Shown here: piece after piece, positions 1 through 45,738 of the stretch
How positions within the stretch are numbered: the first letter of the stretch is position 1
Layout: each line of letters begins with the position of its first letter
Assembly: GCA_016124585.1 (NCBI GenBank)
Contig: WGNL01000032.1
Location: 1 to 45,738 of the forward strand
From: Bacteroidota bacterium
Lineage (GTDB): Bacteria; Bacteroidota; Bacteroidia; Chitinophagales; Saprospiraceae
Direction: 5' to 3'
Length of the DNA: 45,738 bases
Notes under the pieces: model-generated
What the model was told of the DNA's origin: nothing
Seen by the model: only the letters and a program-made list of their open reading frames with translations
Database searches by the model: none
Position numbers and translations under genes: made by a program

Positions 1-141
1 CTGGCGACCGCCAGATGATGACCGATATGCAGATGCGTCAACAGGCACAGCGCAATATTCAGCAAGACCACCTCAATACGACCCGCAATATTGAGCGGAC
101 GGCGGACAAGAATATAGATATGGTCTTGGACAATGCCAGGA
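1..141. repeat. Terminal direct repeat (left copy), circular join
   Basis: These 141 bases are identical to the last 141 bases of the window (45598-45738). An exact end overlap of this kind is what an assembler leaves when it walks round a circle. A reading frame open at the right end continues in frame here. I read it as assembly redundancy of a circular molecule of about 45,597 bp, not as a biological terminal repeat. Confidence 0.95.
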
Positions 142-218
142 AGGAAGGGCGTGGGCCTGAACAGGATAGGCATCGGCCAAATGACCGTGACCACGACAAT
201 GACCATGACCGCCGCTAG
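1..218 (+). CDS. Hydrophilic plasmid protein, 3' part (continues from 45366 across the join)
   Basis: This is the C-terminal part of a gene that starts at 45366 and crosses the circular join. On the circle the gene is 450 bp and encodes 149 aa. The frame is continuous: the ATG at 15 and its duplicate at 45612 lie 82 codons after the start. The protein is very hydrophilic, Gln/Asn/Asp/Arg-rich and probably helical. It ends in an Asp/His/Arg/Asn-rich tail of alternating acidic and basic residues. I see no catalytic motif or signal peptide and do not recognise a family. It converges on the relaxase gene, which ends 3 bases downstream on the other strand, and is divergent from the genes upstream of the coupling protein. 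This suggests a mobilisation-region accessory protein, by position only. Confidence 0.7.
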   Translation, partial: GDRQMMTDMQMRQQAQRNIQQDHLNTTRNIERTADKNIDMVLDNARKEGRGPEQDRHRPNDRDHDNDHDRR

Positions 219-221
219 AAG

Positions 222-1649
222 CTATCTGTCAAGGTTGTAATTCTTGCCTTTCTGGTCTTGGTCTGGCCGCTCCCTCCCATCAGCCTTTCGTCGTTTTTCA
301 GGTTCAAAATCCATTGTCTGGGATTTTCCGCCGCCTTGCGCTTTCTGTGGGTTCGTTTTTTGGAGTTGTATTTCCAGTGACGAAGTTTGTTCGGACATTC
401 TGTGGTCAATGCCCGCCAAGGTTTTTTTCTGCGCCTCGATTTCTTCCCGAAGCGACTGGAGCTTGCCGGAAACCTTTCCAAAAATATTGTCATTGGAGGC
501 AATTTGTTTTTCGAGGGTTTTTATCTTTTCAACCTGTTCGCCCCGTTTATAAACCTGTTCTTGCTGCTGTTCGAGGGCATAGCGTTTTCGGCCCGCCCAC
601 TGCTCCCATGCCCTTTGCCTGTCCAACCGAACAAGGTGGCTGTCGTCGTATCGGGTGTTTTCCTCTTTTTCCTTGGCACTTGGTGTCGTATCGTTTTTTT
701 CCTTTCCTGCTGTTTTCTGTTGCTGTTTTTCGACCTGCACTTTTTTGCGCTCCTGCTCGATGGCTGTGTCCTCGATTTTCTGCTGCTGCTCCGCCTCGTA
801 CTTGTCGCGGTCGAAGTATTGCCGCTCCTCCGCCATGGTCTGGGCAAGCGGTAGGGATGCTTGGTCAATGTCGGCCAGTTTTTGCAGGTGGTTTTTACGC
901 TGCTCATTGTCCAGTTGGCGGGTAAGGCTGTAAATCTTGCCGTAGTCGTCCACCAGTACGAAGCTCCGGCGGTTGCCCGTGGCAAGTGTATAGCCGTTTC
1001 CTTCCAAGGCTGCACGGAAGGACTGCCCACTGTCGGATTGCCTGTAGAGTTCCTGAATCTCAGCCTTGCGGTCGTGCAGCGGTTCTTGGTAGCGAACCCG
1101 GTTGCCCTTTTTGCGCTCCTCATTGTTTTCTGCCCGCTGTTCGCAATAGACTTTGCCGTTCTCAAACTCGTGCTTCAAAGACCAGTCGGAGAGTTTCAGC
1201 TTTGAACCCCAGTCCGGGTCGTACATGCGCCCATCTTTGGGATTTACGAGATTGACAATGCAGTGGATGTGCTTGTGGGGGGTATCGTTGTGGGAGACAA
1301 TCAGGACTTCGTGTTCCTTGAGGCCAAGTTTTTCGAGCGTCTCGTCAGCCGCCTTCACCATGCGGTCTTTGCCCGGGCTTTCCTCGGGACTCCACGAAAG
1401 GCTGAACGTATAGACCGTTCCCTTCTCCCGCTTTCGCCCGGTCATGGGAACTCCCGCCTCTTGTTTTATCCTTTCGGCATTGCTGGCGGTGTAGGCCATC
1501 CACTTGACCGCGGCGTTGGGGTCTTGGACGGGCATGTTGCGCGTCTGCGTCCAGTCCACCCGCTCGGATGTCTGCGATTCCTTGTCATGCAGGTAATACA
1601 TTCCCGCACCTTTGAAAGAAAATCCCCGGCCTGCGATTCGAGCAATCAA
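222..1649 (-). CDS. mobA: MobP-type relaxase (mobilisation nuclease)
   Basis: A 475-aa relaxase expected to nick oriT and lead the cut strand into the recipient. The N-terminal half carries the HUH metal site, HNDTPHKHIHCIVN, with three histidines after an HxDT box (about residues 117-130). An early tyrosine pair in MYYLHDK (residues 17-23) is the likely nucleophile region. From about residue 270 the protein is a long Gln/Glu/Lys-rich coiled coil ending in a charged tail, as in other plasmid MobA proteins. The start is a TTG that directly abuts the stop codon of mobC (zero spacing), so translation is almost certainly coupled. The first ATG (codon 17) would cut into the conserved N-terminus. 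No transfer-channel genes are present, so it relies on a helper T4SS. Confidence 0.9.
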   Translation of the reverse strand: MIARIAGRGFSFKGAGMYYLHDKESQTSERVDWTQTRNMPVQDPNAAVKWMAYTASNAERIKQEAGVPMTGRKREKGTVYTFSLSWSPEESPGKDRMVKAADETLEKLGLKEHEVLIVSHNDTPHKHIHCIVNLVNPKDGRMYDPDWGSKLKLSDWSLKHEFENGKVYCEQRAENNEERKKGNRVRYQEPLHDRKAEIQELYRQSDSGQSFRAALEGNGYTLATGNRRSFVLVDDYGKIYSLTRQLDNEQRKNHLQKLADIDQASLPLAQTMAEERQYFDRDKYEAEQQQKIEDTAIEQERKKVQVEKQQQKTAGKEKNDTTPSAKEKEENTRYDDSHLVRLDRQRAWEQWAGRKRYALEQQQEQVYKRGEQVEKIKTLEKQIASNDNIFGKVSGKLQSLREEIEAQKKTLAGIDHRMSEQTSSLEIQLQKTNPQKAQGGGKSQTMDFEPEKRRKADGRERPDQDQKGKNYNLDR

Positions 1650-2015
1650 TTATTCAAGATTTAGTTGTTTGAAAATGGTTGTAAGGAGTTGGTTAAGGAC
1701 GGCGGAGCATTCCCGCAGTTCATCCGGCATGTCGTCGTGGATATGGAACTTCCTGACGGCTTGGTTGATATTGTTGCCAATAGAGCGGAGTTGAAAGACA
1801 AGCTGCGGGTCAAGGATGGTTTCGCCGTTGTCGTTGGACAGAGCCAGTGCATCCGGCTTTGCGGGCCTATCCAGAAGGCCGCGGACATATTCGCTGACGC
1901 TTTTCCCCATGCTGTGGGCCTGCTGTTTGAAGCGGGCCTTTTCGGCATGGGTGCAGCGGATGGGCGGTAATACCGCCATTAGTTTGTCTGCTTCTTTTTT
2001 CTGCGGTCGTGCCAT
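1650..2015 (-). CDS. mobC: MobC-like relaxosome accessory protein
   Basis: A 121-aa protein immediately upstream of the relaxase and coupled to it. The N-terminal half (about 15-50: IRCTHAEKARFKQQA.. then MGKSVSEYVRGLL) looks like a ribbon-helix-helix DNA-binding fold. The C-terminal half has the MobC signature LRSIGNNINQAVRK (about residues 77-90). In known mobilisable plasmids such proteins bind oriT, help open the DNA at nic and repress the mob operon. The start ATG lies at 2013-2015, with the candidate oriT region directly upstream. Family assignment is firm; the specific DNA target is inferred. Confidence 0.88.
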   Translation of the reverse strand: MARPQKKEADKLMAVLPPIRCTHAEKARFKQQAHSMGKSVSEYVRGLLDRPAKPDALALSNDNGETILDPQLVFQLRSIGNNINQAVRKFHIHDDMPDELRECSAVLNQLLTTIFKQLNLE

Positions 2016-2323
2016 GGTTCAAAAATCTGTTGGCTGGATTTTTCGGAGTACGCAAGAACGCCAGGGGGATGCAACGGGGGGGGATGCCCCCTTGCCGAGA
2101 TGCGTTTTTGTAGGTGCAGGTTTTCGGGTCACCGAAAGTCTGCATATACAAAAACCACATCTCGCTACCCTGCTTCCACAAAAGTACCGATTGATTCCAT
2201 GAACCGCAAATGCTCCGGCAAAAAATATCCACAATGTATGCACCTGCCGCCGTGCCCGCTCCCTTCCCTTGCCCAAGGACAAGCTGCTAACTAAAAGAAA
2301 ATAACCGAAGTTAGGGGAATGAA
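2016..2323. other. Gene-free region upstream of mobC; candidate oriT
   Basis: There is no convincing gene here between the divergent mobC (-) and the gene at 2324 (+). It holds a G/C hairpin at 2071-2095 (GCAA, one bulged base, GGGGG paired with CCCCCTTGC) and a tandem GGGGGATGC motif. TACCCTGC at 2166-2173 resembles the IncP nic consensus YATCCTG|Y. Position next to mobC/relaxase, a hairpin and a nic-like sequence make it the best oriT candidate on the plasmid. The nic call rests on a short motif and is weak. Confidence 0.4.
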
Positions 2324-2608
2324 ATGCGCTTCAACCTGTCATCGCTGTTCTGCCGTAAAACTGACGTTTCAAGCAAAGACCGCTTGTTGGCCTTGAAGGA
2401 ATTTTCCCTTGCCGCCCCCTACGTGCTCGACCCCGAACACCTCATGGACGCCGTTGCCTTGCTCGAAGAATTTGGCTGGAACGCCGAAAATGCAGCCCGT
2501 CATATTGGCAACCGCACAATGCTGGATTTCGACGAGGCCATGATGGAAAAGGGTGACGACCCGTTTGGCGAGGCCGGAGAAAATCCCTTCCCTGGTCCGG
2601 CTGGTTAG
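2324..2608 (+). CDS. Hypothetical protein, 94 aa
   Basis: A small soluble protein with an Arg/Lys-rich start, a helical central part (LMDAVALLEEFGWNAENAARHIGNRT) and an acidic, Gly/Pro-rich tail. The start is preceded by TTAGGGGA, a weak ribosome-binding site. No family is recognised. It is divergent from mobC and so shares the candidate oriT region as its upstream sequence, which hints at a backbone role without proving one. Confidence 0.6.
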   Translation: MRFNLSSLFCRKTDVSSKDRLLALKEFSLAAPYVLDPEHLMDAVALLEEFGWNAENAARHIGNRTMLDFDEAMMEKGDDPFGEAGENPFPGPAG

Positions 2609-2674
2609 AGCCATGCTAACTGGTTCTAATGTGCCTCACTCGGAGCGGCAAAATCTACGGTGAGACCCATCCGA

Positions 2675-2687
2675 AACTATAATAGTT
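2675..2687. repeat. AACTAT/ATAGTT palindrome
   Basis: AACTAT and ATAGTT surround a single A. The half-site ACTAT/ATAGT recurs on this plasmid at 6281-6312, 9701-9714 and 44941-44952, and ATAGT alone at about 3072-3076. It sits between two convergent genes, so a role here is unclear. Confidence 0.3.
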
Positions 2688-2711
2688 ATTACTTTGGCCG
2701 ACGCTGCCTCA

Positions 2712-2948
2712 TTAGGGACTGGGTGGATTGCCCGAAGGCGGACAGGCCCTGTCCGAGATTTTTTTAAGTATCCCGAGCGCCGTTTTTAGGTCGCCGTCAG
2801 CTTGCATCAAGATGGATTTGGACATTTCTGTGTGTCCAGTTACATACTCTTCTTTGTCAGGCTCGTCGTACTCTTCAAATATTTTTTTGAGGCCGCTCTT
2901 TTCCAAGTATTGGTCAAGAACAACATGGCTAAAACTTCCTTTGGGCAT
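2712..2948 (-). CDS. Hypothetical protein, 78 aa
   Basis: A small acidic soluble protein with helix-rich composition, starting MPKGSFSHVV. I chose the ATG at 2946-2948 because a GGAGG box lies 8 bases in front of it. An upstream in-frame TTG (2961-2963) overlaps that GGAGG box, so it is unlikely to be used. The segment YLEKSGLKKIFEEY resembles FLEKSGMLELLES near the start of the protein at 39563, so the two may be distant relatives. Function unknown. Confidence 0.55.
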   Translation of the reverse strand: MPKGSFSHVVLDQYLEKSGLKKIFEEYDEPDKEEYVTGHTEMSKSILMQADGDLKTALGILKKISDRACPPSGNPPSP

Positions 2949-3094
2949 TTCCATATCCTCCAAAAGGGGGTTGATGCCACATAGATTACATATTTAATTG
3001 TTTTTGTCAATATCTTTATGGTCAAAAGCTGATTTCAGAACAGCGCCTTGGTGTGTGCTGTTCTTATTTTTATAGTTTCCTAAACTACTAAATC

Positions 3095-3484
3095 ATGGAC
3101 AACGACTTCACACCTTTGGACAAAAACAGGCACGATAGGAGTTTGGAGGATTGGCTGCGGCAAGGCAGTAAAAACGACGGTTCGGGCAATCAGGGAAATT
3201 CCTTGGAAACCGGAAATGATATGTATGGAAAAACCGTTCGTCAACTGCCTGTCTATGCCGATGCTTGGTTTGACTGGAAGTTTTATTTAGGGAGTTGGCG
3301 TTTGAAGATAACCGATGAACAATACCCCCAGGATGCCGATTTTTCGCAGCTTGCGAGCAAGTCCAAGGGATTCATCGCAAATATGACGATGGAAATATAC
3401 GGGGCAAGGGTTGACCGTATCCGTTTTTGGAAAGAGGGAAATATTTTGAGAAAAGGGCGGTGGGTGGCCGCCTTTGAAGATTAG
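3095..3484 (+). CDS. Hypothetical protein, 129 aa
   Basis: A soluble protein with a polar Asn/Asp/Gly-rich N-terminal 40 residues, then a compact Trp/Tyr-rich part (AWFDWKFYLGSWRLKI, about 57-72) that looks like a small beta-containing domain. There is no signal peptide and no recognised family. An ATTTTTATAGT box (3066-3076), shared with the partition region, lies just upstream of the start. It converges on the ArdC operon and ends 3 bases before its last gene. Confidence 0.6.
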   Translation: MDNDFTPLDKNRHDRSLEDWLRQGSKNDGSGNQGNSLETGNDMYGKTVRQLPVYADAWFDWKFYLGSWRLKITDEQYPQDADFSQLASKSKGFIANMTMEIYGARVDRIRFWKEGNILRKGRWVAAFED

Positions 3485-3487
3485 CAC

Positions 3488-3793
3488 TTAGAAAAGCTTC
3501 AACTGCCGTTCTTGTTTGATATAGTCCTGCCACTCCTTGGATGACCCGCTCTCGCCCAGCCATGCCCGGACGTACCCTTCCGGCCCGCCCATTTCTTCGA
3601 TGCCTGCCGCGTTCGTGAAGTGCGACTTGTAGCCCGTCTCGGTCATGGGCAGTTGCCCCTTGCCCTGCCGCTGGATGGAAAGATGGGCAAGCGACCACCC
3701 ATAGGTATTCCTAAAGGATGGCGAGTAGTCCGGCACGTAGGTCACGTCAACGGCGATGCCCTGCCAAGTGAGGCTCAGTTCGTGCTTTTGCAT
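3488..3793 (-). CDS. Hypothetical protein, last gene of the ArdC operon (101 aa)
   Basis: The start lies 5 bases after the ardC stop codon, so it is very likely co-transcribed and perhaps translationally coupled. The 101-aa protein is mixed alpha/beta, with VDVTYVPDY early and a conserved-looking TETGYKSHF segment at about residues 52-60. The C-terminal 30 residues are charged and helical (ARAWLGESGSSKEWQDYI). I know of small unnamed proteins beside ardC on Bacteroidota plasmids but cannot assign a function. Its likely role is support of the antirestriction gene during plasmid entry. Confidence 0.7.
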   Translation of the reverse strand: MQKHELSLTWQGIAVDVTYVPDYSPSFRNTYGWSLAHLSIQRQGKGQLPMTETGYKSHFTNAAGIEEMGGPEGYVRAWLGESGSSKEWQDYIKQERQLKLF

Positions 3794-3798
3794 CTCCC

Positions 3799-4749
3799 CT
3801 ACCCTTTCCCCGGCGTTGGTTTGCCAATGGCGTACTGGCTGCCCTCAAGGATGAAATCGGCTGCCTTCTGCGCTTGGGCGGATGCCCGCACGACGGCCTT
3901 GTTGTCCGCCTTCATCACGCCGAGCCAGCTCTGGATGTAGGCGGCGTTGCTGGTGATGGTCTTCGAGAAGCCAAGGGCTGCGCAGCAAAAGGCCGAGCAA
4001 AGCTCCGCCACGAGTTCCTCCTTGGCGTATTCGAGGTCGCCGAATTCAGCGCCCTTCTCCCGGTCAAGCCTGGACGGGTGGCCCGTCCAGTGGCCGAGTT
4101 CGTGGAGCGCCGTGGCGTAAAAGGGTTCTGCCTCGCCCTTGAACTGCTCCCGGAGCGGTAGCCTGATTTTGTCGGCGCTGCGGTCGTAGTATGCCCGGTT
4201 GCTCTGGGTGATTTCGATGTCCGCTCCGGTGGAGTGGATAAGCCCCTCGGCACGGTCGTCCTTCTCGAAGTCCTGCAAGGGTTCCTGCGGCTGGGCTTCG
4301 TAGAACTTGTCATCAAGCCCTTCCGTCTGGGCCACGTTGAACACCCGGTACAGTTTCAGGACGGGTATCGAGGTAATGCCAGCCTCCTTGAACTGGGCAG
4401 GGGTCATTCCCTCTGCCTTGTCCGGCTTGACATATTTATTGTCTTCGGTGACATAGGCTTTTTTGTAAAAGGCAATCGGCGAAGACTTCTCGCCCTTGAG
4501 GACGTGGCCGCCCAGTTCCTTGACCTGGTTGAACGTGAGCCAGGTGTTTTTAAGGAAGCCCGTTTGGATGAGCGTAAAGCTCAAGAGGAACTGGTTGACG
4601 CCCCGGTAGTATGTCCCGGTATGGGCGTTCCGGGCAAAGTCGTTGTCCTGCCCGAAGGCAATCCAAGGCCTGTTCCAGTCTGTTTTGTGTGCTTCGAGAT
4701 GCTCGATGATGGTGTTGGTAACGGTTTGGTAGATTTCATTGGTCTTCAT
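3799..4749 (-). CDS. ardC: ArdC-type antirestriction protein
   Basis: A 316-aa protein with the two ArdC domains. The N-terminal part (about 1-135), starting MKTNEIYQTVTNTIIEHLE and including YRGVNQFLLS (about 48-57) and LKGEKSSPI, is the ssDNA-binding domain. The C-terminal part is a zincin-type metallopeptidase with HELGH at 216-220, followed by WTGHPSRLDR and a Glu-rich helix (EELVAEL, 245-251) that should supply the third ligand. Known ArdC proteins protect incoming plasmid DNA from host restriction. The open frame extends upstream to 5181, but that extension overlaps the preceding gene and a hairpin, so the start at 4747-4749 (AAGGAAGG upstream) is preferred. Confidence 0.9.
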   Translation of the reverse strand: MKTNEIYQTVTNTIIEHLEAHKTDWNRPWIAFGQDNDFARNAHTGTYYRGVNQFLLSFTLIQTGFLKNTWLTFNQVKELGGHVLKGEKSSPIAFYKKAYVTEDNKYVKPDKAEGMTPAQFKEAGITSIPVLKLYRVFNVAQTEGLDDKFYEAQPQEPLQDFEKDDRAEGLIHSTGADIEITQSNRAYYDRSADKIRLPLREQFKGEAEPFYATALHELGHWTGHPSRLDREKGAEFGDLEYAKEELVAELCSAFCCAALGFSKTITSNAAYIQSWLGVMKADNKAVVRASAQAQKAADFILEGSQYAIGKPTPGKG

Positions 4750-4772
4750 TTCATGGTTCCTTCCTTGCCCTG

Positions 4773-4801
4773 CCCGCACACCCTTTCTCGGGGTGTGCGG
4801 G
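4773..4801. promoter_or_regulatory. Strong hairpin between the 68-aa gene and ardC
   Basis: CCCGCACACCC (4773-4783) is perfectly complementary to GGGTGTGCGGG (4791-4801), with a 7-base loop. It lies in the 68-base gap between two co-directional genes of the ArdC operon. No T-run follows on the minus strand, so it is not a standard intrinsic terminator. It could stabilise mRNA or set ardC expression relative to the upstream gene. Confidence 0.5.
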
Positions 4802-4817
4802 GGTATGTTGCCGATGC

Positions 4818-5024
4818 CTAGTCCTTGACGGGAAAGCCGACGAGTTCGACCTGGCCGTTCAGTGGGATGGGCATGGCATCCAGGAGTATGTTCAGCCCCT
4901 CCCCGTCCTTGTGCCGGAAAGCGACGCCGATGCGCGGGCCTATCCGGGTCTCTGCGCCGTCCGCAACCTTGGTATGGATGTTGAAGTCTGGTCTGCGCCC
5001 TTGTTTTTCGTTTGTGTCCGTCAT
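4818..5024 (-). CDS. Small hypothetical protein upstream of ardC, 68 aa
   Basis: First gene of the ArdC operon. The start ATG at 5022-5024 is chosen because AAAGGAG lies 6 bases upstream; an ATG 11 codons earlier lacks such a site. The leader ACAAACAAAGGAGAA is shared with the DUF6876-like gene at 32283. The protein is small and beta-rich (FNIHTKVADGAETRIGP, then IGVAFRHKDGEGLNILLDAMP and VELVGFPVKD). It has no membrane segment and no recognised catalytic residues. Similar short proteins precede ardC on other Bacteroidota plasmids; their role is unknown. Confidence 0.75.
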   Translation of the reverse strand: MTDTNEKQGRRPDFNIHTKVADGAETRIGPRIGVAFRHKDGEGLNILLDAMPIPLNGQVELVGFPVKD

Positions 5025-5233
5025 TATATTCTCCTTTGTTTGTGTGGTTTCTGACATGAAAGCAAAAAGTCATGCCAGCCGCAAGGCCCAAGGGGATTGT
5101 CAAAGGTCTGCCAAGACCGACAGGCTTGCCTTTTACAATTCCCGTGGAGCATGACAGGTTTAATGTCCAGCAAAGCACCAAGGCAAGGGAGTTGGAAAAT
5201 TACGGAATGGAAAAATCTGGGAAAGACCGCCGC

Positions 5234-6259
5234 TTACGGCAATGGCGGGGCGGGCGGCTCTGAAAAAACGGGTATGTCCCCTGCCCTGAGCGCGTCGTTC
5301 AGGTCAACGTGCGGCTGGAACTTGGTGCTGTGGTTGACGACCTTGTGACCAAAATCCGCAATGAAGTCCTGCGTCCTGGACTGGCCGGGGGCATTGTTGT
5401 CGAGGAAGGTGTTGATGATGCCATATCCCTGCTCCTCGATGTGGGCCTTTGCAAGGCCATAGGACTGGAGGCCGTTGAGTATGATGCTGTCACCGGAAAG
5501 GCAATCAACGCGGAGCATTACGAGCAGGCTAAGGAAATCAAGTTGGCCTTCAAAGAGGTTGACCACTCCCCCACCCTGTTTGCCGGGAACGAAGGTGATG
5601 TCGCGCACGATGAGCGCCGATTTAAAAATGAGCTTCGGGTCGTCGGATGCAGAGCGTATCTCGTACCCCCCTCCCCTATTCTTCATTCCAAAGGCGAAAT
5701 AAGGCCGCTCTGATGGCCTCTGTTTGTTCCGGTAGTGTATGAGCCTCAAATATTTTTGGGCAAACACGCGGGGCACTCCGCGCCCTTCCAGATAGGAAAG
5801 AACGAGCGATGAAGTCAAAGGGGCCTCCTTCACGAACTCAAGGTCGCGGTCGGCCTCGATATTCGGTAAAATGCTGTCCGTAAAATTCACCGGAATTTGC
5901 TGACTAAAAGAAAAGAAATCGGCTTGGTGCTTGTGATTGCCCCCTACCCTACCGCCTTGGAAAGATTGTGGACTGCCCATGGTGCTTTCCAGCCAAGAGA
6001 GGGCATCGGAGACCCGGCAGGGCTTTCCGCTTGTGCGCAGGAACTTGATGGCAAAGTCCAAGGTGTTGCCCCCTTCCGACTCCCCGAAGTCGAACCACGA
6101 GTTTTTGGCCAGGTTTACGTTGAAGGAAGGCTCGGCCTCGGAACGGAACGGTGACAGGTATTTGTGCTCCGTGCGCCCGCGCTCGACTTTTTTCACTTGG
6201 AAGCCAATGCGCTCCATCAGGTCTGCTAACTTTATTTGCTTGGCTTGGTTGGCGTTCAT
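5234..6259 (-). CDS. TOPRIM primase-like protein
   Basis: A 341-aa protein resembling the N-terminal and TOPRIM parts of DnaG-type primases found on Bacteroidota mobile elements. Residues about 34-72 (KYLSPFRSEAEPSFNVN ... WFDFGESEGGNTLDFAI) align by eye with the DnaG zinc-binding domain, but the Cys/His ligands are replaced, so it should not bind zinc. The TOPRIM region follows: an acidic strand near FEGQLDFLSLL, then ILNGLQSYGLAKAHI and NTFLDNNAPGQSRTQDF with the DxxxPG-like metal site. It ends in a Pro-rich tail. Likely role: priming of plasmid or transferred-strand synthesis. It is transcribed leftward from beside the 42-bp palindrome at 6285. Confidence 0.8.
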   Translation of the reverse strand: MNANQAKQIKLADLMERIGFQVKKVERGRTEHKYLSPFRSEAEPSFNVNLAKNSWFDFGESEGGNTLDFAIKFLRTSGKPCRVSDALSWLESTMGSPQSFQGGRVGGNHKHQADFFSFSQQIPVNFTDSILPNIEADRDLEFVKEAPLTSSLVLSYLEGRGVPRVFAQKYLRLIHYRNKQRPSERPYFAFGMKNRGGGYEIRSASDDPKLIFKSALIVRDITFVPGKQGGGVVNLFEGQLDFLSLLVMLRVDCLSGDSIILNGLQSYGLAKAHIEEQGYGIINTFLDNNAPGQSRTQDFIADFGHKVVNHSTKFQPHVDLNDALRAGDIPVFSEPPAPPLP

Positions 6260-6284
6260 GATGGCATAAATACAATTAAAACTA

Positions 6285-6326
6285 TTTTTACAATAATTAC
6301 TATTTTTATAGTAATTATTGTAAAAA
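6285..6326. repeat. Perfect 42-bp inverted repeat, centromere/operator candidate
   Basis: Two perfect 19-bp arms (left 6285-6303, right 6308-6326) flank TTTT. The arms contain TTTTTACAATAA and ACTAT. Related boxes occur upstream of parA (7349-7360, 7376-7390, 7396-7410) and after rep (9705-9720). It lies between the primase start (6259) and the end of the partition operon (6336). The shape fits a parS-like site or operator for the ribbon-helix-helix partner. A bidirectional terminator is also possible because the arms are A/T-rich. Confidence 0.6.
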
Positions 6327-6335
6327 CCATAAAAA

Positions 6336-6602
6336 CTACAATTTTCCCTTATCCTGGTCTATCAACCATTCGATATATTCGCCGAGCTTCATCCCCCTTA
6401 GGCTTGAACCTATCTTGGCCTGGCGGTGGTGGATGCCGTTCACATACAGTATTCTGGGCTTTTCGTCCTTTTCGGTTTTCGTTGGCACTTCCTCCTTGAC
6501 GGGAATTTCGTCAATGGCCGCTTTTTGGACCTTCTTTGCCGCATCGCTGATTTCCGTCTGCGAGGTGGCCACGTCGAATATGCTGTTTCTTTTCTTTGCC
6601 AT
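6336..6602 (-). CDS. Small ParB-like partition partner (88 aa)
   Basis: It starts 4 bases after the parA stop, in the position of the small centromere-binding partner of a type Ib-like partition system. The N-terminal 50 residues are Lys/Glu-rich and probably disordered. The C-terminal part (ILYVNGIHHRQAKIGSSLRGMKLGEYIEWLID, about 51-82) fits a ribbon-helix-helix: a short strand followed by two helices. In such systems the protein binds parS, autoregulates the operon and stimulates the ParA ATPase. Its targets are inferred to be the TTTTTAC(A/T)ATAA boxes around the operon. Confidence 0.75.
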   Translation of the reverse strand: MAKKRNSIFDVATSQTEISDAAKKVQKAAIDEIPVKEEVPTKTEKDEKPRILYVNGIHHRQAKIGSSLRGMKLGEYIEWLIDQDKGKL

Positions 6603-6606
6603 GATA

Positions 6607-7278
6607 TTAGAACTTAAACTTTTTCAAAAACTCTTTGAAGAATGGCCCAAAGCGCCTTTCCCCTTCCGCGTTGTCCAACACGCTTTCGTAGGTGAAGGGC
6701 TTGGAGAGTGCCTTCACATCGGAGAGCGAGTTCTCAAACATGGGAACGCCGAGCTTTTTCATGAACGCCACGGCCTCGTCGTTCTCGCTCCTTTGGTTGC
6801 GCTTGTTCAGGAAGCCCCAGTAGGTGAAGGAAAAACCCTTCTCTGATTTGTATTCGTCAATCCCCTTGACCAGTTTGATAAACTCTATGGTGCTCAGGCC
6901 TTCCAAGTCCCCGGCCACAATGGGTATGAGCAGGTAGTCGCAGTAGGTGATGGCTGTTGAAAGCTGGCTGTCCTCGCTGCCTTCGGTAAGGCGCGGCACG
7001 TCGATGAAAATCACGTCGTACTTGCTGCGCAGGTGGCGGATTTCATCGAAGAGGAATTTGGGCTGCACCCGTTCAATGGGGTAGGGCGGCGCTGCCCCGC
7101 CATAGACGGATTGCTGTTCAAATTCGCGGTACTTGAACGCGCTTTGCTGGCTGTCGGTGTCAAGGACCATAACCTTCAGTTTTTTCTTTTTGGCCAGTGC
7201 CGTTGCAAGGTGGAGCGTGATGCTGGTCTTACCAAGCCCTCCTTTCCTGTGCGCAACCGATATGATTTTTGCATCCAT
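6607..7278 (-). CDS. parA: ParA partition ATPase
   Basis: A 223-aa ParA/MinD-family ATPase. The deviant Walker A box RKGGLGKTS is at about residues 11-19, the A' box VLDTDSQQS follows at about 38-46, and the Walker B strand VIFIDVPRL at about 94-102. There is no N-terminal DNA-binding HTH, so it is the short (type Ib) form in which the partner protein does the repression. It positions plasmid copies over the nucleoid before division. It lies in an operon with the ribbon-helix-helix gene at 6602 and is preceded by A/T-rich boxes at 7349-7410. Confidence 0.92.
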   Translation of the reverse strand: MDAKIISVAHRKGGLGKTSITLHLATALAKKKKLKVMVLDTDSQQSAFKYREFEQQSVYGGAAPPYPIERVQPKFLFDEIRHLRSKYDVIFIDVPRLTEGSEDSQLSTAITYCDYLLIPIVAGDLEGLSTIEFIKLVKGIDEYKSEKGFSFTYWGFLNKRNQRSENDEAVAFMKKLGVPMFENSLSDVKALSKPFTYESVLDNAEGERRFGPFFKEFLKKFKF

Positions 7279-7348
7279 GATAAAGATGTTTGTCTTTGAT
7301 TTGTTTAAGCCGCAAAAATAGTATTTATAGCTTATACTCTAAAAACAA

Positions 7349-7410
7349 TTTTTACAATAAAAACTACAAAATAAGTTTTTACTATAAAAAATATATTTAC
7401 TATAAAAATA
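7349..7410. promoter_or_regulatory. Cluster of TTTTTAC(A/T)ATAA boxes upstream of parA
   Basis: Three related boxes lie at 7349-7360, 7376-7390 and 7396-7410 in the leader of parA (start 7278). They match the arms of the palindrome at 6285-6326. This is the expected place for autoregulation of a parA operon by its small DNA-binding partner and may also act as the centromere. The rest of 7411-7690 has no convincing gene. Confidence 0.5.
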
Positions 7411-7697
7411 TTAAACCTATTACTGTTTGTGCTCCACCCATGCTTGATGCCGCGTACCCACGGGTACTTGTGACAAACTGTAGAGCCATTGCTTAATCTT
7501 GTCGTCGATGGAATCATACCTTGCCGCCACCGCATCGAGTCCATCTTTTTTCTTTTAGTCAGCAAGAGACAAAAAATTTAAAATGAGTGTGAGCGGTAGC
7601 GAACGCCTTGTTGTTGTTTTATTCTTGTTTTAAGTGTTTTAACCTTGTTTTCGCCTCCGAAAAGCCATTGATTATCAGTGGCTTACGAGACTAAAAA

Positions 7698-8210
7698 CGA
7701 CATTTTGAGTGCGGTGGGCGACATTTTGAGTAAAAAAAACGACATTTTGAGTGCCAGGAACGACATTTTGAGTATGAACACGCTGTGGGGGCAAATATCG
7801 ACCTATATGCTTGATTTATAAGGGCTAACACCTTTTTTGAACACCATACATCTTCCCAAAAACGACATTTTGAGTAAGGGTGGCATCCTACCCAAAGCCA
7901 GACACAACTTACAGCTATTTTGCAAGGCTTTTGGGCCGCACCCACAATTTGCTGCCCATGAGCTTTTTATTTAAAAACGACATTTTGAGTAAGGGCGACG
8001 CCTTACCCAAAGCGCGGCAGAGCTTACAGCCGTTTTTGGTTGCGACAGCAGCGCAAATGTCGGACATGGCTCAAAAAACGACATTTTGAGTGCGATGGCA
8101 TGTTAATGGCAGCTCGAAATTTGCCCCATACAGCCTGTTTTAATGCGCTCTGTGCGACGTTCACGGCAGTGGGGGAACAATCAGCTACGCTCAAAAACGA
8201 CATTTTGAGT
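7698..8210. repeat. Replication origin iterons (eight copies)
   Basis: The 13-bp core CGACATTTTGAGT, usually preceded by AAAAA, occurs eight times in the same orientation: 7698, 7719, 7740, 7761, 7863, 7978, 8079 and 8198 (start positions). The first four are spaced exactly 21 bp apart, two helical turns, so initiator molecules would sit on one face. Copies five and six are inside a longer duplicated unit of about 60 bp (7861-7921 and 7976-8037), each with its own small hairpin after the iteron. This is the classic layout of an iteron-controlled origin next to a Rep_3 initiator gene. No gene is supported between 7279 and 8291. Confidence 0.92.
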
Positions 8211-8228
8211 ACGGATGTATGTTGGGAT

Positions 8229-8270
8229 AAAAAACGACACCTTGACAAATTTGTCGTTTTTTATATCTTG
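8229..8270 (+). promoter_or_regulatory. rep promoter with inverted-repeat operator
   Basis: AAAAAACGACA (8229-8239) and its exact inverse TGTCGTTTTTT (8252-8262) are inverted half-iterons. They overlap a promoter-like pair: TTG at 8242-8244 and TATCTTGG (8264-8271), a near match to TAnnTTTG, 19 bases downstream. The rep start codon is at 8292. In iteron plasmids Rep monomers bind iterons and Rep dimers bind such an inverted repeat to shut off rep. That is the expected function here. Confidence 0.75.
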
Positions 8271-8291
8271 GTGCCCTAATTTGATGAAACC

Positions 8292-9698
8292 ATGCAAACC
8301 GAAAAAACAAAATTCCTGGTCACGCAGTCGAATAAGCTGATAGAGGCCAACTACTCGGCAAACCTCACGACGCTTGCGCATAAGGTGGCCAAGCTAATCT
8401 TAGGCTTCGTGAACCCGGAGGAGCAATGCGAAAAAATCAGCATAACGGTCGATATCAGCAAGCTCAAATATTATCTAGGGTGGGTGCAGGGCAAGAAATG
8501 GAACCGGTTTCCGAGCGACCTGAAGGACATTTCCAAACGGCTGAACAAAGAACCCATCGAGATTGCCATCAACGACGATGAAGTCCTAGTCGTCTATTTT
8601 CTATCCTCGTACAGGCTGAACATTGCCAAGGGCGAGGTAACATTCAATGTGTCTCCTGAGCTTGTTCCGTACCTGACCCAGCTCAAAAAGAACTTCACGA
8701 CCTATCAACTCAATTACATCCCGAAGCTCACAAGCTCCTATGCCATCCGCATGTACGAACTGTTCCACCAATACCTTAGAATCGGCAACCGCAGGTTTAC
8801 TATTGAAGATTTCAGGAAAAAAGTGGGCGCACCGGAATCCTACAAATACAATGACCTGAAAAAAAGGGTCATCATCCCCGCGCAGGAACAACTCAAGGAA
8901 AACACCAACCTGGCCTTCATGTACAGCGAAATCAAGGAAGGCCGCAGCGTGGCCGAACTGGTGTTTGTCATCTTCGGGAACACCCCAGTCCAGAACAAGG
9001 CGCAAATGGAACTGAGCTTTCTAGCCGACACCATAGAGGAGGGGGAGGAGGTCGAGCCAGCCTTTTCCGGGGAAATCGTGGGTACTTTGAAGGGCATCGG
9101 CATCACCGACCAGAACATCATCAAGTACCTTGCCCAAGGCTTTGACATTATCGGTGACAAGGAGCGCATACCAACGGCCATTGAGCGCTGCAAAAACCTT
9201 GAGGGCTACTACCGCGAAAAGCTGGCGCTGGCCGAGCGCTCGAACAGCAGGAGCAATACGGCCGGGTTTGTCGTCAAGGCGCTCAGGGAGGACTGGGTGA
9301 GCGACAAGGCACTGCAAGAGCACAAGGGCAGGGTGGCGACCAAAAAGCACCATGACAAGGAAAACAAAATCAAGGCGCTCGAAAAGCAGGTGGAGGAACT
9401 GTCCAGAAAATGGGAAGGCATCAAAGCGCCACTCGTCGAGAGCCTGATGGCCGACGAAGCCATCACGAAATCCGTTTACGACACCGTCCTTGATGGCATG
9501 GGCGGGGTGATGAGGCAGCACCTTTCAAAGATTCTGCACTTGCCAATCTTTGAACAGTACAATGAAAGCCCTTTTATTCACAGCGGGATGAACGTGGAGT
9601 TTGCAAGGCGCTATCCCGAACAATTTGCCAAGGCCGAAGAAGTGCTGGCGCAGATAAAAAAAACCAACAAGGACATTGAGTTTTTAAATAAAACATAA
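8292..9698 (+). CDS. rep: Rep_3-family replication initiator
   Basis: A 468-aa initiator with the two winged-helix halves of Rep_3 proteins. The N-terminal WH1 region starts near VTQSNKLIEANYSANLTTLAHKVAKLIL (about 10-37). The WH2 region contains LTSSYAIRMYELFHQYLRIGNRRFTIEDFRKKVG, then YNDLKKRVIIPAQEQLKENTNL. The last 200 residues are a long charged helical extension absent from the shortest family members. The protein binds the iterons at 7698-8210 to open the origin and should repress itself at 8229-8262. The start ATG lies about 20 bases after the -7 element, so the leader is very short. Confidence 0.92.
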   Translation: MQTEKTKFLVTQSNKLIEANYSANLTTLAHKVAKLILGFVNPEEQCEKISITVDISKLKYYLGWVQGKKWNRFPSDLKDISKRLNKEPIEIAINDDEVLVVYFLSSYRLNIAKGEVTFNVSPELVPYLTQLKKNFTTYQLNYIPKLTSSYAIRMYELFHQYLRIGNRRFTIEDFRKKVGAPESYKYNDLKKRVIIPAQEQLKENTNLAFMYSEIKEGRSVAELVFVIFGNTPVQNKAQMELSFLADTIEEGEEVEPAFSGEIVGTLKGIGITDQNIIKYLAQGFDIIGDKERIPTAIERCKNLEGYYREKLALAERSNSRSNTAGFVVKALREDWVSDKALQEHKGRVATKKHHDKENKIKALEKQVEELSRKWEGIKAPLVESLMADEAITKSVYDTVLDGMGGVMRQHLSKILHLPIFEQYNESPFIHSGMNVEFARRYPEQFAKAEEVLAQIKKTNKDIEFLNKT

Positions 9699-9704
9699 AT
9701 ACTA

Positions 9705-9720
9705 TTTTTACTATAAATAT
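9705..9720. repeat. TTTTTACTATAA box after rep
   Basis: Immediately downstream of the rep stop codon, ACTATTTTTACTATAAATAT (9701-9720) matches the boxes around the partition operon. It may be a further binding site for the partition partner. Between here and 10010 I see no gene or other structure. Confidence 0.35.
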
Positions 9721-10009
9721 TATAAAAACAGTAAATAGACAACGAGTGGGCTTTGCAATGAAAGAGGGTAGGGGGGTGTCGGTCGTGCCGCGATGCCTGA
9801 AACTCAAATAAAGTCGTCAAGGCGGTTCTGTTTTCAAGTAAGGGGCAAAGTGGTAAATTGCTACCATGCTTCCCGAATGCTTTACCCCAAAAATTTGGCG
9901 GCTACTTTGTGTTCCTCCCGCCGAATGCATTGGCATTGATACCTGTGGCGCTTCGGTGGACTTGCCGAAACTGGCTCGCATAGGATGGCCATAGCTTAGG
10001 GAGGGAAGG

Positions 10010-10243
10010 GATGGTCGTGGACTGAAGGGAAACGAAATTCCGTGTTCATCCTGCGGGGAACTGGAAGCGGCTGAAACGAATGAAGGCCCGATGAGCCGCA
10101 GAGTGGCCGGAATGAGTGAAGCGGCTGGAAGTGGGGCAAGCGGGCAGGGGACTGGCTTAGGGATAGTAGTGGGCCGACCGCAGGAAGGAATCCAAAGGAT
10201 TGGAGCGAAGCGAAACTACGGATAGCCCGGCCCAAGGGGAAGC
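10010..10243. repeat. Structured dispersed repeat, copy A
   Basis: About 234 bp, repeated at 32501-32729 in the same orientation with roughly 88-90% identity by eye. Both copies can form the same stems: AGCCGC (10094-10099) with GCGGCT (10121-10126); AATCC (10189-10193) with GGATT (10197-10201); GGGCCG (10171-10176) with CGGCCC (10228-10233). Differences fall mainly in loops, including an 8-base deletion in the loop of the first stem in copy B. This suggests a structured RNA or recombination element, not a gene. Frames crossing it are Ser/Pro/Arg-rich and not credible proteins. Confidence 0.75.
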
Positions 10244-10329
10244 TCCATTTTCAACTTGTGCCCCTCAAGCATGAGAAAATACCTCGCTAGGTACGCCCGG
10301 TCGTCGAGGTTAAGGCCATTGGCAGTGCA

Positions 10330-11061
10330 TTATTCACAAAAGCAAAAACGTGCCACCAAAAAATCAATCACAGGGGAATAACCCTTGAACTCAACACCTA
10401 GGAATTTGGACACCCCCAACCTTGTCCTTGCCATATGGTATCGCACTGTCTCGAACTTGATGTCCAGTTTTTCGGCAATCTCTTGAATATGGAGGCCATC
10501 TGCCGAATGCTTTGCTATCTGCCTTTGGCTTTGACTGAGCGGCAGGCAGTTGAAAAATAAGTCTCCGATGCGTTTCTTGAATTCATCTTCCAAACTCACT
10601 ATTACTTTGCCTGAAGGGGAAAAAATCTCAGGGCAATAATTGGGGTGGTTGCCATTAAAGCTGTTTAGTTTATTAAATATCCACAGGGTGCACACCTTTC
10701 CGTTCCCATCAATCTTTTTTGAAAAATTAAGGTAATAAAAAGAAGGTTCATTATCGGAAATGGCAACAACGCAGTTCATGCCACATCTGAGTCCGTCATT
10801 TTTGTAGACGCCACGCTTGGTAAAATTTTCAATGACAGTTTCTACTGCACGCACCTCGAACATGGAGGCAAGGGAAAACGATTTCCAAAACTGTTCCTCC
10901 GAATATTCCCTGAGCACCCATTCCCCTTGTTCATATCTTGTAATTTGCCATCCCGATGGGTCATCGGCAATTATAAACGAGTGTCTTAGCACTTCCAAAA
11001 AAGGGGTAACGTCAAAATTTTGTGGACTAAAATCGGGTTGGATAAGTAAATCTTTCGCCAT
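10330..11061 (-). CDS. LuxR-type HTH transcriptional regulator
   Basis: A 243-aa regulator. The C-terminal region (about 170-225) is a LuxR/GerE helix-turn-helix: LPLSQSQRQIAKHSADGL, then IQEIAEKLDIKFETVRYHMARTRLGV. The N-terminal 160 residues have no receiver Asp pocket. They have a mixed alpha/beta look with two Phe/Tyr-rich strands (SFYYLNFSKKI) that suggest a PAS-like or other sensor fold. I chose the ATG at 11059-11061 (MAKDLLIQ); the open frame runs 44 codons further upstream but that part is hydrophobic, Cys-rich and unconserved-looking. It is divergent from the HTH gene at 11341 and separated from it by a 279-bp intergenic region. Confidence 0.8.
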   Translation of the reverse strand: MAKDLLIQPDFSPQNFDVTPFLEVLRHSFIIADDPSGWQITRYEQGEWVLREYSEEQFWKSFSLASMFEVRAVETVIENFTKRGVYKNDGLRCGMNCVVAISDNEPSFYYLNFSKKIDGNGKVCTLWIFNKLNSFNGNHPNYCPEIFSPSGKVIVSLEDEFKKRIGDLFFNCLPLSQSQRQIAKHSADGLHIQEIAEKLDIKFETVRYHMARTRLGVSKFLGVEFKGYSPVIDFLVARFCFCE

Positions 11062-11294
11062 AGGAACGTTTTTAAAGAACTTTACAAAGCAATAAAATAA
11101 TCGGCAATAAATTGTGAAAGTCAGATGAACAAATTGTAAATTATTTACACAACAGGATAATATAATGCAATTTAAACGACATTTTAGTACCAATTATGTA
11201 TTTTTATTAATAATATCGTCTCAAATTTTTACACCTATCAAAACATAACCTAAAAATAACAAAGGAAACTGCGCTTACGGGCGTTGGCTTATTT

Positions 11295-11302
11295 TATATT
11301 TG
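11295..11302 (+). promoter_or_regulatory. Bacteroidota -7 element TAnnTTTG
   Basis: TATATTTG matches the Bacteroidota -7 consensus exactly and lies 38 bases before the ATG at 11341. No clear -33 TTTG is seen at the right distance. Its position implies that the upstream in-frame TTG at 11284 is not transcribed. Confidence 0.5.
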
Positions 11303-11340
11303 TGACAACCCGCAAGGGTTCATGTAAAATATTCAACAAA

Positions 11341-12489
11341 ATGCCCATGGCCACAGCCGAAAAACATGGCAAGCTCCTTGATGATTTCATTAAAGGAAAT
11401 AACCTTACAATCGAGAGGGTTGCGGACTACCTAGAAAAGTCGCGCCCGTTTGTCTATGCACTGATAAAGAAAGGGAAGTTCTCCAGGTCGGAGATGGCTT
11501 TGGTGTGCACGGTGTTTGGGCTAAGCCCAAGTTTTTTTGGGGAGGACGGCCTCTACTTCAAGACACCCTACAACCAAATCAACCGCAATTACCTGGCGGA
11601 CTTCATTTGCATCAGTTCCTACCAGTCGGACAGGGACGGGCTCACGGATTTGATTGGCAAGTATTTCGGCATAATAGCGGACCATTTTGTACAGGCAGAA
11701 AGGAGGGTAAGCATATACGATTACCTAGGCCGAAGTAGGAACGCCCTCGCATCTGCGGTATATACTGGCGCACAGGGGGAATACTTTAGGAAACTCGAAG
11801 ACTCATTGCGAAAAAACAAGGAAGGGGGCTTTAAGTACGAAAGGATATTGGCACTGCCAAAACTGTACGACAACCACAATAACGAAGCACTGCAAGGACT
11901 AGGAGAGGCTCTCGTCCAGGCCGTTCGCCTCCTCTACAAAGAGGCGTTCTTCCACCTCGTCCGGTGCTTCCAGGAGTTTGATGCGACATTTGACCTTTAT
12001 TGCCTTGGGGTGCCGACCAGGCTTTACCACTATGGCATCGTGGACAAAAAATACCTGATATCCGCATACGACAGGCACGACGAATCCGGGACAGCGCTCC
12101 CAGACCTGCTGTTCGTTGAAAAAATCACCGACCTCGAAGATACCACCGACCCCGTAAGGACATTGCTGGACGTTTACGACAGGGAGGTCGCCAAAATAAC
12201 ATCAGAGCTTGGGAGGTCGCCTCAAAGGCGGGTAACCAAGGCAATCTTCATCCACAGCGTTTATTCGCTGAGGAAAACCATAGCGGAAGACAAGTCGAGG
12301 CGACTGGAACTGCTGGCCAAGGAGGAGGATGGCCTGTCGTCCGATATTAGCCTGGACTTGGAAAGGCTCAAGAAAATAGATTCCCAGAGGAGGTTCTTGA
12401 AGGCACTGGAAGAAGACGAAAGGGACATTGAGGAAAAGTTTCAGTTCATGAAAAATCAATTTTCATTGAAGGGCGGAGACTTATATTGA
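11341..12489 (+). CDS. HTH protein with unrecognised C-terminal domain (382 aa)
   Basis: Residues about 10-65 form an XRE-like helix-turn-helix (FIKGNNLTIERVADYLE, then RPFVYALIKKGKFSRSEMALV). The remaining 310 residues are a separate alpha/beta region with KYERILALP (about 164-172), a long helix, and FDLYCLGVPTRLYHYGIVDKKYL, then a charged helical tail with a predicted coiled coil (SDISLDLERLKKI...). That middle block resembles sensor domains fused to HTH in other regulators, but I cannot name it. The ATG at 11341 is chosen because the TAnnTTTG promoter element sits between it and the earlier TTG. The 3' end overlaps the convergent gene by 9 bases. Confidence 0.75.
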   Translation: MPMATAEKHGKLLDDFIKGNNLTIERVADYLEKSRPFVYALIKKGKFSRSEMALVCTVFGLSPSFFGEDGLYFKTPYNQINRNYLADFICISSYQSDRDGLTDLIGKYFGIIADHFVQAERRVSIYDYLGRSRNALASAVYTGAQGEYFRKLEDSLRKNKEGGFKYERILALPKLYDNHNNEALQGLGEALVQAVRLLYKEAFFHLVRCFQEFDATFDLYCLGVPTRLYHYGIVDKKYLISAYDRHDESGTALPDLLFVEKITDLEDTTDPVRTLLDVYDREVAKITSELGRSPQRRVTKAIFIHSVYSLRKTIAEDKSRRLELLAKEEDGLSSDISLDLERLKKIDSQRRFLKALEEDERDIEEKFQFMKNQFSLKGGDLY

Positions 12490-12744
12490 AGGACCCTGAA
12501 TCTTAATTGGCTGAACAGTTTCTTGGTCTATCCCCCTTTCTTCGGCAATGCTTCGAGCAAACCTGCCCGCATAGTCTTGTGCCAGCCCACAGAAAATGCC
12601 ATCGTCCACCTCAAGGCCGCTTTTTCCAAGCTTATCCCTTATTTCATTTAGGGCCTGCTGCGAACAAATAGTCATTAATTCCTCGATTTCCTCCAAGCTG
12701 AAGGTATCAAAGGAAGCGGACAAGGAACCGTATTGCTTGGTCAT
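12481..12744 (-). CDS. Hypothetical protein, 87 aa
   Basis: A small acidic, helix-rich soluble protein (FDTFSLEEIEELMTICSQQALNEIRDKLG, then IFCGLAQDYAGRFARSIAEERGID). No family is recognised. It overlaps the tail of the HTH gene by 9 bases in convergent orientation. The composition is plausible for a real gene. Confidence 0.55.
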   Translation of the reverse strand: MTKQYGSLSASFDTFSLEEIEELMTICSQQALNEIRDKLGKSGLEVDDGIFCGLAQDYAGRFARSIAEERGIDQETVQPIKIQGPSI

Positions 12745-12846
12745 CTCAGTATTTCTCTTTTCAGCATTAGCATTAAGTGGGCGCTAATTTCTTGTCAAGT
12801 GCTAACTTTTTTGGATGGCAAGGATTAGCGCTGCACCAAAGTGTGC

Positions 12847-12915
12847 AAAACTCCTTCAAAAGTACACTCCGCGCACCTATCAACCTGATAGTGGACTTGT
12901 GAAGGAGTTTTTTTT
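12847..12915 (+). terminator. Long terminator-like hairpin
   Basis: AAAACTCCTTCA (12847-12858) pairs with TGAAGGAGTTTT (12900-12911). The stem continues inward through AAGT/ACTT and CACT/AGTG to CTATCA-acc-TGATAG, with one 8-base bulge on the left arm. Eight Ts follow the right arm. It could end transcription on the plus strand or be the 3' part of a small RNA. No plus-strand gene ends close upstream except the HTH gene at 12489. Confidence 0.5.
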
Positions 12916-13172
12916 ATTCTTGCGCGCCAAGGTATTTCTTTTCGGCATAAATATGCCACAAACCCAATCAAAGGCTGAAAAATATTAGCAACCAAGAACA
13001 GGGCTATCAGGCTGATAGTATCCCAGTATTTGCAATTGGCCGATTTTTGTACCATGAATGGTTTCAGCCACGGAATAAAGGAAAATCGCTAATCCACCGG
13101 CCCGTGCAAGTTCTTCGTGCCTGAGCAAACATCAAGTTTTCCTGGACGGCACCGGTCGGCAAAAATTTAGGT

Positions 13173-13406
13173 ATGGAAGCAAACGTGTTGTTCATAACAA
13201 TCATCGTTGCAAGTGGAATCACCTCCAGGTTGGCCCTTGATATACTCAAGGGAAAAATGTCAAAGCCCGACCAGGAAGAGAGCGGGGTGGTCGTCCTTGA
13301 GCAAAGGATGAAGGAGATTGAGAGCAGTGCCATCTTCAAAATCGTCCAGGTTATTTACTACAGCCACGGTATCGCCCTCATCATCGTGGGGATGATGTCC
13401 TGCTAG
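13173..13406 (+). CDS. Small two-helix membrane protein (77 aa)
   Basis: A hydrophobic segment at residues 4-24 (NVLFITIIVASGITSRLAL) and another at 58-76 (VIYYSHGIALIIVGMMS) flank a charged soluble loop. This is a sensible topology for a small inner-membrane protein. No family is recognised. An overlapping minus-strand frame is less convincing. The 217 bases after it hold nothing I can name. Confidence 0.45.
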   Translation: MEANVLFITIIVASGITSRLALDILKGKMSKPDQEESGVVVLEQRMKEIESSAIFKIVQVIYYSHGIALIIVGMMSC

Positions 13407-13623
13407 TAAAACAAGCGCACTCCTCAACGAGGCCCCATCGAATGGTGGCTTCCCCTGTAGGTTGGGCCGTAAGAAGCCAAGCCTACATTATTGAAAAAAA
13501 CATGCCGCAGATAAATACCATGCCCACTCTTTGACTTCGCATATGATTAATTAGGTGGCAGGCCTGAGAAAGTTGAACAGTGCTTGCCGCATGTCCATGT
13601 AAATTTTACCAAAATTCAGTTCT

Positions 13624-14046
13624 ATGAAAAACGTACAAATTCCTACACAGACCTTTTTTTATGGCCTTGTTGCCTGCATCGCTTTGTCAAGCATCGGCTG
13701 CTCCCCTTTGCAGCAATTTGGCAGCGGCATAAGGGAGAGCTATGACAGCGTAGGGGAGTATCTTGATGATATTGAAATCACCTATCCCGACCGTGCCCGT
13801 GAGAGTTCTGCGGAAGGTTGGGTAATTGTGGAATACACGATTATGCCGGATGGCTCCTTGAGTGACATTACCTTGGTTAGGGATATTGGAGATGGTTGTG
13901 GGGTGGCTGTGGTAAACGCATTGTACGTCTTTAACCATGTTACGAGGTTATCGAACAAGGCTTCTAAGAATAGGCGTGAACAATGCAGGGTCATTTTCAA
14001 GCTGACCCTTGCTTATTCCAACCCTTGCGTTGACCGCACAACCTAG
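13624..14046 (+). CDS. Lipoprotein with TonB C-terminal-like domain
   Basis: A 140-aa protein with a signal peptide and lipobox ending in SSIGC (Cys about 26). A TonB_C-like domain follows: YPDRARESSAEGWVIVEYTI, then PDGSLSDITLVRDIG, DGCGVAVVNALYVF and a final strand CRVIFKLTLAY. Unlike TonB it has no transmembrane anchor and no Pro-rich spacer, so it is probably anchored by lipid in the periplasm or outer membrane. In Bacteroidota such orphan TonB_C domains occur on many envelope proteins, and energy transduction should not be assumed. Confidence 0.7.
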   Translation: MKNVQIPTQTFFYGLVACIALSSIGCSPLQQFGSGIRESYDSVGEYLDDIEITYPDRARESSAEGWVIVEYTIMPDGSLSDITLVRDIGDGCGVAVVNALYVFNHVTRLSNKASKNRREQCRVIFKLTLAYSNPCVDRTT

Positions 14047-14151
14047 TCCAGGGTAGGCGTGAATTAGCGAATCAAAATGGAGGTTGCAAAAAGGCGACAT
14101 TACACTATCCTCCTAGCTGGGTGGCCTCCATTGACAGTATGTTCCGGCAAT

Positions 14152-14523
14152 TTAAGGAAAACAGGAAATCCTTGCTTGCTCGACCAAATCCTTCGACGAA
14201 ACACGCCTGTCGTCCAACAAGATGCCCGCCCATAGATTTTCGCCTTCAAGTTTCTCTACCGCTGCATGAACTGAAGCTTCACCATTAAAATAGCACCTAA
14301 AGGAAACAAGTGTTTGATAGCGATTGTGGGTTTTGGAGTACCGCGCCTTGTTCTTTGGTGTTTTGTCCAGCACCAATTTTAGTTTGTCAATCAGATGGGA
14401 ATCCCTACGGTTGAAAAGAAGATGGAGACAAATGGGGAATTTCACGGGCGGATACCTTTCAAACTCCCGCCTGCTTGATGGGATGTTTTTGCTGACGTTT
14501 GCAAGAACCCTGCTGTTGGACAA
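14152..14523 (-). CDS. Hypothetical protein, 123 aa, TTG start
   Basis: The gene starts with TTG at 14521-14523. GGAGG lies 5 bases upstream, which is strong support for a start because most genes around it lack such a site. The basic protein (many Arg and Lys) has FPICLHLLFNRRD at about 29-41 and a C-terminal acidic helix (HAAVEKLEGENLWAGILLDDRR). No family or membrane segment is recognised. Confidence 0.6.
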   Translation of the reverse strand: MSNSRVLANVSKNIPSSRREFERYPPVKFPICLHLLFNRRDSHLIDKLKLVLDKTPKNKARYSKTHNRYQTLVSFRCYFNGEASVHAAVEKLEGENLWAGILLDDRRVSSKDLVEQARISCFP

Positions 14524-14634
14524 TTTAGCCTCCTAACCGTAGATTACGACTTGGTTTAGGCAGTTGGTTCTTCATTGTAAAGCCTCACTGGCCTTGGAAT
14601 ACAAATGTGTGCCTATCGGGGGTCAGAATGATAT

Positions 14635-14892
14635 CTATTTTTTCTCGCCTTCCTGCTCAAACCCTTCACTGAAAAACTCGGCAAGGGAAATATCAAAAGC
14701 CTGTAACACTTTCAACAGGCTGCTGAACCGTAAATCCTCGCCGTTTTCATAGCGGCCATATTGCGCCCTTCCTATCTCGTGGGTAAAAGCAAACTGCTCG
14801 TAGTTGCTAAAGCCCTTCTCCTTCCGAAGGCTTTTTATCCGGTTGCCTAGATTGGCAAGTTGCTGCTTTGTGTATTCGTCATTCGTCGCCAT
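14635..14892 (-). CDS. XRE-family HTH regulator (85 aa)
   Basis: A single-domain helix-turn-helix protein. Residues about 14-70 hold the Cro/CI fold: LGNRIKSLRKEKGFSNYEQFA, then IGRAQYGRYENGEDLRFSSLLKVLQAFDISLAEFF. It is divergent from the secreted-protein gene at 15006. A short direct repeat, TTACAC, occurs twice in the intergenic region (near 14940 and 14953) and is a possible operator. Targets are inferred. Confidence 0.8.
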   Translation of the reverse strand: MATNDEYTKQQLANLGNRIKSLRKEKGFSNYEQFAFTHEIGRAQYGRYENGEDLRFSSLLKVLQAFDISLAEFFSEGFEQEGEKK

Positions 14893-14976
14893 AACACAAA
14901 GTAACCTCCTCTACCCCGGCTAAAGTACCACGATAAAATTACACCTATTTAGTTACACTTTATTAGTATCTTTTCT

Positions 14977-14984
14977 TAGCTTTG
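14977..14984 (+). promoter_or_regulatory. Bacteroidota -7 element TAGCTTTG
   Basis: An exact match to TAnnTTTG, 21 bases before the start codon at 15006. The spot about 20 bases further upstream reads TTAC, a partial -33 match, and overlaps the TTACAC direct repeat next to the XRE gene. Confidence 0.55.
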
Positions 14985-15005
14985 TAGAACATTCAAAGTT
15001 TCGAT

Positions 15006-15485
15006 ATGAATACCTTCAAAGTTATTGAGACGGCTGTGTGGTTGCTGCTGGCCATTGCACCCCTCCAAAGTGGCAAGGCCCAATCACCAACGATTGGCGA
15101 AATAGAGTTACAAAAAGCGGATTTCAGGGGGCAGCGCCCGCAAGGGGCGATAATGGCTGCGGTATCAGCTTCCCGTCAGGATGTAGTAATTGTATTTTTG
15201 CAAGGTTGCTCAGACGAGATGATTGCCGAGACAGAAGGAAACCTAAAAGGGCTTATCCGCAACGGATACACACGTCTTGGCTTGATTTTGAGTGACTCAT
15301 TTCCTGATGAACCAATGCCAATAGTTGCTATTTTTTCAATCGGTTTGGTGTACGCGGAAATACATGACGCTAAAGTTGATGCCCAAACCAGTTCGGACGT
15401 TTATAAACTTGTCCGTGATGCCTACCAAGAGGACATTTTGCCCAAATTGAAACCGGAAACCAAATCCACAAATGGAGGGTTCTGA
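15006..15485 (+). CDS. Secreted hypothetical protein (159 aa)
   Basis: It has a signal peptide at residues 1-25 (TAVWLLLAIAPLQSGKA|QS). The mature part is alpha/beta (QDVVIVFLQGCSDEMIAE, then TRLGLILSDSF and MPIVAIFSIGLVYAEI) with a helical tail. No family is recognised. It is preceded by a good -7 element and divergent from the XRE gene, which may regulate it. Confidence 0.65.
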   Translation: MNTFKVIETAVWLLLAIAPLQSGKAQSPTIGEIELQKADFRGQRPQGAIMAAVSASRQDVVIVFLQGCSDEMIAETEGNLKGLIRNGYTRLGLILSDSFPDEPMPIVAIFSIGLVYAEIHDAKVDAQTSSDVYKLVRDAYQEDILPKLKPETKSTNGGF

Positions 15486-15488
15486 AAA

Positions 15489-16508
15489 CTATCGCATGGA
15501 AGGGCCTGATGGAGTGGTTTTCAGTTCTATATTTTCTGGCTTTTTGCTTGTCAGGTTTTTCCCGTCATTAATCACGGAGCGGTTGAATTCGGATTGGAGT
15601 GGTGGAAAATTGAAGGTGAATCCATCTTGAGCCAAGTCTCTATTAGTCAGTTCCATTTGGCTCAGAATCTCCTGCTTTTGCTTGTTGTCGATTTCAGTTT
15701 CGCTTGTTAGGGAGTTTTCGGCGGTTCCCAACCTCTGAATATTTCCAAGACTATCAAGCCGCTCCAAAGCCTGTCTGCACCGCTCTGGGTCACCACTCTC
15801 CAAATCCTTTTTGATTTCAATCGCTTCGTCCCGTTTTGCCTTGTGGTACTGGTAATCCCGCTCGTCCTTTTCAATTCCGGCCTTGATTTCGGCTTGCTGG
15901 ATTTCGATGTCTTTTGCGGCCTCCAACACGCCGAGATAGGAGGAGGGGCTGGTGAGGTCTAATCGAACACCTGTTTTTTCCTCCCATGCGGCAATGGCTT
16001 CTTTGGCCCTCGCATTCTTTAGCTTTCCGTTTCCATCCAGGTCGAAGCGCCCGGTTTCACGAAAGCGCTTCAGTTCTGCCATCAGTGCTTTTCCCTGTTC
16101 ATCCAGTTCCATCAATTTAAAGCGGGCGTCCCGTATAATCTCAGCCAAAACCTCCATCTGGGTTTGATGGAACTCGATGATTTCCTGAACACGGGCTAGG
16201 GCTTTTTCGATGGCTTGCCGGAGAAGAAGGTAGTAAACGAACTTTTGCCATTTCTTCTTTTCGACATTGTTCTTGATGTCTGACAGTTGGGTTTTGCTGC
16301 CCGCTCCCGTTTTCAAAGAATATCCTTCATTGTCTGTTGAATCCCGGAGCAAAGCTTGGGTTTTGCTACCTTCCTTATCGGCAGTATCAAGCTGGGCTTT
16401 TTGCGAGCCTTGGAGACCGTCCTCGGCACTCGATGCGTTGAAGACAGATTTCAAATTTGTGATTGAAAACTGGTCGGGCTTTGTTCCCACAAGCAATTCC
16501 CTTCTCAA
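15489..16508 (-). CDS. Coiled-coil protein with an EF-hand-like loop (339 aa)
   Basis: A polar, mostly helical protein with a long coiled coil (about 90-150 and 190-240, Glu/Lys/Gln heptads). A loop of the form DLDGNGKLKNARAKEA at about 156-171 resembles a single EF-hand calcium site. There is no signal peptide or membrane segment. The frame opens at TTG (16506-16508) directly after an in-frame stop and has no good ribosome site, so the true start is unsure and the gene could be truncated at its 5' end. It ends 3 bases from the convergent secreted-protein gene. Confidence 0.5.
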   Translation of the reverse strand: MRRELLVGTKPDQFSITNLKSVFNASSAEDGLQGSQKAQLDTADKEGSKTQALLRDSTDNEGYSLKTGAGSKTQLSDIKNNVEKKKWQKFVYYLLLRQAIEKALARVQEIIEFHQTQMEVLAEIIRDARFKLMELDEQGKALMAELKRFRETGRFDLDGNGKLKNARAKEAIAAWEEKTGVRLDLTSPSSYLGVLEAAKDIEIQQAEIKAGIEKDERDYQYHKAKRDEAIEIKKDLESGDPERCRQALERLDSLGNIQRLGTAENSLTSETEIDNKQKQEILSQMELTNRDLAQDGFTFNFPPLQSEFNRSVINDGKNLTSKKPENIELKTTPSGPSMR

Positions 16509-16620
16509 TTAAGTATGGTACAAGAATATTTTATGCCCAAATGGTTAAGAATTGGTTACCTCCGTTGCCCTTGGCCAAAATGAATACGCCCATCTTCATC
16601 TTGGCTAAACCCGTGCGTAT

Positions 16621-17061
16621 ATGATTAAATGTCAAAAGGAGGTTCCCTTCCTCGTTGAAAACTTCATGGGTATTTGGATGAATTATCTACACGGAATAAC
16701 GAACGTTTATGAAAGTTTTGAGGCCGCCGCCTTCAAGGATGTGGACAATTACCCCATCGCATGGGAAGTCATAGCCTTGCATAACACTACGGGAAAGTCT
16801 TTTATACAAAATATCAGCGCCGCCTTTAAACGGCTGAACAGGTCGTCGGGATATGTGTTCAACCTGGATGCGCGTGAGGAAGAAGGGGTCTTTTGCTTGG
16901 GGTGCGTTTTCAAGGACAAAGCGGCTTTTGCAAAAATACTCAACGAGTGCATGTCGAACGTGGTCATCTACGACGAACATATAAAAAGCCCCGTTTTGAA
17001 GCCAATGTTGCTGGAAGCGGCTGAAAAGCTGGCAGTGAAACCCATGCCGGAAGTCACATGA
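16621..17061 (+). CDS. Hypothetical protein, 146 aa
   Basis: A soluble mixed alpha/beta protein. Visible segments are NYPIAWEVIALHNTTGKSF (about 43-61), FNLDAREEEGVFCLGCVFKDKAAFAKIL and a helical C-terminus. No family is recognised. The AAGGAGG at about 16635 lies inside the frame and does not serve the first ATG; a later ATG (16666) is possible. From 17062 to 17241 I see nothing. Confidence 0.5.
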   Translation: MIKCQKEVPFLVENFMGIWMNYLHGITNVYESFEAAAFKDVDNYPIAWEVIALHNTTGKSFIQNISAAFKRLNRSSGYVFNLDAREEEGVFCLGCVFKDKAAFAKILNECMSNVVIYDEHIKSPVLKPMLLEAAEKLAVKPMPEVT

Positions 17062-17241
17062 TTTTCTACCCTGTCAAAATCATCCTCCGGTAGTCAAGTT
17101 AGCGCCCCTTCCATACCGATACCGCCTATAAGAAAAGCTCCCCATACTCGTCGCAATAACTGGGTGGCCAGACCTAAATCCAATTGTTGTTCAGTGTCAT
17201 ACAAACAGAAGAATAGCTGGGATTGTCTTCCAAAGGGGTAA

Positions 17242-18993
17242 TCAATGGATGATGGAAACTCGCTGACTCAGGACAGTTCTGCCGCCTTCGGTGACACGAA
17301 GCAAGTAAATACCGTTGTTCAGCCCTTGAAGGTCAATTTGCTGTTTCAGTGCAGTGTTTTGAACAACTATTCGTTTGAGCAATTGCCCGGTTATGTAGAA
17401 CACCTCCACTTGCCTGACACTTTCCGATGCGGGGAATAGCAGGGTGAACATTCCGGTGGATGGGTTTGGGTACAGCCCATAGACCCTTCCATCACCTGTC
17501 ATGGTGGAAGTCCCCGAAACGCCAACATACACTTCCTTGCAAAAGGTGTCATCCCCATATTGGTTGCCCACCGTCAGGCAGACCTCGTAAACGCCGGAGG
17601 CGGGAAACGTATGGGCCGTGCTTGTATCTTGGCTGGTGCTGTTGTCCCCGAAGTCCCAAAGCCACTCGGCAGGCTCGTAGAACGAGTTGTCGGTGAATGT
17701 GAACTGTAGCGGCTCAAGGCTGTCGGCCTCGCATTGGAAGCCCGCAAGCGGCAGGTTGTCCAACCCCAGCGTGTCGCAGGGACTGCCGTCCATGGGGCCG
17801 AGGCGGTAGTTCGGGAAGTAGTACAATGGGAAGCCGAAATAAGGGAATTGGATGGCGTGCTGGGCTACTTGGCATGCTATGCCTTCCAAGTTTGGTTGCT
17901 GTACGATATAAGCATGCAAGCCACTAGAAATCCCATAAATCTTACCATCTGGCCCTAACTGCATATACCCGAACAGGGCTGGTTGGCCATAGATGTTGGT
18001 GTACCCATCATAAACGGCCACCGTATCCTCCGAGGCGGCAATATCTGTTTTCCATAAATCCAACTGCCTCACCTCTTTATGCGTGGCATAGTACAAAAAC
18101 CGGCTGTTGGGCGAAAATGCCAACGGCGTACCGTAGCCGATGTCCGTGAAGGCGACCGTGATGGGAATATAGACAAGATTGCTCAATTCTCCCGTACACC
18201 TGTCGAAATCGAAGATGTGCACCCCCGTGAACTTGCTGCAAAATGCCAGCTTGTTGCCGTCAGGGGAAAAGATGTAGGGGTTGTCGTTCTGGGGATGGTC
18301 GACTGGGATGATTTCCTCAAAAACCTGTGAGCCTTGGACGTGCACACCTGTTGGGTCAACCAATATCTTATAAAACTTCTTGCCTGTTTTCTCTTGGAAC
18401 AATACCCACCAGTCCCTGCCGTTGGCATGCCGGGTTGCACCGAAGGGCGTGAAGATTCCGCTGATGATTGGAACGTTCTTCTGGACTACCTTGCCAGCCC
18501 CCCCGTTGGCCGTCCTGTCAATGAGCGAATAGTAGAAGGTGTTCTGGACATGCCCGGTCGTGCCCACATAAAAATCCGCACCAGAATGGAGCAGCAGCAC
18601 CAAGTTTTCATCCCACGGCGCTTCCACGAAAAAAGCACAATTGTAACAGCGGGCACCTGTCTCGTAGTACCAGTCTATTGAAATGCCTGGGTTCAGGCTG
18701 TCGCCATTCTCCAGCATGACCCCATTAGCACCTTCCACTCCGATACCGTTGGTGTAAAAAAGCAGTTCTCCAGCTCCATTGCTAAAACTACTCTGTGCTA
18801 AGTCAAAATTTAAATGCTGGTTGGGAAGTTCCAAAATTCCAACTGGGTCTGTATTGAAATTCATCAAAATACTTCCATTATAGGGTTCATCATTGATGGT
18901 AGGCGAACCAAAAACCCAGTTATAGTCGTGCTTCTGGCCGAAGGCAAAGAATGGCAATAAAGGTAGGCAGAGGAGAAGGGTAAAATTTTTCAT
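17242..18993 (-). CDS. T9SS-exported PKD protein (583 aa)
   Basis: A large secreted protein. The signal peptide MKNFTLLLCLPLLPFFAFG is followed by QKHDYNW. The middle (about 100-430) looks like a beta-propeller, with repeated short strands such as FSPDGNKLAFC, FSPNSRFLYYAT and LGPDGKIYGIS. Then comes a PKD domain with WLWDFGDNSTSQDTSTAHTF (about 465-484). The last 80 residues are a T9SS type A sorting domain (YPNPSTGMFTL ... LNNGIYLLRV), which directs export through PorSS and attachment or release at the cell surface. The ATG at 18993 is chosen; the 20 extra upstream codons translate the intergenic hairpin. It is transcribed after the paralogue at 19050-22763. Confidence 0.88.
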   Translation of the reverse strand: MKNFTLLLCLPLLPFFAFGQKHDYNWVFGSPTINDEPYNGSILMNFNTDPVGILELPNQHLNFDLAQSSFSNGAGELLFYTNGIGVEGANGVMLENGDSLNPGISIDWYYETGARCYNCAFFVEAPWDENLVLLLHSGADFYVGTTGHVQNTFYYSLIDRTANGGAGKVVQKNVPIISGIFTPFGATRHANGRDWWVLFQEKTGKKFYKILVDPTGVHVQGSQVFEEIIPVDHPQNDNPYIFSPDGNKLAFCSKFTGVHIFDFDRCTGELSNLVYIPITVAFTDIGYGTPLAFSPNSRFLYYATHKEVRQLDLWKTDIAASEDTVAVYDGYTNIYGQPALFGYMQLGPDGKIYGISSGLHAYIVQQPNLEGIACQVAQHAIQFPYFGFPLYYFPNYRLGPMDGSPCDTLGLDNLPLAGFQCEADSLEPLQFTFTDNSFYEPAEWLWDFGDNSTSQDTSTAHTFPASGVYEVCLTVGNQYGDDTFCKEVYVGVSGTSTMTGDGRVYGLYPNPSTGMFTLLFPASESVRQVEVFYITGQLLKRIVVQNTALKQQIDLQGLNNGIYLLRVTEGGRTVLSQRVSIIH

Positions 18994-19003
18994 GCGAATA
19001 CAA

Positions 19004-19037
19004 AACTCCCCGTGGGCTTGTTTTCCCACGGGGAGTT
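19004..19037 (-). terminator. Intergenic hairpin between the two T9SS genes
   Basis: AACTCCCCGTGGG (19004-19016) is perfectly complementary to CCCACGGGGAGTT (19025-19037), with an 8-base loop. On the minus strand it is followed by TTTTG. It fills most of the 56-base gap between the two genes. It can act as a terminator or attenuator, or shape the 5' leader of the downstream gene. Confidence 0.65.
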
Positions 19038-19049
19038 GTTGGTTATTAA

Positions 19050-22000
19050 TCAATGGACAATGGAAACCCGCTGACCTAAGACGGTTCTGCCCGCTTCGGT
19101 GACACGAAGCAAGTAAATGCCGTTGTTCAGCCCTTGAAGGTCAATCTGTTGTTTCACTGAAGTGTTTTCGACAACAAGCCGCTTGAGCAACTGCCCGGTC
19201 ATGTTGAACACTTCCACCTGCCTGCCGGTTTCCGATGCGGGGCACAACAGGATGAACATACCGCCAGACGGGTTTGGGTAAACAAGATATACTGTATCCG
19301 GTTGCACTGCATCCGATGTTTCACTGTTCCTGCTGCCTACGCAATTGAATGGGTTGATGGGCGTGTTCGTTAAGGACGCATACCAGCTCCTTGCCCAATA
19401 TACCGCCGGGCCACCATATTCAGGGCATTGGTGTGCAATGCCGTCAAGGAGTGCCATATCCGAGGCATCCAGCGTCCATTGATTTTTGGCCGCTTTTTTC
19501 AGGTACAGGTCGTTGAGCTTCTTTTCGTTGAGGTCTGGGACGCCCGTGGTGGAAACGGCGGCATTGGCAGCAATAACGGCATCCGCAGCCGAACTACGAT
19601 TGCTTTGCCATAGCGAGTAAACCGTGTTGTTGGCATCGGTAGCCTGCTCGATGGCATCCAGCAGGTTTTCACGGTTGAGGAGCAGTAGGCTGTCATCCGG
19701 CTGAGAAGTTAGCAGGGAATCCACCACGGCAAGTTGGCCAAAAGCGGTTTCGATGATACTGTCATTGGAGGCTACCGTTGACTGTGTACTGGTATCCAAA
19801 TCGAAAAGCGCCCTTATGTCCTGTCGCACCTCGTACAGTTTACCAAGTGAGGCACTGGCATTGGCAGTCATAAAACTGTCCATCGTCGTGCTGCCGCTCG
19901 TCAACGAGGGATGTTCATCCAACTTGCGGTAGAGGTTTTGCTTCATTGACCAAACTGCGCCCGGGTCGAACCCGGTCAAGCTGCCGGAGGCAAGGGAGTT
20001 GTCGATGCTGGAAACATATGCAGCTTCGGGTTGGCGCTCCGATACAGCGAAATCGCAGCCAGCGGTAATAGGAGAATTACCATTTGTTGTAAACCAAAAT
20101 GGTACTGGTGGGTAAATCAAAGCGGGCGTATATATTGCGGGAGGCACAGATGTGTACATAGAAGCACTTGGGTTGCCCTCATTGAGCGCCCCCCATCCGG
20201 CAGCGGGATTATCGTCGTACCATAGGTTTCCTTTATTCACCTGTGGACCAGTCTTAGCATTGACTCCCTGATAGTAAAGAGCAATATCCATGTCGTACCA
20301 AAAGATGTTTGCCCAGATGTCATTTGGGTCGTCGCAATCCATCCGGAAGGTCATGCCGTGGTTGGTGGAAAACATATTGTTTTTCCAATAAAAGCCGTTC
20401 TTGTGCCCGTCCACAAAAAAGCCAGTTACCTCATTGAGCGGGCTTTCGTCAAAGATAAAATTGCATTCGCCCGTATTGCCCCTGCCTCCTGAAAAACGTA
20501 TGCCCGTACTTTCAAAGTTTTCTGGCACAGTTTGCTTCAGATACACCTCGTTGTAGCTGACATACGCATTGCTCATATTGTCGAGCCGGATGCCGTCCAC
20601 CCCGTCGAACATCTCGATGGGGTTGTTGAAATAGACTTTCGTAGTGGTGGTTGATTTGTCGTCTTCCGTGCCCAATACCCAGATGGCAACTGGCAATTGC
20701 GTATTTGGCTCGATGGGCAAGTCAACCACGGGGTGGTTCAAGTTCACAACGATATTGGTACTTGCCGCCATGTCATGGTCTGAGATTTTGATGCCGTAGC
20801 CACCAGGTTCAAAGCCATAATCTGTATTGACCCTGATATAGTTTGTAGCTACGGTAACTTTCTTGAAGTTGCCAATAGTTCCGTTGCCTTGGTCCGATGG
20901 GCTTTCCACCGTTACGCCGAATTGGATATTGTCCATGTTGTTGATGGCAATGGAGGCTTCCGTATTTTGTTTGTCAGTGACGGCATAGATGCAGTGTTCC
21001 ACCCTGTTGAAATTATTGTCCCCTTTTCCTGTGCCATTTTCAACAAGCTTGCGCCCCCCGGCATTGTCCACGAAGCGGATGCCGAAACCCGCATACTGTG
21101 GATAGCCATAGCGCTGGATGTCAAAAAACTTGCACTTGTTGATGGTGGCATTGGCGTTGTCAACTACTATGCCAGCGGCAAGGTCTTGAAAGGTATTGGG
21201 TGAATTGATGGTCAACGAAGCACCGGAAAGCAGCCCAATACCATTTATTAGGATGCCCGCATAGCCTTGGTTGGATTGAAAGCCATAGGTCGGAGCAAGG
21301 TCGTTCGCCAACGAGCAGCCGCAAAAATCGGGCAGTGGCCCGGTGCCATCGAATACGTTGCCGCTGCATTCGGGCATTGAAAAAACGCCATCCGTGGCCC
21401 GTAGGCCAATAAAATTCCTGTTGAAATTAGTGTCGTTCAATTGCAAACTCGGTGAACTCCCAAACGGAATGCCAGTCCGTATCGCCCTTACGGCATACAA
21501 TGCCCCGGCAATTTCTACCCTTGGGGTACCGCTGGTAATTAGCTTGCCGCTCTTGAATACCCGAATTCCTTCCCAAAGGCATTCACAGTTTACCTGTGGA
21601 CCTACATAGGTTCCGTTGGTTAAACGCAATGTCCTAGCTCCAGATACAGCCGCACTGATGCCCGCAACATTAATCTGTGTGCTGACTCCGGTAAAAACAT
21701 TGATTTGTTTGAATTCGTAATTTTCATCAATCTTTAGGTTGCCAGAAAGGTATATATTGACGCCGGGATAATTATTGCCATTAATACCTACCGCAGGCAG
21801 CACGCCATTTTGTATCAATGTTTTGATGCTTGTGCTCTCACAATCCTTACCTATGAAAATTCCCCGCGGCAAATCCAATTGCAGCGAACAGGGGGTTTGG
21901 CCGTAAATGGAATGTGTTGCTATGGTAGGTGCTATTGAGGTATTGAGGTTGGAATATGTGTGTTCTATGGTCGGAAAATTCCCACATATAGTGGGCGAAC

Positions 22001-22763
22001 CGTCCCCAAAGTTCCAGCAATGGTTGGCGGTTGGGTCTGTGCAGGCACTCTCGAATTTGACAGTGAGCTTTCCGCAATCAACGGAGGGCGTGGCAGTGAA
22101 GCTGCAGTCCCGGCAATCACCGAGTGAACAAACATTTTGGACGGTCTTACAGCAAACATAATCATAGATGACTTCACCACCCACGAGTACGCTGACGGTC
22201 AAACACACTTGGAAGTCTCCGCCGGGCGAATAGGAATGGGTTGGGCTGCCATAATTGCCGCTAGTCGTTCCATTGTTCGTTCCAGACGGGATTGAGCCAA
22301 GTCCAGAGGCTGTATAGCCATCTCCAAAGTCCCACGAGTACTTGACAATTCCCTGTCCACTTGGTGCAGTGAATGTCACATCGCATCTATCCACTTCGAA
22401 GGTAAAGCCAAAATCATCACAGTCCTTGAAGCAATAGAGTGTCAAAGTATGCACACACCCATACTCATTGTCCACCGCAAGCCTTACCTGCCAAGAAGTA
22501 GCTGAAGGGGGGAAGGTAACGGTCGGGTTGGTCCCAGTAGCGCCGAAGGATGTACCCGCTTGGTTGTCAAAGCTCCACAAATATTCTGTTCCAGTTGTGT
22601 TAAGTGCTTGGAAGGTCACTGTGCAGCCCGATGCCGTCCATGTGAAGTCGGCGGGCGTCTCACAAGGCTGGGCATAGGAAGTGTGTGAAAACAGTAATGA
22701 AAGCAGGAGGATGGGGAAGTATTGCATAGCAATAGCTTTGTGCCGAGGAGTAAGCATTTTCAT
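19050..22763 (-). CDS. T9SS-exported PKD/beta-helix protein (1237 aa)
   Basis: A very large secreted protein. The signal peptide lies at about 13-31 (MQYFPILLLSLLFSHTSYA|Q); ATG starts at 22763 and 22727 are both possible. PKD-like domains occupy about 32-280, each with a YLWSFDN-, YSWDFGDG- or HCWNFGDGSP-type core. Residues about 330-850 look like a right-handed beta-helix with many short parallel strands (INVAGISAAVSGARTLRL, ILINGIGLLSGASLTI, IRLDNMSNAYVSYNEVYL). A helical region follows, then a T9SS type A sorting domain. This domain is nearly the same as in the downstream gene: both contain RQVEVF, TGQLLKR, KQQIDLQGLNNGIYLLRVTE and GRTVL. Likely role: surface adhesion or polymer binding. 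No T9SS machinery is on the plasmid, so the host must supply it. Confidence 0.9.
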   Translation of the reverse strand: MKMLTPRHKAIAMQYFPILLLSLLFSHTSYAQPCETPADFTWTASGCTVTFQALNTTGTEYLWSFDNQAGTSFGATGTNPTVTFPPSATSWQVRLAVDNEYGCVHTLTLYCFKDCDDFGFTFEVDRCDVTFTAPSGQGIVKYSWDFGDGYTASGLGSIPSGTNNGTTSGNYGSPTHSYSPGGDFQVCLTVSVLVGGEVIYDYVCCKTVQNVCSLGDCRDCSFTATPSVDCGKLTVKFESACTDPTANHCWNFGDGSPTICGNFPTIEHTYSNLNTSIAPTIATHSIYGQTPCSLQLDLPRGIFIGKDCESTSIKTLIQNGVLPAVGINGNNYPGVNIYLSGNLKIDENYEFKQINVFTGVSTQINVAGISAAVSGARTLRLTNGTYVGPQVNCECLWEGIRVFKSGKLITSGTPRVEIAGALYAVRAIRTGIPFGSSPSLQLNDTNFNRNFIGLRATDGVFSMPECSGNVFDGTGPLPDFCGCSLANDLAPTYGFQSNQGYAGILINGIGLLSGASLTINSPNTFQDLAAGIVVDNANATINKCKFFDIQRYGYPQYAGFGIRFVDNAGGRKLVENGTGKGDNNFNRVEHCIYAVTDKQNTEASIAINNMDNIQFGVTVESPSDQGNGTIGNFKKVTVATNYIRVNTDYGFEPGGYGIKISDHDMAASTNIVVNLNHPVVDLPIEPNTQLPVAIWVLGTEDDKSTTTTKVYFNNPIEMFDGVDGIRLDNMSNAYVSYNEVYLKQTVPENFESTGIRFSGGRGNTGECNFIFDESPLNEVTGFFVDGHKNGFYWKNNMFSTNHGMTFRMDCDDPNDIWANIFWYDMDIALYYQGVNAKTGPQVNKGNLWYDDNPAAGWGALNEGNPSASMYTSVPPAIYTPALIYPPVPFWFTTNGNSPITAGCDFAVSERQPEAAYVSSIDNSLASGSLTGFDPGAVWSMKQNLYRKLDEHPSLTSGSTTMDSFMTANASASLGKLYEVRQDIRALFDLDTSTQSTVASNDSIIETAFGQLAVVDSLLTSQPDDSLLLLNRENLLDAIEQATDANNTVYSLWQSNRSSAADAVIAANAAVSTTGVPDLNEKKLNDLYLKKAAKNQWTLDASDMALLDGIAHQCPEYGGPAVYWARSWYASLTNTPINPFNCVGSRNSETSDAVQPDTVYLVYPNPSGGMFILLCPASETGRQVEVFNMTGQLLKRLVVENTSVKQQIDLQGLNNGIYLLRVTEAGRTVLGQRVSIVH

Positions 22764-23341
22764 GTAAATCGATTTTGGTAATTAAAAATGATGGTAGCGA
22801 ATTACAAATTTGTCCCACAATTTCAGGATAAAAACTTGAAAGGACTAAGGAGGGATGAATTCTTAATGAAAAAGATATTTTGGCGAAACATCATGTATTA
22901 CAAGATGGAGGAGGCTTTGTGATTATTCTTTGCACCACAAAGTGAAGGGCAGTGTTAACGAAATTACCGAAAAAGTACCAACATCCCCATACGGCCTCTT
23001 TACTAATGCTATAAGAACTGGCTTGCCATCTCAACCAACTCTTTCGTCTCCTCTCTGTATCAGCTCCAAAAAGCCCTTGCCCAATGTGTAGAGTATAAAT
23101 GTTTTGCTGTTGCCAATCGGTCATTTCTTTTGGACTTCGATTTTACGAAAAACTATTGCTGAAGTACTGTAATGCCGCTCCATTCTATTTTTTGTTGGTA
23201 TCAAAAAGCTGGGCATGGCAAGCTCATTTAGCGCAAGACACGGCTGTATTTCAAGGTGTTGTCTATTTTCTTGCCTTATCTTGTAGTGGGGGTTCCTTCA
23301 ATTTGGTTGCAAATTAGCGCTTTCCCCTTTACAATCAGAAC
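22764..23341. other. Gene-poor interval upstream of the T9SS pair
   Basis: No credible gene in 578 bases. Reading the minus strand, CAAATTTG at about 22805-22812 is one base off the TAnnTTTG element and could serve the T9SS gene starting at 22763. A minus-strand frame at 22891-23124 has Trp/Cys-rich composition and no ribosome site and is probably chance. Confidence 0.5.
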
Positions 23342-23668
23342 ATGGAACTGGCAACGCTGCACCTTGACACCTACAAAGTGGTCAAACTACTTCAAGAAAA
23401 AGGCTATACCGAAAAGGAGGCTGAGGGCTTCATTGCGGCCATTCAGGAAATCACGCTTTCCGGCGTGGCCACCAACCATGCCCTGCAAGAAGTCAGGGCC
23501 GAACTCAAAGCGGACATTCAAGATGTCAGGGGTGAAATTGCTGCCCTAAAAATTGAACTCAAAGAGGACATTGCAAACCTGAAAGCTGAAATGCTCAAGA
23601 TTTTGATGGTACACACCATAACCATCATAGGCGTGATGGTCGCTCTGTTCACTCTCTTTAACCACTGA
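23342..23668 (+). CDS. DUF1640/CCDC90-like coiled-coil membrane protein (108 aa)
   Basis: The N-terminal segment LDTYKVVKLLQEKGYTEKEA (about 8-27) matches the head of the DUF1640 (MCUR1/CCDC90) family as I know it. A coiled coil follows (RAELKADIQDVRGEIAALK.., about 52-84). A C-terminal transmembrane helix ILMVHTITIIGVMVALFTLF completes the usual layout. The length is typical of the bacterial members. Function is unknown; mitochondrial relatives organise membrane complexes. Confidence 0.75.
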   Translation: MELATLHLDTYKVVKLLQEKGYTEKEAEGFIAAIQEITLSGVATNHALQEVRAELKADIQDVRGEIAALKIELKEDIANLKAEMLKILMVHTITIIGVMVALFTLFNH

Positions 23669-23739
23669 GCCTCATTTCACTACGACCCTGATTTAACCAA
23701 CTGTTCACCATACAGGTAAGGGAGTATCTTTCAGGAACA

Positions 23740-24600
23740 TCATTTCTTATCGCCCCCCTTGCCCAAATATTTCTCATTCCTTAAAGGGTTCAATGAAGCG
23801 GAGTTGACAAGTATGGACATCTGGTCTATAGCAGCCTTGTTGAGCAACTCAAGGCGTTGAATATCGTCACTGCCCCATTCGAGCAAACTGGCGTTCAATG
23901 CCTGGAGGTTGGATAATACCAAAAGCTGCTCCGGTGTTGCGTGGTCACGCATGTTGCCCTTAAGGTCGGGGTTGGCCTCCCGCCACTGTTTTGCCGTCAC
24001 CCCGAACAAAGCCATGTTTATCAAGTCCGCCTCGCTTGCGAAAAATAGCCCTTCCTGTTTTGTGTATTTAAGTTTGGGAGGGATAAGATAGTTCCTGACG
24101 GCCTCGGTGTGGATGCGGTAGTTTGCCTTGGACATGATGCGTTTTACGTCCCACTCGGTGTTTAGTAGTTTGGCTTCTTCCGTTTTCAGTCGGTCGAATT
24201 CCTTTATCAAATAGACCTGGAATGTCGGGGAAAACCAATAACAGAAGTTGAGGGCGATTTCCCGGTGGGCGTATGTGCCGCCGTATCGTCCCGGCCTAGA
24301 CTGCAAGCCGATTGCGCCCGTTGTCTCAATCCATGCCGTTACCGATGCCGAAAACGAGTTGTTCGTGGCGCTAAATCTAAACGTGGCAGCTTCGCCACGT
24401 TTAAAATTCCGGTTGTGGACGCTCTCCCAAGCATCGAGGTAAGCCAGTGTGTTGTTATTTCGCATCCAGCTTCGGATGGTGAACCGAGGTTCGTCATCGG
24501 ACTTTTTCGCAATATCCGTAAGGGAGATGTAGTCTGCGTCGTCACCGACCAGGACGGAGATGTCCAGGCCTTCAACGGATATTATTTTCTTGTTCGACAT
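23740..24600 (-). CDS. KilA-N domain protein
   Basis: A 286-aa protein with a KilA-N DNA-binding domain at residues about 5-115. The markers are YISLTDIAKKSDDEP, then IRSWMRNNNTLAYLDAWE, ASVTAWIETTGAIGLQSRPGR and GTYAHREIALNFCYWFSP. The C-terminal half is helical with SEADLINMALFGVTAKQWREANP. KilA-N proteins are common in phages and plasmids and often act as antirepressors or regulators. I chose the ATG at 24598-24600 (MSNKKII); 9 extra upstream codons add only a His/Lys/Cys stretch. It follows the recombinase gene on the same strand after 59 bases. Confidence 0.88.
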   Translation of the reverse strand: MSNKKIISVEGLDISVLVGDDADYISLTDIAKKSDDEPRFTIRSWMRNNNTLAYLDAWESVHNRNFKRGEAATFRFSATNNSFSASVTAWIETTGAIGLQSRPGRYGGTYAHREIALNFCYWFSPTFQVYLIKEFDRLKTEEAKLLNTEWDVKRIMSKANYRIHTEAVRNYLIPPKLKYTKQEGLFFASEADLINMALFGVTAKQWREANPDLKGNMRDHATPEQLLVLSNLQALNASLLEWGSDDIQRLELLNKAAIDQMSILVNSASLNPLRNEKYLGKGGDKK

Positions 24601-24659
24601 TGTTTGCTTGTTTAAGTGTAAACACAAATATTCTTATCGGTCATCGGGGCAGGTGGGGG

Positions 24660-25253
24660 TCATCCCCACAACTTGGCCGCTAAGTGCCTTTCTTCTTTCC
24701 CGACCGCACGGCCATAGACCTCAATCATGTCCCTTGAAGCCCAGCCAAGCCAACGCTGTATCATGTGGTCGGGCGTCCCCAGTTCCTGGTGGTGGATGAC
24801 GAAGCTGTGGCGCAGCCCCTTGGGGGTGGCCTGGACGCCGACAATCCCGGCCTCTTCCATCACGCTCGAAATGCTCCGCCATGCCGTCGTGCGGCCGAAC
24901 GCCCAGAGCCGCTCCTTGGCTTGTTCTTTTTGGAAGTCCTTCACCCGGTGGACGTCGTCGAGCTTTTCAAGGAAGTGGTCGGGCAGGGGCACGAAGCGAA
25001 AGGTCTTCTTCCGGCGCTTGAGGGTCTCGAACACCACGCCCTTCCTGGCGTAGTCAACCCGCCCGTGCGTGACCGCAAGCCCTTCCGAAACCCGGCACCC
25101 CGTATAGTAGAGCAGGAGGGCAAAGGTTCGCCTGTCCCGGTCGAGCGCTTTGGGGATGGCGGCGAAGTACAGCTCCCGCTCTTCAAGCGTGAGGTACTTG
25201 CGGTTTCCCTCCCCATCGTATAAGTCCCACTCAAGGGCATTGGTCTCTGACAT
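24660..25253 (-). CDS. Minimal tyrosine recombinase (197 aa)
   Basis: Only the catalytic domain is present, with no N-terminal core-binding domain. Visible residues are Arg54 (TGCRVSEGL), Arg148 in PKGLRHSF with Lys145 where the usual His of HxxR stands, Trp171 in LGWAS, and Tyr180 in MIEVYGRA. This set (R-K-R-W-Y) is found in plasmid-type recombinases, so it is probably active. The job is likely dimer resolution or integration of the cargo. The adjacent 25254-25595 contains repeated CAATTG motifs that could be its site. Confidence 0.85.
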   Translation of the reverse strand: MSETNALEWDLYDGEGNRKYLTLEERELYFAAIPKALDRDRRTFALLLYYTGCRVSEGLAVTHGRVDYARKGVVFETLKRRKKTFRFVPLPDHFLEKLDDVHRVKDFQKEQAKERLWAFGRTTAWRSISSVMEEAGIVGVQATPKGLRHSFVIHHQELGTPDHMIQRWLGWASRDMIEVYGRAVGKEERHLAAKLWG

Positions 25254-25595
25254 GGCAAAAAAGGCAATGAAACACTATACACAGATAATGTTTCAAAGTT
25301 AACACATTTCGGCCTAAAAGAAAAAGGAAAAGGCAGGATTTTTTGTGCGGGGCAGGGTAGGGGGTGAAACACTACTACCCGTAGTGTTCAATTGGACAAT
25401 TGCTTTCTGCACAAAAAAATTAGTTGTCAATTGCTAATCACAACTCACACACCCAATTTTTTGATTATTTTTCGCCTTGTTCGGCACGAGGGGCTAGTCG
25501 TAGGAATTTAAACATCCAGATTAATCCTTATTTGAAACCTTACAAAACTCAATAAATAACAGAAATCTGTGATTTCAACATGCATTTTACTGGAA
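25254..25595. other. Gene-free interval with candidate recombination site
   Basis: CAATTG occurs at 25389-25394, 25397-25402 and 25438-25443. The last two are in the direct repeats GACAATTGCT and GTCAATTGCT. The third also lies inside an AGTTGT...ACAACT inverted repeat (about 25433-25456). This sits about 130 bases upstream of the recombinase start, a usual place for its target. No strand-exchange core is proven. Confidence 0.35.
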
Positions 25596-25603
25596 TAAAT
25601 TTG
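25596..25603 (+). promoter_or_regulatory. Bacteroidota -7 element TAAATTTG
   Basis: An exact match to TAnnTTTG, 35 bases before the ATG at 25639. TTTC at 25573-25576 is at the right distance (19 bases) for a -33 element. It could drive the whole rightward cluster to 31177. Confidence 0.6.
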
Positions 25604-25638
25604 CACAAATTTAGCTAACTACATTAAATCTATTCATC

Positions 25639-26382
25639 ATGGCATTACCTCATTTAATAAGTAAAATTGGAATTGAATATAGCTCCCGTAGCTTGAACGA
25701 AGCATTATCGATACCTAACATTGTCGGATTGATGTTTGAAAGGAAAGACGAGGGTGCTCATGATATTAACCTTCGCCCCTTTACAGTAAGAGGGATTGCT
25801 TGGGATGAAAGCAGAAGGAGCTTTGACCAAGTACACTTATCCAGTTCTGAACCCAATCGTTCCCGGTATTGGATTGCGTCTATGCCACTTAGGGGTGGTT
25901 TAATGCAGCGATATAGTGAAATTGATTCTGCTGATTTGGAATACCGTAATACTTACTTACAATACTTTGACCTCACTCTTTCCTATCCAGATACTTTACA
26001 ATTTGGGTTTGTTGTATTTTTTGCGAGTGAATTGAGGGCTCTATTTAGCAGTACGGACGGAATAATAATTTCCGGCGCAAATATCGATTTTGGCACATTA
26101 TCAATTCCAGGAAGTAACATAGATGGTGAAAGTTCCAGAACTTTAAACAACATCTTTACTTTGAAAGCAGAAAGTATGGATATTTATTCCCCACCCGCTG
26201 ACGTGTCTCCATCTGATAGCGATGTTGGGTTTCCGGTTATCTCTAATGGCGTGCCATGCCCCCCCCTATGGATAGACACAAGGGTTGTGAGTGAAACGCA
26301 GAGGGTTGACCCAACTGCAACATTTGAAGAAATTGGAAACGCATATTCTTTGTTGATAAAAAATGCATTTTTTCCAACTTAG
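25639..26382 (+). CDS. Unrecognised 247-aa protein beside a two-component system
   Basis: A soluble protein without signal peptide. Residues about 44-110 are strand-rich (LRPFTVRGIAWDESRRSF, RYWIASMPLRGGLMQRY), with a hydrophobic segment at about 118-135 (LTLSYPDTLQFGFVVFFAS). The centre is Ser/Gly/Ile-rich (GIIISGANIDFGTLSIPGSN) and the C-terminus is acidic and helical. I do not recognise a family. It is the first gene after a good promoter and lies 36 bases before the histidine kinase. Confidence 0.6.
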   Translation: MALPHLISKIGIEYSSRSLNEALSIPNIVGLMFERKDEGAHDINLRPFTVRGIAWDESRRSFDQVHLSSSEPNRSRYWIASMPLRGGLMQRYSEIDSADLEYRNTYLQYFDLTLSYPDTLQFGFVVFFASELRALFSSTDGIIISGANIDFGTLSIPGSNIDGESSRTLNNIFTLKAESMDIYSPPADVSPSDSDVGFPVISNGVPCPPLWIDTRVVSETQRVDPTATFEEIGNAYSLLIKNAFFPT

Positions 26383-26418
26383 CAACCTACCAACAAAGTC
26401 CAGTATATTCAATAGAAC

Positions 26419-29400
26419 GTGAATAGAACCCAGAAGGTAAATACTGAGTGTTCTCGAATATCGAGAATTTTTCTGTTAGAAATTGGGCTTGCCCTCCTAC
26501 TAAGCGTAAATTGTTTTGCCCAAGACTTCATAGAATTTTCATCCAAGCCCTCGAATGAATTACCTGAACTGCCCGACAAGTCCGGCAATATGTTCATTTA
26601 CAAGGATTCTCGAGGTTATTTATGGGTCAGCTCACAAAGCAAGGGAGCGTTCAGATACGATGGATTGCAATACAAACAGTACCCCTCTGATGATACACTT
26701 GACCTCAATATACAAAGCGATTTTTACGAAGACGGGGAGGGGAACATCTGGTTTTCCTCAGTCCGTTTTTTATACAAATACGTCCGCAAAAAAGATGCTG
26801 TGGAAGACTTTTCCATAATGGACAGGCTTGGAAACCAAATGCAAGGTCTGCGAGTATTCTATCTGGATAAAAAGAGAAATGAACTGTGGATAAAGGCAGA
26901 GGATAAAATTGCCGTGCTAAATTGTAGGAACCCTTCGGAAACTCGTTTTATCCCAGGCATAACAAAGGGAATGAGTTTCACGGTTGACACTTCATTCGAT
27001 GGCACCGTAGAAAAAATTTACGCATGCCCCTGGTTGATGCCAGAAACCAAAGGAATCGAGATTTGGGAAAAAAAGAGTGAGTGGACGAAAAGGGAAAATG
27101 TATTTTCTACTGATTTGAAAAGTGGAACCGAATTAAGGGTTTCTCAAGTTATCCTTGGGCGTGATTTTACAATATGGCTGCTCACCACAAATGGTATTTG
27201 GTATGCCCTCGATGGCACTGCCCCAAGGAAGATTGGATTTAAGAATAAGCCAATAATCAGATGTGTTAAGGGCATCGTTAAGAACCAAAACTACTTACAA
27301 GTTGCTTCAACCAATGAGGGTGTGGTCACTGTAGACATGAAAAAACGTATAGCGGTGGACAATCTGCAAACCACGGCTAGGGTTTCCGGTGGAACACAAT
27401 CAAAAGTGGCTGTGGGAGTATATTTGGACAATGAGGAAAACGAATGGATAACCCATCAAGGGAAAGGACTTAAGAAATCTGAATTCCCCGCACAGCCATT
27501 TTACAATCCTCTCGGAAATTATGGCCTTTCTAATGTTTCCGTAAACTACATTGTGGAAGATGCTTCTGGGGATGTTTGGGTTTCAACCGTTGCCAATGGC
27601 CTGTTCAGGTTTTCGTTTGACGGGAAATTAATTGAGTCCTTTTCCTATGGGAACAGCAAAAAAAATTCTATCCCTATTTCCGAATTACAGCATTTGAGCA
27701 TTGGGAAAAACGGGGAAATCTGGTGTATGAGCCGGAACTCCATTTTCAACTTTAAAAATGGGAACTGGCACAAAGTGCTTAAATCAAACTATCCAATTTT
27801 CTACATGCTCCATCACTCCAGCGGTAGGATTTTGGTCTCGACAAGTGCTGGCGTAATGGATTTGGCAAGGGAAAATGGCACGGTACAATTAAAAGAAAGC
27901 AAAGAATTTAAAAACCGAAAGGATTTTGGGTTTTTGAACACCTTTGAAGTCCCGTACACACATGAAGTTATTTTTTATGGGAGTAACCAATTGTGGAAAT
28001 ATGGATGTTTTGGGGACAGCCTGGTTTTGAAGGGCAGTGCTAATTTTGATGCAGAGATTTATACTATATCCGAAAGCAATCATGTAGGGTGTTTATCCCT
28101 TGGCACTTCCAATGGTTTGATGTTTTTGGATAGCAACCTCAGCATAGGACAAATTTATAAAGCTCCTCTGCCAATTGGACGGCAGAACCTCTTTGGAATT
28201 TTGGAAGATGAAATGCAAAGGGTTTGGGCTGCCACATCCAAAGGACTTTGGTGTTATCCAAATAAAAATATTTTGGATAGCTGTTTTCTATACAGGAAGG
28301 AAGATGGTTTGCCTGGAGAAGAATTCAATCAATATGCTTTTTTAAAATCAAGAATAGATGGCAAGTTTTGGTTTGGGAGCAAAAAGGGGATACTGGTCTT
28401 TCGGCCAAGCGAAATAAACCCATATCCATTTGCCCCATCCCCCCACATTGAAGAACTCCGTGTCCATGATATGCCGTACATCTCAGAAGATGGAACCCAA
28501 ATTGATGAAAAGGACGAACTGTCATTTAGCTACAAAGACAACAACCTTTCCTTCAAGTTGGTAGCGGTTGGTTTTCATTTTCCAAATTTAAGCACCCTTC
28601 ACTGGAAGCTGGATGGCTATTATGATGAATGGCAATCCATCGAAAATGGGGGTTATGCGAACTTCCGAAAGCTGCCTCCCGGGAGATATACCCTGCAAGT
28701 TGCTGCAGCAAACCTGAACAATTTAGGGAATCCAAATATTAAAACTTTTGAAATAGAAATACGAAGACCGTTATGGCAAAGGTGGTGGTTTATCCTGTTG
28801 GTATTGACCACTATTCTCGCCAGTGGTTATAGTTTGTACCGATGGAGATTGGAACAATTGCTCAGGGTGGAGCGGATTCGAAATCAAATCTCCTCTGATT
28901 TGCACGATGACATAGGCGCCACATTGAGTGTCGTCAAGATTCTGAATAAGCTGGTGCAACAAAAAATACCGCCCAACAGCGAAACCATGCCCTTGTTGGT
29001 TAGAATCAATGAAGAAATCAGTTCCAGCGCAGAATCACTTGATGACATCATTTGGAGCATAAACCCCAAACATGATAAACTCGGCCAGATATTGGCCCGG
29101 ATGAGGCGTTTTGCAAGTGAAGTGTTTGAAGGGAAAGCCATTGAAGGCATTATTAAGTTTCCACAAAACATCGATGACCTAAGGCTTGACATGGGAAGGC
29201 GGCGTCAGTTTTATCTGCTGTTCAAGGAGGCAATTAACAACCTGGCCAAGTATTCAGGTTGCAAAAAAGCAGAATTTGAAGTGTCTTACCAAAACGGCAA
29301 TTTAAATATGAGGATTGCAGATGATGGTGCTGGGTTTGACCTAGGCTCAAAACTGGGAACTGGGAATGGCCTGACAACCATGAAGGAAAGGGCCGCAAAC

Positions 29401-29487
29401 TTAAAGGGTACAATCAACATATCATCGAATCCAGGGAAGGGGACTTCTGTTTCCGTAACTTTTCCAGTCACAGAAACCCGTGATTGA
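26419..29487 (+). CDS. Propeller-type sensor histidine kinase (1022 aa)
   Basis: The gene starts with GTG. A signal peptide (RIFLLEIGLALLLSVNCFA, about 16-34) precedes a periplasmic region of about 650 residues made of Reg_prop/beta-propeller repeats (DSRGYLWVSSQSKGAF, DASGDVWVSTVANGLF). Next come a Y_Y_Y-like beta-sandwich (about 690-775), one transmembrane helix (WWFILLVLTTILASGYSLY, about 788-806), a HisKA_3 dimerisation helix with the phosphoacceptor in DLHDDIGATLS (about 829) and an HATPase with EAINNLAKYSG, DDGAGFD and GNGLTTMKERA. Such kinases sense extracellular glycans or other surface signals. The cognate regulator follows at 29567. The gene is A/T-richer than the plasmid backbone. 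Confidence 0.9.
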   Translation: MNRTQKVNTECSRISRIFLLEIGLALLLSVNCFAQDFIEFSSKPSNELPELPDKSGNMFIYKDSRGYLWVSSQSKGAFRYDGLQYKQYPSDDTLDLNIQSDFYEDGEGNIWFSSVRFLYKYVRKKDAVEDFSIMDRLGNQMQGLRVFYLDKKRNELWIKAEDKIAVLNCRNPSETRFIPGITKGMSFTVDTSFDGTVEKIYACPWLMPETKGIEIWEKKSEWTKRENVFSTDLKSGTELRVSQVILGRDFTIWLLTTNGIWYALDGTAPRKIGFKNKPIIRCVKGIVKNQNYLQVASTNEGVVTVDMKKRIAVDNLQTTARVSGGTQSKVAVGVYLDNEENEWITHQGKGLKKSEFPAQPFYNPLGNYGLSNVSVNYIVEDASGDVWVSTVANGLFRFSFDGKLIESFSYGNSKKNSIPISELQHLSIGKNGEIWCMSRNSIFNFKNGNWHKVLKSNYPIFYMLHHSSGRILVSTSAGVMDLARENGTVQLKESKEFKNRKDFGFLNTFEVPYTHEVIFYGSNQLWKYGCFGDSLVLKGSANFDAEIYTISESNHVGCLSLGTSNGLMFLDSNLSIGQIYKAPLPIGRQNLFGILEDEMQRVWAATSKGLWCYPNKNILDSCFLYRKEDGLPGEEFNQYAFLKSRIDGKFWFGSKKGILVFRPSEINPYPFAPSPHIEELRVHDMPYISEDGTQIDEKDELSFSYKDNNLSFKLVAVGFHFPNLSTLHWKLDGYYDEWQSIENGGYANFRKLPPGRYTLQVAAANLNNLGNPNIKTFEIEIRRPLWQRWWFILLVLTTILASGYSLYRWRLEQLLRVERIRNQISSDLHDDIGATLSVVKILNKLVQQKIPPNSETMPLLVRINEEISSSAESLDDIIWSINPKHDKLGQILARMRRFASEVFEGKAIEGIIKFPQNIDDLRLDMGRRRQFYLLFKEAINNLAKYSGCKKAEFEVSYQNGNLNMRIADDGAGFDLGSKLGTGNGLTTMKERAANLKGTINISSNPGKGTSVSVTFPVTETRD

Positions 29488-29566
29488 AACTTGTCGGTTT
29501 TATCTGGAATATTGCTCCGTCAAAACTGACAATCTACTTTTCATTCATTGTTCAAAAATTGATAAA

Positions 29567-30190
29567 ATGAACATCATAATCTACGAAGACAGGCAAAATC
29601 AGCGTCAATCCTTGGAGTTGTGGATAAATAACCACCCTCAGTTTAGTGTTGTTGGTGCATTTCCCAATTGCAAAAACGTTGAGGCTGAAATGCATGGCTT
29701 AAAGCCCGAAATAGTATTGATGGACATAGACATGCCGGAGGTGGGCGGAATTGAAGGGGTGATACGGATTAAGGAATTGAACCCAGATATTAAAATCTTG
29801 ATGTTTACCGCTTTTGAAGATGACGACAAGCTTTTCCCGGCACTGGAAGCCGGGGCAGATGGCTATTTGCTCAAGACGGACATAGATAGCCTATTCCCAG
29901 CCCTAAAGGATGTTCATGCAGGAGGGGCAGCAATGTCGCCCGGCATAGCAAAAAAGGTACTAGATTCTTTCCGCCAGCAAAAAACATCGGATAAAAAATA
30001 TGAACTCACCAAACGGGAAAGAGAAATCCTTGAACTGCTCACCAAAGGTTACACCTACAAAGAAATCTCCAGCACTTGCTACATCAGCATGGACACCGTT
30101 TCAACCCATCTTCGCCATATCTATGCAAAGCTCCATGTGAATTGCGGTACTGCTGCGGTAGCTAAGGCCATTAAAGAGAGAATAATATAG
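29567..30190 (+). CDS. NarL/FixJ-type response regulator (207 aa)
   Basis: The receiver domain has the acidic pair Glu7-Asp8, phosphoacceptor Asp53 (VLMDIDMP), Thr in LMFTAFEDD and Lys in GYLLKTD. A LuxR-type output domain follows: LTKREREILELLTKGYTYKEISSTCYIS, then MDTVSTHLRHIYAKLHV. It is the natural partner of the HisKA_3 kinase upstream. The ATG at 29567 (MNIIIYEDR) is chosen because it gives the normal receiver start; the frame is open 29 codons earlier, overlapping the kinase end. Confidence 0.92.
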   Translation: MNIIIYEDRQNQRQSLELWINNHPQFSVVGAFPNCKNVEAEMHGLKPEIVLMDIDMPEVGGIEGVIRIKELNPDIKILMFTAFEDDDKLFPALEAGADGYLLKTDIDSLFPALKDVHAGGAAMSPGIAKKVLDSFRQQKTSDKKYELTKREREILELLTKGYTYKEISSTCYISMDTVSTHLRHIYAKLHVNCGTAAVAKAIKERII

Positions 30191-30373
30191 AAAAGAATAT
30201 CACAGAAACAGGTGATTGTTAGCCCCATTTTCTACACCGAAATTTGTTCCACAATAATTAAGATTAGGCCTAAAAGATTGTTGTTGGAGCATTCCTGAAA
30301 ATCCATAAAAGAGTAAGGAGGGCGGAAGGTGAAAAGCCCTACAAAGAGTAGCCATTCCTTAAATAATTCAATT

Positions 30374-30682
30374 ATGAAGGTTGAATTCAAGCAGGTGACC
30401 ATTCACTTTGACTACACCTCTGGTATCAGGCAGCGAGAACCAGGTACCGCCACCTTTAGCGGGAGAGTCTTAAGCGCAGAGGCAATGCTGAAAGGTTATC
30501 AAATCAAGTTCAAAGACAGCAACCGTCCGTTTTTCGAACAAGAAGTAGACATAGACATCACGGGCACGTCAGGCAACCGAGTAGATGTTGCGGCAGACTT
30601 TGTTTTGCGCGACGCTTCGGGCAACCTTGATGACCGTTACGGTGGATACGTCCAGTGCGTAGTTGTGGCGGTTGTTGAATGA
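30374..30682 (+). CDS. Small beta-rich protein of unknown function (102 aa)
   Basis: The protein starts MKVEFKQVTIHFDY. It reads as one compact beta domain: ATFSGRVLSAEAMLKGYQIKF, EQEVDIDITGTSGNRVDVAADF and a last block LRDASGNLDDRYGGYVQCVVVAVV. No signal peptide is visible. I have an impression of similar 100-residue proteins in other bacteria but cannot name the family. It lies 183 bases after the response regulator and is a candidate target of it. Confidence 0.6.
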   Translation: MKVEFKQVTIHFDYTSGIRQREPGTATFSGRVLSAEAMLKGYQIKFKDSNRPFFEQEVDIDITGTSGNRVDVAADFVLRDASGNLDDRYGGYVQCVVVAVVE

Positions 30683-30787
30683 GTGAACAAATAGGGGTGG
30701 CACAAAAAAGTGCTGCCCCACTCTTTGATGGATGAACAGGTGATAAAGAGTACACCAATAGTGACTTAAAATTAAAACTTATTAAAA

Positions 30788-31177
30788 ATGCATCTTACTA
30801 GATTTGCCGATTATCAAGTTATTTCTGATGAGAAGTTTGCTTTAACGACTCCATCAGATAGGGGAAAAACCCTCATTTTCAGAGTTCCAACACATCCAAA
30901 CTCATGGTGGACGGGGAACTCTGTTCAGAAACCGGTGATTTTTTTTAAAATTTTGCCGCTTGAAGATTCCGTGCTCAGAATTTTATTCGATGATTTTGAA
31001 ATCCTTCCACCCACTACCTTTGAAAAGAGCCATACTCGTGGTTATTGGGAAGCATTTTCGCTTCCAGATGGTTCTGGCCCTATAGACGCCCCTGTGACCT
31101 TCCGTTTAGACTCTGGCCGAGTTCAGATATCAGATGTAATCATATCATATCAAAGGGAAGCAGAAAGTCCATCTTAA
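30788..31177 (+). CDS. Unrecognised small protein (129 aa)
   Basis: A soluble mixed protein with strands LIFRVPTHPNSWW (about 29-41), VIFFKILPLEDSVLRILFDDFEILP and VTFRLDSGRVQISDVIISYQRE. There is no signal peptide or membrane segment. It is the last gene of the rightward cluster and shares its A/T-rich composition. The fold looks beta-sandwich-like by strand pattern only. Confidence 0.55.
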   Translation: MHLTRFADYQVISDEKFALTTPSDRGKTLIFRVPTHPNSWWTGNSVQKPVIFFKILPLEDSVLRILFDDFEILPPTTFEKSHTRGYWEAFSLPDGSGPIDAPVTFRLDSGRVQISDVIISYQREAESPS

Positions 31178-31272
31178 TCTTTCTTACTTTGGCTGCTAAA
31201 CACGACCATATCATATCTACAAACGCTCGTCCAAGCCTGAGAATTTGCTGACGCTTGACCATCCGTCAAAGC

Positions 31273-31355
31273 TATACTTCACCCAATAGGTTTTGTGCAT
31301 TGATGCTTTTTGAAAATGACCGAACAAGCAGCAAAACCTATTGGCGTGAAGTATA
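31273..31355. repeat. Long imperfect inverted repeat with 36-base spacer
   Basis: The left arm (31273-31295) and right arm (31332-31355) are complementary over 23 of 24 positions, with one extra base on the right. They can form a very stable hairpin containing AATAGGTTTTG/CAAAACCTATT. It lies just after the end of the rightward gene cluster. It may be a terminator without T-run, a MITE-like remnant or transposon-end footprint. Confidence 0.65.
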
Positions 31356-31390
31356 ATAGAGGCAAACTTTTCATAAAAAAGGTAGTTTTT

Positions 31391-31424
31391 TGTCCCAAAA
31401 CTCTCAAAAGTGTGTCCCAAAACT
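31391..31424. repeat. Direct repeat TGTCCCAAAACT x2
   Basis: TGTCCCAAAACT occurs at 31391-31402 and 31413-31424, with 22-base periodicity. It resembles an insertion-sequence end by its TGT... start, or a tandem operator. There is no transposase nearby. Confidence 0.45.
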
Positions 31425-31483
31425 GAAACACTATTCCCCCCTACTGTTCACAATCACGGGCAAACCACAAAAGCATTTTGTGG

Positions 31484-31509
31484 TAAAAAAAGGGGGCTTG
31501 CGGCCCCCT
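31484..31509 (-). terminator. Intrinsic terminator of the 31517-31846 gene
   Basis: AGGGGGC (31491-31497) pairs with GCCCCCT (31503-31509) around a 5-base loop. On the minus strand the stem is followed by a run of seven Ts (31484-31490). It begins 8 bases after the stop codon of the minus-strand gene. Confidence 0.8.
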
Positions 31510-31516
31510 AGATTCT

Positions 31517-31846
31517 TCACCACTTACCATTTTTTACCTCGGAAATAGCGGGAACGGCCATGCTGTTCCACCATTCGGAAAACCTGCCGATGGCTTGCCG
31601 CCGTTCTTCGTCGGTGGCCGTGCTCAAAAGGTTGTGCTGCCCAAAACAGTCCTTGGCTTTTTCCAGCACCTCAAGCAGGGTAGGGGCGGCGCTGAACAGG
31701 ATGGCCGTGTACTCCTGTTCCTTGCTCGGCAGGTTTTCGTTGGTATCGGCAACCTTCACCCCTTCCTCGTTGAAAACTTCAAAGGCCGGGATTTCTTCAC
31801 CGTCCTGCCCGGTGTAGGGTGAGTATCCATAGGTGTATCCAGTCAT
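31517..31846 (-). CDS. Plasmid accessory protein, unknown (109 aa)
   Basis: The N-terminus is Tyr/Gly/Thr-rich (TGYTYGYSPYTGQDGEEIPAF), with a strand FEVFNEEGVKVADT. A helix, AILFSAAPTLLEVLEKAKDCF (about 49-69), follows, and then RQAIGRFSEWWNSM. The APTLLEVLEKA segment recurs in many small plasmid and phage proteins of unknown role. AGAAAGGAAAG precedes the start. It has its own terminator at 31484-31509 and probably shares an operon with the DUF6876-like gene upstream. Confidence 0.7.
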   Translation of the reverse strand: MTGYTYGYSPYTGQDGEEIPAFEVFNEEGVKVADTNENLPSKEQEYTAILFSAAPTLLEVLEKAKDCFGQHNLLSTATDEERRQAIGRFSEWWNSMAVPAISEVKNGKW

Positions 31847-31929
31847 TTTCTTTCCTTTCTATAATGTATTAATGTGTAAACTGAGATAAGCCTGCCCTTT
31901 TGGCAATAATTGAAAGGGCAGGTGTTGGG

Positions 31930-32283
31930 TCAATACTCGCTTGGCAAAAGCAAAGTCCCTCCAATGAACCACAATGAAAATTCCGTGAATGGAAAATCCG
32001 TGAATTGCATCTTGAACCGCCTGACCAAATTCCCATTGCCGTCTTCGACCCGCAACGTGGCGCTGCCGTCTTCCTTTACCTGGATTGCCCAGGCCTGAAA
32101 GGCTTCTGTCCTGAGTTTCTTATCTGTTTGATTGCTCAAGATGTATTCAAGCAACCAATATGCCCCGGCATTTTCAGCCAAGTATCTGACACCTTCGGTA
32201 TAGGTGAATTTCGGGAACAAGGGGTGAAAGTAAAACTGGTCACTTCCCGTAAAGTGTTTCAGGTCTTGCAGCAGGTTTTTCAT
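31930..32283 (-). CDS. DUF6876-like plasmid protein (117 aa)
   Basis: It starts MKNLLQDLKHFTGSDQFYFHPLF and contains YTEGVRYLAENAGAYWLLEYILSNQ (about 28-52), AFQAWAIQVKEDGSATLRVEDGNG, and a final Phe/Leu-rich strand block. This matches the DUF6876 family of small plasmid proteins as I know it; function unknown. The ATG at 32281-32283 is chosen because AAAGGAG lies 8 bases upstream in a leader shared with the 68-aa gene before ardC. Upstream codons of the same frame are Arg-rich and not conserved-looking. Confidence 0.75.
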   Translation of the reverse strand: MKNLLQDLKHFTGSDQFYFHPLFPKFTYTEGVRYLAENAGAYWLLEYILSNQTDKKLRTEAFQAWAIQVKEDGSATLRVEDGNGNLVRRFKMQFTDFPFTEFSLWFIGGTLLLPSEY

Positions 32284-32500
32284 CGGTTTTCTCCTTTGTT
32301 TGAGACTGGGTGCAAGTCGCACATGCACCCTTGGCCCTCGCCGAGAGTGGGGTAACAACTGCAAGGAGGCTCCGAACGAGGGTTCCCGCCGCAGGTGGGA
32401 TGCGTTGGGATGCCTTGCGGGCGTGAGGGCGAAGCCCTTAGCGCTTTTTCTTATTGCTATGTGATTGTATTGGAAGGGTTGGGCCTGGCTTGGCTTGATG

Positions 32501-32729
32501 GATGGTCACGGACTGAAGGGAAACGAAAGGCCGTGTTCATCCTGCGTGAAACTGTAAGCGGCTGGAACGAATGAAGGCCCGATGAGCCGCCGGAATGAGC
32601 GAAGCGGCTGGAAGTGGTGCAACGCGGGCAGGGGACTGGCTTAGGGATAGTAGGGGGCCGACCATAGGAAGGAATCCGGCAGGATTGCAGCGAAGCGAAG
32701 CCACGGATAGCCGGCCCTTTGGGGAAGCC
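32501..32729. repeat. Structured dispersed repeat, copy B
   Basis: The second copy of the repeat at 10010-10243, in the same orientation. The stems AGCCGC/GCGGCT, AATCC/GGATT and GGGCCG/CGGCCC are kept, while loop sequences differ and 8 bases of one loop are missing. It ends 15 bases before the end of the peptidase gene at 32745. Between 32284 and 32500 I see no gene. Confidence 0.75.
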
Positions 32730-32744
32730 CATTACGAAGCTCTT

Positions 32745-33314
32745 TCAATACTTCCATCGAGAGACCTGCCTTTCAACGCCCGTAGCCCTAATGCGAAAAT
32801 TTACCATATCAAGGCTGGCGTTGAAAAATTCGACCATTTGCTCCTTGTCCATTTTGAGTTTGCAAGCATGGATTAGTGCGTCTCTCGGAATTTGAAGGCA
32901 TCCACCCAAATATTCGGCTTCGGCCTCGGCCTCCTTGTCATAGTTTCTGACATCGCTTGGTATGGGGATGCCTTTGTATTTGTCAGATGGCTGATGGCCA
33001 CAAATAACATGCGCCAGTTCATGCATCAAGTCACTTTGTATTCTGGCAGGTGGATGGAAATGATTGTAAACAATAAGCCTCTGCCCATAGAAGTTGAACA
33101 TCGTAAATGCCGAAAACCCATTATTGTAAAGGTTCGAAGTGTCAAATCCGCAATCGTAAAGAGGGAAAAACGGAACACCCAAGAAAGTGGCCAGTTCTTG
33201 GGCGGGAAGATGGCTAAAGGTTGGGAGGGAGAGTTTCTCCCGGAAATCCAAACCTATCCTTTCCGCCTTTGCCTTAAAGCCATGTTTGAGATGGCTGGTT
33301 TTTTTAGGGGCCAC
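32745..33314 (-). CDS. ImmA/IrrE-type metallopeptidase (CapP-like)
   Basis: A 189-aa zinc peptidase. HELAH is at 98-102 (LMHELAHVICGH), and the third ligand should be a Glu in the helix KEAEAEAEYLGGCL (about 128-140), followed by the family-typical LQIPRDAL. The start is GTG, 6 bases after the stop of the XRE gene, so the two form one operon. In ImmA/ImmR and CapP/CapH pairs the peptidase cleaves the XRE repressor after DNA damage and releases transcription. Lying divergent from a CBASS operon, this pair fits CapH/CapP, but cleavage is inferred. Confidence 0.85.
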   Translation of the reverse strand: MAPKKTSHLKHGFKAKAERIGLDFREKLSLPTFSHLPAQELATFLGVPFFPLYDCGFDTSNLYNNGFSAFTMFNFYGQRLIVYNHFHPPARIQSDLMHELAHVICGHQPSDKYKGIPIPSDVRNYDKEAEAEAEYLGGCLQIPRDALIHACKLKMDKEQMVEFFNASLDMVNFRIRATGVERQVSRWKY

Positions 33315-33320
33315 TGGGAA

Positions 33321-33665
33321 TCAGATTTGCTTGTAATAGAAATGGTTGATTACCTGTATGAGTGTTTCAGCCGCATCTCGCCCCAATGTTCTGTCTGCCC
33401 GTAAATGAGCAACCACAAGGTCTTTGACGGAAGCATCCCGCTTTTTTTGCTTGTCTTCGGAAAGGATGAAAGTCTCCGTTGATACCTCCAGCCATCGGCA
33501 CAGGCTAATGAAAGTATCCACGTCCGGGATATTTCCCTGCTCCACACGGGAGAGGGTCGCAGCACTCACATTGCCTACCTCCTCCGCTGTTGCCCTTAGC
33601 CCCTGGTTGCCCCGCTTGGCTTTTATCATGCTGGAAAGAAGTTCGGTATTGAGTCGGTTTGACAT
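33321..33665 (-). CDS. XRE-family repressor (CapH-like)
   Basis: A 114-aa protein starting MSNRLNTELLSSMIKAKRG. The HTH lies at about 8-60: LRATAEEVGNVSAATLSRVEQGNIPDVDTFISLCRWL. The C-terminal half is helical and charged and may dimerise or hold the cleavage site. The ATG at 33663-33665 is chosen; the open frame upstream reads through the promoter/operator and is Cys-rich and unlikely. The operator-like repeats at 33696-33740 lie immediately upstream, so it probably represses itself and the divergent CBASS-side promoter. Confidence 0.85.
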   Translation of the reverse strand: MSNRLNTELLSSMIKAKRGNQGLRATAEEVGNVSAATLSRVEQGNIPDVDTFISLCRWLEVSTETFILSEDKQKKRDASVKDLVVAHLRADRTLGRDAAETLIQVINHFYYKQI

Positions 33666-33695
33666 GGTAATGGAAAGATTTTCAAAAAAAAGTAA

Positions 33696-33740
33696 GCAAC
33701 ACTGTTGCATTCGTGCAACAGTCGTATTATATTTGCAACA
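33696..33740 (+). promoter_or_regulatory. Repressor operator overlapping a rightward promoter
   Basis: GCAACA-c-TGTTGC (33696-33708) overlaps CTGTTGCA-ttcg-TGCAACAG (33702-33721), and TTGCAACA recurs at 33733-33740. TATATTTG at 33728-33735 is an exact TAnnTTTG element, and TTG at 33705-33707 is 20 bases upstream as a -33 element. Both promoter elements are therefore covered by the same half-site, the layout of a repressed promoter facing the PLAAT-like and CBASS genes. Confidence 0.75.
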
Positions 33741-33870
33741 TCGTTTTACTAACGAGACAAATGTAGAACCAATTTTGTTCAAACCAAGAAAAAAATCATT
33801 TTTCGAAATAAAATTTTGCAAGCGACTCCCCAGCTTGAAGTGGGGCCATTTATAACTAATTTTTTTTTAA

Positions 33871-34278
33871 ATGTTTAAAAATTTACACTTAAACCCCGGT
33901 GACAGGATTGTAGTCCCAAAAAGCCTATTTGGCATCGTTCAGCACCACGCCATTTACGCTGGCGACGGATGGTTTTACGAGAACAAGATTGGTCAGGGAG
34001 TGGTATGCACTCCATGGGCCGAATTCTTCCGTGGCATAACCGAAGTTACCTCTGTCCAACGCTTTACAGGGAATTACCTGGAACTCCGGCAGGCATTGGC
34101 ACGGGCCGAAAGCTCGCTTGGCAGGGCGTACAACCCGGTGAACTTCAACTGCGAGCATTTCGCCAACTATGTCCTCTACGGACGCCCGGCCAGCCGTCAG
34201 GTCGAGAATGCTGGGGGGATTCTCAGCGCCTTGGCAGTGGCGTTTATAGGGGTACAAATCATCAAGAGTATCGAATAA
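33871..34278 (+). CDS. PLAAT/HRASLS-like (LRAT-fold) enzyme with C-terminal membrane anchor
   Basis: A 135-aa protein of the LRAT/NC-domain branch of the NlpC/P60 fold. The order matches human PLAAT3: a PGDRIVV strand, the His motif QHHAIYAGDGWFYEN (His25 aligns with PLAAT3 His23), NFNCEHFANYVLYG with nucleophile Cys94, then ASRQVENAGG and a transmembrane helix (about 113-131). PLAAT3 has NCEHFVNELRYG followed by its own C-terminal anchor. Position 37 is Glu where PLAAT3 has His35. Family members are phospholipase A1/A2 or acyltransferases. It is the first gene after the repressed promoter, and a terminator separates it from the CBASS genes. It may be an additional membrane-attacking effector. 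Confidence 0.8.
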   Translation: MFKNLHLNPGDRIVVPKSLFGIVQHHAIYAGDGWFYENKIGQGVVCTPWAEFFRGITEVTSVQRFTGNYLELRQALARAESSLGRAYNPVNFNCEHFANYVLYGRPASRQVENAGGILSALAVAFIGVQIIKSIE

Positions 34279-34315
34279 ACGGCGTTGGCTCCCTGCCAAC
34301 GCCGTTGGCGTTTTT
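34279..34315 (+). terminator. Intrinsic terminator after the PLAAT-like gene
   Basis: ACGGCGTTGGC (34279-34289) is perfectly complementary to GCCAACGCCGT (34295-34305), loop TCCCT, followed by TGGCGTTTTT. It begins directly at the stop codon. It also covers the alternative upstream start (34285) of the next gene, which favours the ATG at 34348. Confidence 0.75.
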
Positions 34316-34347
34316 CAGGGTGCGGCTATGAACTAAAACATCAGCGA

Positions 34348-35169
34348 ATGGACTTTATACTCATTGTCCTTGGCATCGCCATTCTTTCAATCTGGCTTCC
34401 GCACCTAAGCAACGAGGGACTGAGGCCGGAACTTGAAGGCATGAGGATTGGCTTCTCCCTTTCACTTATTGGTGTGTCCTTCAAGTGGATGTGGGAAAAC
34501 CGCAAAGACCTGAAATTATGGGTTCAATCATTGAACCCATTCGTGCCGAAGCCGTGCATCAGGCTCTCCATTGCCTACCTGTACCGGATTCACATCAACG
34601 GCAAGTACCTTTTGATTAGGAATGGGCGAGACCAAAGCCATGCCTTCCAGCCTGTCGGCGGGGTGTACAAGTATTTTCCGGGGGAGAACCGGGACGGGTT
34701 CGAGCGCCTTGGAATCATCACGGATGCCAAGATGGAAAACGACGAACGGAGCGAGAGCGACCTGCGGCTGCACCTCAAGCACAGGCGCAAGCTCCCGGCC
34801 TTCCTGAAATGGTTCGGCAAGGGTAGGAACAGGGAGGTTGACCCTTGGCGGGAGTTCTATGAGGAACTGGTCAAGCCGTGCATCCTTCCGGCAACGGCAT
34901 TCCCTTACGTCCAATACACGCATTTGGGCACGCACCGTACAGGAATACAATTCTCGGAGAAGTTCCAGAAATGCGAACTGCTGCTGGCCGATATTTTTGA
35001 ACTCCTGCCGAACGTGGTGCAAAAGGAAGCCCTGTTGCACTTACAGCGGAAAGGACACCCCGACATCATCTGGGCCACGGAGGGCGAAATCCAAGTAGGC
35101 CGACAAAATGGCAACATAATCCTGCCCCATGCCAAGAAACTCTTTGATTATCAACCTATTAACTCATAA
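34348..35169 (+). CDS. CBASS 2TM-NUDIX effector (Cap16-like)
   Basis: A 273-aa protein with two N-terminal transmembrane helices (about 2-18 FILIVLGIAILSIWLP and 33-49 IGFSLSLIGVSFKWMW). A cytosolic SMODS-associated NUDIX-like domain follows: YLLIRN, then FQPVGGVYKYFPGEN (about 91-105), a degenerate NUDIX helix WREFYEELV, and TGIQFSEKFQKCELLLADIFEL. In CBASS such effectors are thought to bind the cyclic nucleotide through the NUDIX-like part and disrupt the membrane. The canonical GX5EX7REUXEEXGU box is incomplete, so hydrolysis is unlikely. The ATG at 34348 is chosen because the earlier one lies in the terminator. Nine bases separate it from the CD-NTase gene. Confidence 0.82.
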   Translation: MDFILIVLGIAILSIWLPHLSNEGLRPELEGMRIGFSLSLIGVSFKWMWENRKDLKLWVQSLNPFVPKPCIRLSIAYLYRIHINGKYLLIRNGRDQSHAFQPVGGVYKYFPGENRDGFERLGIITDAKMENDERSESDLRLHLKHRRKLPAFLKWFGKGRNREVDPWREFYEELVKPCILPATAFPYVQYTHLGTHRTGIQFSEKFQKCELLLADIFELLPNVVQKEALLHLQRKGHPDIIWATEGEIQVGRQNGNIILPHAKKLFDYQPINS

Positions 35170-35178
35170 TAATCCAGT

Positions 35179-36315
35179 ATGACACTGTTTACAGACCAAC
35201 ATGTCCAGATTGACGATTTGCTCGACAAGATGGCCGAGGAGCTTGAACTTGGCGAGACCAGGTGGAAGCGCATGGAATCCAGTTACAACGAAGTCTCCGA
35301 TTGGCTCAAGGGCGACGACGGGTATTTTCAGCAAACCGAGTTTGAGATTTATCCCCAGGGTTCAGTCAAAATCGGCACAGCCATAAAACCTTGGAAGGGC
35401 GATGAGTTCGACCTCGACGTGGTGGTTCACCTCAAGGACTTTGACCCGGCCCTGCTGCCGCTGATTGTCTTCACCAGGTTGAAAAGGCGTTTGGCGGAGC
35501 ATGGGTATTACAAGACGATACTTGAATCCAAGAACCGCTGCATCCGGCTGAACTTCAAGAACGACTACCACATGGACGTTCTTCCGGGATGCCAGATTAG
35601 CGAGTTCAACCGCAACCAGATAAGGATTCCCGACCGGGCACTGGACATGTGGGTGTTCAGCAACCCCCGTGGGTTTGCAAAGTGGTTCCTTGACCAAACG
35701 AACCTTGCCAGGGAAACCCTCCTTGAAAAAGCCTACGCGGAACTGAGGCAGGAACAGATTACAAGGGCCACGTTCATGAACAAGCCGCTGCAGCGGGCCG
35801 TGCAGTTGATGAAGTGGTACAGGGACAGGTATTTCGATGGCCGTGACTACGCCACGTCGAGCATTGTCCTGACCACGTTGTTTGGCCTCAACTATTCTGG
35901 GGAGGGCAGCATCTTCGAGACGATTGAAAACACGCTGGAAAAAATCCATGCCCACGTCGTCCAGAACCCCTTTACCCGCATCGAGGTGCGCAACCCGGTT
36001 GACACCAACGAGGACTTCACGGACAAGTGGAAACAAGAACCGGAATATTACCAAGCCTTCAAGGGTTTTGCCGTCCATGTGTATGGCGAGTGGCAGAAAC
36101 TGAAAACAGGGCAGGGCATGGTGGGAGAGTCAAAAATCCTCAAGGGGCTTTTCGGCGACGACCTTTATGGCCGGGGAATCAAGCGGCAGGCGGGGTTGGT
36201 CAACGATATGCGGGGAAGCCAGTTGCTTGGAACAAGCAACTCCACAGGGAACTTGTCGTCCATCATCTTGCCCGCTGTTACACCGACCAAGCGGAACACA
36301 TTCTTTGGTAAATAA
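35179..36315 (+). CDS. CBASS CD-NTase (cGAS/DncV-like nucleotidyltransferase)
   Basis: A 378-aa enzyme that should make a cyclic oligonucleotide alarm on phage infection. The nucleotidyltransferase core has PQGSVKIGT (Gly61-Ser62), the metal-binding DEFDLDVVV (Asp78 and Asp80) and the third acid Asp133 in YHMDVLPG. The helical C-terminal half has QRAVQLMKWYRDRYF and TSSIVLTTLFG, typical of the OAS-like fold. The C-terminus (NTFFGK) is the part E2 enzymes act on in type II CBASS. It lies between the effector and E2 genes with 9-base gaps on both sides, so the three form an operon. The nucleotide product cannot be told from sequence. Confidence 0.9.
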   Translation: MTLFTDQHVQIDDLLDKMAEELELGETRWKRMESSYNEVSDWLKGDDGYFQQTEFEIYPQGSVKIGTAIKPWKGDEFDLDVVVHLKDFDPALLPLIVFTRLKRRLAEHGYYKTILESKNRCIRLNFKNDYHMDVLPGCQISEFNRNQIRIPDRALDMWVFSNPRGFAKWFLDQTNLARETLLEKAYAELRQEQITRATFMNKPLQRAVQLMKWYRDRYFDGRDYATSSIVLTTLFGLNYSGEGSIFETIENTLEKIHAHVVQNPFTRIEVRNPVDTNEDFTDKWKQEPEYYQAFKGFAVHVYGEWQKLKTGQGMVGESKILKGLFGDDLYGRGIKRQAGLVNDMRGSQLLGTSNSTGNLSSIILPAVTPTKRNTFFGK

Positions 36316-36324
36316 TCGAACGCT

Positions 36325-36792
36325 ATGAGTTACCAAAAAAAGGGGGGGCTTCCCTTGGGCGAACAATGCGCCCATATGCGGGCAATGTTCCCCCAATTCA
36401 AGACTGCACTTGAAAAGGGCAGCATGATAGTGGAAGGCAAACTCCGGCCCACGGCACGGAGCAGGGAATATTCCTTCAAGCTCAACTATGCCTTGGGGCG
36501 TCACCCTGACATCGCCATCACCGACCCGCCATTGGTGCGTAATTTCAAGGGCGATAAAATCCCGCATGTTTACGAGAGGCTGCGCCTTTGCCTGTTCCAG
36601 CCCAGGTACTACGAATTCACTTCTAGTGTTTACCTGAGCGACACCGTGATTGGCTGGATTTCTTTGTGGCTGTACTTTTACGAGGTCTGGCATGTGTGCG
36701 GTGAATGGCTCGGCGGGGGTGAGCACCCAAAGAAGGAAATGAGTCGGCCAAGTGCAAAAAAAAGAGGTAAAAAAAGAGCCGAAACTACTTGA
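36325..36792 (+). CDS. CBASS stand-alone E2-like protein
   Basis: A 155-aa protein. The conserved core runs from ERLRLCLFQP (Cys89, the probable catalytic cysteine) through TSSVYLSDTVIGWISLWLYFYEVWHVCGEWLGGGEH, matching the W..WL..YE.W...G.W.GGG.H pattern of CBASS E2 domains. The C-terminus is Lys/Arg-rich. No E1 or JAB gene is present, so this is the short type II CBASS form, in which the E2 alone is known to modify the CD-NTase and raise its activity. The gene follows the CD-NTase by 9 bases. Confidence 0.8.
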   Translation: MSYQKKGGLPLGEQCAHMRAMFPQFKTALEKGSMIVEGKLRPTARSREYSFKLNYALGRHPDIAITDPPLVRNFKGDKIPHVYERLRLCLFQPRYYEFTSSVYLSDTVIGWISLWLYFYEVWHVCGEWLGGGEHPKKEMSRPSAKKRGKKRAETT

Positions 36793-36866
36793 CCACAAGC
36801 CCATAGTAAAGTGTGGACAGCGATAGGATTTAGACACTTTGACTTGACAGCATAATTTTAAAAGAT

Positions 36867-37562
36867 ATGGAGACTAACAAAAAACAGATTGAGGCATCAA
36901 AAAATGAAACCGCAATTGAAGTGGTAGCCGTTGCCCTGGAAGCTGTGCCACTCGTCGGCGGCGTTCTTGGCGGAACTGCAAGCTTTCTTCTTAACAGGAG
37001 GAAAGACAAACGGATTCAGGACTTTTTGATGTCATTGGCCGACGACCTGAAAGCTCACAAGGATTACATCAATAGCGAATTCATAAAGCAGGAACGGTTC
37101 ATAGACCTGACTGAGGAGGTCTTGCAAAGGGCAGGCGACAATTGGCAAAAAGAAAAACTGAATGCCCTCAAAAACATTTACGTGAACACAGTCATTGCAG
37201 GGCAGCCAAGTTATGACGAGGCTACAGAAATCATTTGGCTTGTCCATAACCTTCAACCTCGCCATGTGGTAGTGCTGAAAATCCTATCTGACCCACGAAA
37301 AGCAGATAAACAAATGGGGGATGTTGTTGGTGACGGTGGAGGTTTTGCAACGAGCTTTTCCCAGATATTTAGAAAGCTCCTGCCAGAATGGGAAGAGGAG
37401 CAAATTGAAAGAACCTGGAATGATTTGTACGAGCGGAAAATCCACAAGAGCCAAGGCACAAAGGCCATGATGACCGACCAAGGAATAAACCACCTTGAAG
37501 GCAGGCTCACAGAGTTTGGCCAAAGAGTTGCTTATTACTTGAAGGATAACAGCCAACTTTAA
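36867..37562 (+). CDS. Unrecognised protein with N-terminal hydrophobic segment (231 aa)
   Basis: Residues about 17-43 are hydrophobic and Gly-rich (VVAVALEAVPLVGGVLGGTASFLL), followed by a basic cluster NRRKDKR and helices. The centre has EKLNALKNIYVNTVIAG, and then LQPRHVVVLKILSDP. I do not recognise a family. It lies 74 bases after the E2 gene on the same strand, with a 7-bp inverted repeat (AAAGTGT/ACACTTT) in the gap. It may be an accessory defence gene or a separate one. Confidence 0.65.
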   Translation: METNKKQIEASKNETAIEVVAVALEAVPLVGGVLGGTASFLLNRRKDKRIQDFLMSLADDLKAHKDYINSEFIKQERFIDLTEEVLQRAGDNWQKEKLNALKNIYVNTVIAGQPSYDEATEIIWLVHNLQPRHVVVLKILSDPRKADKQMGDVVGDGGGFATSFSQIFRKLLPEWEEEQIERTWNDLYERKIHKSQGTKAMMTDQGINHLEGRLTEFGQRVAYYLKDNSQL

Positions 37563-37623
37563 ATACAACCACTTAAACAATCCATCCTGGGTGGAAAGTT
37601 ACAAAGTTGTTTTAATGAAATGC

Positions 37624-38004
37624 CTATTCAGAGGTATGGGGCCCCATTTTCATTCCGTCTATGCTTTCTATACGGGCAAAGTATTTTTCCATTTCCTTCC
37701 AAACCTGTTCGATGTGGTTTAGGTCTTTGAATTCCGAAAATGAGAAGCCAATGCCAATCAAAGCGCTCAAGTGTTTAAAACGAAACCTTAGTGCTTCTTT
37801 GTCAAAAACCCTCCCTTCTTGAAACCCAAACAAATGGGCGCTCCCTTCCAGCCGTTCAATAAGGTTTTGCCGCTCTTGTGCGAGTTCTTCTTTTTTTCTC
37901 AGCATCCCTTCCTTTATCTGAGTAATCTTCCAATGCCTGTAGTGTATCAGGGCTGGAATAGCCATCATAAATAAAACAATCATCCCCGCCTGAAATACAT
38001 TCAT
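37624..38004 (-). CDS. Membrane-anchored coiled-coil protein (126 aa)
   Basis: There is one N-terminal transmembrane helix (VFQAGMIVLFMMAIPALIHY, about 3-22), then a coiled coil (KKEELAQERQNLIERLEG) and a C-terminal segment FRFKHLSALIGIGFSFSEFKD. This last segment resembles FRYKHLAALVSMSSEGWAEFKH at the end of the 495-aa protein at 40349, so it may be a stand-alone relative of that domain. Function unknown. Confidence 0.6.
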   Translation of the reverse strand: MNVFQAGMIVLFMMAIPALIHYRHWKITQIKEGMLRKKEELAQERQNLIERLEGSAHLFGFQEGRVFDKEALRFRFKHLSALIGIGFSFSEFKDLNHIEQVWKEMEKYFARIESIDGMKMGPHTSE

Positions 38005-38029
38005 AAATTATTGATTGGTGAAAAATATT

Positions 38030-38662
38030 CTATCTGCCACGGTCAAAATCCATGCTGCGGCTCTGCTCTTGTGGCCGTGTCCTTCCTGTGACAGACCTAA
38101 AGATACAGTCTTCCATTTTATCGTAATTCGCTTTCATGGCCTCGATTGAAGCCTGCGTCCACTCATCCTTGTCAAGCCGGGTAAGGTCAATTTTGTAACC
38201 CGCCCGTTCGCCGAGTTGCTTTAGGTAGTGCAACTGCGTCCGGCCATTCCCCTCACGAAAGGGGTGGGCGTAGTTGACATTACCGATAACGACCCCTGCC
38301 TTTTTTGCAAAAATATCCTGTGGCAGGCCCTGGAGGTAGTTTTGGCCGTTTAGCCGTTTATGGACATCCTGAAAGCCAAAGCTGATACGGTTCGGGGGCA
38401 TGAACACACTGCCTCCCTTGTGGATTTGGGTCTGGCGGATTTCTCCCGCCCATTCATAGACATCCTGAAAAAGATGTTTGTGAATAGCTTGCAGGTGCTT
38501 CAAATCAAAGCCGCCTGACGGGACGCCTTCAACGGAGCGCCTGGTTGTTATCTGGCGCTCCAATCGGTCGAGGTCTTTATGCTCCCCGATTTCAAGTTTG
38601 TTCCGCAGTACTTCACTACCAGGGTATTTGTAAAGGTGTCGGTCGAGTTCATCGTTGTTCAT
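38030..38662 (-). CDS. Fic-domain protein
   Basis: A 210-aa Fic/DOC protein. The active loop HPFREGNGR is complete (His133, Glu137, Arg141), but the final Arg of the HxFx(D/E)GNGRxxR motif is Leu144 (RTQLHYLKQL). An upstream flap strand, QIHKGGSVFMPP, is present. Fic enzymes transfer AMP or other nucleotide groups to target proteins; the last Arg normally contacts the ATP gamma-phosphate and the inhibitory Glu. It overlaps the small upstream antitoxin-like gene by 4 bases. The layout is that of VbhA/VbhT-type toxin-antitoxin pairs. Confidence 0.88.
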   Translation of the reverse strand: MNNDELDRHLYKYPGSEVLRNKLEIGEHKDLDRLERQITTRRSVEGVPSGGFDLKHLQAIHKHLFQDVYEWAGEIRQTQIHKGGSVFMPPNRISFGFQDVHKRLNGQNYLQGLPQDIFAKKAGVVIGNVNYAHPFREGNGRTQLHYLKQLGERAGYKIDLTRLDKDEWTQASIEAMKANYDKMEDCIFRSVTGRTRPQEQSRSMDFDRGR

Positions 38663-38871
38663 TCTGCGGCAAGGTTTTTATCATCCGATTTGCCCCTGAA
38701 CTGCCCCAAAATATACTCCCGGCATTTTTCGTCAGACCATCCCTCATGCTCGAACATTTCAAACATGGCGATTTCTTCGAGGGTCAATGGGTTGCCCTCA
38801 ATTTTTTGCAAATTGATTGCTTCGGCAAGGCGGTGCTTGCGTTTTTCGACCTCTAAGTTCGATTGTTCCAT
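38659..38871 (-). CDS. Small Fic antitoxin-like protein (70 aa)
   Basis: The first gene of the Fic operon; its stop overlaps the fic start. It has an N-terminal helix (EVEKRKHRLAEAINLQKIEGNPLT) in which Glu25-Gly26 fits the inhibitory (S/T)xxxE(G/N) motif of Fic antitoxins, but the Ser/Thr position is Leu21. The rest is LTLEEIAMFEMFEHEGW, then DEKCREYILGQF. The probable role is to block the Fic active site by inserting the helix. The assignment rests on position and the partial motif. Confidence 0.7.
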   Translation of the reverse strand: MEQSNLEVEKRKHRLAEAINLQKIEGNPLTLEEIAMFEMFEHEGWSDEKCREYILGQFRGKSDDKNLAAE

Positions 38872-38914
38872 ACCTTAGATTATATCACTTTTCAGGGGTT
38901 TTTGCGACACAATT

Positions 38915-39073
38915 TTACCTAAAAATTTCCAAAAAAAACCGGATGCCCATGCTGATAAGGCCAAAAAGCAATACGCCGCCAAGGCAGGCAAACAGGGCCA
39001 CCCCGCCCTCCATGCGGCCAAAGGCTATCAGGGCAAGCGCAGAAAACAAGGGTGGAATGATAAATCTTTCCAT
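38915..39073 (-). CDS. Small two-helix membrane protein (52 aa)
   Basis: The frame starts at ATG 39071-39073 and ends at 38915. The protein (MERFIIPPLFSALALIAFGR, then EGGVALFACLGGVLLFGLISMGIRFFLEI) has two hydrophobic helices separated by a short turn. It is plausible as a plasmid membrane peptide. There is no ribosome-binding site evidence, so moderate confidence. Confidence 0.5.
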   Translation of the reverse strand: MERFIIPPLFSALALIAFGRMEGGVALFACLGGVLLFGLISMGIRFFLEIFR

Positions 39074-39182
39074 GTGCCAAGACTATCGAGAAGCCAGCCG
39101 CAGCGCAAATGTTGCTGGGTTCTTGTTGCCAAAACAAGGTGGAAAAATTTCTATCCCGTGTAACGGGGTGTAAGCCGCACCA

Positions 39183-39470
39183 CTAAAGTAAATCCGCAGC
39201 GCATATACATCTACGGCCTCCAACCCAATATTCCCAATCCCAGAAAAATATCTGTTCCGGGGTAGCCCCATACCTTCTGGTCGTAAAATAGGCCAAGTCT
39301 TTCATTTTCTGTTGGTTCTGCCAGAGCGGGATTTCAGGATAGATTATTCTTTGCTCAAACCTTTCTTTTGCGTTTTCAATTCTAAGTACCCAAAATTGCT
39401 TTGTCTCGAAAATGGTTTCCTTATCCCAATAGTATTTAACGGCGGCATCAGCGTTGGTAAAATGATACAT
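39183..39470 (-). CDS. Hypothetical protein, 95 aa
   Basis: A soluble aromatic-rich protein (MYHFTNADAAVKYYWDKE, FETKQFWVLRIENAKERF, then EQIFFWDWEYW). The even use of charged residues and the coherent strand/helix pattern suggest a real gene. No family is recognised. Confidence 0.5.
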   Translation of the reverse strand: MYHFTNADAAVKYYWDKETIFETKQFWVLRIENAKERFEQRIIYPEIPLWQNQQKMKDLAYFTTRRYGATPEQIFFWDWEYWVGGRRCICAADLL

Positions 39471-39562
39471 CTATCAGGTTTTTAAAGTTATTATGTTATT
39501 TTTATTGACAATCAAATCGTATCGGAGTATAAATTTATGGAAACTTTTAGAGAGGAAAGCAA

Positions 39563-39793
39563 ATGGAACTTGATGCAAAGCTATGGGAAGAATTTCTTGA
39601 AAAATCAGGTATGCTGGAACTTCTTGAAAGCAAGGTAAAACCAAAGGAAAGCCCAGAAAATTACGAAAAAATTAAAGAAGAAGCCTTCGCCCGGTTTAAG
39701 GGCATCCTTGCCGAAACGGTGGAAAACGCAAAGATTTCCCCTGTTGACAAGACAGTCGCACTGTTCAAGAGCATGTTAGAACATAATTCGTAA
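39563..39793 (+). CDS. Small helical protein (76 aa)
   Basis: A charged helical protein (LWEEFLEKSGMLELLESKVKP, then NYEKIKEEAFARFKGILAETVENAK). A purine-rich GAGAGGAAAGC lies just before the ATG. A region resembling the 2712-2948 protein (EKSG...E) is noted there. Function unknown. Confidence 0.6.
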   Translation: MELDAKLWEEFLEKSGMLELLESKVKPKESPENYEKIKEEAFARFKGILAETVENAKISPVDKTVALFKSMLEHNS

Positions 39794-39910
39794 TACAAAG
39801 CTCGAAAAGACAAAAAGTTAGCGAGTATCTCAGGCCACACCAAAATTTGACGTAACCCCGTTTTTCGTATATGCTCTAAGCAGAGACAATGACCGGAAAG
39901 GGGCAAAAAA

Positions 39911-40264
39911 ATGAAAGGCGAAAACCTGCGTGTGGAACTTTTTGGTGAGGTCAAACCGCACCATTCACCTGTACTAAATCACCAGCTTCAACAATTGCTT
40001 AAAAAGTTCGACAAAACATTCAGGATAGAGGATGGCAAGCTCGGACACCTGCTCTATCAACAAGACCGGATGGAGTTTTCACGGATGGTGTGCCAGCACC
40101 TTATACACTACGCCGCCAATGTTGAGGGGAACATTACGGAACTGGAAACCGTCCAGAAATTCCATTCCTCCGAGCGTGGCAAAACTTACAAGTTCACGGC
40201 AAAGAGCAAGTTTGACTCAGATGCTGTTCCTAATTCTACCACGCCTTTCTTTGAGCCTAATTAA
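39911..40264 (+). CDS. Hypothetical protein, 117 aa
   Basis: A soluble protein with LNHQLQQLLKKFDKTFRIEDGKLGHLLYQQ (about 22-51) and FSRMVCQHLIHYAANVEGN. The last 30 residues are Ser/Thr/Phe-rich. GGAAAGGGGCAAAA precedes the start. No family is recognised. Confidence 0.55.
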   Translation: MKGENLRVELFGEVKPHHSPVLNHQLQQLLKKFDKTFRIEDGKLGHLLYQQDRMEFSRMVCQHLIHYAANVEGNITELETVQKFHSSERGKTYKFTAKSKFDSDAVPNSTTPFFEPN

Positions 40265-40348
40265 TTTTCTATTTTTGTCACCTAACAATGTCTCACACAG
40301 CATAGCGAGGCGCTTGCTGTTATTTTTAACACCCACAATCAAAGGAAA

Positions 40349-41836
40349 ATGAAAAAACATGTCAAAATTTCTATCGTTATTGTCCTGAGTATTGCCTCAA
40401 ACCTCATCTTTTCGGGCTGCAAGAGCGAATTACTGGTCTTCGAGGAACCCCTCCCCTCCAAAGCCAATGATTTGAATGATTTCCCGGATTCATTAGAAGG
40501 TCTCTATTCCAAAGAGGATACCTTGCTTGTTTCGATAATAAAAACAAAAAGGGGGCTTTTGAGCTTGATGACATTCATTGATATTGACAGATGCCCATCT
40601 TACAAGAAAATGCTCTCCAAAAATCAAATCGACCTTGTTGATGTCGAAGGTATTACGCTCAAAGACCATGATTGGCTTAGGGAATTCGAAAAATCAAACA
40701 AAAAGAAAATTCCGTTAATAAATTTTCAAAACGGGAACTACGCTCTTAAAGCCTACGAAACAACAACCACAACATTTTCAATCCAAAAAAACAACGGACC
40801 ACTAAAAAAAGAGTCAATTCCCGGTATTTTGAGGGAAGGTAAGGGCAATTACTATTTCAATATCAAATTGGATTCTCTTGAAAATAGATGGCTAGTCGTT
40901 AGGTTTGCAGAGGAAAAAAATAGTCTTTACATAAATTATAGCATTAGCCTTGGTGAACATACATTTACAGAATATTTTAAAGACTATAGTAAGGTTAAAC
41001 CCGAAAGTGATACCTCTTCAACTTTCGTTTCAACGCTCTCCTATGTTTTAGCACTTAGATTGTTTGAAACCCCAGATTTGTTTGATGGCTTTGAGTTGAA
41101 AAAAACAGAGACAAGTCGCTCATGGGTTATTCTAATCGCCAAAGCCATTTCCATTCTTCTCGGCATTTTTATGCTAATGGGTCTGATAACATCAACCGTA
41201 GAATACAGAGAAAAAATAGAACATTACGAAAAAAAATACGGAATAAACATCGGTGATTTCCCTATCAGTAAATACAAGCAACCACTAAGCTTGACTCCCC
41301 TCGCAGTATTCGCTGTTATAGCATTGATGGCCGTTTTTGTGATATATTTCCCGAACAAGCTGCAAATGTTGTTTGGGCAATCCCTTCTTGATTTAGACCC
41401 CTGGAGTGCACCCAAAACATTTTTGAGTTGGCTGAACGCCTCCATCCTTATGATTCCAGCCGCTTGGGTAGTGGTGGTGAGCCTTGGAACTACGCAAGAG
41501 GAAATGCTTGGGGAACTGGAAAGGCATGATGCGCTTTACAGTGGCTGCATCCAAGCCGAAAACGAATTCCTAGTATCAGCAAAAGGTTTCGGTATAAATA
41601 CGGAACCAAAAGCCAGTAACCGAACAGATAAATACAACTCCATGTTGGAAACGGTAAATTTTAGGTACAAACACCTTGCTGCTCTAGTATCGATGAGTAG
41701 CGAAGGGTGGGCGGAGTTCAAACATTTTGCGCAGCTTGACTATGCGCACAAAAGGACTAAGGAATTATATGATGCGCTGGTTTCAAAGCACTCGGAATAT
41801 CAGAAAATTTTTGGCAATTTTCGCCGCTATGGATGA
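40349..41836 (+). CDS. Lipoprotein-like membrane protein with three C-terminal helices (495 aa)
   Basis: A lipoprotein signal peptide ends at Cys24 (NLIFSGC). About 230 residues of polar, probably periplasmic sequence follow. Three transmembrane helices come next (about 260-284 WVILIAKAISILLGIFMLMG, 322-340 LAVFAVIALMAVFVIYF, 368-388 ILMIPAAWVVVVSLG), then a cytoplasmic tail with FRYKHLAALVSMSSEGWAEFKH. AAAGGAAA precedes the ATG. The gene is A/T-rich compared with the coupling-protein gene, with which its 3' end overlaps by 10 bases in convergent orientation. Family unknown. Confidence 0.65.
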   Translation: MKKHVKISIVIVLSIASNLIFSGCKSELLVFEEPLPSKANDLNDFPDSLEGLYSKEDTLLVSIIKTKRGLLSLMTFIDIDRCPSYKKMLSKNQIDLVDVEGITLKDHDWLREFEKSNKKKIPLINFQNGNYALKAYETTTTTFSIQKNNGPLKKESIPGILREGKGNYYFNIKLDSLENRWLVVRFAEEKNSLYINYSISLGEHTFTEYFKDYSKVKPESDTSSTFVSTLSYVLALRLFETPDLFDGFELKKTETSRSWVILIAKAISILLGIFMLMGLITSTVEYREKIEHYEKKYGINIGDFPISKYKQPLSLTPLAVFAVIALMAVFVIYFPNKLQMLFGQSLLDLDPWSAPKTFLSWLNASILMIPAAWVVVVSLGTTQEEMLGELERHDALYSGCIQAENEFLVSAKGFGINTEPKASNRTDKYNSMLETVNFRYKHLAALVSMSSEGWAEFKHFAQLDYAHKRTKELYDALVSKHSEYQKIFGNFRRYG

Positions 41837-44800
41837 CCTTCAAAGGACTTATCATCCATCCCGTTCCTTTTCATGAAGAACTCGTGCCGCCATTGGTTTT
41901 CCCTCTCTATGGCCAGTTCGAGGGCGTTGTGCATGTTGGAACGAATGAAATACAGCATGTTGACAAACCAGTTCCTCACCGCTTCGCACTCGTTCACTTT
42001 TTCCAGCAGCAGGTTAATGTGGCGCTCTATCTGCTCAATGAACCTTTTCACGATGTCTGCATAGTTCTGTGCTAGCCAGGCCTGGTCGTCCCCTGTCAGA
42101 TGGTATTGCCCGTCACGGTTGTTTTCGACGCCCATCAATGGGAGGTTTTTGTACGCCCCGACTGTCTCGATGTTCAACCCGGAAACCTGGGCCGCGAGTT
42201 CCTCTAGGAATTGCATGTTGGCCACAAGCTCATCGTCCGCATCCTGGAAAAAATTGGCCACCTCGACCTTCTTCATGGCCGAAATCATCCCCAACGCCAC
42301 GACCGCCACCTCGTCAAAGCCCTCTTTCTGCTTCATGATGCGCTTCTCGATGTCCTTCACCTTTTCGATGACCTGCCCGGGGACTTTCCCTCCAAACAAT
42401 TCCTTATAGGACTGAATCATGGAAATGGGGTCGGGGTTTTTATCCAATGGAATTGTTTTTTTTTTCAGTTCCTCCATCCACACAACCTCCTTTACCAAAG
42501 TGACGAGATGGTCGGTGAACGGTTCTACCAGTTCCCGCCGAGCCGATACGATGTCCAAGACTTCGATGTCCGCCATTGATGCCATATCGGGGAACATGAA
42601 ACGGTCAACGTCCATGAACTTCACGAAATAGGACATGCGGGGTGCAAAGAACGGGTGGTGACCACGGACTTGCAGGAGCTGGTTGCGGCCTGAAAGTTTT
42701 TCCCGGAGGCTGCGGACGGTTTCAATCTTCATCCGTTCCTGTTTCACCGTTACGCTGCGCCCCCTGGCCAAGGATTGGGAAGTCGAATGGGTTTCCGACG
42801 CCGAGGTGCTGCGCCCTTCCTGAAAGCCCTCGGTCTTGGTCGTCCCTTCCGTTGTCGAGGTGCTTTTGGACGTGCTTTTGGAGGTGGACTTGCTTTCTCC
42901 ATAGCTCCTTCCCTTTGTCTCGCCGTAGCTTGATGATGCACCTTCATTCGTTGACGTGCCGCTGCCGAAAGACGTGCCTTTGTTTTGGGAGCTTCCCTTA
43001 GTACTGCCCCCAGAAGTGCCTTTGCTGGCATTGTCGCTGACGTTTGAACTCCCAAGGAAATTTCGCTTGTTTGTTTCCCCCACACCTTTGTTCCATCCAT
43101 CCGAGGACGATACTGACGACCCTGTGCCGGAGGTGTTTCCTGTATTGGTGGAGTGGCCAAAGGTCTTGTTTTTACCCTTGGTCTTTGTTGTCGAAAAGTT
43201 TCTGCCCCAGTTGATGGTAGAGCCTTCGGTGAACGAGTCTGATGTGCCGACGGTCTTGGAAAGGGACTGGGAATTGCTGATGGTACGGGAATGGCTGTCG
43301 GTATGTGACTGGCCGTGTGAGACGGAACTGCCCTCCGTTACCGTCTCGCTGATGGTCACGCTCTGCACGTCGTAAAACTCCTCCCCGATGAGGCGGCTGA
43401 AATACTCCAGTTCTTCCAGTTCGTTCGACCCGAAAACTTGCAGGGATGCGGCGTTGCCAATAATGGTTCTGGCCTTTTCCTTTCCATAGGTGCTTTCGAG
43501 CTGTGCCAGGTTCTGGATGAACAGCCATAGGTTGACCCCCCTCCCCCTCAGCGTGGCCATGCCGCTGCTGATGATGTCGAGCTGGCCGAAGGCCGGGAGT
43601 TCGTCGAGCAGGAACAAGACCCGTTCGTCCTGCCTCATCTGGCTGGTGCTGATGCCCTTTGAGCTGTGTACGTCCTTGAGCGAGAACACGGCGCTTTCCA
43701 GCATGAGGCGCACCCATATAGCGCAGTTGTCTATGAACTCTTCCGGGACGACCAGATAGACCGTCATTTTCCCGTCCTGCATCTCGTCAAAGGAAAACGA
43801 GGAATCCTCGATGATGCCCTCGAATGACTTGTTGCCTACCCACATCAAAAGGGTTTGGGCCTGGACAAGGGCGTTGTCCGTTATCTTGGTGGTGGCCTTG
43901 CTCTCGGTCAATATTTTGAGTAGCCCCTTCAACTGGCGGTCGTCCTGTGCGTTGGGGTCGTTCTTGATGATGCCCTCCAATTCGATAATGAACTTTTCCA
44001 TTTCGGGCGGCGAGTAGTTCAGTACATCTAGTATTTCCACGAGGTTGTGCCTGTAAGGGGGCCAGTACCTGACGCATAGGGTTAACAGCCCGCTCAGTAG
44101 CTTCTTGGTAGCGTTGTCCCAGATGGGTTCTTGGCTCATACGCCCGGATGGGTCGAACATGAGGGCTTGGGTAAGGCGTTGTATGCGGTCGTCGGATGAA
44201 CGGCTGTCTAGGTCTTGCACGAGGCGGTCGAACGGGTTGTAGGAATCGCTCCCCCACCTGCCGTTTGTTATGTTGAAGGGGTCAATCACGACCACGTTGT
44301 GGCCTTGCAACCTTCTGGCCATTGCGGTCTTGGCCACCGTCTCGCCCCGGATGTCAACCACAAAGGCAGAACCCGGATGGTCGAGCAGGTTGGGGATGAT
44401 GAGGCCCGTTCCCTTCCCGCCACCCGTGGGGGCTATCGTCAAAAGGTGGGCGTCCGTATTGAAGCGCAAAAGTTCGTTGCCGAGCCGTCCGACGATGTAC
44501 CCTTGGTTGGAACGCAAAAGGGTCTGTATGCCCGTCGTGTCGGTCGGGTCGAGTTCCAGGCTCTGGTGGTCAACCAGCCCCCTCGCCACTGGATTGGGGG
44601 CATGGTGCGCCCCACCGTCTTGGACTGGCTGCACCTGTGAACTGGAGCTTTTCTCAGCAGTGTCCCTTAAAAGGAAAATGGGCTGGTCGTATCCGACTTC
44701 CTGCCCGTCGTTGACAAGTACCTCCTCTATCCAGCCATCAAGCTCGCTCTCTATTTCGTTGAACAGCTTCATGGCTTCAATCATGCAAATGACATCGCCC

Positions 44801-44913
44801 TTTTTTATCCTTTGCCCAGTGGAGACAAAAGGGGTCGTGTTCGGTCTTGAGCCTTTGTGGAAAACCCCCACCATAGGGGATTTTATTTTTTGAAAGTTGA
44901 TGTTGTGGTTCAT
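41827..44913 (-). CDS. TraG/VirD4-type coupling protein with N-terminal biotinyl domain
   Basis: A 1028-aa protein. Residues 9-82 are a complete biotin-carboxyl-carrier-like domain: SPMVGVFHKGSRPNTTPFV (thumb region) and IEAMKLFNEIES, with Lys49 in the EAMK motif biotin ligase uses. A short linker replaces the usual two membrane helices. The TraG/VirD4 ATPase follows: IAPTGGGKGTG (Walker A, Lys167), DIRGETVAKTA, then a Walker B region VLFLLDELPAFGQLD and WLFIQNLAQLES. Residues about 515-715 are a Ser/Gly/Thr-rich insertion, placed where VirD4 proteins have a short linker. The C-terminal 250 residues are helical. Coupling proteins bring relaxase-DNA to the transfer channel. No channel genes are on the plasmid. 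Confidence 0.9.
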   Translation of the reverse strand: MNHNINFQKIKSPMVGVFHKGSRPNTTPFVSTGQRIKKGDVICMIEAMKLFNEIESELDGWIEEVLVNDGQEVGYDQPIFLLRDTAEKSSSSQVQPVQDGGAHHAPNPVARGLVDHQSLELDPTDTTGIQTLLRSNQGYIVGRLGNELLRFNTDAHLLTIAPTGGGKGTGLIIPNLLDHPGSAFVVDIRGETVAKTAMARRLQGHNVVVIDPFNITNGRWGSDSYNPFDRLVQDLDSRSSDDRIQRLTQALMFDPSGRMSQEPIWDNATKKLLSGLLTLCVRYWPPYRHNLVEILDVLNYSPPEMEKFIIELEGIIKNDPNAQDDRQLKGLLKILTESKATTKITDNALVQAQTLLMWVGNKSFEGIIEDSSFSFDEMQDGKMTVYLVVPEEFIDNCAIWVRLMLESAVFSLKDVHSSKGISTSQMRQDERVLFLLDELPAFGQLDIISSGMATLRGRGVNLWLFIQNLAQLESTYGKEKARTIIGNAASLQVFGSNELEELEYFSRLIGEEFYDVQSVTISETVTEGSSVSHGQSHTDSHSRTISNSQSLSKTVGTSDSFTEGSTINWGRNFSTTKTKGKNKTFGHSTNTGNTSGTGSSVSSSDGWNKGVGETNKRNFLGSSNVSDNASKGTSGGSTKGSSQNKGTSFGSGTSTNEGASSSYGETKGRSYGESKSTSKSTSKSTSTTEGTTKTEGFQEGRSTSASETHSTSQSLARGRSVTVKQERMKIETVRSLREKLSGRNQLLQVRGHHPFFAPRMSYFVKFMDVDRFMFPDMASMADIEVLDIVSARRELVEPFTDHLVTLVKEVVWMEELKKKTIPLDKNPDPISMIQSYKELFGGKVPGQVIEKVKDIEKRIMKQKEGFDEVAVVALGMISAMKKVEVANFFQDADDELVANMQFLEELAAQVSGLNIETVGAYKNLPLMGVENNRDGQYHLTGDDQAWLAQNYADIVKRFIEQIERHINLLLEKVNECEAVRNWFVNMLYFIRSNMHNALELAIERENQWRHEFFMKRNGMDDKSFEGHP

Positions 44914-44940
44914 AAATCCGGTTTTTTACGAACCCAAAGC

Positions 44941-44952
44941 TATAAAAATAGT
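44941..44952. promoter_or_regulatory. TATAAAAATAGT box upstream of the coupling protein
   Basis: On the minus strand this reads ACTATTTTTATA, matching the centre of the palindrome at 6285-6326. It lies 28 bases before the coupling-protein start and touches the stop codon of the preceding gene. It may place the gene under the same regulator as the partition genes. Confidence 0.35.
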
Positions 44953-45335
44953 TAATGGCTGGTATTGCCCCCACCGTCATCCCATCCAAAGTTCTTGGCG
45001 TCGAACAGCCAGTGTGGGTTTTTGCCGTATTTTTCTTCATAAACTGCCTGTTCTTCTGGGGTCGTGTATTCGGTCAACCTACGCCGTACCCAATCTAACG
45101 CCCACTCATAAAATTTTCTCACATCGTCCGTTTTTTGGAAAAACCTTTGGTCTTCCCGCTTCATTGCAAGGTCGAGGGCAGCATTTATAAGCCCTTCGCA
45201 GACCTGCCACCGGGTGAAACCCCGCTCATCCTCGAACACCTTTGCCATTTCCATCACGAAGCACCACACCTCTGACGATTCCGGGTTATTCGCAATGTAT
45301 TCACTGTAATAATCTTTTTCCGTATCTTCACTCAT
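44952..45335 (-). CDS. Hypothetical protein upstream of the coupling protein (127 aa)
   Basis: An acidic, helical protein (MSEDTEKDYYSEYIANNP; WCFVMEMAKVFEDERGFTRWQVCEGLINAALDLAMKR; KFYEWALDWVRRRL) with an aromatic, Gly-rich end. The ATG at 45333-45335 is used; the earlier TTG has no support. It lies 38 bases before the coupling-protein gene on the same strand and is probably in its operon. No family is recognised. Confidence 0.65.
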   Translation of the reverse strand: MSEDTEKDYYSEYIANNPESSEVWCFVMEMAKVFEDERGFTRWQVCEGLINAALDLAMKREDQRFFQKTDDVRKFYEWALDWVRRRLTEYTTPEEQAVYEEKYGKNPHWLFDAKNFGWDDGGGNTSH

Positions 45336-45365
45336 CAAAATATCCCTAACTCAAAATCATGGCAT

Positions 45366-45738
45366 ATGGCAACTACTGACCAGTTTAACAGAACGGCAGA
45401 ACAAAGTGTACAAAATCGTATAACCCCTTATAAACTCAACGAAAATGAGAAGATGGAGGTCTGGCAACTGGTAGACAAAAGAAACAAGGACGTTCAGGAG
45501 GAAAGGAAGGATTTCAGGGAGAATTGGCAAGAGCGCTTCGATACCGAATTGGATAGACTGGGGGGTGAGCAAAGACCGCAGCCACAGCTAAACCACCCTG
45601 GCGACCGCCAGATGATGACCGATATGCAGATGCGTCAACAGGCACAGCGCAATATTCAGCAAGACCACCTCAATACGACCCGCAATATTGAGCGGACGGC
45701 GGACAAGAATATAGATATGGTCTTGGACAATGCCAGGA
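45366..45738 (+). CDS. Hydrophilic plasmid protein, 5' part (continues at position 1)
   Basis: The ATG at 45366-45368 opens a frame that runs off the window end. On the circle it ends at 218 after 149 codons. The N-terminal part MATTDQFNRTAEQSVQNRI is followed by a helix-forming acidic/basic region (NENEKMEVWQLVDKRNKDVQEERKD) and a Gln/Asn-rich part that continues into 1-218. It is divergent from the genes leading to the coupling protein, with a 30-base gap. Confidence 0.75.
   Translation, partial: MATTDQFNRTAEQSVQNRITPYKLNENEKMEVWQLVDKRNKDVQEERKDFRENWQERFDTELDRLGGEQRPQPQLNHPGDRQMMTDMQMRQQAQRNIQQDHLNTTRNIERTADKNIDMVLDNAR
45598..45738. repeat. Terminal direct repeat (right copy)
   Basis: Identical to 1-141. 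It shows the contig is circular. Confidence 0.95.

Follow-up and report, generated by a model that had tools for sequence, protein, structure and literature searches.

Coupling proteins (T4CPs) are usually held by a membrane anchor that, according to PMC7434980, also serves their oligomerisation. The same source names a subfamily called 'T4CP Lacking TMD', for which TraJ of plasmid pIP501 is an example; some of these proteins have a small membrane partner protein, and the mechanism by which T4CPs lacking a TMD oligomerise is described there as unknown (PMC7434980). Plasmid pIP501 encodes its own secretion system (PMC9083827). A different arrangement is seen in CloDF13, one of the MOBC1 mobilisable plasmids with their own T4CP, whose coupling protein MobB has a transmembrane domain that it needs for activity (PMC7431656). 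Among the proteins related to the biotin carrier AccB/BCCP (structures 1bdo and 4hr7), the BADC proteins are BCCP-like, 25-30% identical to BCCP and without the biotin motif, and have been described as an assembly 'glue' in the plant carboxylase, although others regard them as inhibitors (PMC11926652).

The coupling protein studied here is encoded on a 45,738-base contig, the whole of which was analysed and is called the window. It shares with VirD4/TraG proteins (PF02534) a nucleotide-binding core with Walker A and Walker B motifs and a position near a relaxase gene, but differs from them in having no N-terminal transmembrane domain and in carrying a biotinyl domain, a stretch rich in Ser, Thr and Gly, and an extended C-terminal part. 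As an ATPase of the coupling type in which no membrane domain is predicted, it resembles the T4CPs lacking a TMD, such as TraJ; the available text of PMC7434980, however, mentions no biotinyl domain, and pIP501 has its own secretion system, whereas no VirB4 was found in the hosts of the window plasmid and of its relative from Lewinella. Like CloDF13, as described in the available text of PMC7431656, the window plasmid appears to be mobilisable, with its own relaxase and its own coupling protein and a need for a helper channel, but MobB has a transmembrane domain and none is predicted in the window or Lewinella proteins. The N-terminal domain, or head, resembles AccB/BCCP in sequence, in predicted fold and in its thumb-length loop, with EAMK and Lys49 in the window copy; in contrast to AccB, both plasmid heads lack the AccB N-terminal half and are fused to a motor, and the Lewinella copy has no lysine. 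BADC proteins, BCCP-like without the biotinylation motif and apparently used in assembly, provide a model for the Lewinella copy, with the difference that BADC is part of a carboxylase and the plasmid heads would be part of DNA transfer.

The initial annotation regarded a soluble coupling protein with a biotinyl domain as a kind not known from conjugation systems. In this form the claim was too broad, since a subfamily of coupling proteins without an anchor already bears a name in the available text of PMC7434980, and it is the biotinyl head that is the new part. A search of the open-licence PMC literature found no publication in which a biotin domain and a coupling protein occur together.

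Sequence features of the window plasmid

The window contig belongs to a 6.63-Mb genome, and because its ends overlap exactly by 141 bp it represents a circle of approximately 45.6 kb. The relaxase and NikA/MobC genes lie near the coupling-protein gene, across the junction of this circle (Table 1). VirB4-type ATPases were sought with two Pfam models, and neither PF03135 nor PF19044 was positive in either of the two plasmid host genomes; among 14 control genomes, PF03135 was positive in one and PF19044 in seven. From its gene content the window plasmid looks mobilisable, having its own relaxase and coupling protein and no channel of its own detectable by PF03135 or PF19044, and since no VirB4 was found in either host genome a helper would be needed for transfer.

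Table 1. Positions of the coupling-protein gene, its parts and the neighbouring plasmid genes in the window. Percentages are amino acid identities to the Lewinella plasmid unless stated otherwise.
Feature	Position	Strand	Basis or comparison
Coupling protein (T4CP) gene, 1028 aa	41827..44913	-	ORF and Pfam
AccB-type biotinyl domain, residues 1-85	44659..44913	-	Pfam 9-81; PDB sequences 8-82; Foldseek of AF2 model
EAMK biotinylation motif, residues 46-49	44767..44778	-	Sequence
Linker, residues 86-118	44560..44658	-	Pair alignment with Lewinella: 5 of 17 aligned positions identical (29%)
VirD4/TraG nucleotide-binding core, residues 119-540	43294..44559	-	Pfam PF02534, PF12696
Walker A APTGGGKG, residues 161-168	44410..44433	-	Sequence
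Walker B LLDEL, residues 435-439	43597..43611	-	Sequence
Ser/Thr/Gly/Asn-rich stretch, residues 520-720 (201 residues, 64% S+T+G+N)	42754..43356	-	Composition
C-terminal part, residues 721-1028	41830..42753	-	Pair alignment with Lewinella
Small gene directly upstream of coupling protein	44952..45338	-	Common to both plasmids, 38% (blastp)
ORF spanning contig end	45366..45738	+	Circular contig; 41% to Lewinella ORF at same place
Relaxase, MobA/VirD2-like (PF03432)	222..1649	-	37% to Lewinella relaxase
NikA/MobC-like mobilisation protein	1650..2015	-	28%
ArdC-like antirestriction protein	3799..5181	-	54%
DnaG zinc-finger/Toprim protein	5234..6259	-	46%
ParA-type ATPase	6607..7278	-	Family also on Lewinella plasmid; no blastp pair at 1e-4
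Rep3-type replication initiator	8292..9698	+	Family also on Lewinella plasmid; no blastp pair at 1e-4

The coupling-protein gene is a single reading frame with an ATG start and no internal stop, and the description of the fusion as one uninterrupted frame was therefore correct. The in-frame TraG/VirD4 ATPase was also recovered: Pfam placed T4SS-DNA_transf (PF02534) at residues 125-539 (E 1.3e-57) and TraG-D_C (PF12696), the TraM-recognition part, at residues 431-542 (E 1.7e-24), and both Walker motifs are present. No transmembrane segment was predicted anywhere in the protein, as no 19-residue Kyte-Doolittle mean exceeded 1.28, in agreement with the initial annotation; in the region before the ATPase core the maximum was 0.57, again with no membrane segment. 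The AF2 model of the motor was poor (mean pLDDT 37.3 for residues 1-541, from a two-sequence alignment). The best reading of these features is that the window protein is an AccB-derived domain joined to an anchor-free VirD4/TraG coupling protein.

Relationship of the head to AccB

The proposal that the protein begins with an AccB-type biotinyl domain, with EAMK at Lys49, was upheld by three comparisons. Pfam identified Biotin_lipoyl at residues 9-81 (E 1.4e-19; score 70.1 bits, cut-off 22.1), and in a phmmer search of PDB sequences residues 8-82 matched E. coli AccB structures (E 2e-16), which are the nearest solved structures. For the third, 31 AccB loci (L002, L004-L031, L046 and L047) were scanned and 30 domains obtained, L028 being dropped. 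The resulting AccB HMM gave residues 1-100 of the window protein 114.1 bits, compared with 10.2 bits for the best of 2000 shuffled heads (1000 for each plasmid head), a score that, like the identities to AccB, is biased towards the window because 28 of the 30 rows were chosen as best matches to the window head. The Pfam result is free of this bias.

At least 95% of the 30 AccB rows agree in 28 columns, and the window head keeps 21 of these, or 17 of 24 once four columns (S, P, M and K) are set aside, whose conservation is built in because the collection of rows required SP[MIL] and [AV]MK. The biotinylation motif EAMKL is intact, with Lys49 as the biotin lysine, and E46, A47, M48, K49, L50, N52, E53, I54 and E55 are kept, so that every AccB-conserved position of the EAMKL.NEIE stretch is present. 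In the thumb segment reported initially, the loop has the length found in AccB and Pro24 is kept, but a Tyr that at least 95% of the rows share reads His19, one of seven changed columns. The His19 and Pro24 columns may correspond to the thumb Tyr and Pro discussed for the function of E. coli BCCP in the available text of PMC11926652. The window head thus looks fit for BirA, yet altered at a site where carboxylase work may be affected. BirA (TIGR00121) was found in both plasmid hosts, and the same model was positive in all 14 control genomes. Since the whole EAMK context is intact and the host has BirA, the window copy is probably biotinylated by the host enzyme at Lys49.

In the AF2 prediction made from two sequences, the means of 10-residue blocks ranged from 43 to 79 over residues 1-90 and were below 50 for most of the remainder, which left the first 85 residues as the main part with usable confidence. 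Foldseek matched this model to chain 4hr7_G (E. coli BCCP) over 76 columns (TMt 0.89, rmsd 1.7), a match whose range within the model is not given by the output; barrel strands are predicted in the head.

A related plasmid in Lewinella

Another Bacteroidota plasmid with the same domain order, the search for which had been set beforehand as a check, was found in Lewinella sp. JB7 (contig15, NZ_JANCTD010000015.1, 27,030 bases). The ends of this contig overlap by 123 bp, making it a second circular plasmid, and its coupling protein has the same head-plus-motor architecture. Lewinella is placed in Lewinellaceae, Saprospirales, Bacteroidota by NCBI and in the same family as the window genome by the taxonomy of the search database. 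Both plasmids have the order NikA/MobC, relaxase, ORF, small gene, coupling protein; the Lewinella relaxase was found by Pfam and its NikA/MobC counterpart by blastp. In blastp between the two plasmids the coupling proteins were 45% identical, and in addition to the pairs in Table 1 there were matches between KilA-N proteins (30%), integrases (35%) and some further short frames.

Conservation between the two coupling proteins varied greatly along their length. The motors were 62-73% identical in four segments, compared with 31-35% for the heads, 38% for residues 531-720, 68% for residues 721-782 and 22% for the last 246 residues (783-1028). A Ser/Thr/Gly/Asn-rich stretch is also present in Lewinella, with 213 residues and 62% of these amino acids. 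The EAMK of the window head (residues 46-49) is replaced by RTNR, a change in all four residues, and as a consequence the Lewinella head cannot take biotin at the Lys49 site. It passes the Pfam Biotin_lipoyl model (26.9 bits, cut-off 22.1) and scored 35.5 bits with the AccB HMM, the best of the 2000 shuffles being 10.2. Eleven of the 28 AccB-conserved columns are kept (9 of 24 without the S, P, M and K columns), namely, in window numbering, S12, P13, G16, G33, C43, I54, G60, V63, Q77, L79 and F80, and these appear to be positions that matter for the fold. Searched against PDB sequences, the Lewinella head matched lipoyl domains of E2 enzymes best (E 1.4e-5), and E. coli AccB followed with E 0.03; the case for its descent from AccB in particular is therefore made mainly by the thumb-length loop, by where the fusion lies and by the relative in the window. 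The AF2 prediction for this domain was not usable (mean pLDDT 43.7).

These two proteins were the only head-bearing coupling proteins found. A profile search of genome contigs with the window protein alone gave no loci, the same search with the pair alignment gave Lewinella and two Paenibacillus AccB, and profile searches of viral contigs with three alignments gave no relatives. Whole genomes were searched with window residues 102-1028 in seven overlapping samples, five of which contained the window itself. Matches were obtained in 11 of 398 genomes of the family (E 1e-10), 5 of 298 of the order, 1 of 21 of the genus Lewinella and 2 of 14 of the host genus (all 1e-30), of which 2, 2, 1 and 1, respectively, belonged to the window/Lewinella family. 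At 1e-40, eight of 395 phylum genomes matched, the window alone belonging to the window/Lewinella family; only the window matched among 295 class genomes, and none of 20 genomes from another family did. Rare members may be missed in these counts, since the larger samples scored only two to three candidates per genome. The full window protein, searched against 298 family genomes, returned mostly AccB.

Searches of plasmids and phages gave a similar separation of head and motor. The window protein matched at least 5000 plasmid records by tblastn; among these 5000 none covers 80% of the query, and the 40 matches listed were to the motor only, at approximately 30-33%. With the window head there were 304 plasmid records, and the 60 listed were named accB, biotin/lipoyl-containing or other carboxylase proteins, or had no name; no transfer protein was named among these 60. 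The Lewinella head matched 11 plasmid records, all accB or biotin/lipoyl-containing protein, and the whole Lewinella protein matched nine phage records, in the motor only.

Phylogenetic analysis of motor and head

The window and Lewinella motors, which are 70% identical over 365 columns, form a clade (100/99) separated by a long branch from 25 other coupling-protein cores. In seven of the 27 proteins no membrane segment is predicted ahead of the core; these are the window and Lewinella proteins, L003 (a locus from a host-genus species), L041, L043, L037 and L039. On the core tree, absence of the anchor requires four changes, at least three of them by the starred branches. When the AccB HMM was applied to 22 relative frames, a set without L061-L064, a head was found only in Lewinella, and the anchor-free L003, L041 and L043, as well as the more distant L037 and L039, gave no significant match. 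Because anchor-free relatives without the domain exist, absence of the anchor is a repeated event that is not tied to the head, and anchor loss and domain gain need not have been a single event. The initial annotation placed the head in the position of the missing anchor; the head is indeed present and the anchor absent, but some relatives have neither, and that the one stands in place of the other is an inference. As to a small membrane partner of the kind some T4CPs lacking a TMD have, none of the ORF pairs common to both plasmids at E 1e-4 had by eye the look of a membrane protein. Directly downstream of the Lewinella coupling protein lies a 157-aa gene with a hydrophobic start; the corresponding place in the window is held by a convergent gene.

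The window head is 52% identical to the AccB of its host, 47-56% identical to 28 AccB rows of its own family, which are its best matches, and 46% identical to two Paenibacillus rows. The head tree groups the AccB of the host genus in a clade (99/97, four rows) that excludes the window head, whose place it fixes no further. A recent copy of host accB was rejected on the basis of this position and the 52% identity. None of 200 bootstrap trees (0%) united the window and Lewinella heads, the Lewinella branch being extremely long at 10 changes per column, and only three residues common to both heads are rare in AccB (permutation p = 0.18). The head tree gives no support for one fusion, yet is compatible with one; the same position and the similar linker favour a single fusion event.

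Discussion

We give an even chance to the reading that the window protein is the coupling protein of a mobilisable plasmid and that its head is a docking or oligomerisation module whose main task is biotin-free. The head would lie at the motor face that normally bears the membrane anchor and would hold the motor to the secretion channel of a helper element, to the relaxosome or to its neighbours in a ring. By analogy with the assembly glue role of BADC, it may be used for ring formation or for docking on the helper channel or the relaxosome. The window copy may well be biotinylated by BirA with its main task independent of biotin. The E. coli biotinyl domain reportedly acts as a dimer, to judge from the title of a 2001 paper by Cronan. 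The Lewinella copy has no biotin site, which suggests that the main task of the head does not need biotin; were biotin central to its function, the copy in Lewinella would count as an exception. Judged by the two sequences, biotin is not obligatory in the window/Lewinella family, and the importance of the domain probably lies in docking more than in carrying biotin. The docking reading is favoured by the occurrence of the head on two circular plasmids with the same mobilisation gene order and a joint motor clade (100/99), and by a Lewinella domain that is still recognisable although all four EAMK residues have changed. Against it, only two members of the family were found, and sequence has drifted much further in the domain than in the motor, a pattern that relaxed constraint would explain as well. 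In addition, the Lewinella head is closer to lipoyl domains than to AccB among PDB sequences, and the domain sequences on their own do not show a single fusion event.

The initial annotation saw the functional point in biotin itself, as a tie to acyl-CoA metabolism or as a means of docking; this cannot hold for both plasmids, as Lewinella keeps the domain with RTNR. A narrower version, in which biotin is a working part in the window lineage, with biotin-Lys49 docking a carboxylase or other partner or sensing the status of biotin or its ligase, and in which Lewinella switched to another contact, seems rather unlikely. It would account for an EAMKL.NEIE context that is fully intact in a domain whose identity to the 30 AccB rows is no more than 46-56%, the position outside the host-genus AccB clade indicates that the domain was not newly copied from the host gene, and BirA is present in the window host; yet Lewinella lost the biotin site and kept the domain, and His19 in place of the conserved Tyr makes a full carboxylase role doubtful. 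We consider it quite improbable that a cofactor tag replaced the anchor, such that domains biotinylated by BirA at Lys49 form a membrane-side ring or dock the motor, transfer being biotin-dependent in the window lineage and the sister lineage having turned to biotin-free docking. That the head is a competitor of host AccB, for either BirA or biotin carboxylase, and thereby links transfer to fatty acid synthesis or perturbs that synthesis, is very improbable: the window head does resemble host AccB, but coupling proteins are usually scarce, and without the lysine the Lewinella head would be no ligase substrate.

Alternatively, the head could be an AccB fragment that was picked up in front of a coupling protein already without an anchor, is tolerated there and is slowly decaying in one lineage. 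Anchor-free relatives without an AccB HMM match do exist, the head evolves faster than the motor and the motif is lost in Lewinella, all of which such a passenger would explain. We nevertheless find this explanation unlikely, as both plasmids keep the head in frame and at near-equal length while their other paired proteins have fallen to 28-54% identity, and as the window head is a near-complete AccB domain by its AccB HMM score. An artefact of assembly, in which a fragment of chromosomal accB was joined to a plasmid gene, was rejected on the sequence evidence, none of which spoke for it, and has a negligible probability: the contig is circular, a homologous fusion with shared neighbours is carried by a plasmid from another genome, and the head is only 52% identical to the product of host accB.

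These plasmids bear on a wider question, namely how anchor-free coupling proteins reach the secretion channel and assemble into rings. An 85-residue head at the anchor position, occurring in versions with and without a biotin site, makes this question approachable by point mutants. If the docking reading is true, a metabolic carrier domain would have been recruited for DNA transfer.

A Ser/Thr/Gly/Asn-rich stretch in the coupling protein

C-terminal to the motor, the coupling proteins of both plasmids, that of the window and that of the circular plasmid of Lewinella sp. JB7, contain a stretch rich in Ser, Thr, Gly and Asn, with conserved flanks on either side. Across the 21 further coupling-protein frames compared, these four residues make up no more than 41% of any 80-residue segment. 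The Ser/Thr positions of the window stretch appear to follow a weak period of 4, which was not seen in the Lewinella stretch.

Coupling-protein-like ATPases with neither a predicted membrane segment nor a biotinyl head are encoded at five loci (L003, L041, L043, L037 and L039) in related genomes that belong to the same family or order.

Other genes on the plasmid

The last 10 bases of the coupling-protein gene are shared with a convergent 495-aa gene, for which searches of Pfam and PADLOC families gave no match. Judged by eye, the product of this 495-aa gene begins like a lipoprotein and contains several hydrophobic segments.

The plasmid also carries the genes listed in the table, including two for proteins with Por secretion tails, which mark cargo of type IX secretion. 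The NUDIX effector of the CBASS-like operon was identified as Sa_NUDIX by Pfam and as a '2TM' effector by PADLOC. The Fic/Doc-family gene and the small gene upstream of it overlap by 4 bases and are possibly a toxin-antitoxin pair.

Features of the coupling protein and of the plasmid
Feature	Window position	Description
Ser/Thr/Gly/Asn-rich stretch, window	42754-43356	201 residues, 64% S+T+G+N
Ser/Thr/Gly/Asn-rich stretch, Lewinella (L032)		213 residues, 62% S+T+G+N
495-aa gene	40349-41836	Convergent to coupling-protein gene
Two large PKD-domain proteins	17242-22763	Por secretion tails
Two-component genes	26419-30190	Regulator-propeller histidine kinase, LuxR-type response regulator
CBASS-like defence operon	34285-36792	NUDIX effector, CD-NTase (SMODS), E2-like protein
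Fic/Doc-family protein and small upstream gene	38030-38871	Fic/Doc-family protein: PF02661; PADLOC PDC-S04
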